A stretch of 64,000 nt of DNA. Source: Owenia fusiformis (lineage: Eukaryota > Annelida > Polychaeta > Sabellida > Oweniidae). This document shows, piece by piece, positions 1-64,000 of this stretch. The stretch is taken from NCBI GenBank assembly GCA_903813345.2, contig CAIIXF020000006.1, forward strand, positions 24,311,936 to 24,375,935, given 5' to 3'. The notes under the pieces are model-generated. The model saw only the letters and a program-made list of their open reading frames with translations, did no database searches and was not told where the DNA came from. Made by a program: the position numbers and the translations under genes. Each line of letters starts with the position of its first letter. Positions within the stretch are counted from its first letter, which is position 1.

Positions 1-90
1 AGGCGACAATTGTATATAACGCGAGTGACTTATTGGGCACCAATTGTATATAAAGTGAGTGACTTATTGGGCACCAATTGTATATAATCC
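1..90. repeat. 34-bp tandem repeat in intron of PL8 copy 1
   Basis: About two and a half copies of a 33-34 bp unit containing GAGTGACTTATTGGGCACC and TTGTATATAA. Bases 21-38 are identical to 11954-11971, inside exon 3 of the second PL8 gene, so the unit may derive from the exon upstream of this intron. Confidence 0.6.
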
Positions 91-385
91 GAAAATCTCT
101 CAATATGAAAACTTTCCTTGGTCCCAATTTACCCTAAATGTTGCAAAAACCTTGAAATGTGAACACCTGCTAATCCAAACACTTTTGGCTGGTTCCAGAT
201 GCGTTCTGATTAAACATTATGTATTTTAGCTGTTTTCTCTCAATTTTTAGGCGAATTTGGAGTTTCTTGGCGGTGGCTTGGTTTGGGACTCTAAAATGGG
301 TCAAACTCCTCAATTATCCAGCGGCTTTAATTTTGAATCACTCCATTTTATCGAGGTATTGCTAATGCTTAGGCTTCTGTTCCAG

Positions 386-2183
386 GTAGCGAGATTGCTG
401 TCACAACTGAACTACCGTAAGACCGAACTAGAAAATGTGATTACAAGATATAAAAAACATGGTCCTACTAGTAAAGCAAACGCCCTCATTGGCAACAGGG
501 GATTTTTCGCCTCGGACATGATGGTTCACCATAGATTAAGTTACATGGTGAGTGTGCGTATGTTTTCCTGCCGCACAGTCCGACCTGAAACTTGGATCAG
601 CAGCAGAAGGAAAAACAACCCCGATGGGTAAGGACCAAGTTCTTATTAGCTCTGTCTCACCCTAAGTCCAACTAACTATGTGACCACCTTGGATTTACGA
701 GACAAAAGGGTATAATCCCGGGGTACAAGTACGCAATTGTAAGTAAGTTGTGAATAGTATGTAATGCACCGAATATGATATTCCAGGTATTACACGGGCG
801 ATGGATTTGTGGCTCTTCTACAGGATGACCACGAGTTCGGATCCAGATTCAACGAGGTTTTCCAGTATTATGATTGGGAAAAGATTCCAGGTAATGACGA
901 TATCATAGTATTACAAATAAGTCAAATGCATATTAATTGCTAAACAATCGTCAATATTCTATCAGCTTATCTAGTTGTATTTGTATCTTTATTTGACCAT
1001 CAAGACTTTTAGGATGTTACAGCATGCTTAGAATGTCATATTTTCCAATTTGTTTTCTTGACCGTACTCATGTAATTTTTAAATAAACTGAATGAATAAA
1101 TCTCTAGGTACGACCGTCGAATATCGTGGACAGGTTCCCCGGGAAGGTATGGAGAGAAATGTCGGTAATCCAAACGGGTTTCCTCATCATATAAGTAACG
1201 CTGCCTTCGTTGGCAGTGTCTCCGATGGAATGTACGGTGCTGCTGCAATGGACTACGATCGTCCAACAGTCAATATAACTCTGAAGAAGTCTTGGTTTTT
1301 CTTTGATGATGAAGTCGTCTGCTTGGGTAGTGATATTGAGAGGCGCGAAACTAATGAGGTGACCGAGCTACCGATTATTACTACGCTGAACCAAAACGTC
1401 CAAAATGGTGACATTGCATATAGTAATTCAGAAACATGGCAATATGTAGGCTCAAACACGATAACAGATGTTCCAAATGCTAAATGGATTCACCACAACA
1501 ACGCGGGATATGTGTTTCCAAACGGGGCAGATGCAAATATCGAATCCTATGTTAAGACGGCAAATGGTAAAACTCTGGAAGTCGCAACCATGTGGATGGA
1601 ACATGGTGTTAAACCGTATGCGTACATCATGTACCCAGGTGTAACCATAGCTCAAACTGAGCAACGTCACGCAAATCCATCAGTGGCGATCTTGCAACAG
1701 GACTCAAATGCCCACATCGTGTACCAATCAACACTTGATATACTCTCGATGGTCGTGTTCACCGGTCCATTCTCCTTCGTTTACCCAGATACTGAATTGT
1801 CCTTTTCTTTCACAGTCGATCAGGCTTGTATTTTGATGATTCGGCACTTGCAGTCAAATAACAGTCTTTCAATCACCGTTTCGTTCCCTCCGCAGATAAC
1901 AGCGACAGTTGGTATTACATTTGGTTTGCATTTGACAGGAGATGACTCAACTTACAATTCCAGTGAGCAGGAATCCAAAGTTCTGTTTCATTTCGCACAT
2001 GATCTGAGAGTTGCTGGAAAAAGTCAAACGAAGAATTTGAAGATTGAACCAATAATCACGACAACAACTGAATCTATAATCGCAACGACTGAAGCTACTA
2101 CCACAATAACTGAAAAAATAACTGAACAAACAACAGCAACAATTGAACTTTCAACCATACCAACTGAAGCTACAACCACATAA
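386..2183 (+). CDS. PL8 polysaccharide lyase, copy 1 (5' part outside window)
   Basis: Three exons are visible: 386-627, 787-890 and 1108-2183. Their lengths and phases equal exons 4-6 of the complete paralogue at 8096-17170, apart from the shorter last exon. Family 8 polysaccharide lyases cleave hyaluronan, chondroitin, xanthan or related acidic polysaccharides by beta-elimination. Family signatures are GNRGFFASDM, the SCRTVRPE block holding the expected catalytic Glu, KIPGTTVEY, MYGAAAMDY, KSWFFFDDEVVCLG, TTLNQ and PYAYIMYPG. The signal peptide and the Asn/His/Tyr/Arg catalytic residues belong to exons left of the window. The protein ends in a short Thr-rich tail of about 50 residues and a TAA at 2181, whereas copy 2 has hundreds of such residues. 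The copies look roughly 90% identical, so the duplication is recent. Substrate cannot be read from the sequence. Confidence 0.85.
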
Positions 2184-2258
2184 TCACATCCGAACCGTCA
2201 ACGACCACAGCAAATAAAATCGAACATTTCTTGTAAAAATGAGAACTCGAAGAGTTTC

Positions 2259-2264
2259 AATAAA
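2259..2264 (+). terminator. Poly(A) signal of PL8 copy 1
   Basis: AATAAA lies 76 bases after the TAA stop. The 3' flank (about 2200-2340) is homologous to 19248-19440 downstream of copy 2, as expected for a shared 3' UTR. Confidence 0.6.
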
Positions 2265-2576
2265 CAGATAATATTAACAAATCAAAATGTTTTATTTACA
2301 GTCACGGGTCAAATGTATGCGTTGAGATGTCTTGCATGTTTGTCTAAATGTAACATACTTATTTTCTTCTCTTGCTTACCAAATTCGTTTGTCAGAATTT
2401 TCACTGACTAGTTTACATCTTGATGTAAAATAACAAGCTATGATTAAATTTATCACGGCAGAAATTAACATAATATTATTGGAAGCGAGTTTAGAAAATT
2501 TTGAAACCGCCATTGCTTGTCTGTCGATTTGACCAATCGGGGCGACATGTCTTCTCAATACAGATTAACATTATAG

Positions 2577-5500
2577 ACATTATATTAGCGAGATCAATAG
2601 TGCAAAAATAGTTCATTCATGGAACGAAGCGTGAAACTTTCCACATACCATCAGAATACCATTCCCTTTGATTTAAGAGCCAGAGCCATTTTTGTGGTCC
2701 ACTAGAATGATCAAAAAATAGTAAGTACCCCCTCCCACCAAATCCCATGGGGGTGGGGAGATATAGGAATATTTTTTTCATAAAAAAAATTCTTTGAATA
2801 TGGTCATACTACAGTTTTAGAGTGCTATTTTCATGGTAAAGAAATTTTGCAAACATAACAAGATGATTTATCATCGATTTTCATCATTGTTAAAGACTAA
2901 TCATGGGCGACGCCCACTTTTCATACCTTGAACATTTAGGTTATTAAATCTCAATCATGGGTTGAACAAATGAATGTAATTCAGTTTTCTGGATGACACC
3001 AGATACCTTTTTGATGTTAGGTGCTATAATTAATCTTTGCATTTGACTTCTTAAAGGCTTACATCATATCACAACCCTGTTTAGAAGAAGAAAGCAAGCA
3101 ACAAATGTCCCAGATCTACAACATGTATCCACTATTCTATGTACATGTATGAGTCTCTATACTCTCCTAAAGAGAACCTATGCTACAGACACAACTGTCC
3201 AGAATTTAGATGATGATGTGCTAAAACAGTTTGATGAATGGTGTGCTGACCAAGTGCCTAAACAGTTTGATGAATGCCATGCTGACCAACAGAATGTACC
3301 AGTCTTCAAGCTTTGGTTTCTGCTTATTCAAATTGAAATACTGTGCCTTGACTATGTGAGGGCTATAGGACAGGAGAATTTTCCTCTTTATTTCCAGATG
3401 GTTTCTCTTTGATTTTCAAAGTTGTTAAAGACTAGTTATGGGCGACGCCCACTTTTCATATGCTGAACATTTAGGCTATCAAACCTCTTTCATGGGTTGA
3501 ACTAGAACCAGAAGGGCCGCCACAGTCACAGCCTGCAGTCTCTACATTCTCAAGAGAGCCTATACTACATATACAGCTGTCCAGAATCTAGATAATGAAG
3601 TGATAAACAGTTTGATGAAAGGTGTGCTGACCAACAGAATGTACCAGTCTTTAAGTTTTGGTTTCAGATTATTTGAATCCAAATACTGTGCCTTAACTAA
3701 GTGTAGGCTATTAGAGAGGGAAATTTCCCTCTTTGAGTCAATTAGCAAGCTTGTCACCTGGTTTTTCGTTTTTTGACTTTGTCAATATGCTTGCTGAGTA
3801 CCAGTTCAGTATATCATCAGAACTCAAAGTTCAAAAATGGATAGCTTTTGGAAAAAAAATTAGAAATATCTCACTTCCCATGAAATTGCAGCTGCCCTTG
3901 ATACGACATGATAGGACTATGTTCTCCCCTTATTTCATGCTCCCACAGGTTCAGACACTACACCAGCAAAGGCTGGAAAAATGATTTTGGTGCCAGTGGA
4001 GAAAACATTGCCCCAAGCTTCAGATGCAAGCCAAACGCTAGTAAAATGCAGGATTGTAATGGACATGACACCTAGCTCAGTGATAATAATAATAGAGTGT
4101 TGAAGTGCTTAAATGCACAAAATAGGATATTTGAACTGCAGTTAAGATACCTAATAAGGTAACTTGTATCAATTAGTCAAAGTGCTCTCATTAAAAGCCA
4201 AAATAATATATCATTAATTATGAATTATATATTATTATATCTTTATATCTAAAAGGGATGTGGCCTTTCAATTGACTTACTTAAAGAAATTATCATCTTA
4301 ACATAAATAACTGACTTAATCTTATCAATTTTATTCAGCCTTATTAGGTAATTTTTCTATTCACAATAGAAGACTCATTAACTTGTATATTAACATGTTG
4401 ATAAAGTGGCCGTCGCCCTTGGTCAGGCTTTAACAATGAATATCCATGAGAAATATGGATGCAATCTTGAAAATTGTTTTTATACACTGAAAATAACATA
4501 CTAAAAATGAATATAGATCATATTAAAAAAAAATCAACAAGAAATACTTCCCTCCCCTCCCCCCAGGATTTGATTGGAGGGGGCATTTGCAATTTTTCAG
4601 ATATCACCAGGACACCATTCCCTTTGATTTAAGAGCCAGAGCCATTTTTGTGGTTCACTAGAATGACAAAAAAGCACTTGCATCTTTTTGTTGAGCACTT
4701 TTGTTTGCAGCTGCATTTTACTAGCATTTGGCATGCATCTGGGGCTTGGGCAATGTTTTCCACACTGGCACCCAAATTATTTTCCCAGCCTTTGTGGTTA
4801 TGGATTCCCAACTCAATTGTGAGGGTGAAGCGAGGACTGACATAGGTATAATTGTCTGGAACCAACTTATGCAACTTATGGTGGGATGTTCTCAATTTGA
4901 GTTGTTTTCTTTGTGAACATTTCTTGTCTTGCAGCATTTACAGTTATTTCATTGTTGTCTCTATTGTATAAAATCTCAACAAAATGTTCAATGATTGGAA
5001 TCCAGATATAGTGTCTGAACCTGTTGGGGCATGAAATAAGGGGAGACACATAGTCCTACCATGTCAAAGGGCAGCTGCAATTTCATGGGAAGTGAGATAT
5101 CTCTAATTTTTTACTTTTCCAAAAGCTATCCATTTTTGAACTTTGAGTTCTGATGATATACTGAACTGGTACTCAGCAAACATATTGACAAGGTCAAAAA
5201 ACAAAAAACCAGGAGATAAGATTGCTCATTGACTAGAGATAAAGAGGGAAATTTCCCTCTCTGATAGCCCACACTTAGTTAAGGCACAGTATTTCAATTC
5301 AAATAATGGGAAACCAAAACTTAAAGACTCGTACATTCTGTTGGTCAGCACACCATTTATCAAACTGTTTATCACTTCATTATCTAGATTCTGGACAGCT
5401 GTGTATGTAGTATAGGCTCTCTTGAGAATTTAGAGACTGCAGGCTGTGACTGTGGCGGCCCTTCTGGTACTGGTTCAAACCATGAAAGAGGTTTAATAGC

Positions 5501-6263
5501 CTAAATGTTCACTGGTACTGGTACATTCTGTTGGTCAGCACACCATTCATCAAACTGTTTAGGCACCGGGTCAGCACACCATTCATCAAACTGTTTAAGC
5601 ACATCATCATCTAAATTCTGGAAAGTTGTCTCTGTAGCATAGGTTCTCTTCAGGAGAGTATAGAGACTCAACATACATGTACATAGAATAGTGGATACAT
5701 GTTGTAGATCTGGGACGTTTGTTGCTTGCTTTCTTCTTCTAAACAGGGTTGTGATATGGTGTAAGCCTTTTAAAAATGTCAAATGCTACGATTAATTATA
5801 GCACCTAGCATCAAAAAGGTATCTGGTGTTATCCAGAAAACTGAATTGCATTCATTTGTTCAACCCATGATAGAGATTTAATAACCTAAATGTTCAAGGT
5901 ACGAAAAGTGGGCGTCGCCCATGATTAGTCTTTAACGATGATGGAAATCAATGATAAATCATCTTGTTTTGTTTGCAAAATTTCTTTACCATGAAAATAG
6001 CACACTAAAACTGTAGTATGACCATATTCAAAGAATTTTTTTTATGAAAAAAATGTTCCTATATCTCCCCACCCCCATGGGCTTTGGTGGGAGGGGGTTC
6101 TTACTATTTTTTTGACCATTCTAGTGGACCACAAAAATGGCTCTGGCTCTTAAATCAAAGGGAATGGTATTCTGATGATATGTGGAAGGTTTCATGCTTC
6201 GTTCCATGAATGAACTGTTTGCCTGTTTTCTTGCACTATTGATCTCGCTATATGTCTTCTTTG
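2577..6263. mobile_element. Long-arm foldback transposon
   Basis: Two inverted arms of over 1 kb (about 2577-3970 and 5010-6263) match along their length. The left arm starts TAGCGAGATCAATAGTGCAA and the right arm ends with its reverse complement. Both arms carry the same blocks, for example CCATTCCCTTTGATTTAAGA near 2660 and inverted near 6160. A third copy of that block sits in the loop at 4616. The only coding trace is the Cys-rich relic at 4629-4937. The flanks share only TAT, so no target duplication is certain. No transposase was recognised. Confidence 0.75.
4629..4937 (-). pseudogene. Cys-rich transposon ORF relic
   Basis: A 102-residue open frame in the loop of the foldback element. 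Its C-terminal half has the spaced-cysteine motif KCSCKQKCSTKRCKCF. Such motifs occur at the end of host-wide repetitive ORFs in many invertebrate genomes and resemble CXC zinc-binding segments. It has no splice signals or upstream partner and looks like the 3' end of a decayed transposon gene. A chance frame is possible, but the Cys pattern argues against it. Confidence 0.4.
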
Positions 6264-6928
6264 AAGCCCGGGGTTATCCCCCCTTTAACTAGTGAATCCA
6301 CTATGCCAAATCTTTAAAGCTAATGCCCTTCCCCTTCAAATAGTACGTGGAATTTCAGGACAAATTGGGTTATTTATTTTTCAATGGAATGGAGTTCGTT
6401 TGTTCAGCTAATTTCCTGACAATTTTGTTATACATCTGTCCTAATAGAGAACTTCGGCTCAAACGATTAGTTAGATATACGTATTCAACCTATATCTTGT
6501 TTGAATAAGTCAGATCATTCACCTTATTCTCAACTAATTAAGATACCTGGAATGTTTGTCTATATAATCATCGTATTTCTGAACGAGATATCTCAACTAT
6601 TTCACAATAAACATCAAATAAAAAGAATTAATAGAAAACTTAATAATTCTATTCTGACATTTGCAATACACTTGTTTGGTTTCATTATTACAAATAATTT
6701 ACATATAATGTAGATTCTATCAAGAACGAATACTCGTGGGCATAAAATTTGCGCTAATTGTCAGCCTTTTCAAAACATTGACATTTTTACTTAATTGTTT
6801 AATATGAACAATGTTCTTTTAAGACGTTTTGCCTCATGGAATGCGTTCGATCAACATACCTGGAATTATATCGTAGCAATGTTTTGATTTAATTCATTGT
6901 CTACAATTATTGTGGGGTTTGCACGTAT
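6264..6928. other. AT-rich intergenic stretch
   Basis: Very AT-rich sequence with no coding frame, splice pair or repeat that I can support. Confidence 0.5.
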
Positions 6929-7325
6929 CCACGCGGTCCTAACTTCGACCGTTAATTTGAATTTTTGACCTACCAGGTGCTTGAAAGTCAAGGATTGCGA
7001 GTCTCATACTGCACCGTTCTTCTTCAAACTTATACCATTAAAAGCAGAACAAAATTGCCTTTCTGTCGGTGCATTTACTTTATTGTAAAGAGTCCCTCGT
7101 TCTAGCAGCGTTTTTGGTCCCCAGCTGTTAGAAGGCCTTATTACAGCTGGGGACCAAAATGCCGCTGGAAGTAGGGACTCTGTTGAAGAGAATAATGTAC
7201 CATCAGAAAGGGATTTGTGTAATGCTTTGAATGGAACAAGTTTGAAGAAAAACGGTGCAGTATGAGACTAGTAAATCCTTGATTTTCAAAAATTCAAATT
7301 AACGGTCGAAGTTAGGACCGCGTGG
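6929..7325. mobile_element. Palindromic MITE, 397 bp
   Basis: Near-perfect inverted repeat over its whole length. It opens CCACGCGGTCCTAACTTCGA and closes with the reverse complement. Flanking bases are TAT on both sides, a possible 3-bp target duplication. The centre contains the mirrored pair CCCAGCTG and CAGCTGGG around 7120-7155. No coding capacity. Confidence 0.8.
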
Positions 7326-8038
7326 TATCGCATATAGCGTTGATTTCATATCAACAGTCAAACTTTCTCTTATGTCTTTTTGACATCTAAGCACCTTGTA
7401 TTAGGATTACTCAAATATTCTATTTTCACATCTTTATCGAGGAATGTCGAAATTATTCAACTCCATCCTTATCTCATAAATAGGTCAATCAAAAACAAGG
7501 ATCTATCCAAGTTCCTCGATCAAACCCCGGCGTCCTTCACTGGGCCCATCTTCGACTTCCGACCTTTTCCGTCCGGTTGATCCAAGAGACCATCACGCCA
7601 AACCAAACCAAACTAACAGACATATCCAAAGATGGTGGACTTTAATTGTATCTAAAGATAGTCCCAAATTTTGCACCACAAAAATCAAGAACTAAACTTC
7701 CAAAAATTTACAAGAAATTGCCCACAATTTGTCTTTAATGGCAAATGACTATATCATGTTATTTTTAAATTGATATCAGAAATGTTGTGGTTTGACACGT
7801 TAAATTGCGTTGGTAGTATCTTTACTAATGCGAGCATTCTTTGAAATATTCCATCCTACATCAAATATGTAATTCCGCATATTTGATGTTAATCATATTC
7901 GAGAATACCTTATTTCGGAATATTTCAATTCATTAAAACGCAAACATTATAACGATTTTTTCATTAACGTCACTTTTGCTCACCCAATTTTTCTGTGTTC
8001 CATATTGTAGGTCATCGATCTTCGCAACTAAAAAATAG
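7326..8038. other. 5' flank of PL8 copy 2
   Basis: Mostly AT-rich. No gene is supported before the TATA box at 8039. Confidence 0.45.
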
Positions 8039-8046
8039 TATATAAG
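8039..8046 (+). promoter_or_regulatory. TATA box of PL8 copy 2
   Basis: TATATAAG lies 57 bases upstream of the first in-frame ATG (8096). This predicts transcription start near 8070, where GCATCCTCACTAATT gives a plausible initiator. Position and spacing are the only evidence. Confidence 0.5.
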
Positions 8047-8095
8047 TAAGTAAGTATGAGGGCATCCTCACTAATTTACTCTTGCGAGTCAGTTT

Positions 8096-11000
8096 ATGAT
8101 CGTAGAAGAATTGAACCTGAAGACGATGAGACTCAGCATGCATTTTCTCTGGTTGGCGATGATCATTATGGTAGAATTTCGTTTGGCATACAGCCTTACA
8201 GAACTTGATGCAAACTTCAGATTTCTTGCGATGCCAGAGGACGCAGCCGGAGAACGATATTCAATTAGATTATCGAAACGCAACGTTCAACCCAACAAGA
8301 TTAAGACAGATGGCAGTTTCACAGATATAACTTATGGCGACAATACCTACAAAATGTCAAAGCCTTTTACAAAACACGGTGACAGATTGACTAAAATCAT
8401 TCAGTCGTATTTTTTAAACCGTAACCAGAACTATTTCTACCAAAATGCCACGACGTGGGAATGGGTCGTGAAATCTTGGGAATTTCTTGCGTATAGCGTA
8501 CCTGACAACACAGATTGGAACTGGTGGGGTTATCAAATTGGCGTCCCGCGGTCCTTCTGGGCTGGTCTCTTCCTCTCGAGGGGTTTAATCAATGACACGC
8601 TATACGACGATTTGATTAAAAGATACTGGACGGACCGTACGGTTTGGGATTACGAACGAAAGAAAGATGGATACATATCGGCGTCAAATCTGGCAAATAG
8701 AGGCTTCCTTGGGTTGTTCGAGACTTATTACAAAAACAGAACTATTTTTGAAGTCAGACGAAACCAGATCCTCGAGTACTTGACTATGGAAATCGTAAAT
8801 AAAACGACGTACCAAGGTAAGATACCTTAAAATGTTTCTTATCGTAATAATAAGCAGTGATCAACTCTGCTATAGGTTTTTTAAATTCTTGACAGAGTTA
8901 TCATTAAATGAAATTAGAAATAGAAGATTATCTTAGTCAGCTAAGGTGCTAAGTTTTTTCAGTCATCATTTATTCAAATCCATGCTCTTTGTTACGCGGT
9001 AAACACGATACAAAAATATGTCATATTCCGCAACGAATATGGCATATTCACTTGCGGTGTATGATAGATTCACCTGCGGTATATGGCATACACACTGAAC
9101 CAATGAGAACGTGATACGGAAGTACACAATTGTCAATTGCATCGATTGAACGAACAAGTAAAACGTTATAAATTATTATAATGATTACTGAATCAACAGT
9201 ACTGTGTATCGAATATATTAACTTAGCAGAAGTATCAGTCACCAATCTTGCGTAATAAACTTACTCAATCAATCCAGGATTCATATATTAGTACTCGACG
9301 CACTAACTATATATTCAGTAATCCAGCGTAGTTTTACATTTAGAGTCGATTCTCGCAACCAATCAAATCAAGGCTTTCTGTATCACGTTTTCACCTGTGG
9401 TATATGTCATATTCACCTGCGGTATATGGCATTTTCCGCAAGTGAGTATGACACCTTCCGCAGTCGAGTATCGGGTATTCACTGAAATCAATGTATCGCA
9501 TATTCACTGCGGAATATCGCATACTCACCCGCGGAATATGCCATATACCGCAGGTGAGTATGGCATATTCACCCGTATCACAAATACCGCGCAACCATGA
9601 ATGTATGCCATATACCGCGTAACACTCTTTGCTTATATTCTTTGCTCAGGATTCCCGCAGGATTCTTTGCTTGGCAGTTCCTTGGCTTGTTTTAACTAAT
9701 ATCACATACGAAATACCATGTTCTTCAAACCCATATTATACCCAAACATGTATATAGAATATCTTATGATTTTGATTGATATTATTTTTATCCACGAGTT
9801 GATATCAGTATCTGCAAGAGTGAGCGTTAGCACCTTGAATACACCAACATTTGAGAAACCAAGATCCTATGGAAGAAATGTACAATACGATCAAACAATT
9901 ATAAATCCAAATTTTGGAAGCTCTGTGCACAATTTGAAAATATTATTCATTCATCAGGATATTATTGCTTAATACTTAAAATCACAAATATATTCTCATC
10001 CGCTATTTGAATGCACCTTTTGTCAATCCACATTAACTTGTCGTTTCTGTCATGCAGGGAGGGTGTACGAGCCAACTACTATATTTTACAATATCCATGC
10101 AGGGTTCTGGGATGCACCTTTTGTCAATCCACATTAACTTGTCGTTTCTGTCATGCAGGGAGGGTGTACGAGCCAACTACTATATTTTACAATATCCATG
10201 CAGGGTTCTGGGATGCACCTTTTGTCAATCCACATTAACTTGTAGTTTCTGTCATGCAGGGAGGGTGTACGTGCCAACTACTATATTTTACAATATCCAT
10301 GCAGGGCTCTGGGATGCACCTTCTGTCAATCCACATTAACTTGTCGTTTCTGTCATGCAGGGAGGGTGTACGAGCCAACTACTATATTTTACAATATCCA
10401 TGCAGGGTTCTGGGATGCACCTTTTTGTCAATCCACACTAACTTGTCGTTTCTGTCATGCAGGGAGGGTGTACGAGCCAACTACTATATTTTACAATATC
10501 CATGCAGGGTTCTGGGATGCAGCTTTTGTCAGTCCACATTAACTTGTCGTTTCAGTCGTGCAGGGAGGGTGTACGAGCCAACTACTATTCTTTACAACCT
10601 CCATGCAGGCTTTTGTGATGTACCTTTTGTCAATCCACATTAACCTGTCGTTTTGTCATGCAGGGATGGTGTACGAGCCGACTACTATATTTTACAATCT
10701 CCATGCAGGGTTCTGGGATGCACCTTTTGTCAATCCACATTAACTTGTTGTTTCTGTCATGCAGGGAGGGTGCACGAGCCGACTACTTTATTTTACAATC
10801 TCCAAGCAGGGTTCTGTGATGCACCTTTTGTCAATCCACATTAACTTGTCGTTTCTGTCATGCAGGGAGGGTGTACGAGCCAACTACTATATTTTACAAT
10901 ATCCATGCAGGTTCTGGGATGCACCTTTTGTCAATCCACATTAACTTGTCGTTTCTGTCATGCAGGGAGGGTGTACGAGCCAACTACTATATTTTACAAT

Positions 11001-14000
11001 ATCCATGCAGGATTCTGGGTTACACATTTTGTCAACCCATATTAACTTGTCGTTTCTGTTCTGCAGGGGAGGGTGTAGGAGCCGATTACTGTATTCACGT
11101 CCACAATCTACACGTAGGACGCTATGAGGGCAAATACAACAACTCACATTTACGTCTGATGATGTACAATGGCGGTTATGGGGCTGTGTTTCTCAAGAGA
11201 GCTGGCGCCATCTATTTAGCACTTCACGACTCCTCTTATGCGGTAAATCAACGTATAGCTTATCATGTTCTTCGATACTTAATTTGAGACTGAATGCATG
11301 TGTTGTTTTGATGGTGTTTAAATGGTGGGGGAGGGGGTAATCACTGTTTGTTGGTTTTTCCTTATGGTCGGTATACACTAGATGTTTTCTTTTTCTTGCT
11401 GTGTTCTCTTAAAATTTTGGTCCTTTCCTTTGGTACTTGTGCATACATGTCCATGTACATGATTGTTTTCTGCATTTTTCTGTATTTTATACATTATTTT
11501 ATAACAATATTTTATCACACTATCTCCAAGAAAAACAACAACAAAATAACATGATGACAAATGGTTTATGAGATAATCTCTTTGGATTATGAGAGAATCA
11601 TTTTCTTACTTTGTTATTTTTGGAGATCAATTATGTAATATCCCCCAGTCTTTTTGTACATTAACCATATCAAAACATGTTGCTTTTGTGCCAGATATTT
11701 GACCTCAAATTTTTTAGTAAGAGCTGTCTAAAAAAGCTTGCAATAACATACCTGCCTTTTTATTCACACAAGAACACAACCAACTACTATTCTTATTCAC
11801 GGTTGAAATGTTTCTACATTTAAACGTTTTATTTCAGGTGGAAGAGCATGTGTTGGCAGAGTTCATAAACATGTTCTTGGAGTGTCATCAATATTTGGTG
11901 CGGGGCCGTACATTCGAGCCCACCTCAGTTGGACGTAATATTGATGATAACCAGCGAGTGACTTATTGGGCGTCTTTGGACTCGATCTACAAGGTATGAC
12001 GTGATTTAAGATGATCTGTCTCATATGGCTAGTACGAATCAAGTGAGTGTCTTATAAGTGCCCAACAACTCTGCACAACGCTACTAGGATACTAGCGGTT
12101 ACCATGATTTGTAATTTGGTTTTCTGTATAAAAAGTCTTTTTTCTTCTTCCCTACCCCATTGGAGCCCCATCTGGCGTTTGGGAAGTGAATCGCGACTCA
12201 ATATTTATAAGGTCCTAATTTATCTGAAATGAATTTTAAGCTGACGGCGGAGTGATTTTGACCTTGGTGATTTTACCTGAATTTTCTTAGAAATCTCACG
12301 ATAGAGGTGGTTAGTGTCTTCAAGTTTATTTATCTCAAAATTTTCGGTGGACAACCCATGGTAAGTTTGTTATAGCAGGCTAGGCAAGTCTCTCCAGAAC
12401 ACTGCGGTATGTTGCACGAGTTGGATACTAACCGTTAATAAGATATAGGGTAAAAGGTTACAATGGTCATCTATGGGAAACTCTTCTGAAGTCTCCAACC
12501 CTTTTTCTTGTGGAGGTAGAGGCTAAAATTGACACCAGGAGTGTCATGAGCGACCAAAAAATTATTCACTGTGGATTTCCAAATTGTGGAAAATGGAGGG
12601 AAATTTGAATTTTGGCAATTTCAAAAGAGGTACATTTATACAAGTATGGTGCAACTTTCAGCAATAATACTTATATATTTTTAATTAATCATAAGTTGTG
12701 TATTACGATGATCCAGTCAAGCATATATATTGAGTGCAGCTGTGGCTGCAATCTGGAGGGAAATTTGGGAACTTTCATTTTTTGATTTTTGGTCGGCCAC
12801 GACACCAATGGTGTCAATTTTAGTCTCTACCTCCACGAGAAAACAAAGGTTTTTCAATTGGTTGGTGTATTTTTGTTAGAAAATGATTTTTAATAGATGA
12901 TACATAATAGCCTACATGGCATGGTTTAACATATATCATTGAATCATTCATCTTAAAACTTGGGTATTGTTTATTTGGCCCAGCATATATTTAGACTTAT
13001 TAGGTGCTTGTCGAGTCTATATATAAAACGAGTGACTTGCTGAACTGCTTACTCTTTACATGGAGTAACTGACTTAATTAGGGTAATCATTCTGTATCAG
13101 ATTGAAGATGGTGCATTTATTGTTGACTGTAAAATGACTCAACCTCATTTCCAGGCCCTCATTTTGAACAACTCTACTTTGTCAAGGCATTGTTTATGCA
13201 AATGGTTCTATTCCAGGTAGCGAGATTGCTGTTACAACTTAATTACCGCAGGACTGAACTAGAAAATGTGATAACAAGATATAAAAAACATGGTCCTACT
13301 AGTATAGCAAACGCCCTCATTGGCAACAGGGGATTTTTTGCCTCGGACATGATAGTTCACCATAGATTAAGTTACATGGTGAGTGTGCGTATGTTTTCCT
13401 GCCGCACAGTCCGACCTGAAACTTGGCTCAGCAGCAGAAGGAAAAACAACCCCGATGGGTAAGGAGCAAGTTTTTATTAGCTCTGTCTCACCCTAAGTCC
13501 AACTATCTATGTGACCACCTTGGAATTACGAGACAAAAGGGTACAATCCCGCAATTGAAAATAGAATTGTTTGTAATACACCGAATATGATATTCCAGGT
13601 ATTATACTGGCGATGGATTTGTGACTCTTCTACAGGATGACCATGAGTTCGGATCAAGATACAATGAGGTTTTTCAATATTATGACTGGGAAAAGATTCC
13701 AGGTACTGGGGATATCCAATTATTAGAATTGGAAGTCAAATTAATATTGATTGGCTTACAAAAATTCAGTTTGTATCGGCTTATTAAGTGGGATAATTAA
13801 TCATTTTTGTCATGTACGGGGTTAACAGGCCCCTATCATCAAGCAGGCAATGGTCAAATGGAGAGATTTAACAAAACAATGGAGAATCTGCTGACGACGC
13901 TAAACCAAGGATGATTGGCTCCCAGGATCGAAACGTCGAAATGTCGTTATTTTCGACTATAAATTCAAAATAAACAGTTCAAAAGATTCGAACCAATATC

Positions 14001-17000
14001 TCGATCATTTGTTGTGAGTTTTGGAATTTTTCGATAGGAAATAAGACCAAAGTTCAGGATTCAAATGTTGAAGTGAAGAAAATGGCGGCTGTTTGAGATT
14101 GAATTTTGTTTCACGACATCCCCATATATGGGAAAGAATATCGACGTTGCACTATGGGAGCCAATCCTCATTGACGCTCAACCAAGAAAATAAAAAGAAG
14201 TGGCCGATGTATTTGCTTACTTGAAATCAACAATTTGACAAAACTTTAGAACGTTTAGAATGTCACATTCCATTTTTCTGAAACATTTAGAAATATTAAA
14301 CCATCAATTTGACAAGCTTGTTTTAGAACATGTTACACTTCAATTGTTGAACTTTTTCTCTACTAGACTACTGGATTGTATTATTAAAAAAATTACCCGA
14401 ACGAACTAATCTGAAAATGTTTTTAAACTGTCAATCACAATACAATTCATCTGCCATTTAGTTCATCTTCTAGATGATTTTACACAACTCTGAAAAGACA
14501 CTAATCTTCTTTAAATTGTCAATTATGGATTACAATCCATCTGACATTTAATTCAACGTATTGATGATTCATCAGCCGCGAAGACTGAATTTAATAAAAG
14601 AGGCTTAAAAGATGCCAATACTTAATTAGTGCACTTTCAGTATTGTCATCCAGAATGAAAATTTCAATGGGCATTTAACCTATAGTTGTATCGTTTCTAT
14701 GACCTTGGTGACACATTATTATAATGTGGACACTTGAGATGTGACATTTGTATCTTACACTGCCGTATTAACTGATTCAGTTGTTCTTTTAGGTACGACA
14801 GTCGAATATCGTGGGCAGGTTCCCCGGGAAGGTATGGAGAGAAATGTCGGTAATCCAAACGGGTTTCCTCATCATATAAGTAACGCTGCCTTCGTTGGCA
14901 GTGTCTCCAATGGAATGTACGGTGCTGCTGCAATGGACTACGATCGTCCAACCGTCAACATAACTCTGAAGAAGTCTTGGTTTTTCTTTGATGACGAAGT
15001 CGTCTGCTTGGGTAGTGATATTGAGAGGCGCGAAACTAATGAGGTGACCGAGCTACCAATTATAACTACTCTGAACCAAATAATCCAAAATGGTGACATT
15101 GCATATAGTAATTCAGACACATGGCAATTTGTGGGGTCAAACACGACAACACATGTCCCAAATGTTAAATGGATTCACCACAACAATGCGGGATATGTTT
15201 TTCCACACGGAGCAGATGCAAATGTCGATTCCTATATTAAACATGCAAATGGTAAAACTCTGAAAGTCGCTACAATGTGGATGGAACATGGTGTAGAACC
15301 GTATGCGTATATCATGTACCCAGGTGTAACCATAGCTCAAACTGAGCAACGTCACGCAAATCCATCAGTGGCGATCTTGCAACAGGACTCAAATGCCCAT
15401 ATTGTGTACCAATCATCGCTTGATATACTTTCCATGGTTGTATTCAATGGTCCATTCTCCTTCGTTTACCCAGATACTGAATTGTCCTTTTCTTTCACAG
15501 TTGATCAGGCTTGTATTTTGATGATTCAGCACTTGCAGTCAAATAACAGTCTTTCAATCACCGTTTCGTTCCCTCCGCAGATAACAGCGACAGTTGGTAT
15601 TACATTCGGTTTGCATCTGACAGGAGTTGACTCAATTTACAGTTCCAATGAGCACGAATCAAAAGTTCTATTTTATTTCTCAGATGATCTGAGAGTTGCT
15701 GGAAAAAGTCAAACGAAGAATTTGAAGATTGAACCAATAATCACGACAACAACTGAATCTACAATCGCAACGACTGAACCTACTACCACAATAACTGAAA
15801 AAATAACTGAACAAACAACAACAAATGAACTTTCAACCATACCAACTGAAGCTACAACCACATCAACTGAGGCTACAGCCTCTACAACTGAACCTATAAC
15901 CGCAATTACTGAACCTACAACTGCAGTAATTGGACTTACAACCGCAATTACTGAACCTACAACTGCAGCAATTGGACCTGCAACCGCAATTACTGAACCT
16001 ACAACCACATCAATTGAACCTTCAACCGCTGAACCTACAACAGCAACAATTGAACCTACAAAAACAACATCTGAACCTCCAACCACAACATCTGAACATA
16101 CAACCGCAATAACTGAACCTACAACCACAAAATTTGAACCTACAACCTCAATAACCGAACCTACAACCAGACAATCTGAACCTACAACCTCAACAGCCAA
16201 ACCTACAACTACACAAACAACTGAACAGACAACTATTGCAGCTAAACCTACAACCTCAACAACCGAACCTACAACCACAAAGTCTAAACCCACAACCGCA
16301 ACAGCTGAACAGACAACTACTGCAGCTGAACCTACAACCTCAACAACCGAACCTACAACCACAAAGTCTAAACCCACAACCGCAACAGCTGAACAGACAA
16401 CCACTGCAGCTGAACCTACAACCTCAACAACCGAACCTACAACCACAAAGTCTGAACCTACAAACGCAACAGCTGAACAGACAACTACTGCAGCTGAACC
16501 TACAACCTCAACAACCGAACCTACAACCACAAAGTCTGAACCTACAAACGCAACAGCTGAACAGACAACTACTGCAGCTGAACCTACAACCTCAACAACC
16601 GAACCTACAACCACAAAGTCTGAACCTACAAACGCAACAGCTGAACAGACAACTACTGCAGCTGAACCGACATCCTCAACAGCCGAACCTACAACCACAA
16701 AATCTGAACCGACAACCTCAACCACCGAGCCTACAACCACAAAATCTGAACATACAACCTCAATAACCGAACCTAAAACCACACAATCTGAACCTACAAC
16801 CTCAAGAACCGAACCTACAACCACACAATCTGAACCCACAACCTCAACGACCGAGCCTACAACCACAAAATCTGAACATACAACCGCAACAGCTGAACAG
16901 ACAACTACTGCAGCTGAACCTACAACCTCAACAACCGAACCTACAACCACAAAGTCTGAACCTACAACAGCAACAGCTGAATCTACAACAACAGCTGAAC

Positions 17001-17170
17001 CTACAACCTCAAAAACTGAGCACACAACCACAACAACTAACCTTAAAGCCACAAAAATTGAACCCACAACCACAAATACTGAACATTCAACAACCACAGC
17101 TACTGAACCTTCAACCACATCAATCGAACCCACAACCACAACAACTGAACCTACAACTGTAAGAACTTAG
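8096..17170 (+). CDS. Secreted PL8 polysaccharide lyase with mucin-like tail, copy 2
   Basis: Exons 8096-8816, 11067-11242, 11838-11993, 13217-13458, 13599-13702 and 14793-17170 join in phase (3777 nt, 1258 residues). Two ATGs are possible, at 8096 or 8126; the second gives a cleaner signal peptide (MRLSMHFLWLAMIIM...). The alpha-helical domain has NTDWNWWGYQIGVP (the paired Trp of PL8 clefts), SASNLANR (expected catalytic Asn), DYCIHVHN (expected His) and YNGGYG (expected Tyr). Then come SVGRNI (Arg) and SCRTVRPE (Glu). The beta-sandwich follows with PGTTVEY, GAAAMDY and WFFFDDEVVCLG. Relative to bacterial chondroitin AC lyases there is an insertion of about 15 residues between His and Tyr, and a second cleft Arg is replaced (GRNIDD for GRxISR). 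Residues from about 790 are Thr/Pro/Glu repeats, likely O-glycosylated. The tail ends at an in-frame TAG after which the repeat frame stays open. The product is probably an extracellular glycosaminoglycan or algal/bacterial polysaccharide lyase. Confidence 0.88.
8991..9623. mobile_element. MITE with GTTACGCGG ends in PL8 intron 1
   Basis: Starts GTTACGCGGTA and ends with TACCGCGTAAC. CTCTTT flanks both ends, a likely target duplication. The interior is built of repeated variants of CACCTGCGGTATATGGCAT in both orientations. A related copy in opposite orientation is at 24834-25438. Confidence 0.7.
10010..11066. repeat. 101-bp minisatellite derived from a splice acceptor
   Basis: About 10.5 head-to-tail copies with a period of 100-102 bp. 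The phase mark ATGCACC falls at 10112, 10213, 10314, 10415 and so on. Each unit contains TTTCTGTCATGCAGGGAGGG and GAGCC(A)ACTACTAT, matching the real acceptor and first 45 or so bases of exon 2 at 11055-11110. The array ends exactly at that exon. All copies lack one G present in the real exon start, so a decoy acceptor would shift frame and reach a stop. Confidence 0.9.
12497..12855. mobile_element. TIR element in PL8 intron 3
   Basis: Inverted ends: CTTGTGGAGGTAGAGGCTAA near 12507 and its diverged reverse complement ending near 12840. GTGTCA/GACACC blocks are mirrored inside. About 360 bp with no coding frame. Confidence 0.6.
13822..14220 (+). pseudogene. Ty3/gypsy integrase fragment, split by a MITE
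   Basis: In intron 5 of PL8 copy 2, 13828-13911 reads GPYHQAGNGQMERFNKTMEN and continues to LLTTLNQ. This is the conserved end of the integrase core of Ty3/gypsy retrotransposons (family pattern PYHPQGNGQVERFN). The MITE at 13913-14166 interrupts it, and the frame resumes after it with QENKKKWPMYL. Only about 40 residues remain; no LTR, protease or reverse transcriptase is seen nearby. It is a dead fragment. Confidence 0.65.
13913..14166. mobile_element. MITE inside the gypsy fragment
   Basis: Terminal inverted repeats GATTGGCTCCCA and TGGGAGCCAATC. GACGCTAAACCAAG on the left is repeated as GACGCTCAACCAAG on the right, a target duplication of about 14 bp. Confidence 0.65.
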
Positions 17171-18087
17171 CCCCGAACCACACCATCTTACCCTACAACT
17201 ACAACAACTGAAGCAAGAACCACAACAACTGAATATACAACAAAGAACACCACCCCTATAACGACTGAACCTACAACTACAACAACCGCAAGAAATGAAT
17301 CTACAACCGAGGTCATTAAACCTACTACAACTGAACGTACAGCCATAACAACTAAATATACAACCGCAGCAACTAAATCTACAACAAATGAGCCTATAAC
17401 CACAACATCTGAACCTACAACCACAGCAGCTGAACCTAAAACGATAACAACTGAACCTACAATCACAAAATCTGAACCCACAACCTCAACAGCCGAACCT
17501 ACAACCACAACATCTGAACCTACAACCTCAACGACCGAACCTAAAACCACGCAATCTGAATCTACAACCTCAAGAACCGAATCTACAACTACACAATCTG
17601 AACCTACAACCTCAACGACCGAACCTACAACCACAAAATTTGAACATACAACCTCAACAACCGAACCTACAACCACACAATCTGAATCTACAACCTCAAA
17701 AACCGAACCTACAACTACACAAACAGCTGAACAGACAACTACTGCAGCTGAATCTACAACCTCAGCAACCGAAACTACAACCACAACGTCTGAACCTACA
17801 AACGCAACAGCTGAACCTACAACAACAGCTGAACCTACTACCTCAAAAACTGTACACACAACCACCCATACTGAACATTCAACAACCACAGCAACTGGAC
17901 CTTCAACCATAACAACTGACTCTACAACTTCAACAATTGAACCGACAACCTCAACAACGGAACCTTCAAGCACATCAATCAAACCCACAACCATAACAAC
18001 TGAACCTACAACTTCAAAAACTGAGCCCCCAACCACAACAGTTGAATCTATAGGCAATATAGTTGAATCTGTTTCCAATATAGATTG
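15770..18087 (+). repeat. Thr/Pro mucin-like coding repeat array
   Basis: Degenerate 18- and 36-bp units encode TTSTTEPTTTKSEP-type blocks. Higher-order units of about 108 bp (AEQTTTAAEPTTSTTEPTTTKSEPTNAT) are nearly identical between about 16200 and 16680. A TAG at 17168 ends the annotated protein, yet the same frame stays open with the same composition to a TGA at 18085. The AATAAA at 18157 lies beyond that second stop. Confidence 0.8.
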
Positions 18088-18156
18088 ATACATGATTCTT
18101 TATTGCAATTCAAACATTACTCTGGTCAATGATGAAGAAGAATGCATGCATATATC

Positions 18157-18162
18157 AATAAA
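18157..18162 (+). terminator. Candidate poly(A) signal of PL8 copy 2
   Basis: AATAAA lies 70 bases past the distal TGA of the mucin frame. A second candidate at 19322 sits in sequence homologous to the copy 1 3' UTR, so the true mRNA end is uncertain. Confidence 0.35.
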
Positions 18163-21100
18163 TTAACACACTGAAATGCTTTAAAGGGTGACGCATATCG
18201 TTTAGCAAATCGAACGCTCGTTTCTGGTGTTGCTCACCGTTTAGTATAAAAGGCCCGATCCCGGAATAATACTCAAGGGTTCACAGGTTCGAGGTTGTTG
18301 TGTCAACACCTCTAACTGTTATATAGCATAAGTATATTATAGATCGTCACACATTTATAAAATGGTGATTTTTATTTTGACAAATCAATTCCACATTTAT
18401 CGGTGAAGTTTCAGGATCTTCTATTTGTGTATAATAAGGAAAAATTGGCATCTAAATTTCCCCATAACGTAACAGCACACAGCTTGGGATATGAAATATC
18501 CTACAAATGAAACAAAGCAAGACAAACCGGTTTCTAATACAAGTATTTGTATTGGCTGTTGTACATGTATTCTTTGAACGCAATCACTCTTTGGATAACG
18601 TTTTCAAAATCATTATAAACGGATTACTTTATCTCAAAGACAATTTCAATAAACTGGATTTTACAGAACTCCCCTTATTTCTTAAAAATGGACTGATCCG
18701 GTTGATTCGCCTGGAGCCGCCATATTGTTTTTATACGGGATGCTAATCGGAACCCTTTAACCTGCAGATTGGCCGAGACACACTTGGCATGTTTGAATCC
18801 TATAGTTACAATTCCGTCTTGTGCGTAATAATTATTTGGACTGTCCAAAAAGTAAAAACAATATTTAAATGTTTTGTGAACAAGCATTATTTGTTTCATT
18901 CGCAATTTAAATATAAACATATTTAAGTCAAAACAGATTGTTTCGTCATTACTGTAACTGTCACATCTCGTTTTGAACGTTTTGAATCTCATTGTACTTT
19001 TTTGGATCGGTAGGATAGAGAAATAATGTCATCCCGAGTAGTCTTTTGTCAAAATAGGCACACTCGATAGGCTATGGGTTGACGTGGTGCGACAGATCTG
19101 TGTTGACTGAATCAGTTGTTATTGCTCCGGTGATAAACATCGAACATCAATGAGAGAACACAAAGAAGAAGAATGCAATAAATGGGGGTTCTCAGAACAG
19201 TATATCTTCCATACTACAATTGTATATGTCAAACGACGAGAATAGTCGAGAACAACCAGGACTAAAATCGTTTATTTATTGTGCATTTATTGTAAAAAAG
19301 TGAGGATTCCATCAAGCTTCAATAAACGATAAAATTAACAAATCAAAATGATTTTCGTGTCTCAGTCAAATGTACTGTATGCGTTAAATCATTTGCTAGG
19401 ATGTCGTGGTTTGTTTAAATGTAACAAATCGTTCGTTTTTCTGACTGCGAGTTATTTACTCGTCTGACCCAGCTTGTATTCGCGAATGCAACTTGTCGGC
19501 TACCGGATTCTGGGATTAACCTACTATTTTATGACCAATAGACCTTTCCAATAAATCCTGACCCCTATTTGTGAACAAGGAAACTAGGGTATATTGGCTA
19601 GATTTATGATGTCATACTTTACAGCCAGTAATGTTTGTAAACAAAATTGAAAGAAGCTTTTGAAATTAGCAATATTTTAATCCTATTTCTGCACTGAAAT
19701 TGTAAGAATGACATCACAACCAATAGATGGCATGATATACTGGATTGGTCTATTCATTTAAATATGAATGGATCGAATTGTGGCAGGTACTATTCATATT
19801 TAAATGGTTGCCCATGAAGTAGCAAGGTAATCCGGTAGCCGACAGCTGGAAGTTGCATTCGCGAATACAAACTCAGCCATGCGCTTGTTATTATCCCATC
19901 GAACGAAGTTTGGGGGATAAAGAAAACGGCACCCTCCGTCAATCCGTACATCCATCCATCTGTCCGGGCAATAACCCAAGTACCGTTGGCCCAATATCGT
20001 TTATATGTATATGCCCCATCTGAGTACAAGTTCTGTTCGAATATATTATATATAGGAAACTTTTAGCAAGGGTCAAGTTGTCACCTTGATAGCAATACAA
20101 CATTTACCACTTGACCTACATATGCACTTTGCTTATTCCCTATGATACTACAGGGTGGGCCAAAAAACCACCCCCTAGCAAACATTCCTGATGAATATTC
20201 ATTTTCTAACAAACACACCAACAATGATATATCATTTTAAAGATAATTTTATTTTCACCATCATGATATATAATAGAAGAATTTTCAACAACCCCGGCTC
20301 GAGATATAACCATTTATGTGACACGGGGGTAAAAAAACACCTAAATTTTCATCGATTTTGCGAACAATAGCCTATTTATACCAAATTTTACCATTCAGAT
20401 AAAACTTGCATCATTGTCAGGAGACTTTCCTAAGTGGATGTTTTACATTCAGTTTTTGAAACGTATATGCTTAAAATACATATGTATGCTCATAAAACAA
20501 ATTCAAAATCGGCAAATTTTAGCTTTGAAATGATCGAAAATAGAAAAATGACGAAATTTAAAGAAATACCGGACGAAATGAAAATATACTGGACGCAAGC
20601 CATTCGATATTAACGGAGGCTGTAGTGTTAGTTCATACAAGAAAATTGCATATCTTGTCAATGAAATGGTAAATAAAAAAGAAATATAACTCGATTCGTG
20701 TATTTCCTGAAAGAAAATCAAAATATTTCTGTACTTGACCCCACGTTACAGAAAAACTAGATGGATAGTTGTCATTTTATAAAAATTGGATGTTCTCCGG
20801 TGTACTGGGAATTCGAATTCGATGAGCTTGTTTTTAGGTAAGGACACACTGTAAAACGATCACAGGCTACCGAGTAAAATTAAACCTACCTCTCTCTGGA
20901 TCAAAAATGGAGGTCTGCGTCAAGTATTTCCAGTTGTACCAGACGAAAATACTGGACGCGTTTCTATCCCCTCTTTTTACAAAACCCATAATACGGGTAA
21001 TATTTGGCTTCTTAAGAGTTTGCGCCTCCTTGAAAATTGAAATACGGAATCATTAACTTTTAGAATATCGGATGTGGTGTTCCAATGTGTACTTTACTGA

Positions 21101-21394
21101 AAAACATATACATTTCAGTTAAAGAGATACATCATACTGTGTATGTGTTGCTTTATTCTGCTAATGAAGTAGCTAGTGATTTTAATTGTAAAATAATATC
21201 AAACGTAATTCTGAATAACCCATCGTCAAAGTACATGATACGGGCATGGTTTGTAAATTGTATAATGAGTTCTGAGCAAACTCGTCATAACCTTCCCACT
21301 TGTCGCACCTCGACTAAATATTTACGCTCCCCTCCATAAGTTTGGCAAACAGAAGTATCCTATGGACCCATCAATGCTTGTTTGTTTGGCCATT
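18163..21394. other. Intergenic DNA between PL8 copy 2 and the transporter
   Basis: 19248-19440 is homologous to the 3' UTR of PL8 copy 1. 19466-19882 is bracketed by 40-bp inverted arms containing TATTCGCGAATGCAACTT and GGCTACCGGATT, a small foldback element. A single transposon-like end, CAGGGTGGGCCAAAAAA, follows TA at about 20150, and I found no partner end. The open frames here are short and lack splice or family signals. Confidence 0.5.
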
Positions 21395-21400
21395 TTTATT
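21395..21400 (-). terminator. Possible poly(A) signal of the SLC17-like gene
   Basis: TTTATT on the plus strand (AATAAA on the minus strand) lies about 276 bases past the stop. Weak evidence from motif alone. Confidence 0.3.
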
Positions 21401-21675
21401 ACTTTAGTTTATGTAGAGGCCATCTTGAGGAAATAACTAATACAAATATTAAATCACTTTTGTCTCAACTTCCACCATTGAAAACTTATCCATCTGAGTT
21501 TTGCCACACCCTGCCAGTGTATTCACCCCTTAAGACCTTGCCCTCCACCTCAAACCGAATGCTCTCAAACTTAAGTGAGATAAAAGTAACGATGTCATTA
21601 TTCATTTCAAGTAGGCCAAATTTTAAATATATGATTCATTTAGTTAATTCTACAGTGCAGATATATTTTATCTCT

Positions 21676-23893
21676 CTAAGCTTTGATTGCTAACAGAGAA
21701 TCTACAACCTTGGCCATTGTAACATCTGGGGCCTTTTCATTGTGATCGTTTCCATGAGTATCTTCGTTGTGAACTTTATTTTCCGGTGCACTATCATTTT
21801 CAGGATCAGTGCGCTCAACATTGTTCTTATCCTCAGTTGCCAGGTCATCCCCTGGCATGGTGTTATCATTGGTGCTTTCAGTCGCATCAGTTAAATCAGT
21901 TTCAGCATCAATACTCTTTTGAATCAGAATCGGCTCATCTTTAACCAGCTCTTTACTATTTTCTATTTCCACCTTGAGCTCTGTCGGACTGATTGCATCT
22001 TCAATAGGTTGGGCGTCATCCTGGTGATTTATACCCTCTTCAGGTTTATCATCCGTATTAGATTCATCTGGCTGTTTTTCTTTGGTGTCTGTCTTTGCCC
22101 ATGGAAGAACATGTCCCTTTCCAAATATGAGGTACACTATGATACCAGAGACCACGATTCCTCCATTTATGTAAAACATCTGCCTCCATTGTAAACTTGT
22201 ATCATCACGTGTTATGTATCTTAAAAGAAGCGGAGCAGCAACGCCAACAGCATTTTCCACTGCATCAGATATACCAGCAATGATACTTGCGAATTGCGGG
22301 GCGATGTCCAGAGCATTGACTGACAAAGAGACGATTCCAAACGAAGAGAATGCACCAGAAATGAAGAGTAAAGCTAACATTACATTCACCTGACGACAGT
22401 CCAGATGTGAATATGCGATTGCAATCGGAACTGAGATTGTTGCTATAGCAACAAACAGTTTTCTTGTTGCCACGGTAGTGAGAATTTTCTTTTTTCTTAG
22501 AATGTCTGATAAGAGAGATACTATTATTGCTGTTATAACAGTACAGCCAGCTAACCCACAAGAGACCAGTCCTATTTGAATTGGAGTCAACTGGAATATC
22601 ACTGTAAGAAATGTTGCACCCAGTGTGTTTACCGCTACAATTGAAAATGCCCCTGTCGTTCCAGCAAATATTAATGCTAAAACCGCCTTTGACGTAATAA
22701 TATCTTTCCAGGGGATCTTCTCCAATCGGACATCTTTTCCAATACTGTTTTCTATAAACATTCTTTCACTGGAGTGTATTCTTGGGTGTTGGCTTGGTGA
22801 ATCGTATGCTGCATAGACCCATACGAATACCCATACTAATGTGACACCACCGAAGACATAAAAAATGGCAGACCATCCCACAGTCTCGCATAGGATACCA
22901 GTGACTAGAATCGACACTATGCCCCCTAACAACGTTCCTTGAAACGAGATCGTAACCAGCTTCGTCTTCTCAAATTCTGGCGCCCAATTTGCCCAAAGAG
23001 CTAAATAAACAGGTCGGATCATATCAGTAGCAGCCCCCGTCGCAAACGTCATCGCAATCATTGCCCAAGCACCACCCAATCTTGCGATGAATGGAGTCAG
23101 CATTGTCAACGTTCCTGCGATGAACAACGAAATTCCAATGACTCTCTTAGGCCCCCAAATTCTCGCTAGGAATCCGCCAGTTAATCTTCCGATGGTGCCA
23201 CCGGAATAAATGCTACTGAGAACCAATCCCTGAGTCAATGCATCCCATTCAAATTCCGCTTCAGGCACCACTCCCTGAAAAGCAATTTTGTAAATTGCAA
23301 ATTGTACAAGAAGCAATAGTTCTCGAGTATGTACACGTGTTAAAGGATTTTTGGTTTTTGTATCAAGGAAAAATAATTCTAACTCATGGAACATAAGGTG
23401 TATACTATACAAGATATTTCAAGAGATTTCTTACTTGGAAAGATGCGTTTACTGCTGTCTGATTAGGCAGTTGTAATTGATTCTTCTGACATATGTAGAC
23501 ATCAGAGGTGCTGTTGTTACTCATGCCAGTCATGGTTGTGTTCGGAGGCTTCACCATACATATTATGGTCAACCCCATGTGACCATGTAAAGCCTGGACA
23601 CAGGCAAAACCTAACATCAACACCAGGGCAAGTTTAAGTCTTTGTGAACAGCACCCTGGAGACGTTTCGTCTTGGTTTATCGACCCTGATGATAACGCCC
23701 CTGTAGATATCTCTGCTACTTCTGATGATAATGCTCTTTTGGACGTCTCTTTGGTTGGTGATGACGCTCCTTTTGATCTCCCTTCATCAGGTGATAACGC
23801 CCCTTTTGATGTCCCTTCATCAGGTGATAAAGCCCCTTTTGATGTCCCTTCAACAGGTGATAACGCCCCTTTTGGCGTTGCCTCTGTAGTCAT
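21676..23893 (-). CDS. SLC17-like (sialin/VGLUT superfamily) transporter
   Basis: Two exons, 23893-23435 and 23274-21676, join in phase 0 (685 residues, TAG stop). It is a 12-TM major facilitator protein of the SLC17 organic-anion type. Signs are the glycosylated lumenal loop after TM1 (NTT, NNSTS, NQT, NAS), FEWDALTQGLVLSS, GGFLARIWGPKRVIG, VYLALWANWAPEFEKTKL, and YDSPSQHPRI in the central loop. SLC17 members carry phosphate, sialic acid, glutamate or urate; the substrate here is unknown. It is divergent: the family's TM1 Arg (RxNLS) reads HGHMGL, and TQIPGG reads GRLTGG. The N-terminus has about five 10-residue repeats (SKGALSPDEGT). The C-terminal 140 or so residues are acidic and disordered. 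Confidence 0.85.
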
Positions 23894-24833
23894 TCTCTTT
23901 GATGATGCAAAGGTTTCTATTCTAAAGACAAGTCATACAAACAAATAATCAATATTAAGAGATGTGGAGTGTAATTTTATCATTCAGATGGTTCGCGTGT
24001 TTGAATTTCTTACTTAAAAAAAACAACAATGAAATTTGCTTATTTTATCAATGATTCTATAAATTGGCCTCATTTCCCAATTTTCAGAGTATTCCTGAAT
24101 TTTTTATTCAAAAATTATGACTTACAAAAATGTCGTATCTGATATCACTCTTGATTAACTTACATGATGATGTCCTCTAGCCCTTCAAGTAAAATTGCCA
24201 AATAAAACTTAAATGTAAAAAGTCATGATACCTGATTTTGATTGTTCCCTATCTTCCTACTCTCTCGATTTAAACTAATTTGTTTGCATGCATGAAACAT
24301 TATTAAAAAATATGATTACATACCCTCATGTTTTCGCACACCACATATGAATATTATTACAATAACAAAAATATTGAATGTTCTAATTTGCTCCGACCAC
24401 CCAGAGCTCTCGTGGAAATATAACATGTATAAAGCAAATCTAGTTAAATAGATACGACAGATTCTTGCTAAAACCCCTTGATTTTAGGGTACACTGATGA
24501 TGCTTGCTGAAGCTAAGAGTTTTTCGTTTAACATTACGCCAGATGTGCCTTGCAAACAAATGAAGTTAAATACAGTTTATCTTTTACAGACAGTGCAATT
24601 ATTAAATATGCATGCCGCATGTGAAGATTTTCTAATAACAATAACAAAACGTATTTCTAATGGTATCTCCATATTATTTGTCATGTAATTATCATAAAAT
24701 CATAATACTAATAAACATATTATTGATACTTACATTGCATCTTTATAAATCTGCAATTAAACGTATAGCTTGAAAAAGTTATACCAGTCATGTGCAATGC
24801 CACGAGTTGTTTTGCTAAACATGGAAAATACAT
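23894..24833. other. 5' flank of the SLC17-like gene
   Basis: AT-rich, with no coding frame or repeat that I can support. The promoter presumably lies here, but no clear TATA box is visible near the start. Confidence 0.4.
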
Positions 24834-25438
24834 GTTACGCGGAATATGGCATATATTCATGGTTGCGCGGTATTTGTGATACGGATGAATATGCCATACT
24901 CACCTGTGGTATGTGGCATATTGCGCAAGTGAGTATGCCATATTTCGTGGTGAATACGTATGTGATACATTTCCGTGAATACCCGATTCTCACCTGCGGA
25001 ATAGGCCATATACCGCAGGTGAGTATGTCAAATACCGCAGGTGAAAACGTGATACAGAAAGTCTTGATTTGATTGGTTGCGAGAATCGACTCTATATGTA
25101 AAACTACGCTGGATTGACAATAAAGTTAGTACTTCGAGTACGAATATATGAATCCTGTATTTATTGAGTAAGTTCTCACGTGAGATTGCTGAGTGATGCT
25201 ACTGCATTAGTTGATATATTCAATGCACTGTACTGTTGATTCAGTAATCATTATAATGATTTTTAAACTTTTACCCGTTCGTTCAATCGATGCAATATCT
25301 CATTGGTTAGTGAGTATGCCATAAATCGCAGGTGAATATGTCATACACTGCAAATAAATATGTCATATTCGTCGTTGCGGAATTAGCCTTAATATGACAT
25401 ATATTTGTATCTTGTTTACCACAATATGGTTAGTTACG
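24834..25438. mobile_element. Second copy of the GTTACGCGG MITE (inverted)
   Basis: Begins GTTACGCGGAATATGGCAT and carries the same interior as 8991-9623 read on the other strand, including GGTTGCGCGGTATTTGTGAT. The far end is diverged (TTAGTTAC near 25430). Confidence 0.65.
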
Positions 25439-25664
25439 AAATGGTCTGGCTGGGAATATTCCTTCATTTCATGAAAAATAAATGCCGCTATTTGATTTGT
25501 ATCATATAAGTAGCACAATACTAAATATGTTATTAAGAGGTTTTGCACAAAAATTCATGTTTATTTCACCACCCTGTACCTGTGACCTTCAAGAATCTTT
25601 GTTTCACCACCCTGTGATCTTCAAGAATCTTTGTTTCACCATGTATATCCAAAATTATGGCATA

Positions 25665-26855
25665 TTCTATACTTTCTATACTTTCGAACTGCTTTTTTTT
25701 AAATGATACTTTTTTCAGTCCTAGACGATTGGACTCTCTAAAGTCTATACATGTCTATACTTTCTATACTGTCTAGTGTCTATACTTTTGATTTTGGTGA
25801 ATTCCCTATGTCTATACTTTCGATACTTTCTATACTTTACATTTTGGTGAATTCCCTATGTCTATACTTTCGATACTTTCTATACTTTACATTTTGGTGA
25901 AATCCCTATGTCTATACTTTCTATACATTGTAAAACAATATGTGACGTCATAAGTTTCTTGGTCACTTTCGATTTTGGTGAATTGCCTCAATGTATTGTA
26001 AAACAACAATATGTGATAGAAAGTATAGAAACTATAGACATCTAATTTGTCAAAGACAGTTTTGTGACATCTAATTCGTCGAAGACAGTTATGGGGAAAA
26101 GTAGATCGAAAGTATAGAAAGTATAGAAACTATAGACATCTGATTTGTCGAAGACAGTTATGGGAAAAAGCAGATCGAAAGTATAGAAAGTATAGACATC
26201 TGATATGTCGAAGACAGTTCTGGGAAATAGCAGATAGAAAGTATAGAAAGTATAGAAACTATAGACATCTGATTTGTCTAAGACAGTTATAGGAAAAAGC
26301 AGATCGAAAGTATAGAAACTATAGACATCTGCTTTGTCAAAGGCAGTTAGTATGAAAGGGCATTTCGAAAGTATAGAAACTATAGACATCTGATTTGTCG
26401 AAGACAGTTATGGGAAAAAGCAGATCGAAAGTATAGAAAGTATAGAAAGTATAGACATCTGATATGTCGAAGACAGTTCTGGGAAATAGCAGATAGAAAG
26501 TGTAGAAAGTATAGAAACTATAGACATCTGATTTGTCGAAGACAGTTATGGGAAAAAGCAGATCGAAAGTATAGAAAGTATAGACATCTGATATGTCGAA
26601 GACAGTTCTGGGAAATAGCAGATAGAAAGTATAGAAACTATAGACATCTGCTTTGTCAAAGGCAGCTAGTATGAAAGAGCATTTCGAAAGTATAGAAACT
26701 ATAGACATCTGATTTGTCAAAGGCAGTTGGTATGAAAAAGCAGTTCGAAAGTATAGAAAGTATAGAAACGTCGAAGGCAGATAGTATGAAAAAGGAGATC
26801 GAAAGTATAGAAAGTATAGACAATGTATAGAAAGTATAGACATTGCCATAATTCT
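25665..26855. repeat. TATACTTTC satellite in two opposed arrays
   Basis: 25665-25925 is built on TCTATACTTTCGATACTTTC with TTTTGGTGAATTCCCTATG spacers. From 26012 the motif appears inverted, as GAAAGTATAGAAA within 55-75 bp units (ACTATAGACATCTGATTTGT, CGAAGACAGTTATGGGAAAA). The two halves face each other, so the region can fold back. The minus-strand frames (YTFDLLFPITVFDKSDVYS repeats) are read-outs of the satellite, not genes. Confidence 0.85.
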
Positions 26856-26869
26856 GGATATAATTCTCC

Positions 26870-27827
26870 AATACACCATTGGAAAGGTGGAGGTGTCAGC
26901 TTTAAGGATCCGACCTACAAAGTTGAAAAATTAATCCTTTCATCACTAAGGGGTAATATTAATTATGATATATAAAAATAATAATCCTTAAGATTTTCCA
27001 ATCAAAATCTTTTTGCCCATTATTTTATAGTCACGAATAACAAATCTAGTGTTCTATCCCGGGTGTTCTATTACATATATGACCAGAGAATGACTGCTAA
27101 ACGGATATGAAGGCCTTAGGTCACAAGAAGTACGTGTAAAGTGATAATCCTAGAAATATTAGATGGTCATCCATAGGTGTAGATAAAAATAATAACGACA
27201 TGCGCAAAAATATTAGGAATTAGGCCTGTAAAGTACTAAAATTACATGGTCGACTCGTTTTATAATTAAGCCGTGAAACAAGTGTCACATGGTCGATTAC
27301 AGGGAAAATCGAGGGGGTCGCGACTTGCCAAACGGACGTAGCCAATCAACCCGTCAATGTTTTCAGAATTTTAGGTATGTTGTTGATGTACCGTGCGTCC
27401 ATGTTCTCAGTAGGCCTAGGGGACAGCGGGGCAAGACGGACGCCTTAATACCCTTTGCATTCGTTTGACTTCACTTCTTAAAAGAGAGCTTTAACTAGAC
27501 TCTGCACGCAGGGTAACGCCTTAAGAGCAGTCATTTTTAACAGCTTGTAAAGAAATTTTGTTAGGCTTTCTGTCCGCCGAACCCCTGTTTATTGACATGA
27601 ACAAGGAACATTGGTTCTCTGAGATACAATGATTTTGAAATAAATTTCTTTATATGCCCCTAGCCTTGCCCAAGTCAGTATTTTTTTACTTATCTGGTCT
27701 TTAATTATTTCTCTCTCGATAAAAAAGAAAAATGTCCCTGTTCTGCCGATAAACACAGACAATTGTGGATTTAACTACACGAAAAGAATGTTAAAATACC
27801 AAGGAATCTATTGAAGTGGGTATCTTA
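26870..27827. other. Unique intergenic stretch
   Basis: No gene is supported. 27658-27700 (TAGCCTTGCCCAAGTC) is a single arm of the small element seen whole at 53790-54030. Confidence 0.4.
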
Positions 27828-28352
27828 AGCCCGGTTACACCAATGGGGCAAAATCCCACTTGCCCCATCGAGTCCCATCTTGCCCCATCGAATCCCAATT
27901 TGCCCCATCGAATCCCACGAAGTCCCATGGGACCTTGATGACTTTGCCCCATCGTGCCCCATGGAGTCCCATCAAGCCCCATGGAGTCCCATCAAATCCC
28001 ACCGTGCCCCATTGGTGTATGTCGGGCTTCACACAACACGTCATATGATCGAAAATCCCACGATGCCCCATGGAAAGAATGAACATGTTCATTCTCGATG
28101 GGACTCGATGGGACTTCGTGGGATTTTGCCCCATCTTGCCCCATCGAGTCCCACCGAGTCCCACGTGGGACTTCATGGGACCTCATGGGACCTCGTGGGA
28201 CTCGATGGGGCAAGATAGGGCAAAATCCCACGGAGTCCCATGGAGTCCCACGGACTTCATGGGGCAAAATCCCAAAAGGTCCCACGAGGTCCCACGCAAT
28301 GTTAAGTCTATGGAGGCCCCAACTTGCCCCATTGGTGTATACCGGGCTTTAG
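27828..28352. mobile_element. GC-rich TIR element made of CCCATCGAGTCCCA units
   Basis: Left end AAGCCCGGTTACACCAATGG; right end is the near reverse complement (TTGGTGTATACCGGGCTT). A third copy of the end lies inside at 28005-28033. The interior is direct and inverted runs of CCCATCGAGTCCCA and TTGCCCCAT. It is far more GC-rich than its surroundings. The open frames on both strands (MGLDGTRWD-type) are repeat artefacts. Confidence 0.75.
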
Positions 28353-28440
28353 GTGTAAGAAGCGTTGAAAAGTCTCCAATTTTGTAATCGTACAGGCAAA
28401 AGATTGAGACGTTCTCAGGACTCCTGGCACGGGATAAGGG

Positions 28441-28852
28441 TTGTCAACATATTGTATTAGCTTTGATCTCTTAGAATCCGTTGAATCCTAAGCGATTAGA
28501 GTTGTTTAGATCACTAAACAAATAATATGAAATGATGAGGATTTAAGTTTTTTCAAAGTTTATAATGGCGGCCAATGGGGGATTTAAGCAAAATATCCCG
28601 AAAATTAGTTATTAAAAGGCCGAAAGATCTATGGATGGATTTTGCTGATTTATATATCAGAACGAACACTGACTTTGTTGGGTGTAACAAGGATCCGTTG
28701 AATCCTAAGAAAATAAATGATTTGCTAAACAATTACATTAAGATTTTAAGTTTTGATCAAGACTGCTCTCCATTGAAATCTTTTGACCATGAAATGTCGA
28801 TTTACGCGCATGCGTGTGACGTTATTCCCATTATTCTACGCCATGTCTGACA
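28441..28852. repeat. Dispersed repeat, inverted copy of 52260-52665
   Basis: Matches the element upstream of wolframin in inverted orientation (shared CTTTCGGCCTTTTAA on the opposite strand, GGATCCGTTGAATCCTAAG, GCATGCGTGTGACGTTATTC, TTCTACGCCATG). This copy lacks one terminal inverted repeat. Confidence 0.75.
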
Positions 28853-28972
28853 CAAAATGAAAGGCGAGTGAGGTCGGTGCCATATGATGATTCTATGTCA
28901 GAATAATACCAGAAGATTAAAACAATAATATAAACTTGGTGGTCCGTCTTGCCCCACGGCCCTTCTCAGTGG

Positions 28973-29168
28973 CGGATCCAGGAACCAACAGGGGGGGGGG
29001 GGGGGGGGCAAATTTGAGGTTAGAGAAAAAAGCGTCCGCTTTTGGGCCCCTAAAACCGAAGTCTTCAAAAATTGGCCTAAAATTTTTTTGGGCCCAACTT
29101 TTTTTTCTTGGCCAACCTTAGGGGGGGGGGGGGGGCGGGCCCCATGCCCCCCCCCCGGATCCGCCATA
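28973..29168. mobile_element. Small element with GGCGGATCC ends and poly-G/poly-C runs
   Basis: GGCGGATCCAGG at the left and CCGGATCCGCC at the right are inverted. G runs of 19 and 14 and a C run of 9 lie inside. A partial relative with GGGCGGATCTGGGAACCA begins at 29797. No gene. Confidence 0.6.
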
Positions 29169-29169
29169 G

Positions 29170-30425
29170 CGTCTTACCCCGCTGTCCCCTACTCAGTGAC
29201 ACCTTGCCCGGCGCTGAGATTACTGTTCCCGGGAAATTTGAGCTGGTTCATTATGTTTACTTCATTCTCCACTACAATGCTGTCATATGAAAATTACAAA
29301 ATTCAATGATGCCAAATTAATGGCTGAATATTAAACAAATCATGACGTTTGACAGCATAGGGATTCCCGGGAAAATAAGAAAGTGTATGAAACATCTACA
29401 CAGAACGAAATAAATTAGCTCAAAAGTCCCGGATATTGAATTATTTGGAAATTTTCCCAACCTGACTGCTAACGTCGCACATATTTACAAATTTCAAGGT
29501 AGGAATGTTCCGTGATTTTAAATTACATACCAAAACTTTCTCATATATACGTTCTACTGGATGTTCCTTCAGATATACCGCACATAGTAGCATGAATTCT
29601 TTTTTTTTCAATCTCAATTTCATTTTCTCTGAATCTGATCTGTGTTTTCTCGAAAAATTAGCCTAAATCTTGATTGTCTGACTTAAAGCTTGACAACCGG
29701 GGCTTGACAGTGCTACCCGGTCTTATAACTTAGACTAAAGTCTCTGTATTTACAGTCTCATTTCTAAGTTTAAAATAATCTATTGGAGGCAGGGGCGGAT
29801 CTGGGAACCAATTAAGGGGGGGGGGGGTGGGCAAATTTTAGGTCAGAGAACTGAGAAAAAACCTCCTTGCTTGGGAGGGAACATTTTTTTTAGGCCCAAG
29901 CGTGGAGGTTTTTTTCTCTTCATGACTGCTCTCGGAGGAAGTGTAAGTTGTCACAGTAGTTTTTTGTGACTGAAATTCCCTACAAAATTTCCCCGCTTAT
30001 CACCTATATCCTGATTATGGGAGAAAATGTTTTGAGAAACAATAAAAGGTCAGTGAGGCAAATTAGAAGGCGGTATCAAATTACTACAGAAGTTGATTTT
30101 GAACTCTGAAGTGCAGACATGACTTCAAAATCACCAAGTCAAGTGTCATTCTCATTTCCCCCAAGCTTAGATCTTTTGAAATTCAGGACATAGGCCGCGG
30201 CGGCCAGTTCAGAAAGAACCCGATATGTCACTTTCAGTAGATTTAACCATTTCGACCAAAGACACTGATTCCGTCAAAACCGAAGAAAAAGTAAAATAGC
30301 AAACCAAGCTCCCCTTATTATTTTATTCAAATTTCCTAAAAAAGTATCAGTCAAGTAATAGGCTTTACCTATTCACTGAGTCTAAGGTAACCTCAATTTA
30401 CATTTTCTTTTTCCTTTTTTCCAAG
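29170..30425. other. Upstream region of the Bcl-2/Roc-COR/caspase gene
   Basis: No exon was recognised. A polypyrimidine run ending TTTTTTCCAAG at 30415-30425 could be an acceptor, so an upstream first exon is possible. Confidence 0.35.
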
Positions 30426-30453
30426 CGATCCTCAAGAGTTTCCTGTGCCTGAG

Positions 30454-33400
30454 ATGGAGGGGGAACACACTGTCCCAGTGGGACCCCCAGACTATGTAGA
30501 AAATGGGGACCACCAAGAAAATCAAAACAACCAAGGGAATCCAGACAACTATGAAAATCCAGAAAATAAAGAGAATGCTAAATATAAGGACAACCAAGAA
30601 GATAATGAGAGTGATGAAAACCAAGAAGAGGAATATGGTGAAGTTATCCAACTTGAAACAGAAACAATACCAGAATTGGATGATTTGAATATACCTGACC
30701 AGAAAACACAGGAAATGAATGAAATATTTAAAAAGTTCATTTACGTGCAATTAAAAAATGATCATCAGATTCAAGACATTATTCCAGAAGGCGGAGGTGA
30801 GCTCCAGTCCAGGTAGGTTTTTATTATGCTAATATTCCAAAGTTGATAGTCATGAATGAGCAAATAAAGCAGATGCGAGTAGGTAGTTTAGCAGTTTCAC
30901 CACCAGGTGGCTTATTCGGGTCAGATAACATGGCGGGTATACAAGTAGTAGAAAGTTCCCTTTAACTTAAATCACATCTGTTTAATGGTTCAATTTTCCC
31001 TTATGTAATTAATAGTTATGCAAATTGAATGTCCAGTAAAAGAAAATGTTATCTGTCCAATACAAAAAAAGATATTTCCCTTTTTGTGATTTTGTAACAT
31101 GGGGTTTATGGAATCAACCCAAACTAGAAGTCACATTTTTCAAAATAAAAAAAACTATTTCAAAGTTGATAAACAGTTTTTGAAACCATATTTCTAGAAG
31201 AACTTTTACATGTACAGCGCTTGCATTAGGTTAGAAAATTTGTGAGTCCCAAGGACGCAATTTTTTTAAAAAAAGTGTGTCCTTTGAAAAAAAGTGTGTC
31301 CCCTATTTCTAGCCCGTTTTGAGGTATAACTTCTTGCCGTGAAGTTAAAAGGAAGTAAACGTTAAGTACGGACTGAATAAATGCATGTTCGTTCATTCGA
31401 CAATGAATACATTTTATTTCATGAATAACCTAATATTTGTTTCTGAATAGGAAAAACTGTGGCGTGTCATGGTTTCAAATCTAAAAATAAACAAAGTCGA
31501 AAAAATTCGAGAGAATCATGATTATTGGTAAATATTCAACATGTTGAGCCTTATTTACGATTCAAATAAAGGTGAGAGATCATAATTATTTGTTTTTGTT
31601 AGGTATCGTTGTAAACACATTGTAGTATTGACCTAAAAAAAATTTGCGTCCAAAAAACGGAAATATTTTCAATTTTTGTGTCCTCCAAATTATTTTTGAG
31701 TCCTTAACATGTACGGGACGCCGTTAATGCAAGCCCTGCATGTAGATTTCAAATAAAAACATCACTTTGACTGAATTTTTCATATCTAATGACGTAAATC
31801 AAGATTATTTCTACTCGAATCCAGTCTATTAGGGTAGCATTTGTCATGTACATTAGTAAAATTCAACAATACAAGTAATAATATAGTAAACGTAAAAGCC
31901 TCTTGTTTTTGGTGGTTAACATTGATTTAATGTAAACATTCAACATTTTAATAACACAACTTGAGATAATATCCCAGATGCGAGTAGAAATAGTCTTGAT
32001 TTAAGTCATTAAAAATTCACAATTCAGTCAAACTGATGTCATATTTGGAATCTACATGTAAAATTACATCTAGAATTGTGATCTTAAGAAGAGTTTATCA
32101 ACTTTGAAAATTTAATTTTCTTTGAAACTGTGACTTCTAGGTCGGGGAGATTCCCCATAGACCCCATGTTGTAAAACCACAAAAAATGGAATTAATTTTC
32201 TTGTGTTGGGCAGATAATATTTTCTTTTACTGGACATATTTTAATTTGTATAACTATCAGATACATAAAGGTAATATGAAAAGTGAACCACTAAAACTGA
32301 TGCATATTCAAGTTTAAGGGAATTTTGTAATACCCCGCCATGTTAATTCCCCCGAATCAGCCACCTGGTGGCGAAACTGGTAACTACCTACTCGCATCTG
32401 AGTAATTGTTACACAGTTCTCCACATGAAAACATTGCAAATTTTGTGTTAAAAAGTTAATATCCAGCAAGTTTTCTCGGCAAAAGTCTTCATGAATTCTG
32501 AACAAAAAACAAAAGATTTCAATGATGGCAAACAGAAAAGAACAAAAATGTTTGAAATGATGATGTTCTTAGGTTTAGTGGTAACATGCCCTATTGCCCT
32601 TTTTATTTACTAAATGATTTTGAACAATTAACAAATTTACATCACCCATATTCTACAATATTTAGCAAATTAATTCAACTGTTAATTTGTGAAATGTTTT
32701 CTTACTGTAGCAGACCTGGCGTAGAAGAAACATTAAGAGTTGCCAGACATCTTGCTACACTTGGGGATGATCTGGGCACAAGATATGATGCTCAGTTTAC
32801 AGAAATGATTAATGCCATCCCAATGTCTCCACAAACAGGGAGAGAAGCTTTCATTGGCATTGCTAGACAGTGAGTTTCAGGTTCCAAACAAAAGTTCTCA
32901 GTAAAGTTATTCAGTCAAAAAGAATGGCATCTGTATTTTAAAAAGCTGTTAATTCATAATTATTATGTGTATTTTGACCATTGTTAGACATTGTACAGGC
33001 CTCCATTTCTAAAAATATTGAAGCATGAACCATCTCACTTGGTAGGCAGCACCAAGTAGTTCCAATATTGAATTTTGCCTTTATTATTTTCACTGTTCAA
33101 AAAGGCAATTCATTTGTTTGCTAAATAAGTATTTGTTTCAAGTTTGATGATTACAGAAAAGACTATTTATAGTGCAAGTAACGTCTTATTTTTTGGGATG
33201 ATTTAGGATTGAAATAACAGTTAATGACTCTGAATTGCAGGCTTTTCAGTGATGGTGTTGTGAATTGGGGTAGAATAGTAACTCTAATGGCATTCAGTGG
33301 CCGTCTCAGTGTCCATGCAGCTCGTCAGGGGTCCGCAGCAATGGCACATAATATAAGTGGCTACATGACAAGGTTTTTTGTACAAGAAGACATCCCTAAG

Positions 33401-36400
33401 TGGGTGGATGATCACGGAGGCTGGGAAAATGCTTTTAAGTGAGTCATGCATTTACATAGCCAAGCAGAACTGCATTATGTTTATGGTATCATCAAATTTT
33501 CTACAAGTATTGTTGAAAACATAAAAAAAAGTTGGCTTAAGGCAGCAAGTGATCCAGAGCCTAGTTCCAAATGAAAATCCAAAATGTTTTAGACAATTTG
33601 CATAGATATTTCATAATATGTATTCTGTCCATATATTCTGCCCACAAACAAAAAGATGGGTAAAGCCCCATTAGTTTCAATACAATGCATTTACATTATT
33701 TAATGTTTGAAATTACCCTCTCAAGATTGCTTTATAATATTGCCCCCTGCTATAATGAAATACAGGGTGTTAAAAAAATGCAATTCAGGAAAGAAAGAAG
33801 AGACTGTGTGTGTATAGCTCCTGCTGTTTGTTAGTTGTTCAAAATACATTAGTATTAGAAAGATACGAAAAACGCATTCAGAGTTGACTGCCACAGCAAT
33901 AAACCCTAATAACTTTCTAACCATGGTGTTTTGGCACTTCAGATTTGACACGAATTATCTTCATATAATATGTGGTGAATTTGCGGAGTTTCATCAAAAT
34001 CACTTTGGGGACTTTACAGTCATGGTCAAAATGCTTTCTTAAGTCTGGCTGAACCAGGGTGTTTGAGTGCGTTTTGAAAGCATTTTGACCATAACTGTAA
34101 AGTCCCTGGAGTGATTTTGATTTCACTCTACAGATTTATCATGCATTGAATGAAGATGATTTGTGCCAAAATTGAATAGCCAAAACACTATGGTTAGAAA
34201 GTTATTTGGTTTTATTGCTGTGGCAGTCACCTCTGACTGCGTTTTTTGTATCTTTCTAATACTAATGTCTTTAGAGCAGTTGTCCAAGGCATCACGTTTT
34301 ACAACTAACTAACAACATGAGCTATACATAAACAGTCTTTTCTTTCTTTCCTGAAAAAATGAACACAATTGGATAAGTATTTACCAAGATATAGCGATTT
34401 CTTTGGGTTGCATTTTTTTAACACCCTGTAAGATGCTGTGTTTGTTTATTATAGCATGGGGTCGAAGGAAGAGGTAACATTTGATGTGCTACTAGATAGA
34501 CCAGAGTACTTAGAGGCTTACCAAAGGGCAAGAGAGGAGGGAACCCGTCATGTTTATCAGGCTAGGGTAATGATTGTTGGTCAATATGGTGTAGGGAAAA
34601 CTAGTCTAAGGAAGCGCTTGTTGGATGAAGGTTTTAGCAAGCAGTACAAGATCACTGATGGCATACAAGTGGACCCCTCAGCCTGCTCTGTAGATATCAA
34701 GAATTCTGTCATTTGGAAGACTAAGGCAAAAGGTAATTCAATCAGTCCTTCATTACATTTGAAAAGTGCCATCGTTGTCATATCGTGCCGATAGGTTGGG
34801 ATTCTGGTGAGCAGCACAACGAATCTTAACATTAAGATTTTAATCCACATGTCATAATAAAGGTCATCTAGTTATATAATGATGTAATTTCACATTAATC
34901 CAAATGGGAATCTTTGACAAATTAAAAGAAATCTTTTTTTTGTCAGTTTTTTGCATAGTTTATAAAGGGAGCTAGCCAAACTGACAGATGCCATCTATTT
35001 ATTAATCTGTATAGCAGCTGTTCTATTTATCTTGGTTTTGATATTATATTGTCAATGAAGAAGTATACATGTCTAAATTGAATCAAAATGAATGATTTCA
35101 GTAAATCTTCAGATGTTAAGAAAAATGTTTGATCTATCCTCTGGTCAGTTGAATATAGTTTTATTTCTGACATATTATTCCAGGGTTTAAAGCAGGAGAA
35201 GATACAAATGACCCTTTAGAAGTTTACGAGAGTGAAGTTGCTAAAAATTTATGGCACGCTTTCAATGATGGAACATCTGGTATGTATCTCTTTTTTTGAT
35301 AAGTTTTAGATAACATTTTTTTTTTTTTTTTTTTTTTTTAGATAACATTAGGTATATTTCTCTTTTTTGATAATGTTTTGATAATATTGCCAATGATATA
35401 TAGGGTAGCATATATAGTACAAATAGAAGACTTAATCACCAGTAGCATTGTAGATGTCCCTTGAGGTAGAATAACACGAGGAAGCCTAATTCCCTAGTTG
35501 CAATAACAATCTTGTTATTGTGCAATGGTCAGGAAAAAGCTGAAATCTGGGAAAAACTTCATATTTTCAGTGGATGGTCCCGTGATTCCTGTTTCTCAAG
35601 GTGCTAAAACAACTAATGGACTGAAACCTAAGGAGTCTCGTAAGTTCCAATTATTCAGATGTTGTAGATAACACTGTTTATCCCTATCTAAAATCTGTGT
35701 CAATACTCAATAGCCATCATTTTAGGCTCACATGATGAGCCTATGGAATCATCACACTGTGTTTGACTTGATTCCTTTGGTACTATGAAATCAAAAAAAA
35801 TTGTACATACATTTTTACATAAATGATTGCTTGATGATGTCCTCTATTTCCTGTTACATTCTGATATTGACTTCAGTCTACCATACAAATTTCTGGTTGC
35901 CAAAAAGGATTAATGCAAGACTTATGCTACTCTGTACATGTATTAATGTTTTTCAGGTAAAGGTACAGATACCATTGACAATGTGATAACAAAAGAGCAT
36001 GTCACTCCTGTGAATACAGATAAGCCTGGAACAAGCTCAGATTACAACAATAGCACCAACAATAGAGAGACTCTCAGAACTGATGGTGACTCTAGTGCCC
36101 CAGACTACATATCAAAGATACCTGAGAGTATTAAGAACAAGTTTCTGAGTTTAACCGAAGATGTCACAAAGCAGGTATGAGCTTACTCTTGTTATGTACA
36201 AATATGGTTGATCAAAAGCTCTGCATAAACATTTATGATTAGTTAAGAGATCTGTGTAAACAATCTGATTGGTTAAGAGATCAGTATCATGTGTTTCCTG
36301 TTTTATTGCAGATTCGTCAACTTGGTGGACTGAATGGGGATTCATCTGAAGATGAGAAGCAGTTGAAGTTATCATTCTGGGACTTTGGCGGCCAACATGT

Positions 36401-39400
36401 CTTTTACACAACGCACCAGACATTCTTGACTAACAGAGCCATCTATCTGTTAGTTGTGGACCTCACTAAGGACCTGGATGAGAAAGTTGAGACATTCAGA
36501 CAGTCCCGTTCAGGGACGAAACTTGACACTACTGCTCCAGAGACTGTCAAAGGTGGGTACTCAGTTCTCTAGTTCTGGACTAAACTATCAGAAACTAGAG
36601 ACAGTGAAAACCTTCAGAGATTTTTAGTGATTCCTTTTTACATATCTATCCACATTCAAAATATCTGAAATTGATGCACGAAAGCTGGGAAGTTGAAATA
36701 AAATCTACCATAGTAGGGGGAAAATTTTATTTAGTAGGGGGAAAATTTTATTTACACATTCATATAACATGAGGTGGGAATTCCATCTCTTAAAGATGTT
36801 CATCCACACAATTTGCTATTTTAGACTACCTTGACTACTGGTTGAATTCAATTCACACTCATGCTGGGAAGTCATCTTCTGGGTCAGAATCTCTGAGTCC
36901 ACCTGTCATAGTTGTATGCACACATAAAGATGCTGTCAGTATGGTAAGCCAGTACTAAACCTGAAACCTTTTATGGCAGAAATAAATCTAAATCCTATGG
37001 TTCGGATTTTTGTGTCACTCCCAGAAGTGGTTATGTTGTTACGGCTTCCATTTTGCATCCTCCAATCACAGGGCTTCAAAATCCAGAATATACATTCTTT
37101 CTTTTTACCCCCTGCAATAAGTAGTTAGCATTTCCCCGATTAAGAACTCGCAATCTGATTGGCTGTCGCAACACTCCGACAGAAATCATATATAAATCAT
37201 TACTCATAATTACATCACGTGATTCAGTTTAATCGGGCGCTTCCAAATTGGTTATAGCAGGGGGAAGAAGGAGGTACGGATTCTGGATACCTGCTTAGGA
37301 GGATGCCATTTTGGTGTCCAGTGTTTTTGAGTTTGTCATTTGGTGTCTGGAACAAATGGTTCACTTTTCTCACCATTGGCAATGACTTACCAGATCGTGA
37401 CATTTTGTCATGCATGTCACTGGGTTGTCCTAGATATTACAATTTTGTAATAAAATCAGAAACATTTTATATGTCAATAACCATAGAATAGTGAATATTT
37501 GTATATCATTAAAATACATGGTTGTCTATGTTCTCAGAAACATACTTTTGTATGTTTCATTCATTATGTATTCATTATGTATATTTCTTTCATTTGATGC
37601 AAAATATGAGTAGTTCTTTTAAAATCTAAAATATATAAATATGTATTTCAGGAATATCACATGAAGCAGCCATACATGTCCAGATTTAAAGCATGGTGGC
37701 AAGGAGCTGTACTCTATGACACAGAACAACAGTCGCAACATATAGAGAACTATTTTCACAAGATAGATATGAACCTACAAGACAAAGTTTACTATCGTCA
37801 TGTCTGCCCAAGATACTTCGCCGTTGATAACCAATACAACGGAGATCCAGAGCTTGACTGTCTGAAGAAAATGATCGTAAAACTCGCAGAAGATCAAGGA
37901 TTCTGGGGGCAGGAAGTACCCATTAAGTGGCTGGTGCTTGAGAAGAAGCTCCGTGAATTCAAATTGGAAACCCCTGATCGAAAGGCACGGCATTTTCTTG
38001 AGTTTGATGAAGTGGCAGAGATTGGTTTCAAGGAGGGTATGGACGAAGACTCAGTCAGAGCTTGTTTGGGATTTTATCACTCTGTGGGAGACATGATTTA
38101 CTTCAATGAAATCAACCTCAATGATCTGGTGATACTGGATCCTCAGTGGTTGATTGATGTTTTCAAAAGCATTATAACAGTACCAGAATTCCACAGGGTT
38201 GTAAGTGGGAGTGGACGGAACAGCCGTATCTACTGGGAGAAGCTTGATAAAGAAGGACTGCTCGAGGAGGAGTTGATTGACATTGTATGGGAAGAGCAAA
38301 ATACTGAGATATCCAATCACAAAAAAGTATTGATAGAATTTATGCAAAAGTTTGACTTGATTTGTCCATTGAAAAATAACCCAGGATATAGTCAAAAGAA
38401 ACGACAGTTCTTTGTGCCTTGTTTGCTGCCTAAGCCGGAACCTAGTGATATAATTAAAGACAAACCATTAGCTGGCCCTACAATATTCTACCAATTTACC
38501 TTCCTCCCCAATGGACTCTTCCATAGACTAGTTGCCAACATCTGTCTTGAAAAGAGCTGGCCTTTATATGGGAAAAACGTGTTCTTTGATTACGCTAGAT
38601 TTGAAGTTGGTAAAGGGGCTCATGTGTTAACGATCCTAGCCCAAGACAATCACCTGGAATTAAAAATTCATACCTTATCCGATGATGTAACGGATAAGGA
38701 CAATAACTTTATGTGTATGAGGATACGCAAGGATATAGAGGCAATGCTGAAGTCCACGATACAGAAGTATTGTCCCAGTGCAGGCTACAAGGTATCTGTG
38801 AGGTGTAGATGTCCTGGGGTGCCAGAAGAGAACCAACTCATCGTGCCTGTATCCGAGATGGATATCATCTTAAGCCAAAATAAGCTGTGTGAACTTCATC
38901 ACAATACCATTAAGCTTCAGTCGTATGAACTATGGTACCAAACTGTACAAATCGTAAGCATAATTTTACATATATGTCATGTTCATAATTAACATTTGTC
39001 AATTTAGATTCAAAAGCTGGGCCACTACCTCAAAACAAATTGTCACTGTGAAGTTGAATTTGAAATCATACCCACCCTTTTCAAATCCTGTTCGCACATA
39101 TAATTTTAGCTGCAGTTTTGATCTTAAATGCCCAAAATTAATCTTCATTTGGATCAAAAACCAGTTGTTGCAAAATATTGCCATTTTGAAAGCACTTTGG
39201 ATGTGACTGGATGCACTTGACAAAAAGGGAAATGAATGAATACAGGAAATTGATGCCTTATAACAATCCACAATTTATGCATTGTAGTAGTACAGTATAT
39301 GGTAAAACAGGCAAAAGGAATGAAAGAAATAAGCACTTATTGGAACTTGTAGTTACCATGGATATGTTTTTTTGTTGTTGTAAAACAAGTACTATGCATT

Positions 39401-42400
39401 TCAGTTCAAACCAGTGCCAACTAAACCAAAGGAAGCTAAACCCAAACCAACAAGAAAGAAGTCAAGTAAAAAGTCCAAAAAACAAAGACCAAGTACGTGC
39501 AAGTTTGTTTATTTACTTATAATACACTGGTAAAACACTGAATAATTGACAGTTGTATTTTTATACTTTAGAATATTATTAGATAAAAACATATACATTT
39601 AATATTGTCTGCTCATTTGGCCTGTTTGATACAATGTTGAAAATTCAATTTAAATAGCAGAATTAGTTTAAAACTGAAATTAATGGCAGCCTATGAAAAA
39701 TACCACATACAAATAAAAGAATACTATGTACATTGCACAATGTGTACCATTTTATTGTTTTATAGTTTTCACCTAGAAAACAATTACATTCTGCTATAAG
39801 CTTGACTATTTGAAGCTATCAGTTGAGTGCAAATATTAGCTGGATAAACTTGAATCACAATCTAGGTATATTGGGAAGTGAACAGTTCACCCAGTCTACC
39901 TCTTGAGGGGTGAACAATTTGTTAATATGAGAACATTATTTTAGGTGATACAGATGATGAGCTTTCTGCCTCAGACTCTGACTCAGATGGCTCTAATCTA
40001 GAAGATACTGACAGTGAAGACAATGAAGATGATGGTGAACTTCATGTCCACAAATCTACTCAAAAATTCTACAAGAAATGGTATAACCACAAAGGGGTGA
40101 GTACTTCAGTATTCCTTTTATGATAAGTTGGAAAATTGTAGATGATCTTTTGACCAGTGGAGTACATAATTACAAAGATTTTCCAATCTGACTCGTGTCT
40201 ATATAAGGAGATGTACTTTGCAGTAACTGTTTTAAATCTGAGATGACGATATAGTGAAAAATATTTGAAAGACTTCATTGCGAAAACTATTAAGAGATTA
40301 ATCATAATTAGCATAAATGGAGAAGATCTTGTAACCTCAGGTGAACAGCAAATACATATTATACCAGGCTTCCAGTCTTTAAATTCTCTAAATTCTAAAA
40401 AACTTAATGCGAAGAGCCTTCAGTTTGCACCATCAACTAACTTTTGATATGAATAATAAAAAATACCAATACTTGAAAATAAGTTTTTATTGTTAAACAC
40501 TGATTCTATTCATTCCAGGCCTATTGCAATATTTCAATGCCAAGAGGGCGGTGTTTAATCATCAATAACTACACCTTTAAACCGAAAATGTCAAACCGTG
40601 ATGGCACAGAGCACGATTTGAAGAGACTTAAACAACTATTCAAAATATTCAAATATACAGTTGTTGTGAAAACTGATCTTACTGCTGGAGATATACGAAA
40701 AGTATTAATTGAAGAAAGAAATCGCAGCATACATGCCATGTATGATTCGTTTGTTTTGGTGATTCTCTCACATGGCACTGTGGATGCTGTATATGGTGTG
40801 GACAAAGAAACAGTACCATATAAGGAGATTTACAACTTCTTCAATGGGGAGAACTGCAAAAATCTAGTCGGCAAACCCAAAATCATCATAATCCAAGCTT
40901 GTCAAGGCAGTAAGTTGTATAAAGATATCTACTTTTAAAAGGGCTCCAAGCGAGCGTGCATTAGTCTACATGTAATATACCAAAGTTTCAAATTTGTAAC
41001 AGCCTGTATTTTGCACCATCACAGATTTCCATGCATAGTTTCTCCCCTGAAAGTACAAAGGCTTGAAAAAAATGCCTTCCTTGTAAGTGGTATGACCTGT
41101 GAAAATTATATGAGATGCACATACTTTTAATTTCTATGTACTTTAAGGTAATTACTTTGCTAACTTTGTGAGCAGTTTGATTCAAACCTGATATTTAGGT
41201 TTGCAATTATAAAAAAATATCTGCAATTTATGTGTTATTCAGGACTTTTCAAGATTGATGTATTTTTGAATCAGAAATGGGCAATGAAGGTTTATTTTAT
41301 GTTTATTTGAAAAAAATACCTGAAAAGTAATACTTGAAATAGTGGGCTATTTCAATAGGATATTCATGACATTATCCTTGAAATATTACTCTTCAGACAT
41401 TACTTTTCAGACATTTACAATATGTTTTGAATATACCCTTCTGGTATCCCTTAGACATTATCCTTGAAATATTACTCTTCGGACATTACTTTTTAGACAT
41501 TTACAATATGCTTTGAATATACCCTTCTGGTATCCCTTAGACATTATCCTTCATATCTTTATCTCTGTGATCATTATTCAAGGTAAGAAGGATGATGGAG
41601 CTGTTGCCGATGGTGACGAGGATGAGAACATTGATGATATAGACTCAAGCTCTCCCCCTGAACCAACTATTGAATCGGCATCAATGGATGAGGCTCCAAC
41701 ACCTCTAGATGAGGTAGACAGTCCTGATGGAGCACAGAAATCCCCAACCATGGCAGACTTCTTCATAGCTACTGCTACAACACAAGGTATATAATATTTC
41801 ATTTCAAATTTTATCAGTTAAATGAGTTTGTTCTTAAGGTTTGTTATGTGCAACATCTACTCTATACACCTTGTGCAAATTTTTTCCAAATAAAAGTATG
41901 GTTAATGAAAAGACAGAATTAAATCCTGCGCTAAGGGCTGATGTGAAAATGTCAGTCCACCCTAGTGAGGATTGAACTTGCGACCCCTCACTTCCCGGGC
42001 GATTGGTCTACCACTAAGGACCAGATTTTAAAGGTCGGCTTGCTCTTATTGCAGATTATGTGTCTTGGCGTAATAAAGAAACAGGAACCTGGTTCATACA
42101 AGCCTTGGTGCACATTTATAGAAAGTATGCCAGCAGAAAGGATATAAATACTATGTCTACCAAGGTAAATATACAGGGTGTCTTTAAAATAATTTTACAA
42201 TTCTAATACAAAGTCTGTGTAGTGTAGAGACTTTATGGATATTACCTAATTATTAGACTCCAGATGTAAATCTGGAGTCTATTGTTTTCGTCAGTATTCT
42301 TCTTTATTATTGTTATTATTATTATTTTTCTCTACACGTTTTCTCAATAACTAGAAGACATTGAGTCAAGTCCTGTATACAGTCAATTTAGGTCCAGTAT

Positions 42401-44139
42401 CTAGTTTCTCGGAAATTGGGTCAATTTTTTATCCAGGTCAAAGGTCAAGAACTAGGTCAAATCTTGTATTTTCATCATTTTACCAATTTTCTCAGTCGTT
42501 CTTCAATATTTTTTCTCGGTCTTTTTTTCATCATGTTCCTTGGTAACAAAGCTAATTCCGAAAGGCAAATCGTTTTTTGATTACTCTTACCGATTTTGAG
42601 ATATGGCGTCCAGAAAGTAGGTCACACCAAAACGTGCTCCAAATTCAATGTATGAGTTATGAATTAGGGGTAGAATTATGTCAGGAATCCGAATCTGCAA
42701 ACCAAATTCCGATCCGACTTCCGGTTCGGAAGTTATGGCGTTTTGAAAACTCAAAAATCGCTAAATTTGGTGCCCATGTTAAGTCAATGGGAAAAAAGAT
42801 TTTTTTGAAGTGAAAAATACGAAATATAGACTGAGTTCAGCTTCATATAATCAAAGCCTTTAAAAGAAGGGGACCTCAAAAGGCACATAGCTTCAAAATT
42901 TGGACACCAAAATGCCTAGGTCAAAATCTAGGTCAAATTCGAAGTTTTTTCTTATTTTTGCGATTCTGACACTACACTTTTATTATATTCTTCGAAATTG
43001 TGTATACATGTAGCCAAGAGTGTGCTAATAGCGTTAGCCTTTTGCCGTCAGAAAGTATTTTGACCCAATTTTGAGATATGGTGTCCGAAAAGTAGGTCAA
43101 AATAAAAAGTTCTCCAAATTTAACGTTTGAGTGATGAATTAAGAATAGAATTTTCTCAGAAATCCTAATCTGCAAACCAAATTTCGATCCGACTTCCGGT
43201 ACCGAAGTTATGGCGTGTCCAAAAAGTAGGTCAAAATAAAAATTTTCCAAATTTAACGTATGAGTTATGAATTAGGGGCAGAATTTTGTCAGGAATCCGA
43301 ATCTTTAAATCAAATTTAGATCCGACTTCCGGTTCGGAAGTTATGGCGTTTTGAAATTTCGGAAAATCGATCTGATGGTATCCTGATAGAAAGTCAAGAG
43401 TAGATAAGAAAATATTGAAAAATTCATCCATCCTTCCTATCTGATCCTATCCTATCCTTCCTATCTATCCTTCCTTTGTATCCTTTCCTTCCTATCCTCT
43501 CCTATCATATCCTTTCTTCCTATTCTGTTCTATCCTATCCTTCTTTCTTATTCTATCCTATCGTTCCTTCCCATTCTATCCTATCCTACCTTCCTATTTT
43601 ATCCATCCATTTTATTCTGGATGACTCAGCTTATTCTGGATGACTCAGCTTATTTTAGATGACTGGGCTTAAAAAAGTCTAGATCTGGAGTCTGAAATTG
43701 AACTTCGTTCAATTTCCAAAGTCTAGTTATATAAATATTATATTATTTGTGTGAAGCAGAATTGGTTTGGTAAGATATCCACACATGTAAAATATTTACT
43801 CAAGGGGCCTCCCAGCTGTTAATGCTTGAGACCAATATCAATATCAATGACAAACTGCCACTCAGTGGGAAATGTCTGGAAATCTTTCAATTTTTCTTGG
43901 TGCTATTTCTGTATATTTTCAGATCAACAATGTTGTTGCATAATGTACACTGATGTAGCCATTTCTGTATATTTTCAGATCAACAATGTTGTTGCATAAT
44001 GTACACTGATGTAGCCATTTCTGTATATTTTCAGATCAACAATGTTGTTGCATCAAATACAAGTATGTCTGGCAAGAAACAAATTCCAAGTTTCAACAAC
44101 CAGCTGACAAAAGACTTTTATTTCTTCCCTGGACACTGA
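30454..44139 (+). CDS. Bcl-2-like / Roc-COR GTPase / caspase fusion protein
   Basis: Sixteen exons: 30454-30812, 32711-32869, 33241-33438, 34455-34732, 35184-35279, 35571-35639, 35957-36174, 36312-36552, 36825-36943, 37652-38953, 39405-39492, 39945-40096, 40519-40909, 41583-41786, 42055-42164, 44035-44139. All have GT-AG borders and matching phases, giving 4089 nt and 1362 residues. Order: acidic low-complexity N-terminus (1-85), Bcl-2 fold (about 90-239), Roc GTPase (about 240-580), COR (about 580-800 and its C-terminal extension to 1013), basic Lys/Pro/Ser linker (1014-1042), Asp/Ser-rich acidic linker, caspase (about 1094-1362). No CARD, DED, LRR, kinase or membrane anchor is seen. Domains suggest an intracellular apoptotic or immune protease switched by GTP and a Bcl-2 groove. 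The start is the first ATG in the exon; upstream exons are possible. Two genes read together by mistake is the main alternative, but phase continuity and the absence of a stop or terminal exon between domains argue against it. Confidence 0.8.
30870..32400. mobile_element. Foldback element filling intron 1 of the fusion gene
   Basis: Arms of about 350 bp: CAGATGCGAGTAGGTAGTTT at the left and its near reverse complement ending CTCGCATCTG at 32400. Matching inner blocks include CACCAGGTGGC/GCCACCTGGTG and CATGGGGTTTATGG/CCATAGACCCCATG. It occupies 1.5 of the 1.9 kb intron. Confidence 0.75.
31215..31738. mobile_element. Nested MITE with 6-bp target duplication
   Basis: Ends CAGCGCTTGCATTA and TAATGCAAGCCCTG, flanked by CATGTA on each side. 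It sits in the loop of the 30870-32400 foldback element, so it inserted later or was carried with it. Confidence 0.7.
32708..32713 (+). other. NAGNAG tandem splice acceptor
   Basis: TAGCAG before exon 2 of the fusion gene. Both AGs keep frame; choice adds or drops one Ser just before the BH3-like helix. Confidence 0.6.
33761..34430. mobile_element. TA-flanked palindromic MITE in intron 3 of the fusion gene
   Basis: Ends TACAGGGTGTTAAAAAAATG and its reverse complement, with TA at each border. Long inner inverted homology. It ends 24 bases before the Roc exon, so the branch point of that intron probably lies in transposon DNA. Confidence 0.75.
34455..38953 (+). other. Roc-COR module (exons 4-10)
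   Basis: P-loop GQYGVGKTS (281-289, Lys287), G3 DFGGQ (483-487) preceded by LSFW, G4 THKD (572-575), and a G5-like FAVDN. About 130 residues between G1 and G3 are low-complexity and cut by three introns. COR follows in one 1302-bp exon: PIKWLVLEKKL, FYHSVGDMIYF, LVILDPQWLIDVF. This arrangement is that of MFHAS1-like Roco proteins, in which COR mediates dimerisation. There is no LRR upstream and no kinase downstream. Confidence 0.9.
41884..42012 (-). mobile_element. tRNA-derived SINE in intron 14
   Basis: On the minus strand a tRNA-like head reads TAGTGGTAGACCAATCGCCC (box A region) followed by GGTCGCAAGTTCAATCC (box B). Then comes a tRNA-unrelated body with GGACTGACATTTTCACATC. Minus strand relative to the host gene. 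Not a functional tRNA: the acceptor stem does not close. Confidence 0.55.
42252..43735. repeat. Repeat block in intron 15 of the fusion gene
   Basis: Bounded by TTAGACTCCAGATGTAAATC at the left and GATCTGGAGTCTGAAATTGA before CAAAGTCTAG at the right. The interior has three diverged units containing AAGTAGGTCA, ATCCGACTTCCGGT and GAAGTTATGGCGT. A TTCCTATCCTATCC microsatellite runs from about 43430 to 43600. Confidence 0.6.
43885..44060. repeat. 56-bp tandem triplication of the last-exon splice acceptor
   Basis: CTGTATATTTTCAGATCAAC occurs three times, with the AG at 43922, 43978 and 44034. Only the third leads into the true exon. From the first two the frame reads INNVVA then TAA. Confidence 0.9.
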
Positions 44140-44345
44140 TACCATTGGAAAGCTGAACTAACTAACTTATATAGAGCTAACTGATTGATACCATTGGAAA
44201 GCTGCATATCGATATCATTGGAATAATGTACACTGATACCATTGGAAAGCTGAACTAACTAACTTATTAAGAGCTAACTGATTGATACCATTGGAAAGCT
44301 GCACATTGATATCATTGGAATGATGTACACTGATACCATTCTAAA
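44138..44345. repeat. 97-bp tandem repeat overlapping the caspase stop codon
   Basis: Two copies of a unit beginning GATACCATTGGAAAGCTGAA (44138 and 44235), each with an internal shorter echo (GATACCATTGGAAAGCTGCA). The unit starts within the stop region of the caspase exon. Confidence 0.7.
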
Positions 44346-44452
44346 GCTGAACATTGATGCCAATGGAGAGAGGGGTGATCAAGAACTAATAGATTGATCT
44401 TGTATGAATTGCTTGTGAAACACTGACACATAGCAGATATAGCTATCAAGTA

Positions 44453-45485
44453 CGAGGCCCGATCAGAAAGTAAGTAACCAACTGCTCTTATTTCCTCATA
44501 CTTTATTCAATCACATTGAAATTTTTACAGTTGATGTAGAAAATATTAACCTATTAAACAAGACCAAGGACAATGGGTTAGCGTCAATTCCATTGTTATT
44601 GCTGTTGCTATGGTGACAATTGTTTTGGGTAGGCGGGGCACCCTGTTTTAAGTGTCGTTTGAAGATGATTTGTAGAGTTTTTGTACATGTTGTAATACCT
44701 CCAAATATATCAAATTCACATGTAAGACTACATTTTAACTCGTAGTCCTTCAAATTAATCGCCATCAAAGTCAATGCAGTTGAGGCAATGTTTCACTCTG
44801 TCCTTAAAGAAGTGCAACATGTCACCATTCAATGACTGCAAAACTACCATTGAAAGCTTGAATGATGGCTTTATTGCCGTCCAAACTGACTCTCCGCAAC
44901 AACATCTTTGCATCTGGAAAGAATTTAGTCACATGGGGCCAGGTCTGGGGAATGGTGAGCCTGGGGTAGTTGTGTGACCATGAAAAAGGCTTAATCTACT
45001 GTATCTTCGGTAATGTTGGCTCTGTGGAGGTGGACCATTGACGTCATGCCAGTAAAATTCCCCTTCAGCAACATTTGACTATTTAATCTGCGCCTGAATC
45101 ATGACCATCATTATGACAGATATACCCTTGATTTCTTTGTGTCAATGACATTTAAATGGGAAAATGGAGCTTAGTTACCATTGTGATAATACATAAAACA
45201 AATTATTCAGTCTTGTATAGAAAATTGTAAGGTCATTTGAAGGAATACAGCATGTAAAAAACCTACAAATCATCTCCCAAAGCCGCTTACAAAAGGGTGC
45301 CCCACCTACCCAAAACAATCATCGCTATAGCAACAGCCATAACAATGGAATTGACGCTAACCCATTGTCATTAGTCTTGTTTAATAGTTAAATATTTTTT
45401 ACATCATCATTGAAAATTTCAATGTGATTGAATGAAGTATGAAAAAATGAGAGCAGTTGGTTACTTACTTTCTGATCGGGCCTCG
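44453..45485 (-). mobile_element. Decayed mariner transposon
   Basis: TA target duplication at 44451 and 45486. Terminal inverted repeats CGAGGCCCGATCAGAAAGTA/TTTCTGATCGGGCCTCG extend over roughly 200 bp with divergence. On the minus strand near 44720-44830 a transposase C-terminal relic reads HFFKDRVKHCLNCIDFDGD, then a stop and FEGL. At 1033 bp with stops it cannot be autonomous. Confidence 0.85.
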
Positions 45486-46440
45486 TACGATGAGTCCTAA
45501 AATATATAGACTCTTAACCTTATGCTATACATATATGGAAGTTCCATTCCTTTGAATCACAAATTATTCTTTGCTCATCAACCTCAAAAAGTGATAATAG
45601 ATGAGTTTTTTGGCTTCATAAGAATTGTCAATTCTTTGATTGATCCGACCTGAATGGTCTAAAATAGTTGATGTCAATTACCTTGTAGGACCTGAATTAT
45701 GTAGGATATTTGGTATCAGTAACTTTAAAGGACCTTTATCATAACTTTATTAAGTTTATTGAACCCGAACAGTCAAAACTATTTGATATCGGTAACCTTA
45801 TAGGACCTTTATTGCGTAGGATATTTGATATTAATAATAAAATAGGACCTGAATTGTCTGGAATATTTGGTATCAGTAACTTTAAGGGACCTTTATCATA
45901 ACTTTATTAAGTTTATTGAACCCGAACAGTCAAAACTATTTGATATCGGTAACCTTATAGGACCTTTATTGCGTAGGATATTTGATATATATATTTTTTC
46001 ATGTTATCAATTTATTTCTAATATAAACAATTACAATCAATTTTAATTAGCAAATTGCCAATGTTTTACAACATTAGCGGCAATATTTGATCTTAATATC
46101 ATAATAGGACCTGAATTATCTAGAATATTTTGTATCAGTAACTTCAGTAGGATATCTCAAGTAACTTTATAGGACTCGAAGTTTCTAGGATATTTTGTAA
46201 CAGTAAATTAATAGGACCTGAATCGTCTAAAATGTTTGTTATCAGTAACCCTATAGGACCTGAAGTTTCTAGGATATTTGACATGGGAAAGCATAGAGTT
46301 TGTCTTGGATATTTGATATCTGAAGTACAGCCATATATACGGTGTCTTACGTAAGCCCAAATTGCAGTATTGTGGAGTGGAATTGCAGTAAAATGTTATG
46401 TTTTAATGTTTTGTATTAAGAGAAATAAAATGATAGCTAC
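45486..46440. repeat. 157-bp direct repeat plus related GGACCT units
   Basis: AACTTTATTAAGTTTATTGA and neighbours recur with a 157-bp offset (45721 and 45878). Diverged units with TAGGACCTGAAT and GGATATTTGATAT continue to about 46320. AATAAA at 46424 could serve the upstream gene, but nothing links them. Confidence 0.6.
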
Positions 46441-47339
46441 AGTCCATATGTAGCATGTTACTCATTAGCATGGTTTTTGATGTATATGCTTATATTTGTA
46501 TGTGCCTAATAATTGTAATATTACCTATGTTGCATCTGTGTCTGATAGTTGGAACCCATTTTTTTTTTAAAATTTTTTTTTCTTTATTCCTGTTAAGACA
46601 TTCAAATAAACAAAACATAGACTGCCAACGTTAGAAACATTGGTGGCAGTTTTTACGACAAAACGACATAACACAACGTGTTTTTGTGGAAATACGATAC
46701 GGTCGTTTACAGAAGTCCACGGGAGAATACGATTTTTATTTTATTTCAATAATGGGAGGCTGGCACGTCTGAGTAATATGATGTACATCACTGGGTACGT
46801 ACCAAGTTAAGCGTGACAGTTGAACGCGTTGGTTCAACACGAGAGTACGTGATGAAATATGAGCAAACACGTGTTCTCATCGTTTCAGAAAGATATGGTC
46901 TACTTTCTAGATGGTTTATGTCTGTAACAACATCCCAGACAGTGAATTTAATATGAGTAAAACCTACAAAAACTCCGCCGGAATGTAGTATATGGCATAA
47001 CGCACGGGTATAAGATACGGTATCCAAATTCCAATTCCTTGTGTGGCTTAGGCCTACCGACATCATAAAAATATCTAGAAATTAGACCAGATCTTTCTGC
47101 AACGATGAAAACATCAGTTTGCTCAAAGGATTGGTATCAATATGGTGAGCTTTTTGAACATACATTTCTCTTAAACATGTTAAACCAGTCATCAAAAAAT
47201 TCTGAAAATTTTACACATCGTCAATTTAATTGTCATCTTTTGAATGGTAACAATGTAATTTGAAAAAGCATATCAGAACCGAAGTTCAATACTGGGGCAT
47301 ATTTCAAATTTTGACGTTCCATGTTCTTACCACATTTGT
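46441..47339. other. Intergenic stretch without supported genes
   Basis: No gene seen. A short palindrome (CTGCCAACGTT...AACATTGGTGGCAG) is at about 46621-46651. GAACCGAAGTTCAATACTGG at 47278 reappears inverted at 49820-49845, bracketing the G-rich satellite. Confidence 0.35.
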
Positions 47340-49085
47340 ATATTTTACATGGAATTCAGGCCCGTAAGACACTTTTCTCCAAGGGGGGTGCGGTTTTTAG
47401 CTTACTAATATAAAATTGTCATTTTTTTGCCGCGTAAATCAAATCGCGTAAGACAGAGGGGGGGGGGGGGGGGCAGTTACCCCCTATATTGGTTTGGAAT
47501 TAACAAATGCATGCAACTTCCAAATGTTCCAATTGTTTTGTGGGGGGTGTGAGGAGTGGTCCACTCCCCCTAGAAAATTTTACTGTTTTGAGATGCTATT
47601 TGGTGCTTTCTGGGCACTTTCAAAGTGTAAGTTTCTAAGTAGTACGCCACCACCACGGGAATAAGAGTTGAGTGAATAAAAAACCTAGCATTCAGGGGGG
47701 TCTGGGGGTTCTCCCCCAGGAAAATTTTGAAATTTGGTTGTATTTGGAGCGAATTTGCAACCATCTGGTACGCCTGTGCGTTATGAGTCAATAAGAAAAA
47801 TGTGAATTTTTTTCAAATTCTTTTGGGGGTGTCAAAGACAATGAGAGGGTGAAGTGGGGTGGGGTGCCAGTAGGGGAGCAAGGGGTTGTCCCCCAGAAAC
47901 ATTGACCATATCAAGGTGCTATTTGATGTTGTCTGGGCACTTAAAAAATGTCTGAGACAATAAATGAAATTCAGAATATTTTCTTTTGTTTTGTGGGGGA
48001 TGTGAGGGGTGGCTAACTCTCCTAGAAAATTTTACAATTTAAAGATGATATTTGGTGCTTCTGGGCACTTTTAAAGTGTATTAGTCAATAAAAAACATTG
48101 AAAAACAATCACAATTTTTCTCAAATTTTGGGGGTGTCAAAGGGGGGAGGGGTGCCAGAGGGGGAGGTGGGGCTGGGGTGCCAGAGGGGGAGCAAGTGTT
48201 TGTCCCCCATATCAAAATTTACAATATCAAGGTGCTATTCGATGAAGTTTGGGCACTTTAAAAGTGTATGTGCCTAAAAGTGCCTATTTCCCAAGAAAAT
48301 TTTACAATTTTAAGATGGTATTTGGTGCTTTCTGGGCACTTTCAAAGGGTATGAGTCAATAAAAAAATTTGAAAAATCTCAATTTTTTTTTTTGGGGGGG
48401 GGGTGTTAAGGGTGCCAGAGGGCGAGTAAGTGTTTGTTTTCCAGAATCATTAACTTTATCAAGGAGCTATTTAATGATGTCTGGGCAATTTAAAAGTGTC
48501 TGAGACAATACAAAAAACAAATTCAGAACTTTTCCATTGTTTTGTTTGGGGTGTGAGGGGTGGCCCACTCCCCCTAGAAAATTTTACAATTTTACGACGC
48601 TATTTGGTGCTTTCTGGGCACTTTCAAAATGTATGAGTCAATTAAAGAATTTGAGAAAATCACAATTTTATTTTTTGGGGGGGGGTCAAGGGGGGGGGGG
48701 GCGCCAGAGGGGTGGGGGTTGTTATGCAAGTGCAAGATGCAAGAGGGGTAAGTGTCCCAGAAACACTAACTAATGTATATCAAGGAGCTATTTGATGATA
48801 TCTGGGCACTTTAAAAGTGTCTGAGACAAAACTCTAAAATAAATTTAGAACTTTTCCATTGTTTTGTGGGGGGTGTGAGGGATGGCCAATACCCCTAGAA
48901 AATTTTACAATTTTACGATGCTATTTGGTGCTTTCTGGGTACTTTCAAAGTGTATGAGTCAATGAAAAAAAATTACAAAAAAAATATTTTTCAAAAAAAA
49001 AAAATTTTTCAAATTTTTTTTTTCAAATTTATTTTGGGGGGTGACAAAGGGGGGTGCGGTCGCACCCATCGCACCCCCCCATCTG
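47340..49085. repeat. G-rich degenerate satellite with two alternating unit types
   Basis: About ten diverged units alternate between CTAGAAAATTTTACAATTTT...TTGGTGCTTTCTGGGCACTT and CCAGAAACATTAAC...TATCAAGGTGCTATTTGATG, separated by runs of 8-18 G. Composition shifts sharply from the surroundings. No coding frame survives across units. Confidence 0.75.
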
Positions 49086-50870
49086 ACGGCCCTGGAATTT
49101 TTCATTTTAGAGCATTTTAGGGCGTCCTTCGTGGGTCAAAACGTTAGAAATATGCCGTCACGCGTAACATTTTAGGAGCGCGCTATTTTTCAAAATGATG
49201 TAGAATCATTATTTTTTCATCAATGTTGATGAGACAGGTATGAATCACTCCCTGAGACAATGATCTTTATTATGGCGTCATTAGTTTTAAGGTAACAATG
49301 GAATGTGACGCTGATTTTTCAACTTCAAACAAAATCCAAAGGCCGTCACGCTGGGCATTTTGACGACCCCTAGGTACACAAAATGCCATTTATTTTAGAA
49401 TTGATTACTTTTAAAGGCTGAAATTAAAATTAGAAATAAGGTTTTGGCTAAAATTAATAAATCTGAAGAAAAAATATTAAGTTTCCTTCAAATTTCTTAA
49501 ATATCAAATGATATGTAGGGTAGGCTACGAAAAATGTCCCATTTAGTATTTTTAGCTTAAAAATGCGTAAACTTGAAATCCAGCCATCACGTGCACGCAT
49601 TAAAATTAAGAAATATATCAAAATAAAAACATTTTAGAAATAGGTTTTTAATATATTTTGATCGTGGAAAATTTCAAACATTTTCAAACATGATAACTTG
49701 TCAAACGATGCGAAAGAAAAAGGTACAAAAATGTCCCATGTAGCTTTTTGACGTCTTTTCATTGAGAATTTTACAGAAAAGCGCTATTGTTCATCACTCG
49801 TGACGTTACAAAGTATGCCCCAGTATTGAACTTCGGTTCACATCTCTTTATTGTTTTAGAAATTACACCAGACACTTCTTTCGTTCTTGGTATCATATGT
49901 TCGGAATGAAATAAAACATCTATCCGAACCTCATTGGAACAAAACGACATAATCACAACGTGTTTAGGTCTCTCAATATTGTAATTGTACAAAGGAAAGT
50001 TTGGTTGATTTTCAAAAAGTATTTTGTTAATGAATAAAACGTTAATCTTTATCTATTTTAGGGGGATTTGTTTGATTTTTTGAATACTTTTTGTTAAATC
50101 ATGGGCTTTCAACTAGAAAGCCCATGGTTAAATCAACCAAAATTTCCTTTGCCTAATAAGCTTACTGAGAGGTCTAAGAAAATGTTGTATATGCTATTTT
50201 GTTCCAACGCGTTCGGAAAGACATTTTATTTCATTCTCAAGAATTGGTAGAATGTAACAAAAAACAATTGCACTAAAAAACGAAAAATGTTAACAAAAAC
50301 CTGTCCCTATGTAATGTACATGTATGGAGTTCGTTTTATAGGCAATTTAGTGCTTGTAACGTTTAAAACGACTGAAAGATGGCGTATTGATCATCATGTA
50401 CTGTAACTGTAAGAGTAAATCAATACAGAATACAGTTTGACCTCGACAGTGATGACGACTGTGCTGTAGTGTGTAGATTGAAACAGGGCCAAATTGCTAG
50501 CCAAACAGGCATATAAAACACAATAAAACAGATGAATTGGATGGACGAAGTACTGTACAAACATGTAGCTACACAAAGGAAAGTCAGTCGCTCTACTTGA
50601 CTTGAAATACGTGTAAACAAAAGCGGCTTCAAAGTGACAAAATCAAAGGTGTGCTCCAGCGATACATGATTTATAAATCTTGTATAAGTGTACAGAAAGA
50701 TGGCGAAAACGTGAGTGGGGTGTACAAATGATTGCAGTAATCTACAATGGTCTACGTCTCCGGCTAAAACACTAAGTGCACTGTCGTTCTCACCCGCACT
50801 AAGAAGTCTAGAAAGGCTGTGGCGGGAGACGTAAGACATCCCGGGTAAGACTAAGACATATGGTGAGTAT
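49086..50870. other. Intergenic DNA with a perfect hairpin
   Basis: CATGGGCTTTC, loop AACTA, then GAAAGCCCATG at 50100-50126 forms a perfect 11-bp stem. The rest is AT-rich with no supported gene. A 139-codon minus-strand frame at 50420-50839 has no family match that I recognise and no ATG context or splice evidence. Confidence 0.4.
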
Positions 50871-50875
50871 AAGTT

Positions 50876-51007
50876 CTAAGTTACCTTATTTTTCGACCAC
50901 GGAGTGTTATTTGGCTAGAGACTCGAGTAAGTTCTAAGCACCTTGAGTTTACTCGAGTCTAGCCAAATTACTTGCACACTGTGGCCGAAGAATAAGGTAA
51001 CCTTGAG
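50876..51007. mobile_element. Small palindromic element
   Basis: Two 55-bp arms (GTTACCTTATT...TTTGGCTAGA...ACTCGAGTAA and its reverse complement) separated by about 18 bp. MITE-like; no target duplication assigned. Confidence 0.6.
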
Positions 51008-51074
51008 TCACAAGACTCCGGTATAATGATTGGTGGCAGTAGTCTTGCAAGTAAATTTTTGACTCTTAGGTGAC

Positions 51075-51262
51075 GGTCGATGTACCCTACGTTCGGAATG
51101 TTTTTGCAGTCCTCATTGGACTGTCACATGTTATAGAAAAAGTGCGAAGTAACTTAATTTTTAAAAGCACTGAAGATAAGTTATTTAAGCCTAGTCCTAA
51201 AAATAACATGCGACTGCGGAGGACTAGGATTGCATTCAAATTCCGAACGTGATCGACCTTTA
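51075..51262. mobile_element. Short TIR element
   Basis: CGTTCGGAAT at 51090 and ATTCCGAACG at 51240, with GGTCGAT/ATCGACC just outside. About 190 bp, no coding capacity. Confidence 0.45.
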
Positions 51263-52260
51263 ACAAAGGTAGTTCAAACAGCACTCTCCTGCAAAATCCG
51301 CACATTCCAGTAAAAAGTCGTGTGATTTCAGAATTTTTTTAGAAAACGAATGCTCTTCGACCTAGCTTATTCTTGTTAGTATATTCAGCTAGCGGAATGT
51401 GTCACAGTTCACATCACCTGAGTTTTTTAGGATACTTTATAAGTCTAGATTGTTCGTGAGCCTGCGCATAAATTGAAATTTCAATGGGCAGTTTATGGCA
51501 TCCTTCATTTATTACTCAATTCAAAGAAAGAAGTGAAATACCCTTGGACCAAGGATGGTTAAAGAAGAAACTTGAGGTAAGCTGACGTCAGCCATGGATT
51601 AATAGGGTAGGTAGATATGTGATTCGACTTAATAGATCATAAACAGATACGTTAATTATAACATACACAACATTAGCCCATGATTATAGTAAATTGAGAT
51701 TTTTACGAGAGAGCGATTTTAACCCGGATCGTGCGGATTTTGCAAGAAGGTGCTGTTTGATTACTACCTGTGTCGTTTGAATTCATTTCACATTTATTTT
51801 CTTCGTCAGTCGATGTAACCTAGACTAAAGAAATCAAGAACACAGTGCAGTATCATATGAACAAATACATTTATATGGCAATTGTCAACGCATATAGCAT
51901 TTGCATATCTTGGATTCAGCTTGTTTTTTTGGCTGAGAAAATGTGCGGGATCTTATATTTTGATTCTTTGCCATGTTTGTTATTTTCGAAAAATGAACAT
52001 GGGTAAACTCAGGACAGGACATGTTTATTGCACATAGAACTAGGCCTAATTATCTGAAAATATTATATCTGAAAACCAATTTTTGTCTCGACTAAAACCT
52101 GTCTTAGTGAACACCTCAGATAGTGAAAACCTGTCTCTATTGAACCCCTCAGATAGTGAAAACCTGTCTCTATTGAACACCCTTCCTCTGCACATACTCT
52201 ACTGACTTCGGACCCTCTCTGTAGTGAACACCTACCAAAGACGGAACGATTTTTCTCGGC

Positions 52261-52808
52261 CATGGCGTAGAATAATGGAAATAACGTCACAACGCATGCG
52301 CGTAAATCGACATTTCATGGTCCAAAGATTTCAATGGAGAGCAGTCTTCATCAAAATTTAAAATGTGAATAACTTTTTAGCAATCATTTATTTTCTTAGG
52401 ATTCAACGGATCCTTGTTAGACCCAACGAAGTGTTCATTTTGATATATAAAACAGCAAAATCCATCCACAGATCTTTCGGCCTTTTAATGATTTAATTTT
52501 CGGGATATTTTGCTAAAATCCCCCATTGGGCGCCATTATAAACTTTGAAAAAACCCAAATCCTCATCATTTCATATCATTTGTTAAGTGATCTAAACAAC
52601 TCCAATCGCTTAGGATTCAACGGATTCTAAGAGATCAAAGCTAATACAATATGTTGACGACCACCGTTTCAATATTTGTCGCATAATCTTTCGGCCTTTT
52701 AGGTTATAAATTTGTCAATATTTTGATTTTCGACCATTAATGACGTACTTGGATCCGAGATTCATTGTCCCGGGATTCATGACGCTATTTCCATTATTCT
52801 ACGCCATG
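52261..52808. mobile_element. 548-bp MITE ending next to the wolframin gene
   Basis: CATGGCGTAGAATAATGGAA at the left and its reverse complement at 52789-52808; the inverted match extends to about 32 bp with one or two changes. It shares about 400 bp with 28441-28852. Its right end supplies the ATG at 52806 and abuts the ATG at 52813. Confidence 0.8.
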
Positions 52809-52902
52809 AAAAATGTTCCTTTTGGTAATCGCATTACTATTTGGTCTTGGTCTGTTACTCCTGTATCTGATACTACCATTAACCTTGGATGTTTCAGATA
52901 AT

Positions 52903-55900
52903 ATGGACGCCATGGGTGATGGGCCAGAAGTCCATGATAGGAACATCGATGATATCCTGGCCCGTGCTGCAGATGGTTCGGACGAATCACAGTATAAAGC
53001 GGGCTTGCATTTCGAATCTCTTGCTAAGTCTGGAATCGACAAAGAGGCGAATGCCATCGAAGCAGTTCATTGGTTGATACAGGCCTCTAAACAATGCCAT
53101 GTTGGTGCAACTGAAAAATTGTCAGTGTGTACAGAGTCAGGTTTTGGTGAGATGTGCCTTAGATTTATTGGAGCTAGTCCTTCTTTTTACTAGACACCTT
53201 TCAACTTCTTCAAGCATTTTCAGACGATTCAAAGGAAATGAAAACACATCTCATGAAATGTATTAAATATTCTAGTAGTTAGGAGCTTCAAATGTAGCTT
53301 CAAAATGAGGCTCTCATAGTTGATCAGTTGATCATTTGCGTTGCTGGACATTGCCTTTTCGTAATTTTACCATAGGCTGAGGGCGATAGAAATCATTTTT
53401 AAATAAAGATGGCATGGTAATCGATCCGTGTTTATCTATTTTTCGAAAAAGATAAAACTGGATTCTATTGGTGCTGCCATCTTTATATCGGCCTAGAACC
53501 TATGAATTTTACATACTAGTATTATCTACTTTAAAGGTATAACCAAAGACAACAAGGGGGCTGTCCAATGGTGTGTTGACACGAACAATGTAGAGAAAAA
53601 ACTACGGAGTGCGGCAAGGAATATGTTTCGGTCTATTAATCCTCTTGCGCGGGCGACTGATCAACCACATGGAAATGGCGGAAAATTTGAACCAGCAATT
53701 CTGGAGATCACAGATGAAGAAAAGAAAATCTTAGAAAACTCAGGTTGATACCATATTGACAATTGAGAGTGATGATGATGCACTAAGTTATATATCTTAG
53801 CCTTGCCCAAGTCGGTATTTTCTGTACTTATCTGATCCTGAAAAAGTCTTGGTGAAAAGTGTATTTGTTTTTGACCGTGCATAACAATGAGCTAACGCGT
53901 CAGGGCTGTCGTTGATTGGTCAAATACCGATATGAACATTGGGTCGGTAAAGCACTTGGCTTTCTCTTGGGTACAAGGCGGTCATAATAGAAATCAAGAG
54001 ACCGACTTGGGCAAGGCTATATATATCTGTATTCACGAGTTCTGAAAGCAACTTATCTAGTCTAAACTTGATGCTTGACTGAATATTTTACTTTAACCTT
54101 TTAGGTATAATAGGTGATATTGCCGACCTAACAGAAGACGAGTTTGTCGAGAGGATTAGCGAGGAGTTGGAGAAAATGCGTGCTGGGGAAGCAGACGAGA
54201 CAAAAGTGATGGAGGAGTTTGAAAACTTAGATTTTACAATGAAGGTAAATTAAATTTAGAATTATGATACCCTGCTGCAGAGTCTAGTTAAACTGCTGAA
54301 AACGAAGCTCTCTTTTAAGGAGCGAATGGCTTATGACAATGTTCTCATAAAAATTGATGCACAAAGAATGCATGATTCCCGATAAGTCATTTCTATGATA
54401 TGCGTCATCATCCTTAACCATAAAGAAATGAATTTGAACATATGTTTCAGATAGTAAAGTACCCTGGTCTTTCAAGTAAAGTAGCCATAGATTTCGTAAT
54501 AGAGAATGCATCTGTGACGGATCTCCTGCTTGCTATGGTTCCAGTGGATCAAATCTTCGTGATCGTCTGCTTTATTCTGTACAGCCTCGTTTCCATTGAC
54601 ATGGTGACCTTCACGATTCCATTGTTCGTATTCTACATGTCTCTTGGAGTAATGATCACATCTACTTTGCAAATGTTCAAAGCAAGGAGAAGGACAAGAT
54701 CTTTGACGAATTGGTCTAATGTTTTAACTCGATTCCAAAGTAGCGTGGCTGAGGATACTGAATCAAAATTCCGTTGGAGTTCTATGCGGCCATATTGGAG
54801 CTTCTTCATCGGATTAATGGGATTGGTGATAACGTTTTCTATGACTGATAAAGGCTGGATACCATGCTCCGAACTGAGTATGATATCATTTTTCCTTTCT
54901 GCATGTTGTTTTACAGCATTGAGTGACCACCATGATCATTTCGCCATCGCTGCTATGGTGCTTGAGTTGATATCAAATATATCGTCATTCATTGACAAAG
55001 TTCCCGAGAACCATTGGGCAACTGAGACGCTTGAGATTCTCGTAACATCATGGTATAAGATCGAAGTATATGACGGAACTTACATCGATATCAGCGTCCC
55101 TTCGGTGTCATATATGCTGATAGGTTTGACTTTCCTACGTCTAGCCATGATGAATAATGGGCAAGGTGTGTATAAGCGTCTTATTCCACACTTGGTGTGT
55201 TTTTTCTGGTGGCAGGTTGGGGTAATGCTGTACAGATACGCCACCTGGTTTGGATTCGCTAGAGCTTGTGTAGGATGGTTAACAATACTCCTGCTACTAC
55301 CTTTATTTGGTGCTTTTATATTCTGCTGGGTGATCTACTATTCATGGTATATGCTGACACACAAATTGTTCCTACGTTATGCCACTACATGCGCTCTTGT
55401 TCTCATTCCAACATTGGTGATCATCATTGGCTTGAAACTGTCTTCCATCGATTGGTCCAAAATAACGAAAAGAGCTAAAATGATATTAGGCATATCTTGC
55501 GTGGTTTTATTGGTGTCGGCTCTCTCTGGTGGAACGATATACGCGATGTCTGATGAAGATGTTGATGCTATTAAAGAAATCAAACTTGTGGACTGGGATA
55601 CGTATGATGAACTATGTGGAAAATCTGCTTGGGCTAAAACAAACATTGCCGATGTTAAAATAAAATGTGCACATTTTGTCGGTGCTAAGGTTGCTTTTAA
55701 GGGTCGTATAAACGATGTTGATGTTAACATTGAAAACAGTGTAAAGAAGATTTTGGATTCATTTCCAACGGGACTTGCAGAGTGGTTTAAATGCGCTTAT
55801 GGACAGAGATATAACCCATGTTCCAAGGAAACTGATCCAAATGCTCTAAACTACTGTAGAATTAGAAGTTTGCAACCAAGAGCTTGTCATGTACAAAACC

Positions 55901-56229
55901 AGAACTCATACACGTTTAAGGTCAAAGTTCAAATTCTCGAAGACGATTCTCTCGTCACCCTGATTGCAGGCGATAGTTTTAAGGCATATATGCTGTCAGC
56001 AAAGGTTGGACACGAGATATCATTCCATGCGAAACTCAAGGATAATATAGGTGGTAGAGATCCTATCCTTCAGCTTACACACGTACACTCTGAGAGGTCA
56101 CGTGAGAACGAGAATGACTTTGATCGCGATGACGTCACGGAAGAGGAAACCTCTCTTCTTGATACATTGATTCGGTCTCTTGAATTTATGTCAGATTTCC
56201 TACTTTTTCCCCTTGTCATTCATGAATGA
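52903..56229 (+). CDS. WFS1: Wolframin
   Basis: Exons 52903-53146, 53537-53743, 54105-54244 and 54451-56229 give 789 residues (vertebrate protein 890). Wolframin is an ER membrane protein linked to calcium balance, the unfolded protein response and vesicle cargo. The N-terminal cytosolic part has a Sel1-like repeat (AGLHFESLAKSG...AVHWLIQASKQ) and a helical segment (KKLRSAARNMFRSINPLAR). A long last exon encodes about nine to ten membrane segments, including SFFIGLMGLVITFSM and LVCFFWWQVGVM. A Cys-containing lumenal domain (CHVQNQNSYTFKVKVQI) and a terminal hydrophobic stretch FMSDFLLFPLVIHE follow. A single giant last exon is also typical of vertebrate WFS1. The start is uncertain: an acceptor-like TTTCAG ends at 52897, and an ATG at 52813 would add a hydrophobic leader that looks like translated intron. 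The donor at 53744 (GTTGAT) is weak. Confidence 0.9.
53790..54028. mobile_element. Palindromic element in wolframin intron 2
   Basis: TAGCCTTGCCCAAGTCGGT at the left and ACCGACTTGGGCAAGGCTA at the right. A single arm occurs at 27658. Confidence 0.65.
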
Positions 56230-57312
56230 TAATCAGAATACTATCGGACAACGTTCAATCACTTTAATGCCTGACTATGATATTATGTTATACTTTAAGT
56301 TGATTCTCGTTAGCTTCACTGTGTAATGATACTTTAATTACATATAAACAACTAAATTATTAATGCCAAAGTCTAGGAATATACTGTAGATATAGGATTG
56401 TTATCATCACAGCTGACATGGTTTAATTGGGAATTTCAATTGTACTTATATTTTCAGCGTTTTAGATTTGAATAATTTTGAATTCAGTTTGAATAATTTT
56501 GAATTCCGATAAAAATATTAAAATAAAAGTAATCTAAAGTCGTTTACAGGTACTTTAATACAATAGAATCAAAAAAATTGTGCATGACCTAACACAGATA
56601 AATTTGGTAATAATGGTTTCTAAATATATGTGTTCAGACTCTTAGATAAGATAATTAACGGTAATGATACCAAAATAAAAGTGAAGTACTTTAATGTAAT
56701 AATATAATTATATTTACAATTAACCATAATTTTGTAGTGACTCACTAATAATTTAGTTAATGTATATAATAAACAGAAGTTATGTTACTCATTTGTTTTT
56801 TGTCCTACAAATATGTTTTGTGTTTCTATACTATTACAAATGAAGGTAAACTTACATGTAATTTAATATTCCAATTTTCTAATGCATCAATTCACTTATC
56901 ACTTAACCTGCAAGAATACGTTTAGTCAATTGCAACGATTAATCGATGGAATAACAAACTATATGAAGAGAACACAATTACCATACGAGACGCGGAGATA
57001 CAGTGTAATTTGGGCATTGTTGAACGTTTTAACATGTAAAATGAAAAGATACATGTAGGCAAAAACGTTATCTAGATAGATCTGCTGTTGGAATGAACAG
57101 AACAAATAAAACGATTGCATTGTAAAAAGATGGTTAGACTATACACATGATATAGAGATAGTTATGTCCGATAGAATTTCTGGGTTATACCAGGAGCTTA
57201 GGTCAAAACTAAAAACTGATTAAACCAGGAACAAGTATAAATCCAAGAAATTAAACCAAGATTATATTAAATACATGTCATTACAAATTATCATACGGGA
57301 AGCGGCTAGCAT
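56230..57312. other. Intergenic DNA between wolframin and the receptor gene
   Basis: AT-rich with no gene or repeat that I can support, apart from the poly(A) motifs. Confidence 0.45.
56522..56527 (+). terminator. Poly(A) signal candidate of wolframin
   Basis: AATAAA about 293 bases past the stop; further AATAAA motifs follow near 56673 and 56769. Confidence 0.4.
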
Positions 57313-58443
57313 ATGTCAGACAGAAACATGAAGGGACATGTTATTCATGTCATTGAATTCCACGAAAATGTCAAAAGTTCATTTGCTCCTGACAATGCAA
57401 CTGATCACGGTGGTGAAAACATTAATGCAATGGAAATTGAGGCGAAGAGTGATTGTAAAGATGATGTCGAAGATACTGAACTTCACAACTTTTGTTACAA
57501 CAAAACCATTTTGATGACATTTATGAGGCCGATTATGTTTTCCATGAGGTGCTGTGGATTATTTTACAATTTAAAACATAAACGACAAAAGGATGGAACC
57601 ATCAAAAGAATGTTCTCAAAATGGCAGTTATACTCGCTAATGATTACCATTGTAGTGACCTTGAATTGTATACGATCGGTGTGTTTCTACTTTGGCAAAA
57701 ACGAAATGGACCATCATTTGTTCTTCAAGTTAACAATGACTGTCTGGTGGGCGGAATGTTCTGCAAAATCTCTTAACCATTTTGTCGCTTGTGCGTTCCC
57801 TACAAAAATGCAAACTCTTTTTAAAGGATTTGACACAATCTTGAAGGGAGACACAACTGACGTTTATAAAGCAAAGATAGTGAAGCTTGCCAAAGTAACA
57901 ACTTTCAAACTCTGGGCCTTTTGCTTTATTAATGTCCTTGGAGCTGCTGTGTGCCTGTACGGGCCACATGAACTTCAAGATTTATTTAATCTTGCATTAT
58001 TACCAATACCCATCAATCTTCCAGTAGCCAGTGACATTTTCAAGGTCATTAATCTTATAATTCACTTCATAAACTCCATGGTAGCTATATTTCCTATGGG
58101 ACTGTATGCTATCGTTTGTACGATCCTCTATGAAGAGTTCAAAATCCTTTACAATGACTTCACTAAGGAGATCAAAGACGATGGTGACTTCGATGGCAAT
58201 TTGGAACAAATTCGCATGCGTCATCAACTACTATGTAAGATTGTAGAGAATGCGGACAACGTGTTTTCGTTCTACATCGCTGCAGTTTATGCTACTAACC
58301 TCCCGCTTGCATGCGTAGTGTTGTACAACCTGATCTACCACCAGCTACACATCTACCAGGTTCTTCTTAACTGTTTCTGGGTGTCGGTTGTCGTCACTCA
58401 AACATCTGTTGTGTCTCTTTTGGGTGGTCTGGTCAATAAAATG
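57313..58443 (+). CDS. Gustatory-receptor-like (GRL) 7TM protein, 3' exon not found
   Basis: One 377-codon exon ends at a good donor (ATG|GTAAGT, phase 0). After a hydrophilic N-terminus of about 75 residues come six predicted membrane helices, the last being QVLLNCFWVSVVVTQTSVVS. Between TM4 and TM5 the intracellular loop YEEFKILYNDFTKEI...IRMRHQLLCKIVENADNVFS carries the family pattern of insect Gr and animal GRL proteins (FxxxNxxl, then RxxHxxLCxlv). These proteins have the N-terminus inside and may be ligand-gated channels; the ligand is unknown. The seventh helix must lie in a downstream exon, and I could not find it before the window end. If the intron is retained, the frame adds 21 codons and stops at 58509. 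Confidence 0.75.
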
Positions 58444-58509
58444 GTAAGTTTCAATCTTTCGATCGCGACGGGGAGGGAATGTTATGAACATTGTGTATTT
58501 GCACGTTAG

Positions 58510-59451
58510 AATATAGTTTGGGATGGTTTGGGTCCACCATTCCCTGCGACTCTTACGATGTTTATTTATTTTTTCTTGTCGATTTTTGTATTGCTCTCTA
58601 GGGTTCAACTTTTGGCACTTGTCCCTTATAGTCCCTGCATATTATTTATTTAGCTTGTTTTCTTTTGTCCTTTTTTCACAGCATTTTGGAATTTGATCAT
58701 TTTCTTTCATTTTCTCATCAAACGAGGTTGGTGCTGCAAATAAATATAAACATATTTGGTTTATAGGCGCTTACCTTGTTAATGGTATAGAACTGCAGCT
58801 AGAGAATGGATTTTCAAAATGGTTATCAGTTAAATAACCACTCCATTTATGAGAAAATTACATTTTACTTATTACATTATTAGTATAAGGAGCAACTTCT
58901 ACAACTTAGTTATTTTAGAATAAGGAATTATTAGAGATATTATATTTTGCTTGGATTTGCTACCTCCTTGGAACATCTTGTTATCTCGTTTTGACAATCA
59001 TTTCATGGTATACAATAAAAAACTGGTCCCATAGTGCCTTTTCTGAAGTAACTCTGTATCCGCCAAACAGACACAGATTATTCAAAACCGACCCATTACA
59101 ATTATGTAATTTATCCACTTTTTAATTATAGTAAAATCAGATAATCAGAGAAGAATACACCAGGTTTAGGTTAGTGGCAATTTCGATAATACCTTACATG
59201 CGTGAACAAAGCTGACATTTTCTCCCTATAATGTCTCAATTGAGAATATAAATAATTCGCTAAACAAATATTTTAAAGATGAGAAAATGTCAAAAGTGAC
59301 GCCGATAATTTGATTGGATCGCCTTGTTTTGTATTCACTTGTGCTGTTTTGCCATTTTCTATAGCTGAACACCATCAATTAATTTAGCCGTGTTTATTTC
59401 ATGCGCATTTGAACACATTTTCTATTATTACAATGATATTTCATAGACAAA
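58510..59451. other. Intron or intergenic DNA after the GRL exon
   Basis: No convincing TM7 exon or other gene is visible. Confidence 0.35.
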
Positions 59452-62130
59452 TTACGGAAAGCGAAAGGGGATATACCGCAGAATTTAAAATTCAATGGAG
59501 TTTTAACATGGGAGTGATATCACACACCGCGGCCCAGTCAGATATATTTCTGCGCACTTTATTTATTTAATTCACTTTGCACAACGCGCCCCCTGTAATT
59601 CATTCAGTGCGCAATTAAAAATTGTTTATGAGTGATATCGCACACCGCGGCCCAGTAAGATCGATTTCTGCGCACTTTATTTATTAACACACTCAAAATA
59701 TCGCGCTGAAGCTTGTATATGCTGGCGCGATGTAATTATAGTTTTCTGTTAATAAATGCCCAACAAGAAAGGGTAGCAAAACGAATTCAACTTTTTTCGA
59801 AAGACTGCAGACTTGACCTGCGAAATTGTAATTTTGGATCACAGTGATGCCTCTAGAGAGGATATCTATGAGAATTACAGATTATAGTGCGCAGAATTAT
59901 AAAGTCAAACTGACCTCAAAATGGTAGTACACAGCGTACGCTGCCATCTTTCAATAAAGTAACTACAGACCTTCGTATACAAAATACCAGAATGATTGAT
60001 GTAATACCTGTATACCATTTCTTCTGAAAGAAGGAAAGTTCCTATATGTATTCCATGGCCGTAGCCAGGGGGCCTCACCCCCCCCCCTCCCCCTTGCCAA
60101 ATATTCGTTCAAAATCATGCAGTTTTTCACCATTCCTAGCACTTTTCGCATGATTTTTTTGCCATAACTGTCAAAAAGCTCCCCCCTCTTGGCAAAATCT
60201 CCCCCTTGGTAAAACCACTCCCCCAGGTTAATCCAGGATACGGGTCTGTATTCTTAGATCTCTTAGAGATTGTTCAAGAACATAAGGTAGACATAAGTGC
60301 CACCTGTTAAAAGCTAGGAGATCTTTTCTAAGTTTTAAGTTTTAAGTCATCAATCAGCAGACTGGTAATTGTATCCCCCACCCACTTCAAACTCCATACA
60401 CTAACATACTATTACAATTTTATCTGTGTTTATTTGACTGTAGAAGGTGTACATTCATAGCATTGAATTGCATTTCATTGCATTGTATTGTATTGTATAG
60501 CACATCATTGTATTGTTTTGTACTGCATTTTATTGTATTGCACTGCATTGTATTGTATTCCACTGCATTGTATTCTATTGCATTATATTGTACTGTATTG
60601 CACTGTATTATATTATATTGCACTGCATTGTACTTTATTGCACTGCATTGTATTGTACTGTAGTGTACTACATTGTATTGCGATGCATTGTATTGTATTA
60701 CACTGCATTATAATGTATTGCACTGTACCACATTGTGTTGCACTGCATTGTATTACACTGCATTGTTTTGAATTGCACTGCAATATATTGCACTGCACCA
60801 TATTGTAATGCATTGCATTGCAGTGCACTGCATTGTATTATATTGCACTGTATTGTATTGCACAGTATTGTATTGCATTGTCTTGAATTACACTGCATTT
60901 TATTACACTGCATTGTATTTTATTGCACTGCATTGTATTGTACTGCAGTGTACTGTATTCTATTGCACAGCATTGTTTTGTATTGCACTGTATTGTATTG
61001 CATTGTATTGAATTGCACTGTATTGTATTTTATTGCACTGCATTGCACTACATTGTATTGCACTGTATTGAACTGCGATGTATTGTATTGCACTGCATTG
61101 TATTGCACTGTACCACATTGTATTGCACTGCATTGTATTGAAATGAACTACAATGTATTGCACTGCACGGCATTGTTTTGCACTGTATTGCATTGCACTG
61201 CATTGTATTGCATTATATTGCACTGTATTGTATTGTATTGCATCGTATTGCACTGCATTTTATTGTATTATATTGCACTACATTGTATTGTATCATATTC
61301 CACTGCATTTTTTGCATCATATAACACTGCTTTGTATTGCATCATATTACACTACATTGTATTGCATCATATTGCACTGCATTGTATTGCATCATATTGC
61401 TCTGCATTGTATTGCATCATATTGCACCGCATTGTATTACATCATATTGCACCACATTGTATTGCATCATATTGCACTGCATTGTATAACATCATATTGC
61501 ACTGCATTGTATTGCATCATATTCCGTATTTACAGTTTTATTACATAAAATGTTATTTATAAGATTATAATTTTCAAACATTGAAAATATTTTATACAAT
61601 ATCAATTAAAAGATATGAAATGGCCCAAAATAATATATTTTCAATGGAACCCTTTTTTTGCAAGGGTCACTTCAACATAACGCCACGTGTAATCTGTATG
61701 CATACGCCCTCTTTTAATGAACATTATCTTTTAAACCATATTAGAATCGAATCTGATAAAAGTGCGCATGTCCTGGATGTGCTGCGCGCTAGAATCGGGA
61801 AATCTCAAAGTTCTCCTCGTTAGAGCCATCAATATTATCCAAAATTGTCATTTCGCTGGTTCGCTCCGCAGTCTTTCGAAAAAAAATCAAATTTGTGGTG
61901 CCACGAATTTTTATTCGTTTTTTATTCACAGATAATCATTTTTTCATCGTGCACTGAATGCCGGAATTTCTGCGCACTTTATTTTAATTAACTTTGCACA
62001 ACGCGGCCCCTGTAATTCATTCAGTGCGCGATGAAATCTATCTGACTGGGCCGCGGTGTGTGATATCACTCCCATGTTAAAACTCCATTCGATTTTGAAT
62101 TATGCGCATGTCCCCTATAGCTTTCCGTAA
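59452..62130. mobile_element. 2.7-kb TIR element enclosing a pentamer satellite
   Basis: Ends TTACGGAAAGC and GCTTTCCGTAA, flanked by CAAA on both sides (59448 and 62131). Arms of about 450 bp share GGGAGTGATATCACACACCG, CTGCGCACTTTATTT and TTTTTTCGAAAGACTGC in inverted order. No transposase frame, so it is non-autonomous. The central kilobase is the satellite described next. Confidence 0.8.
60449..61525. repeat. Pentanucleotide satellite (YAYTG)n
   Basis: Over 200 tandem 5-mers, chiefly CATTG, TATTG and CACTG, in irregular order. Towards the 3' end the order settles into a 25-30 bp unit (GCATCATATTGCACTGCATTGTATT). Because 5 and 3 are coprime, any stop-free run repeats every 15 bases, which creates long spurious Cys/Leu/His/Ile/Tyr frames (up to 275 codons) on both strands. 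Confidence 0.9.
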
Positions 62131-63035
62131 CAAATAGCAAATGTGAGTAGAAGAAACCGCAATTAATTTATTGTAAACTGACTTGAAATATTGTCCCACA
62201 TGTACAATTCAATAAATAGAGCAGGCGTATGCTAGTTACCTACTGTGCTGTTAATTTCGATCTTATGAAACGTATAAACAAAAGCAAATGAAGAACATAG
62301 GAAATAAGTTACATATCTGTCAATGCTCATTAATTGGTTATTTGGTTATCGTATGCTACGACCCCCACTTACGTTGTGGTCCTGGATTGGATAAGTTATT
62401 GGGCACATCAAAGGTTTACCGTATACTCCACTGATTGATACACGAATGTTGGAACGATCTCAAAGAGCACATCGATTATCTCCTCAATATGAACTCAACT
62501 GCCAGTGCCTGATCTCGTGTTGAACACACCTTTGTTTTTATTGATGAAACCTACTTTTTATTGAACACACCTATACAACCGAATCGCTTTTTCTATCTTT
62601 TCGAAATGTTCCTTATTACTCAGGTTCAAAGATAGGCTTGGTAATATGGATGTAAATCATCGAAGATGCCGATACCATGGTGTTTATTGACCTCTTGACA
62701 CGTTTTATTGATTTCCTTCTTTTCAAATACTACTATACCGAGTTATTTTGATCACCGAGTTCATTATCAATCATACTTGGAAAATATCAAAGGATGACAT
62801 AACAAATTAGAAATGTCACCGAGCGCTTGTTCATTTAAAGTCTATGTCAATGCATTAATAGGAATGAGCATTTTTGTTAAAATTTGAAAAAATGTTATCC
62901 CAAAGCATCAATATTTTGCAAACGGAATGCCTCTGCCCCATATGCATTTATTTCAACATTTTTTTCTTCAGATGATATAACTTTTAAGCTAGGAAACAAA
63001 ATTCCAATGATAATTTAATCACAAATTCAACGAGC
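62131..63035. other. AT-rich intergenic DNA
   Basis: No gene, RNA or clear repeat that I can support. Confidence 0.4.
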
Positions 63036-63263
63036 TCAATGGTCATCACACAGTAAATATGTTAAATGTACCTTTTGTCGAGTTAAATATAATATGTTTA
63101 AGATTTCATTTTTTCTACCAGCAATTATATTGCCCACATCATCTTGGAAAGTAGTCACGTTTTCAAAATATTTATCACAAGAGTATGGACAAGAATAAGG
63201 AAAGAATAGTGGTTCACGAGGAGAGCCTTGTGGAACGCTAGGGTCGACTTTGAGAACTACCAC
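63036..63263 (-). pseudogene. Non-LTR reverse transcriptase fragment
   Basis: The frame carries SVPQGSPREPLFF, aligned to the family motif VPQGSxLGPLLF, and 27 residues or so later VTTFQDDVGNIIAG. That aligns to the catalytic FADD motif with Ala changed to Gln. Spacing is shorter than normal, and no endonuclease or further RT motifs are in frame, so this is a short 5'-truncated relic. Confidence 0.55.
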
Positions 63264-64000
63264 TAAAATGTTTATGTCTTAAGCCTACATTTAGTCCGTA
63301 TTCAATCTACATTATGTCCGTATATAGTAAAACAATAGAGACTTTAAGCAATGCATATAAAATCGAAACGTCAACCTGTACGCACAAGTTACACTATACA
63401 AATGCATGTACTTGTAGTTTTCTCACATAAACAATCGTTCAGTTACAGTGTTTACAATAGTCTGTTACAAAGACTACACATCATCGTGTACTCTGCCATT
63501 GATAGTTATACAGCTAGATTTCTATGATATACATATTTTAAACATTCTCGTTTCGTAAGATATTTGGAGCTTTTCCGCAAGTAAGGGACAACATTAATGT
63601 ACCAATCAGTTCGGAATTTATAATTATACTAATCAAATAATGTTCCTAGTTTTTCTGGTAGACTGTAAATCTAGTAAATCTAGTAAATCTAGTAAAACTA
63701 GTAAATCTAGTAAATCTAGTAAAATCTTGTAAAATCTTGTAAAAACTTGAATATTCAATGTCTAAGATATAAAGTGCAAATGTCGAAAAAGCACTGAAAA
63801 TGCCTTTGTATGAATGAAATGAACATGTAGAAAAAATTCTACCTTTTATTTCATTATATTTAGTTACAAAACAACTATATGTTAGTACTGGATAACAAAA
63901 TGGTTATCAAATGGTACACCCATTTTATCATCATACACAACCCACCCAAGAAGCATGCTCTATTAACAAATTAAGTTACATATTTAAGGACTGAGGGGAC
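63264..64000. other. AT-rich end of window with a short microsatellite
   Basis: (GTAAATCTA)n, about eight copies at 63664-63745. Nothing else supported. Confidence 0.5.

Follow-up and report, generated by a model that had tools for sequence, protein, structure and literature searches.

In intrinsic apoptosis, Bcl-2 proteins stand at one end and caspases at the other, and in the animals studied the two are linked via mitochondria and Apaf-1/CED-4. A locus of the annelid Owenia fusiformis, within a stretch of 64,000 nucleotides of contig CAIIXF020000006.1 (the window), raises the question of whether a Bcl-2 part, a Roc-COR GTPase and a caspase are made as one protein. The best explanation as a whole is a single gene for a fused protein of 1361 residues, an explanation we favor slightly. 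No published description of a Bcl-2-Roc-COR-caspase protein was found in the literature among the matches listed.

The gene model was rebuilt independently and consists of 16 exons on the forward strand (30454-44139), with GT-AG borders at all 15 introns and fitting phases (Table 1). An earlier note on this DNA had described the same number of exons with matching phases, which the rebuild bears out. The open frame it described also stands, at 4086 nt including the stop and not at 4089 nt; the larger size results from a NAGNAG acceptor at exon 2, where 32711 in place of 32714 adds 3 nt in frame. The motifs it had listed (BH3, BH1, BH2, P-loop, DFGGQ, THKD, SHG, QACQG and SWRN) are intact and could be located in that order. 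A Pfam search of the predicted protein returned Bcl-2, Roc, COR-A and caspase, in that order, and found no LRR or kinase domain. An acceptor-like site at 30426 suggests a further exon 5' of exon 1.

Table 1. Exons, motifs and other features of the locus (window positions; residues of the predicted protein).
Feature	Residues	Positions	Strand	Description
Exon 1	1-120	30454..30812	+	Acidic, probably disordered N-terminus, then start of Bak-aligned region
Exon 2		32714..32869	+	BH3; NAGNAG acceptor, other start 32711
BH3 VARHLATLGDDL	129-140	32739-32774	+	Exon 2
Exon 3		33241..33438	+	BH1 and BH2
BH1 VNWGRI	179-184	33260-33277	+	Exon 3
BH2 WVDDHGGW	226-233	33401-33424	+	Exon 3
MITE-like repeated mobile element		33784..34430		Makes up most of intron 3; present in dozens of copies in the genome
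Exon 4		34455..34732	+	Linker, Roc P-loop; ATG 34456 directly 3' of acceptor
P-loop GQYGVGKTS	280-288	34579-34605	+	Exon 4
Candidate alternative last exon		34968..35057	+	Within intron 4; phase fits exon 3; acceptor score 0.7
Exon 5		35184..35279	+	Roc insert
Exon 6		35571..35639	+	Roc insert
Exon 7		35957..36174	+	Roc insert
Exon 8		36312..36552	+	Roc switch II
DFGGQ (switch II)	482-486	36381-36395	+	Exon 8
Exon 9		36825..36943	+	Roc THKD
THKD	571-574	36920-36931	+	Exon 9
Exon 10		37652..38953	+	Roc end, COR-A, weak COR-B
Exon 11		39405..39492	+	Lys/Pro-rich basic linker
Exon 12		39945..40096	+	Acidic linker; paralogues B and G match it, C only weakly
Exon 13		40519..40909	+	Caspase p20 with ILSHG and QACQG
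ILSHG	1174-1178	40762-40776	+	Exon 13
QACQG	1218-1222	40894-40908	+	Exon 13
Exon 14		41583..41786	+	Intersubunit linker
LDEVD-SPDG		41705-41731	+	Caspase intersubunit linker, exon 14
Exon 15		42055..42164	+	Caspase p10
DYVSWRN	1291-1297		+	SWRN in exon 15
Exon 16		44035..44139	+	C-terminus of caspase p10, stop

The Roc (5e-18, 66.0 bits) and COR-A (3e-20, 73.2 bits) matches are above the curated Pfam cut-offs, whereas the COR-B match is weak and falls below its own (13.7 bits vs 27). The best structure matches of Roc-COR are 3dpu ('Rab family protein'; E 3.6e-20), which we take to be a bacterial Roco, and then LRRK2 (2.9e-9). Like the Roco proteins LRRK2, DAPK1 and bacterial Roco, the predicted protein has Roc and COR-A in tandem with the P-loop, DFGGQ and THKD. 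Unlike them, it has a long insert between the P-loop and switch II and a caspase at the C-terminus. The caspase match (Peptidase_C14, 2e-60, 204.8 bits) is also above the curated cut-off. Both p20 and p10 are complete, the His/Cys dyad and the substrate Arg residues are present, and the best match is caspase-3 (E 5.6e-39). The Arg residues, SHG, QACxG, SWRN, C-terminal strand and linker DEVD are all shared with caspase-3 type executioners. Executioner caspases have a short prodomain; here, in contrast, some 1100 residues containing Bcl-2 and the GTPase come first, and the match to the caspase starts only at residue 1101 of the fused model. The linker DEVD is proposed as a candidate self-cleavage site; the counterparts of LDEVD-SPDG are MDEKD-YPDG in paralogue C, DEEED-SPGD in B and DEEEE-SPDA in I.

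Roc, COR and caspase almost certainly form one unit, since the same genome harbors Roc-COR-caspase paralogues (C6:35.6-35.9 Mb) with the same exon order. In paralogue B, exons 4, 5, 8-10 and 12-16 are matched in the same order and on the same strand, with 6, 7 and 11 unmatched, and the p20 of the gene is 84% identical to that of B. Paralogue A matches Roc, COR and p20, with QACQS instead of QACQG, and no p10 was found in it. Paralogue G, at a contig end, matches COR, the linker and 31 residues of p20. No caspase exon was found in four of the seven COR-bearing paralogous regions (D, E, F and H). In paralogues A, B and D, a Death exon lies 5' of the Roc exon (by 25.6, 20.8 and 23.8 kb, respectively), where the present gene has Bcl-2; these three are recent, non-independent duplicates. 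No Death or CARD match was found in the gene's interval of the window. The Roc exon is entered in phase 1 in A, B and D and in phase 2 in F and the present gene; E is ambiguous. From the likely acceptor to a PEY-like triplet there are 15, 12, 17 and 11 codons in A, B, D and F and 15 in the gene, indicating that the position of entry is kept only roughly. Paralogue F groups with the gene in the COR tree (0.943), but on a long branch, and the p20 tree is almost without support (0.03, 0.26). Open frames of at least 55 residues in the roughly 24 kb 5' of F's Roc exon, read by eye, gave no clear domain. Matches to an upstream sequence common to A and E occur in the window in either orientation, and the sequence was set aside as repeat-like. 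On the best explanation, this genome has a family of Roc-COR-caspase genes of which the present gene is the member with Bcl-2, while others have a Death exon upstream.

The Bcl-2 domain also exceeds its curated Pfam cut-off (5e-23, 81.9 bits). Its best PDB match is Bak (residues 82-241, E 3.5e-24), in an alignment that crosses the exon 3/4 boundary. In a tree of six sequences, all from this genome, without outside references and with the partial loci L022 and L023 left out, it groups with the genome's own Bak (support 0.957), with which it has in common a phase-2 intron before LFxDG. Judged by these sequence comparisons, the Bcl-2 part is of Bak type by ancestry. The intron after GGW, present in several Bcl-2 genes of the genome, is shifted by 14 nt. 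For ENAFN-MGS, the comparator would be the final exon of L021, the genome's separate Bak gene, which was not found within the 3.5 kb available. BH3, BH1 and BH2 are common to the Bcl-2 part and the effector Bak (BAK1). Unlike Bak, the fused model lacks a C-terminal membrane anchor (top 19-residue hydropathy 1.39), and its chain runs on into Roc-COR and caspase. An open TIR-Bcl-2 frame elsewhere in the genome is another Bcl-2 fusion.

The answer to the question depends on the junction of exon 3 with exon 4. The join keeps the frame, and most of the intron between the two exons is a mobile element. Against the join count the stop that unspliced read-through of exon 3 promptly meets (ENAFK-stop), the ATG directly behind the exon 4 acceptor, and the splice scores. 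In leave-one-out scoring, the exon 3 donor (4.7, next 5.2) and the exon 4 acceptor (1.4, next 1.6) are each the lowest of 15, and of the 73 AGs scored around intron 3, 10 do better than this acceptor. An in-frame alternative acceptor at 34500 scored -9.9 and was rejected. From frame and phase, exon 3 is likely spliced to exon 4 in the mRNA. The earlier claim that all three parts lie on one polypeptide holds for Roc-COR-caspase; the addition of Bcl-2 is likely, with weak splice signals.

A second partner for exon 3 lies in intron 4. Joined to 34968, exon 3 gains KELAKLTDAIYLLICIAAVLFILVLILYCQ with a stop just after, and the predicted product is a tail-anchored Bak-like protein. Candidate tails of at least 15 residues were listed by joining exon 3, in phase, to AGs between 33439 and 36000. 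The hydropathy of the 34968 tail (3.32) is the highest after the 3250 plus-strand AGs of the window; none of 3416 minus-strand AGs gives a tail reaching 3.3, and only one of 3000 first-order random controls does. Hydrophobic tails in intron 3 (34180, 34198 and 34378) are inside the mobile element and were set aside. The 34968 tail has no convincing match among the paralogue regions and other Bcl-2 loci (best E 2.3 besides itself). Because this exon is beyond its controls, our confidence that fusion transcripts exist was lowered from fairly high to moderate.

The tail exon would also suit two genes on the same strand, interleaved or adjacent. One would be a Bak-like gene of exons 1-3, ending either in the tail exon (34968) or at ENAFK-stop; the other, encoding Roc-COR-caspase, would be translated from the ATG at 34456 and have a non-coding exon further 5'. 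This ATG is in frame directly after the exon 4 acceptor, no donor or acceptor in the model scores lower than those at the fusion join, the tail exon fits the phase of exon 3, and potential polyadenylation signals are found at 33898 (AATAAA) and 35100 (AGTAAA). However, the former sits within the mobile element, and neither AATAAA nor ATTAAA occurs from the tail exon to 36697. The tail exon has a weak acceptor and is downstream of exon 4, so that the two genes would need to interleave. Outside the mobile element, intron 3 has no more than about 370 nt, which leaves little room for a promoter. In addition, the exon 4 acceptor fits the phase of exon 3, and the paralogues appear to splice into the Roc exon near the same place. 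Two genes are a serious but rather unlikely alternative.

Alternatively, one locus may make a splice choice at exon 3, between the membrane tail (Bak-like) and exon 4 (soluble fusion), which overlaps with the best explanation. One donor with two in-frame partners, both with weak signals, is consistent with such a choice. However, the tail was chosen after looking and is possibly due to chance; at the window's own rate (1 of 6666 AGs on the two strands reaches 3.3), the 83 AGs in introns 3 and 4 would yield about 0.01 such tails. This alternative is tentative. A non-functional or assembly-made join could be suspected from the mobile element in intron 3 and from the tandem duplications and three-fold acceptor near exon 16, but is very improbable given 4086 nt of open frame with intact motifs, a p20 so similar to that of paralogue B and a locus inside a 40.8-Mb contig.

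Hybrid proteins of related design have been described. IPR009003 is presumably a trypsin-like peptidase domain. According to the main text of a ROCO survey, brown-algal ROCO group 3 has this C-terminal peptidase domain after ROC-COR, a different peptidase class from that of the present gene and without Bcl-2 (PMC11378527). The same text puts the number of ROCO combinations in animals at up to forty, and the words 'caspase' and 'Bcl' are absent from it (PMC11378527). Amphioxus 'shortcut' hybrids (TNFR-caspase, LRR-caspase and Death-caspase), several with cDNAs, are described in another main text, from which 'Roc', 'COR' and 'Bcl-2' are absent; like the present gene, they join a sensor directly to a caspase (PMC2575513).

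The single fused protein suggests a possible mechanism. The presence of a Death exon in paralogues where the gene has Bcl-2 suggests that gathering is the task of the N-terminal module. In this view, the Bak-like domain would be opened by a BH3 ligand or another stress signal, and opened domains would pair by BH3-in-groove exchange; this would gather the molecules in the way expected of a Death domain in the paralogues. The nucleotide state of Roc-COR may gate this gathering, and gathered caspase domains would become active by cutting each other at LDEVD-S. We offer this mechanism with low confidence. The earlier note had instead proposed that GTP-driven COR dimerisation could bring the caspase domains together for activation. 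The GTPase and caspase motifs are indeed intact, but Roco dimerisation is usually assigned to the COR-B half, which is weak here, and the direction may be wrong because one bacterial Roco protein is monomeric when bound to GTP. More speculative still, and improbable at present, is a one-polypeptide apoptosis pathway with a splice choice between a tail-anchored Bak-like protein and a soluble protein whose GTPase-gated executioner caspase would be gathered by that Bak-type BH3-exchange module, as a substitute for a Death domain, and would activate itself at the DEVD site, without a mitochondrion, cytochrome c or Apaf-1 step.

If the fusion is true, the link between Bcl-2 and caspase can be made in cis, and a Bcl-2 fold can act as a platform for caspase activation. 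A natural comparison is with the Death-type paralogues, in which switch and effector are alike and the N-terminal module is different. A splice choice between membrane tail and caspase, if true, would be a new way for cells to set their death threshold. The Roc-COR-caspase family links GTPases of the LRRK2/DAPK1 class to a caspase effector even if Bcl-2 is not joined to it.

The gene rebuilt from the DNA at 30454-44139 of the window, itself C6:24311936-24375935, comprises sixteen exons in frame, all introns being GT-AG, with a coding length of 4086 nt and a product of 1361 aa. The sixteen exons agree with the earlier note; its length of 4089 nt results from taking the alternative AG of the NAGNAG acceptor of exon 2 in an otherwise identical model. 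The domain order it had proposed, Bcl-2, Roc, COR and caspase, is confirmed by Pfam matches beyond chance: Bcl-2 (5.3e-23, aa 133-233), Roc (4.6e-18, best stretch aa 467-519, the P-loop part being matched as Ras, aa 275-321), COR-A (2.7e-20, aa 668-837) and Peptidase_C14 (2.1e-60, aa 1101-1356). COR-B is suggested at most (13.7 bits vs a cut-off of 27). Within Roc the P-loop, DFGGQ and THKD are intact, and exons 5-7 encode a long insert between the P-loop and switch II. The nearest solved relatives of Roc-COR are 3dpu and other chains, presumably bacterial Roco proteins, followed by LRRK2. The Roc-COR-caspase unit of the gene is firm.

Searches of the 498-Mb assembly (525 contigs) gave 9 Bcl-2, 22 COR-A, 37 caspase, 67 Death and 38 CARD matches, with no Death or CARD match in the interval of the window. 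Nine regions in which COR or caspase was matched (A-I), plus the flanks of some, were compared. COR is present in seven (A, B, D-H). Region B matches exons 4, 5, 8, 9, 10, 12, 13, 14, 15 and 16, their order and strand being those of the window gene, with exons 6, 7 and 11 unmatched. Region A contains Roc, COR and a p20 whose QACQG motif reads QACQS, p10 not being found in the region fetched, and G contains COR and linker and, at its contig end, 31 residues of p20. The caspase exon is absent from the stretches fetched for D, E, F and H; C and I have caspase exons without COR within the stretch fetched. In B, A and D the Roc exon is preceded, at 20.8, 25.6 and 23.8 kb respectively, by a Death exon read as phase 1 in and 1 out, and the Death domain is borne out by Pfam in A and B, the two tested. 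Because of their shared strand, phase and repeated spacing, these exons are probably part of the same genes as the Roc exons. The COR domains of A, B and D are 83-87% identical; these regions are recent duplicates, and thus the arrangement is close to one case rather than three. A cluster at C6:35.56-35.93 Mb holds duplicated exons for Death, Roc-COR and caspase, the QACQS p20 among them.

Among the best 60 of 209 matches, the Bcl-2 part aligned best to Bak (89 bits), ahead of Bcl-2 (about 70) and Bcl-xL (61). This genome also carries Bak as a gene of its own, L021 (Bak 120 bits, Bcl-xL 62), and a phase-2 intron precedes LFxDG at the identical point in L021 and the window gene. The two group at 0.957 in a six-sequence tree, and the window Bcl-2 part is 39.6% identical to Bak vs 21.9-32.7% to four other aligned Bcl-2 genes, the partial loci L022 and L023, of seven fetched, being omitted. 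Another Bcl-2 fusion of this genome is the open frame at C4:7585233-7585529 (-), with TIR, Bcl-2 and a hydrophobic tail.

Attachment of the Bcl-2 part hinges on the splice from exon 3, ending at 33438, to exon 4, from 34455. In favor of the fusion, the phases are compatible, and the Bak match spans the join (WENAF-NMGS to WVAALNLGN), with few residues there. Intron 3 is 1,016 nt; most of it is a MITE-like repeat (33784-34430) whose termini are inverted and which occurs in dozens of copies across the genome (82 among the matches listed), leaving about 370 nt of other sequence. Against the fusion, the exon 3 donor (4.7, next 5.2) and exon 4 acceptor (1.4, next 1.6) are narrowly the lowest of 15; 10 of 73 nearby AGs outscore the acceptor, and an ATG directly follows it. 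Unspliced, exon 3 reads to a stop after ENAFK. In its favor again, the paralogues have a likely Roc-exon acceptor at about this position: it precedes a PEY-like triplet by 15, 12, 17 and 11 codons in A, B, D and F, respectively, and by 15 in the window gene. Entry to the Roc exon is in phase 1 in A, B and D, ambiguous in E, and in phase 2 in F, as in the window gene.

The junction has a rival: the exon that truly ends a Bak-like protein may be a tail exon in intron 4. If exon 3 were spliced in phase at the AG that precedes 34968, it would gain KELAKLTDAIYLLICIAAVLFILVLILYCQ and a stop. This tail, a candidate picked after looking, has a hydropathy of 3.32, the highest after 3250 plus-strand AGs of the window; 0 of 3416 minus-strand tails reach 3.3, and in simple controls, for which the parts of introns 3 and 4 outside the repeat were randomised to first order, 5 of 3000 reach 3.0 and 1 of 3000 reaches 3.3. 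The exon could belong to another gene that interleaves with the Roc gene, or could be an alternative ending of one gene. Its acceptor is poor (0.7), its position is downstream of exon 4, and AATAAA and ATTAAA are lacking between it and 36697. AGTAAA occurs at 35100, past the exon. On balance, a single protein that includes Bcl-2 is somewhat more probable than not, one splice junction being only predicted. Fusion transcripts, previously judged likely, are considered only fairly probable in light of the tail exon.

The best solved relatives of the caspase part are caspase-3 structures (5.6e-39); the alignment covers the Arg of NRDGT, SHG, QACQG, SWRN and the C-terminal strand. LDEVD-SPDG, absent from the earlier note, lies in the intersubunit linker. 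LDEVD is a canonical caspase-3-type cleavage site, which suggests that the caspase is activated via cleavage between its subunits. The corresponding place reads MDEKD-YPDG in C, DEEED-SPGD in B and DEEEE-SPDA, without aspartate, in I. Tandem 56-bp units at 43905-44053 (2.7 copies) yield the exon 16 acceptor three times. Splicing at either of the first two copies would stop the caspase prematurely (INNVVA-stop), and a form with truncated p10 is thus possible.

Other loci flank the gene (see table). The lyase frames match PF02278 (1e-32, and 2e-33 for 14738-15760) and PF08124 (1e-7). Compared with bacterial and archaeal genomes, a collection without eukaryotes, 14738-15760 matched 60 loci at 24-36% identity, many in Bacteroidota; a bacterial origin of these frames is possible.

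Neighboring features in the window; two of the lyase frames are followed by Thr-rich stretches
Feature	Position	Strand	Remark
Polysaccharide lyase family 8	1092-2180	+	
Polysaccharide lyase family 8	8075-8827	+	
Polysaccharide lyase family 8	14738-17167	+	
MFS transporter	21679-23418	-	flanks the gene
Wolframin domains	54424-56226	+	flanks the gene
7tm_7 chemoreceptor-like frame	57310-58506	+	flanks the gene; just under cut-off

Passages of published work describe sensor-caspase hybrids in amphioxus, some with cDNA (PMC2575513); coral and bivalve caspases with CARD, DED, DD, dsRNA-binding or double-caspase forms (PMC4715348, PMC7836458, PMC10967218); TIR proteins with ROC-COR in Aplysia (PMC9334734); and ROCO proteins of brown algae whose C-terminal peptidase belongs to a class other than caspase, in a paper that counts up to forty animal ROCO combinations in a figure (PMC11378527). 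Neither Bcl-2-Roc-COR-caspase nor Roc-COR-caspase occurs among the literature matches listed; figures, supplements and most subscription journals lay outside the search, so absence from the literature is not proven. The parts are of known kinds, and their combination appears to be new.

Finally, a Death domain appears to precede Roc in the paralogues, and the Bak-like domain of the window gene would occupy its place. The Death domain is a homotypic assembly module, and activated Bak dimerises by BH3-in-groove exchange; thus both modules could gather molecules. The GTP-driven COR dimerisation proposed earlier is not adopted, because COR-B is weak here and a bacterial Roco is reportedly monomeric with GTP. 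Executioner caspases, which the caspase part resembles, are already dimeric and require linker cleavage, and the DEVD site fits cleavage in trans inside a cluster. It is plausible, going beyond the domain facts, that the Bak-like module brings molecules together as the Death domain would in the paralogues, that the nucleotide state of Roc-COR gates this gathering, and that the DEVD site is then cut in trans among the clustered caspases.
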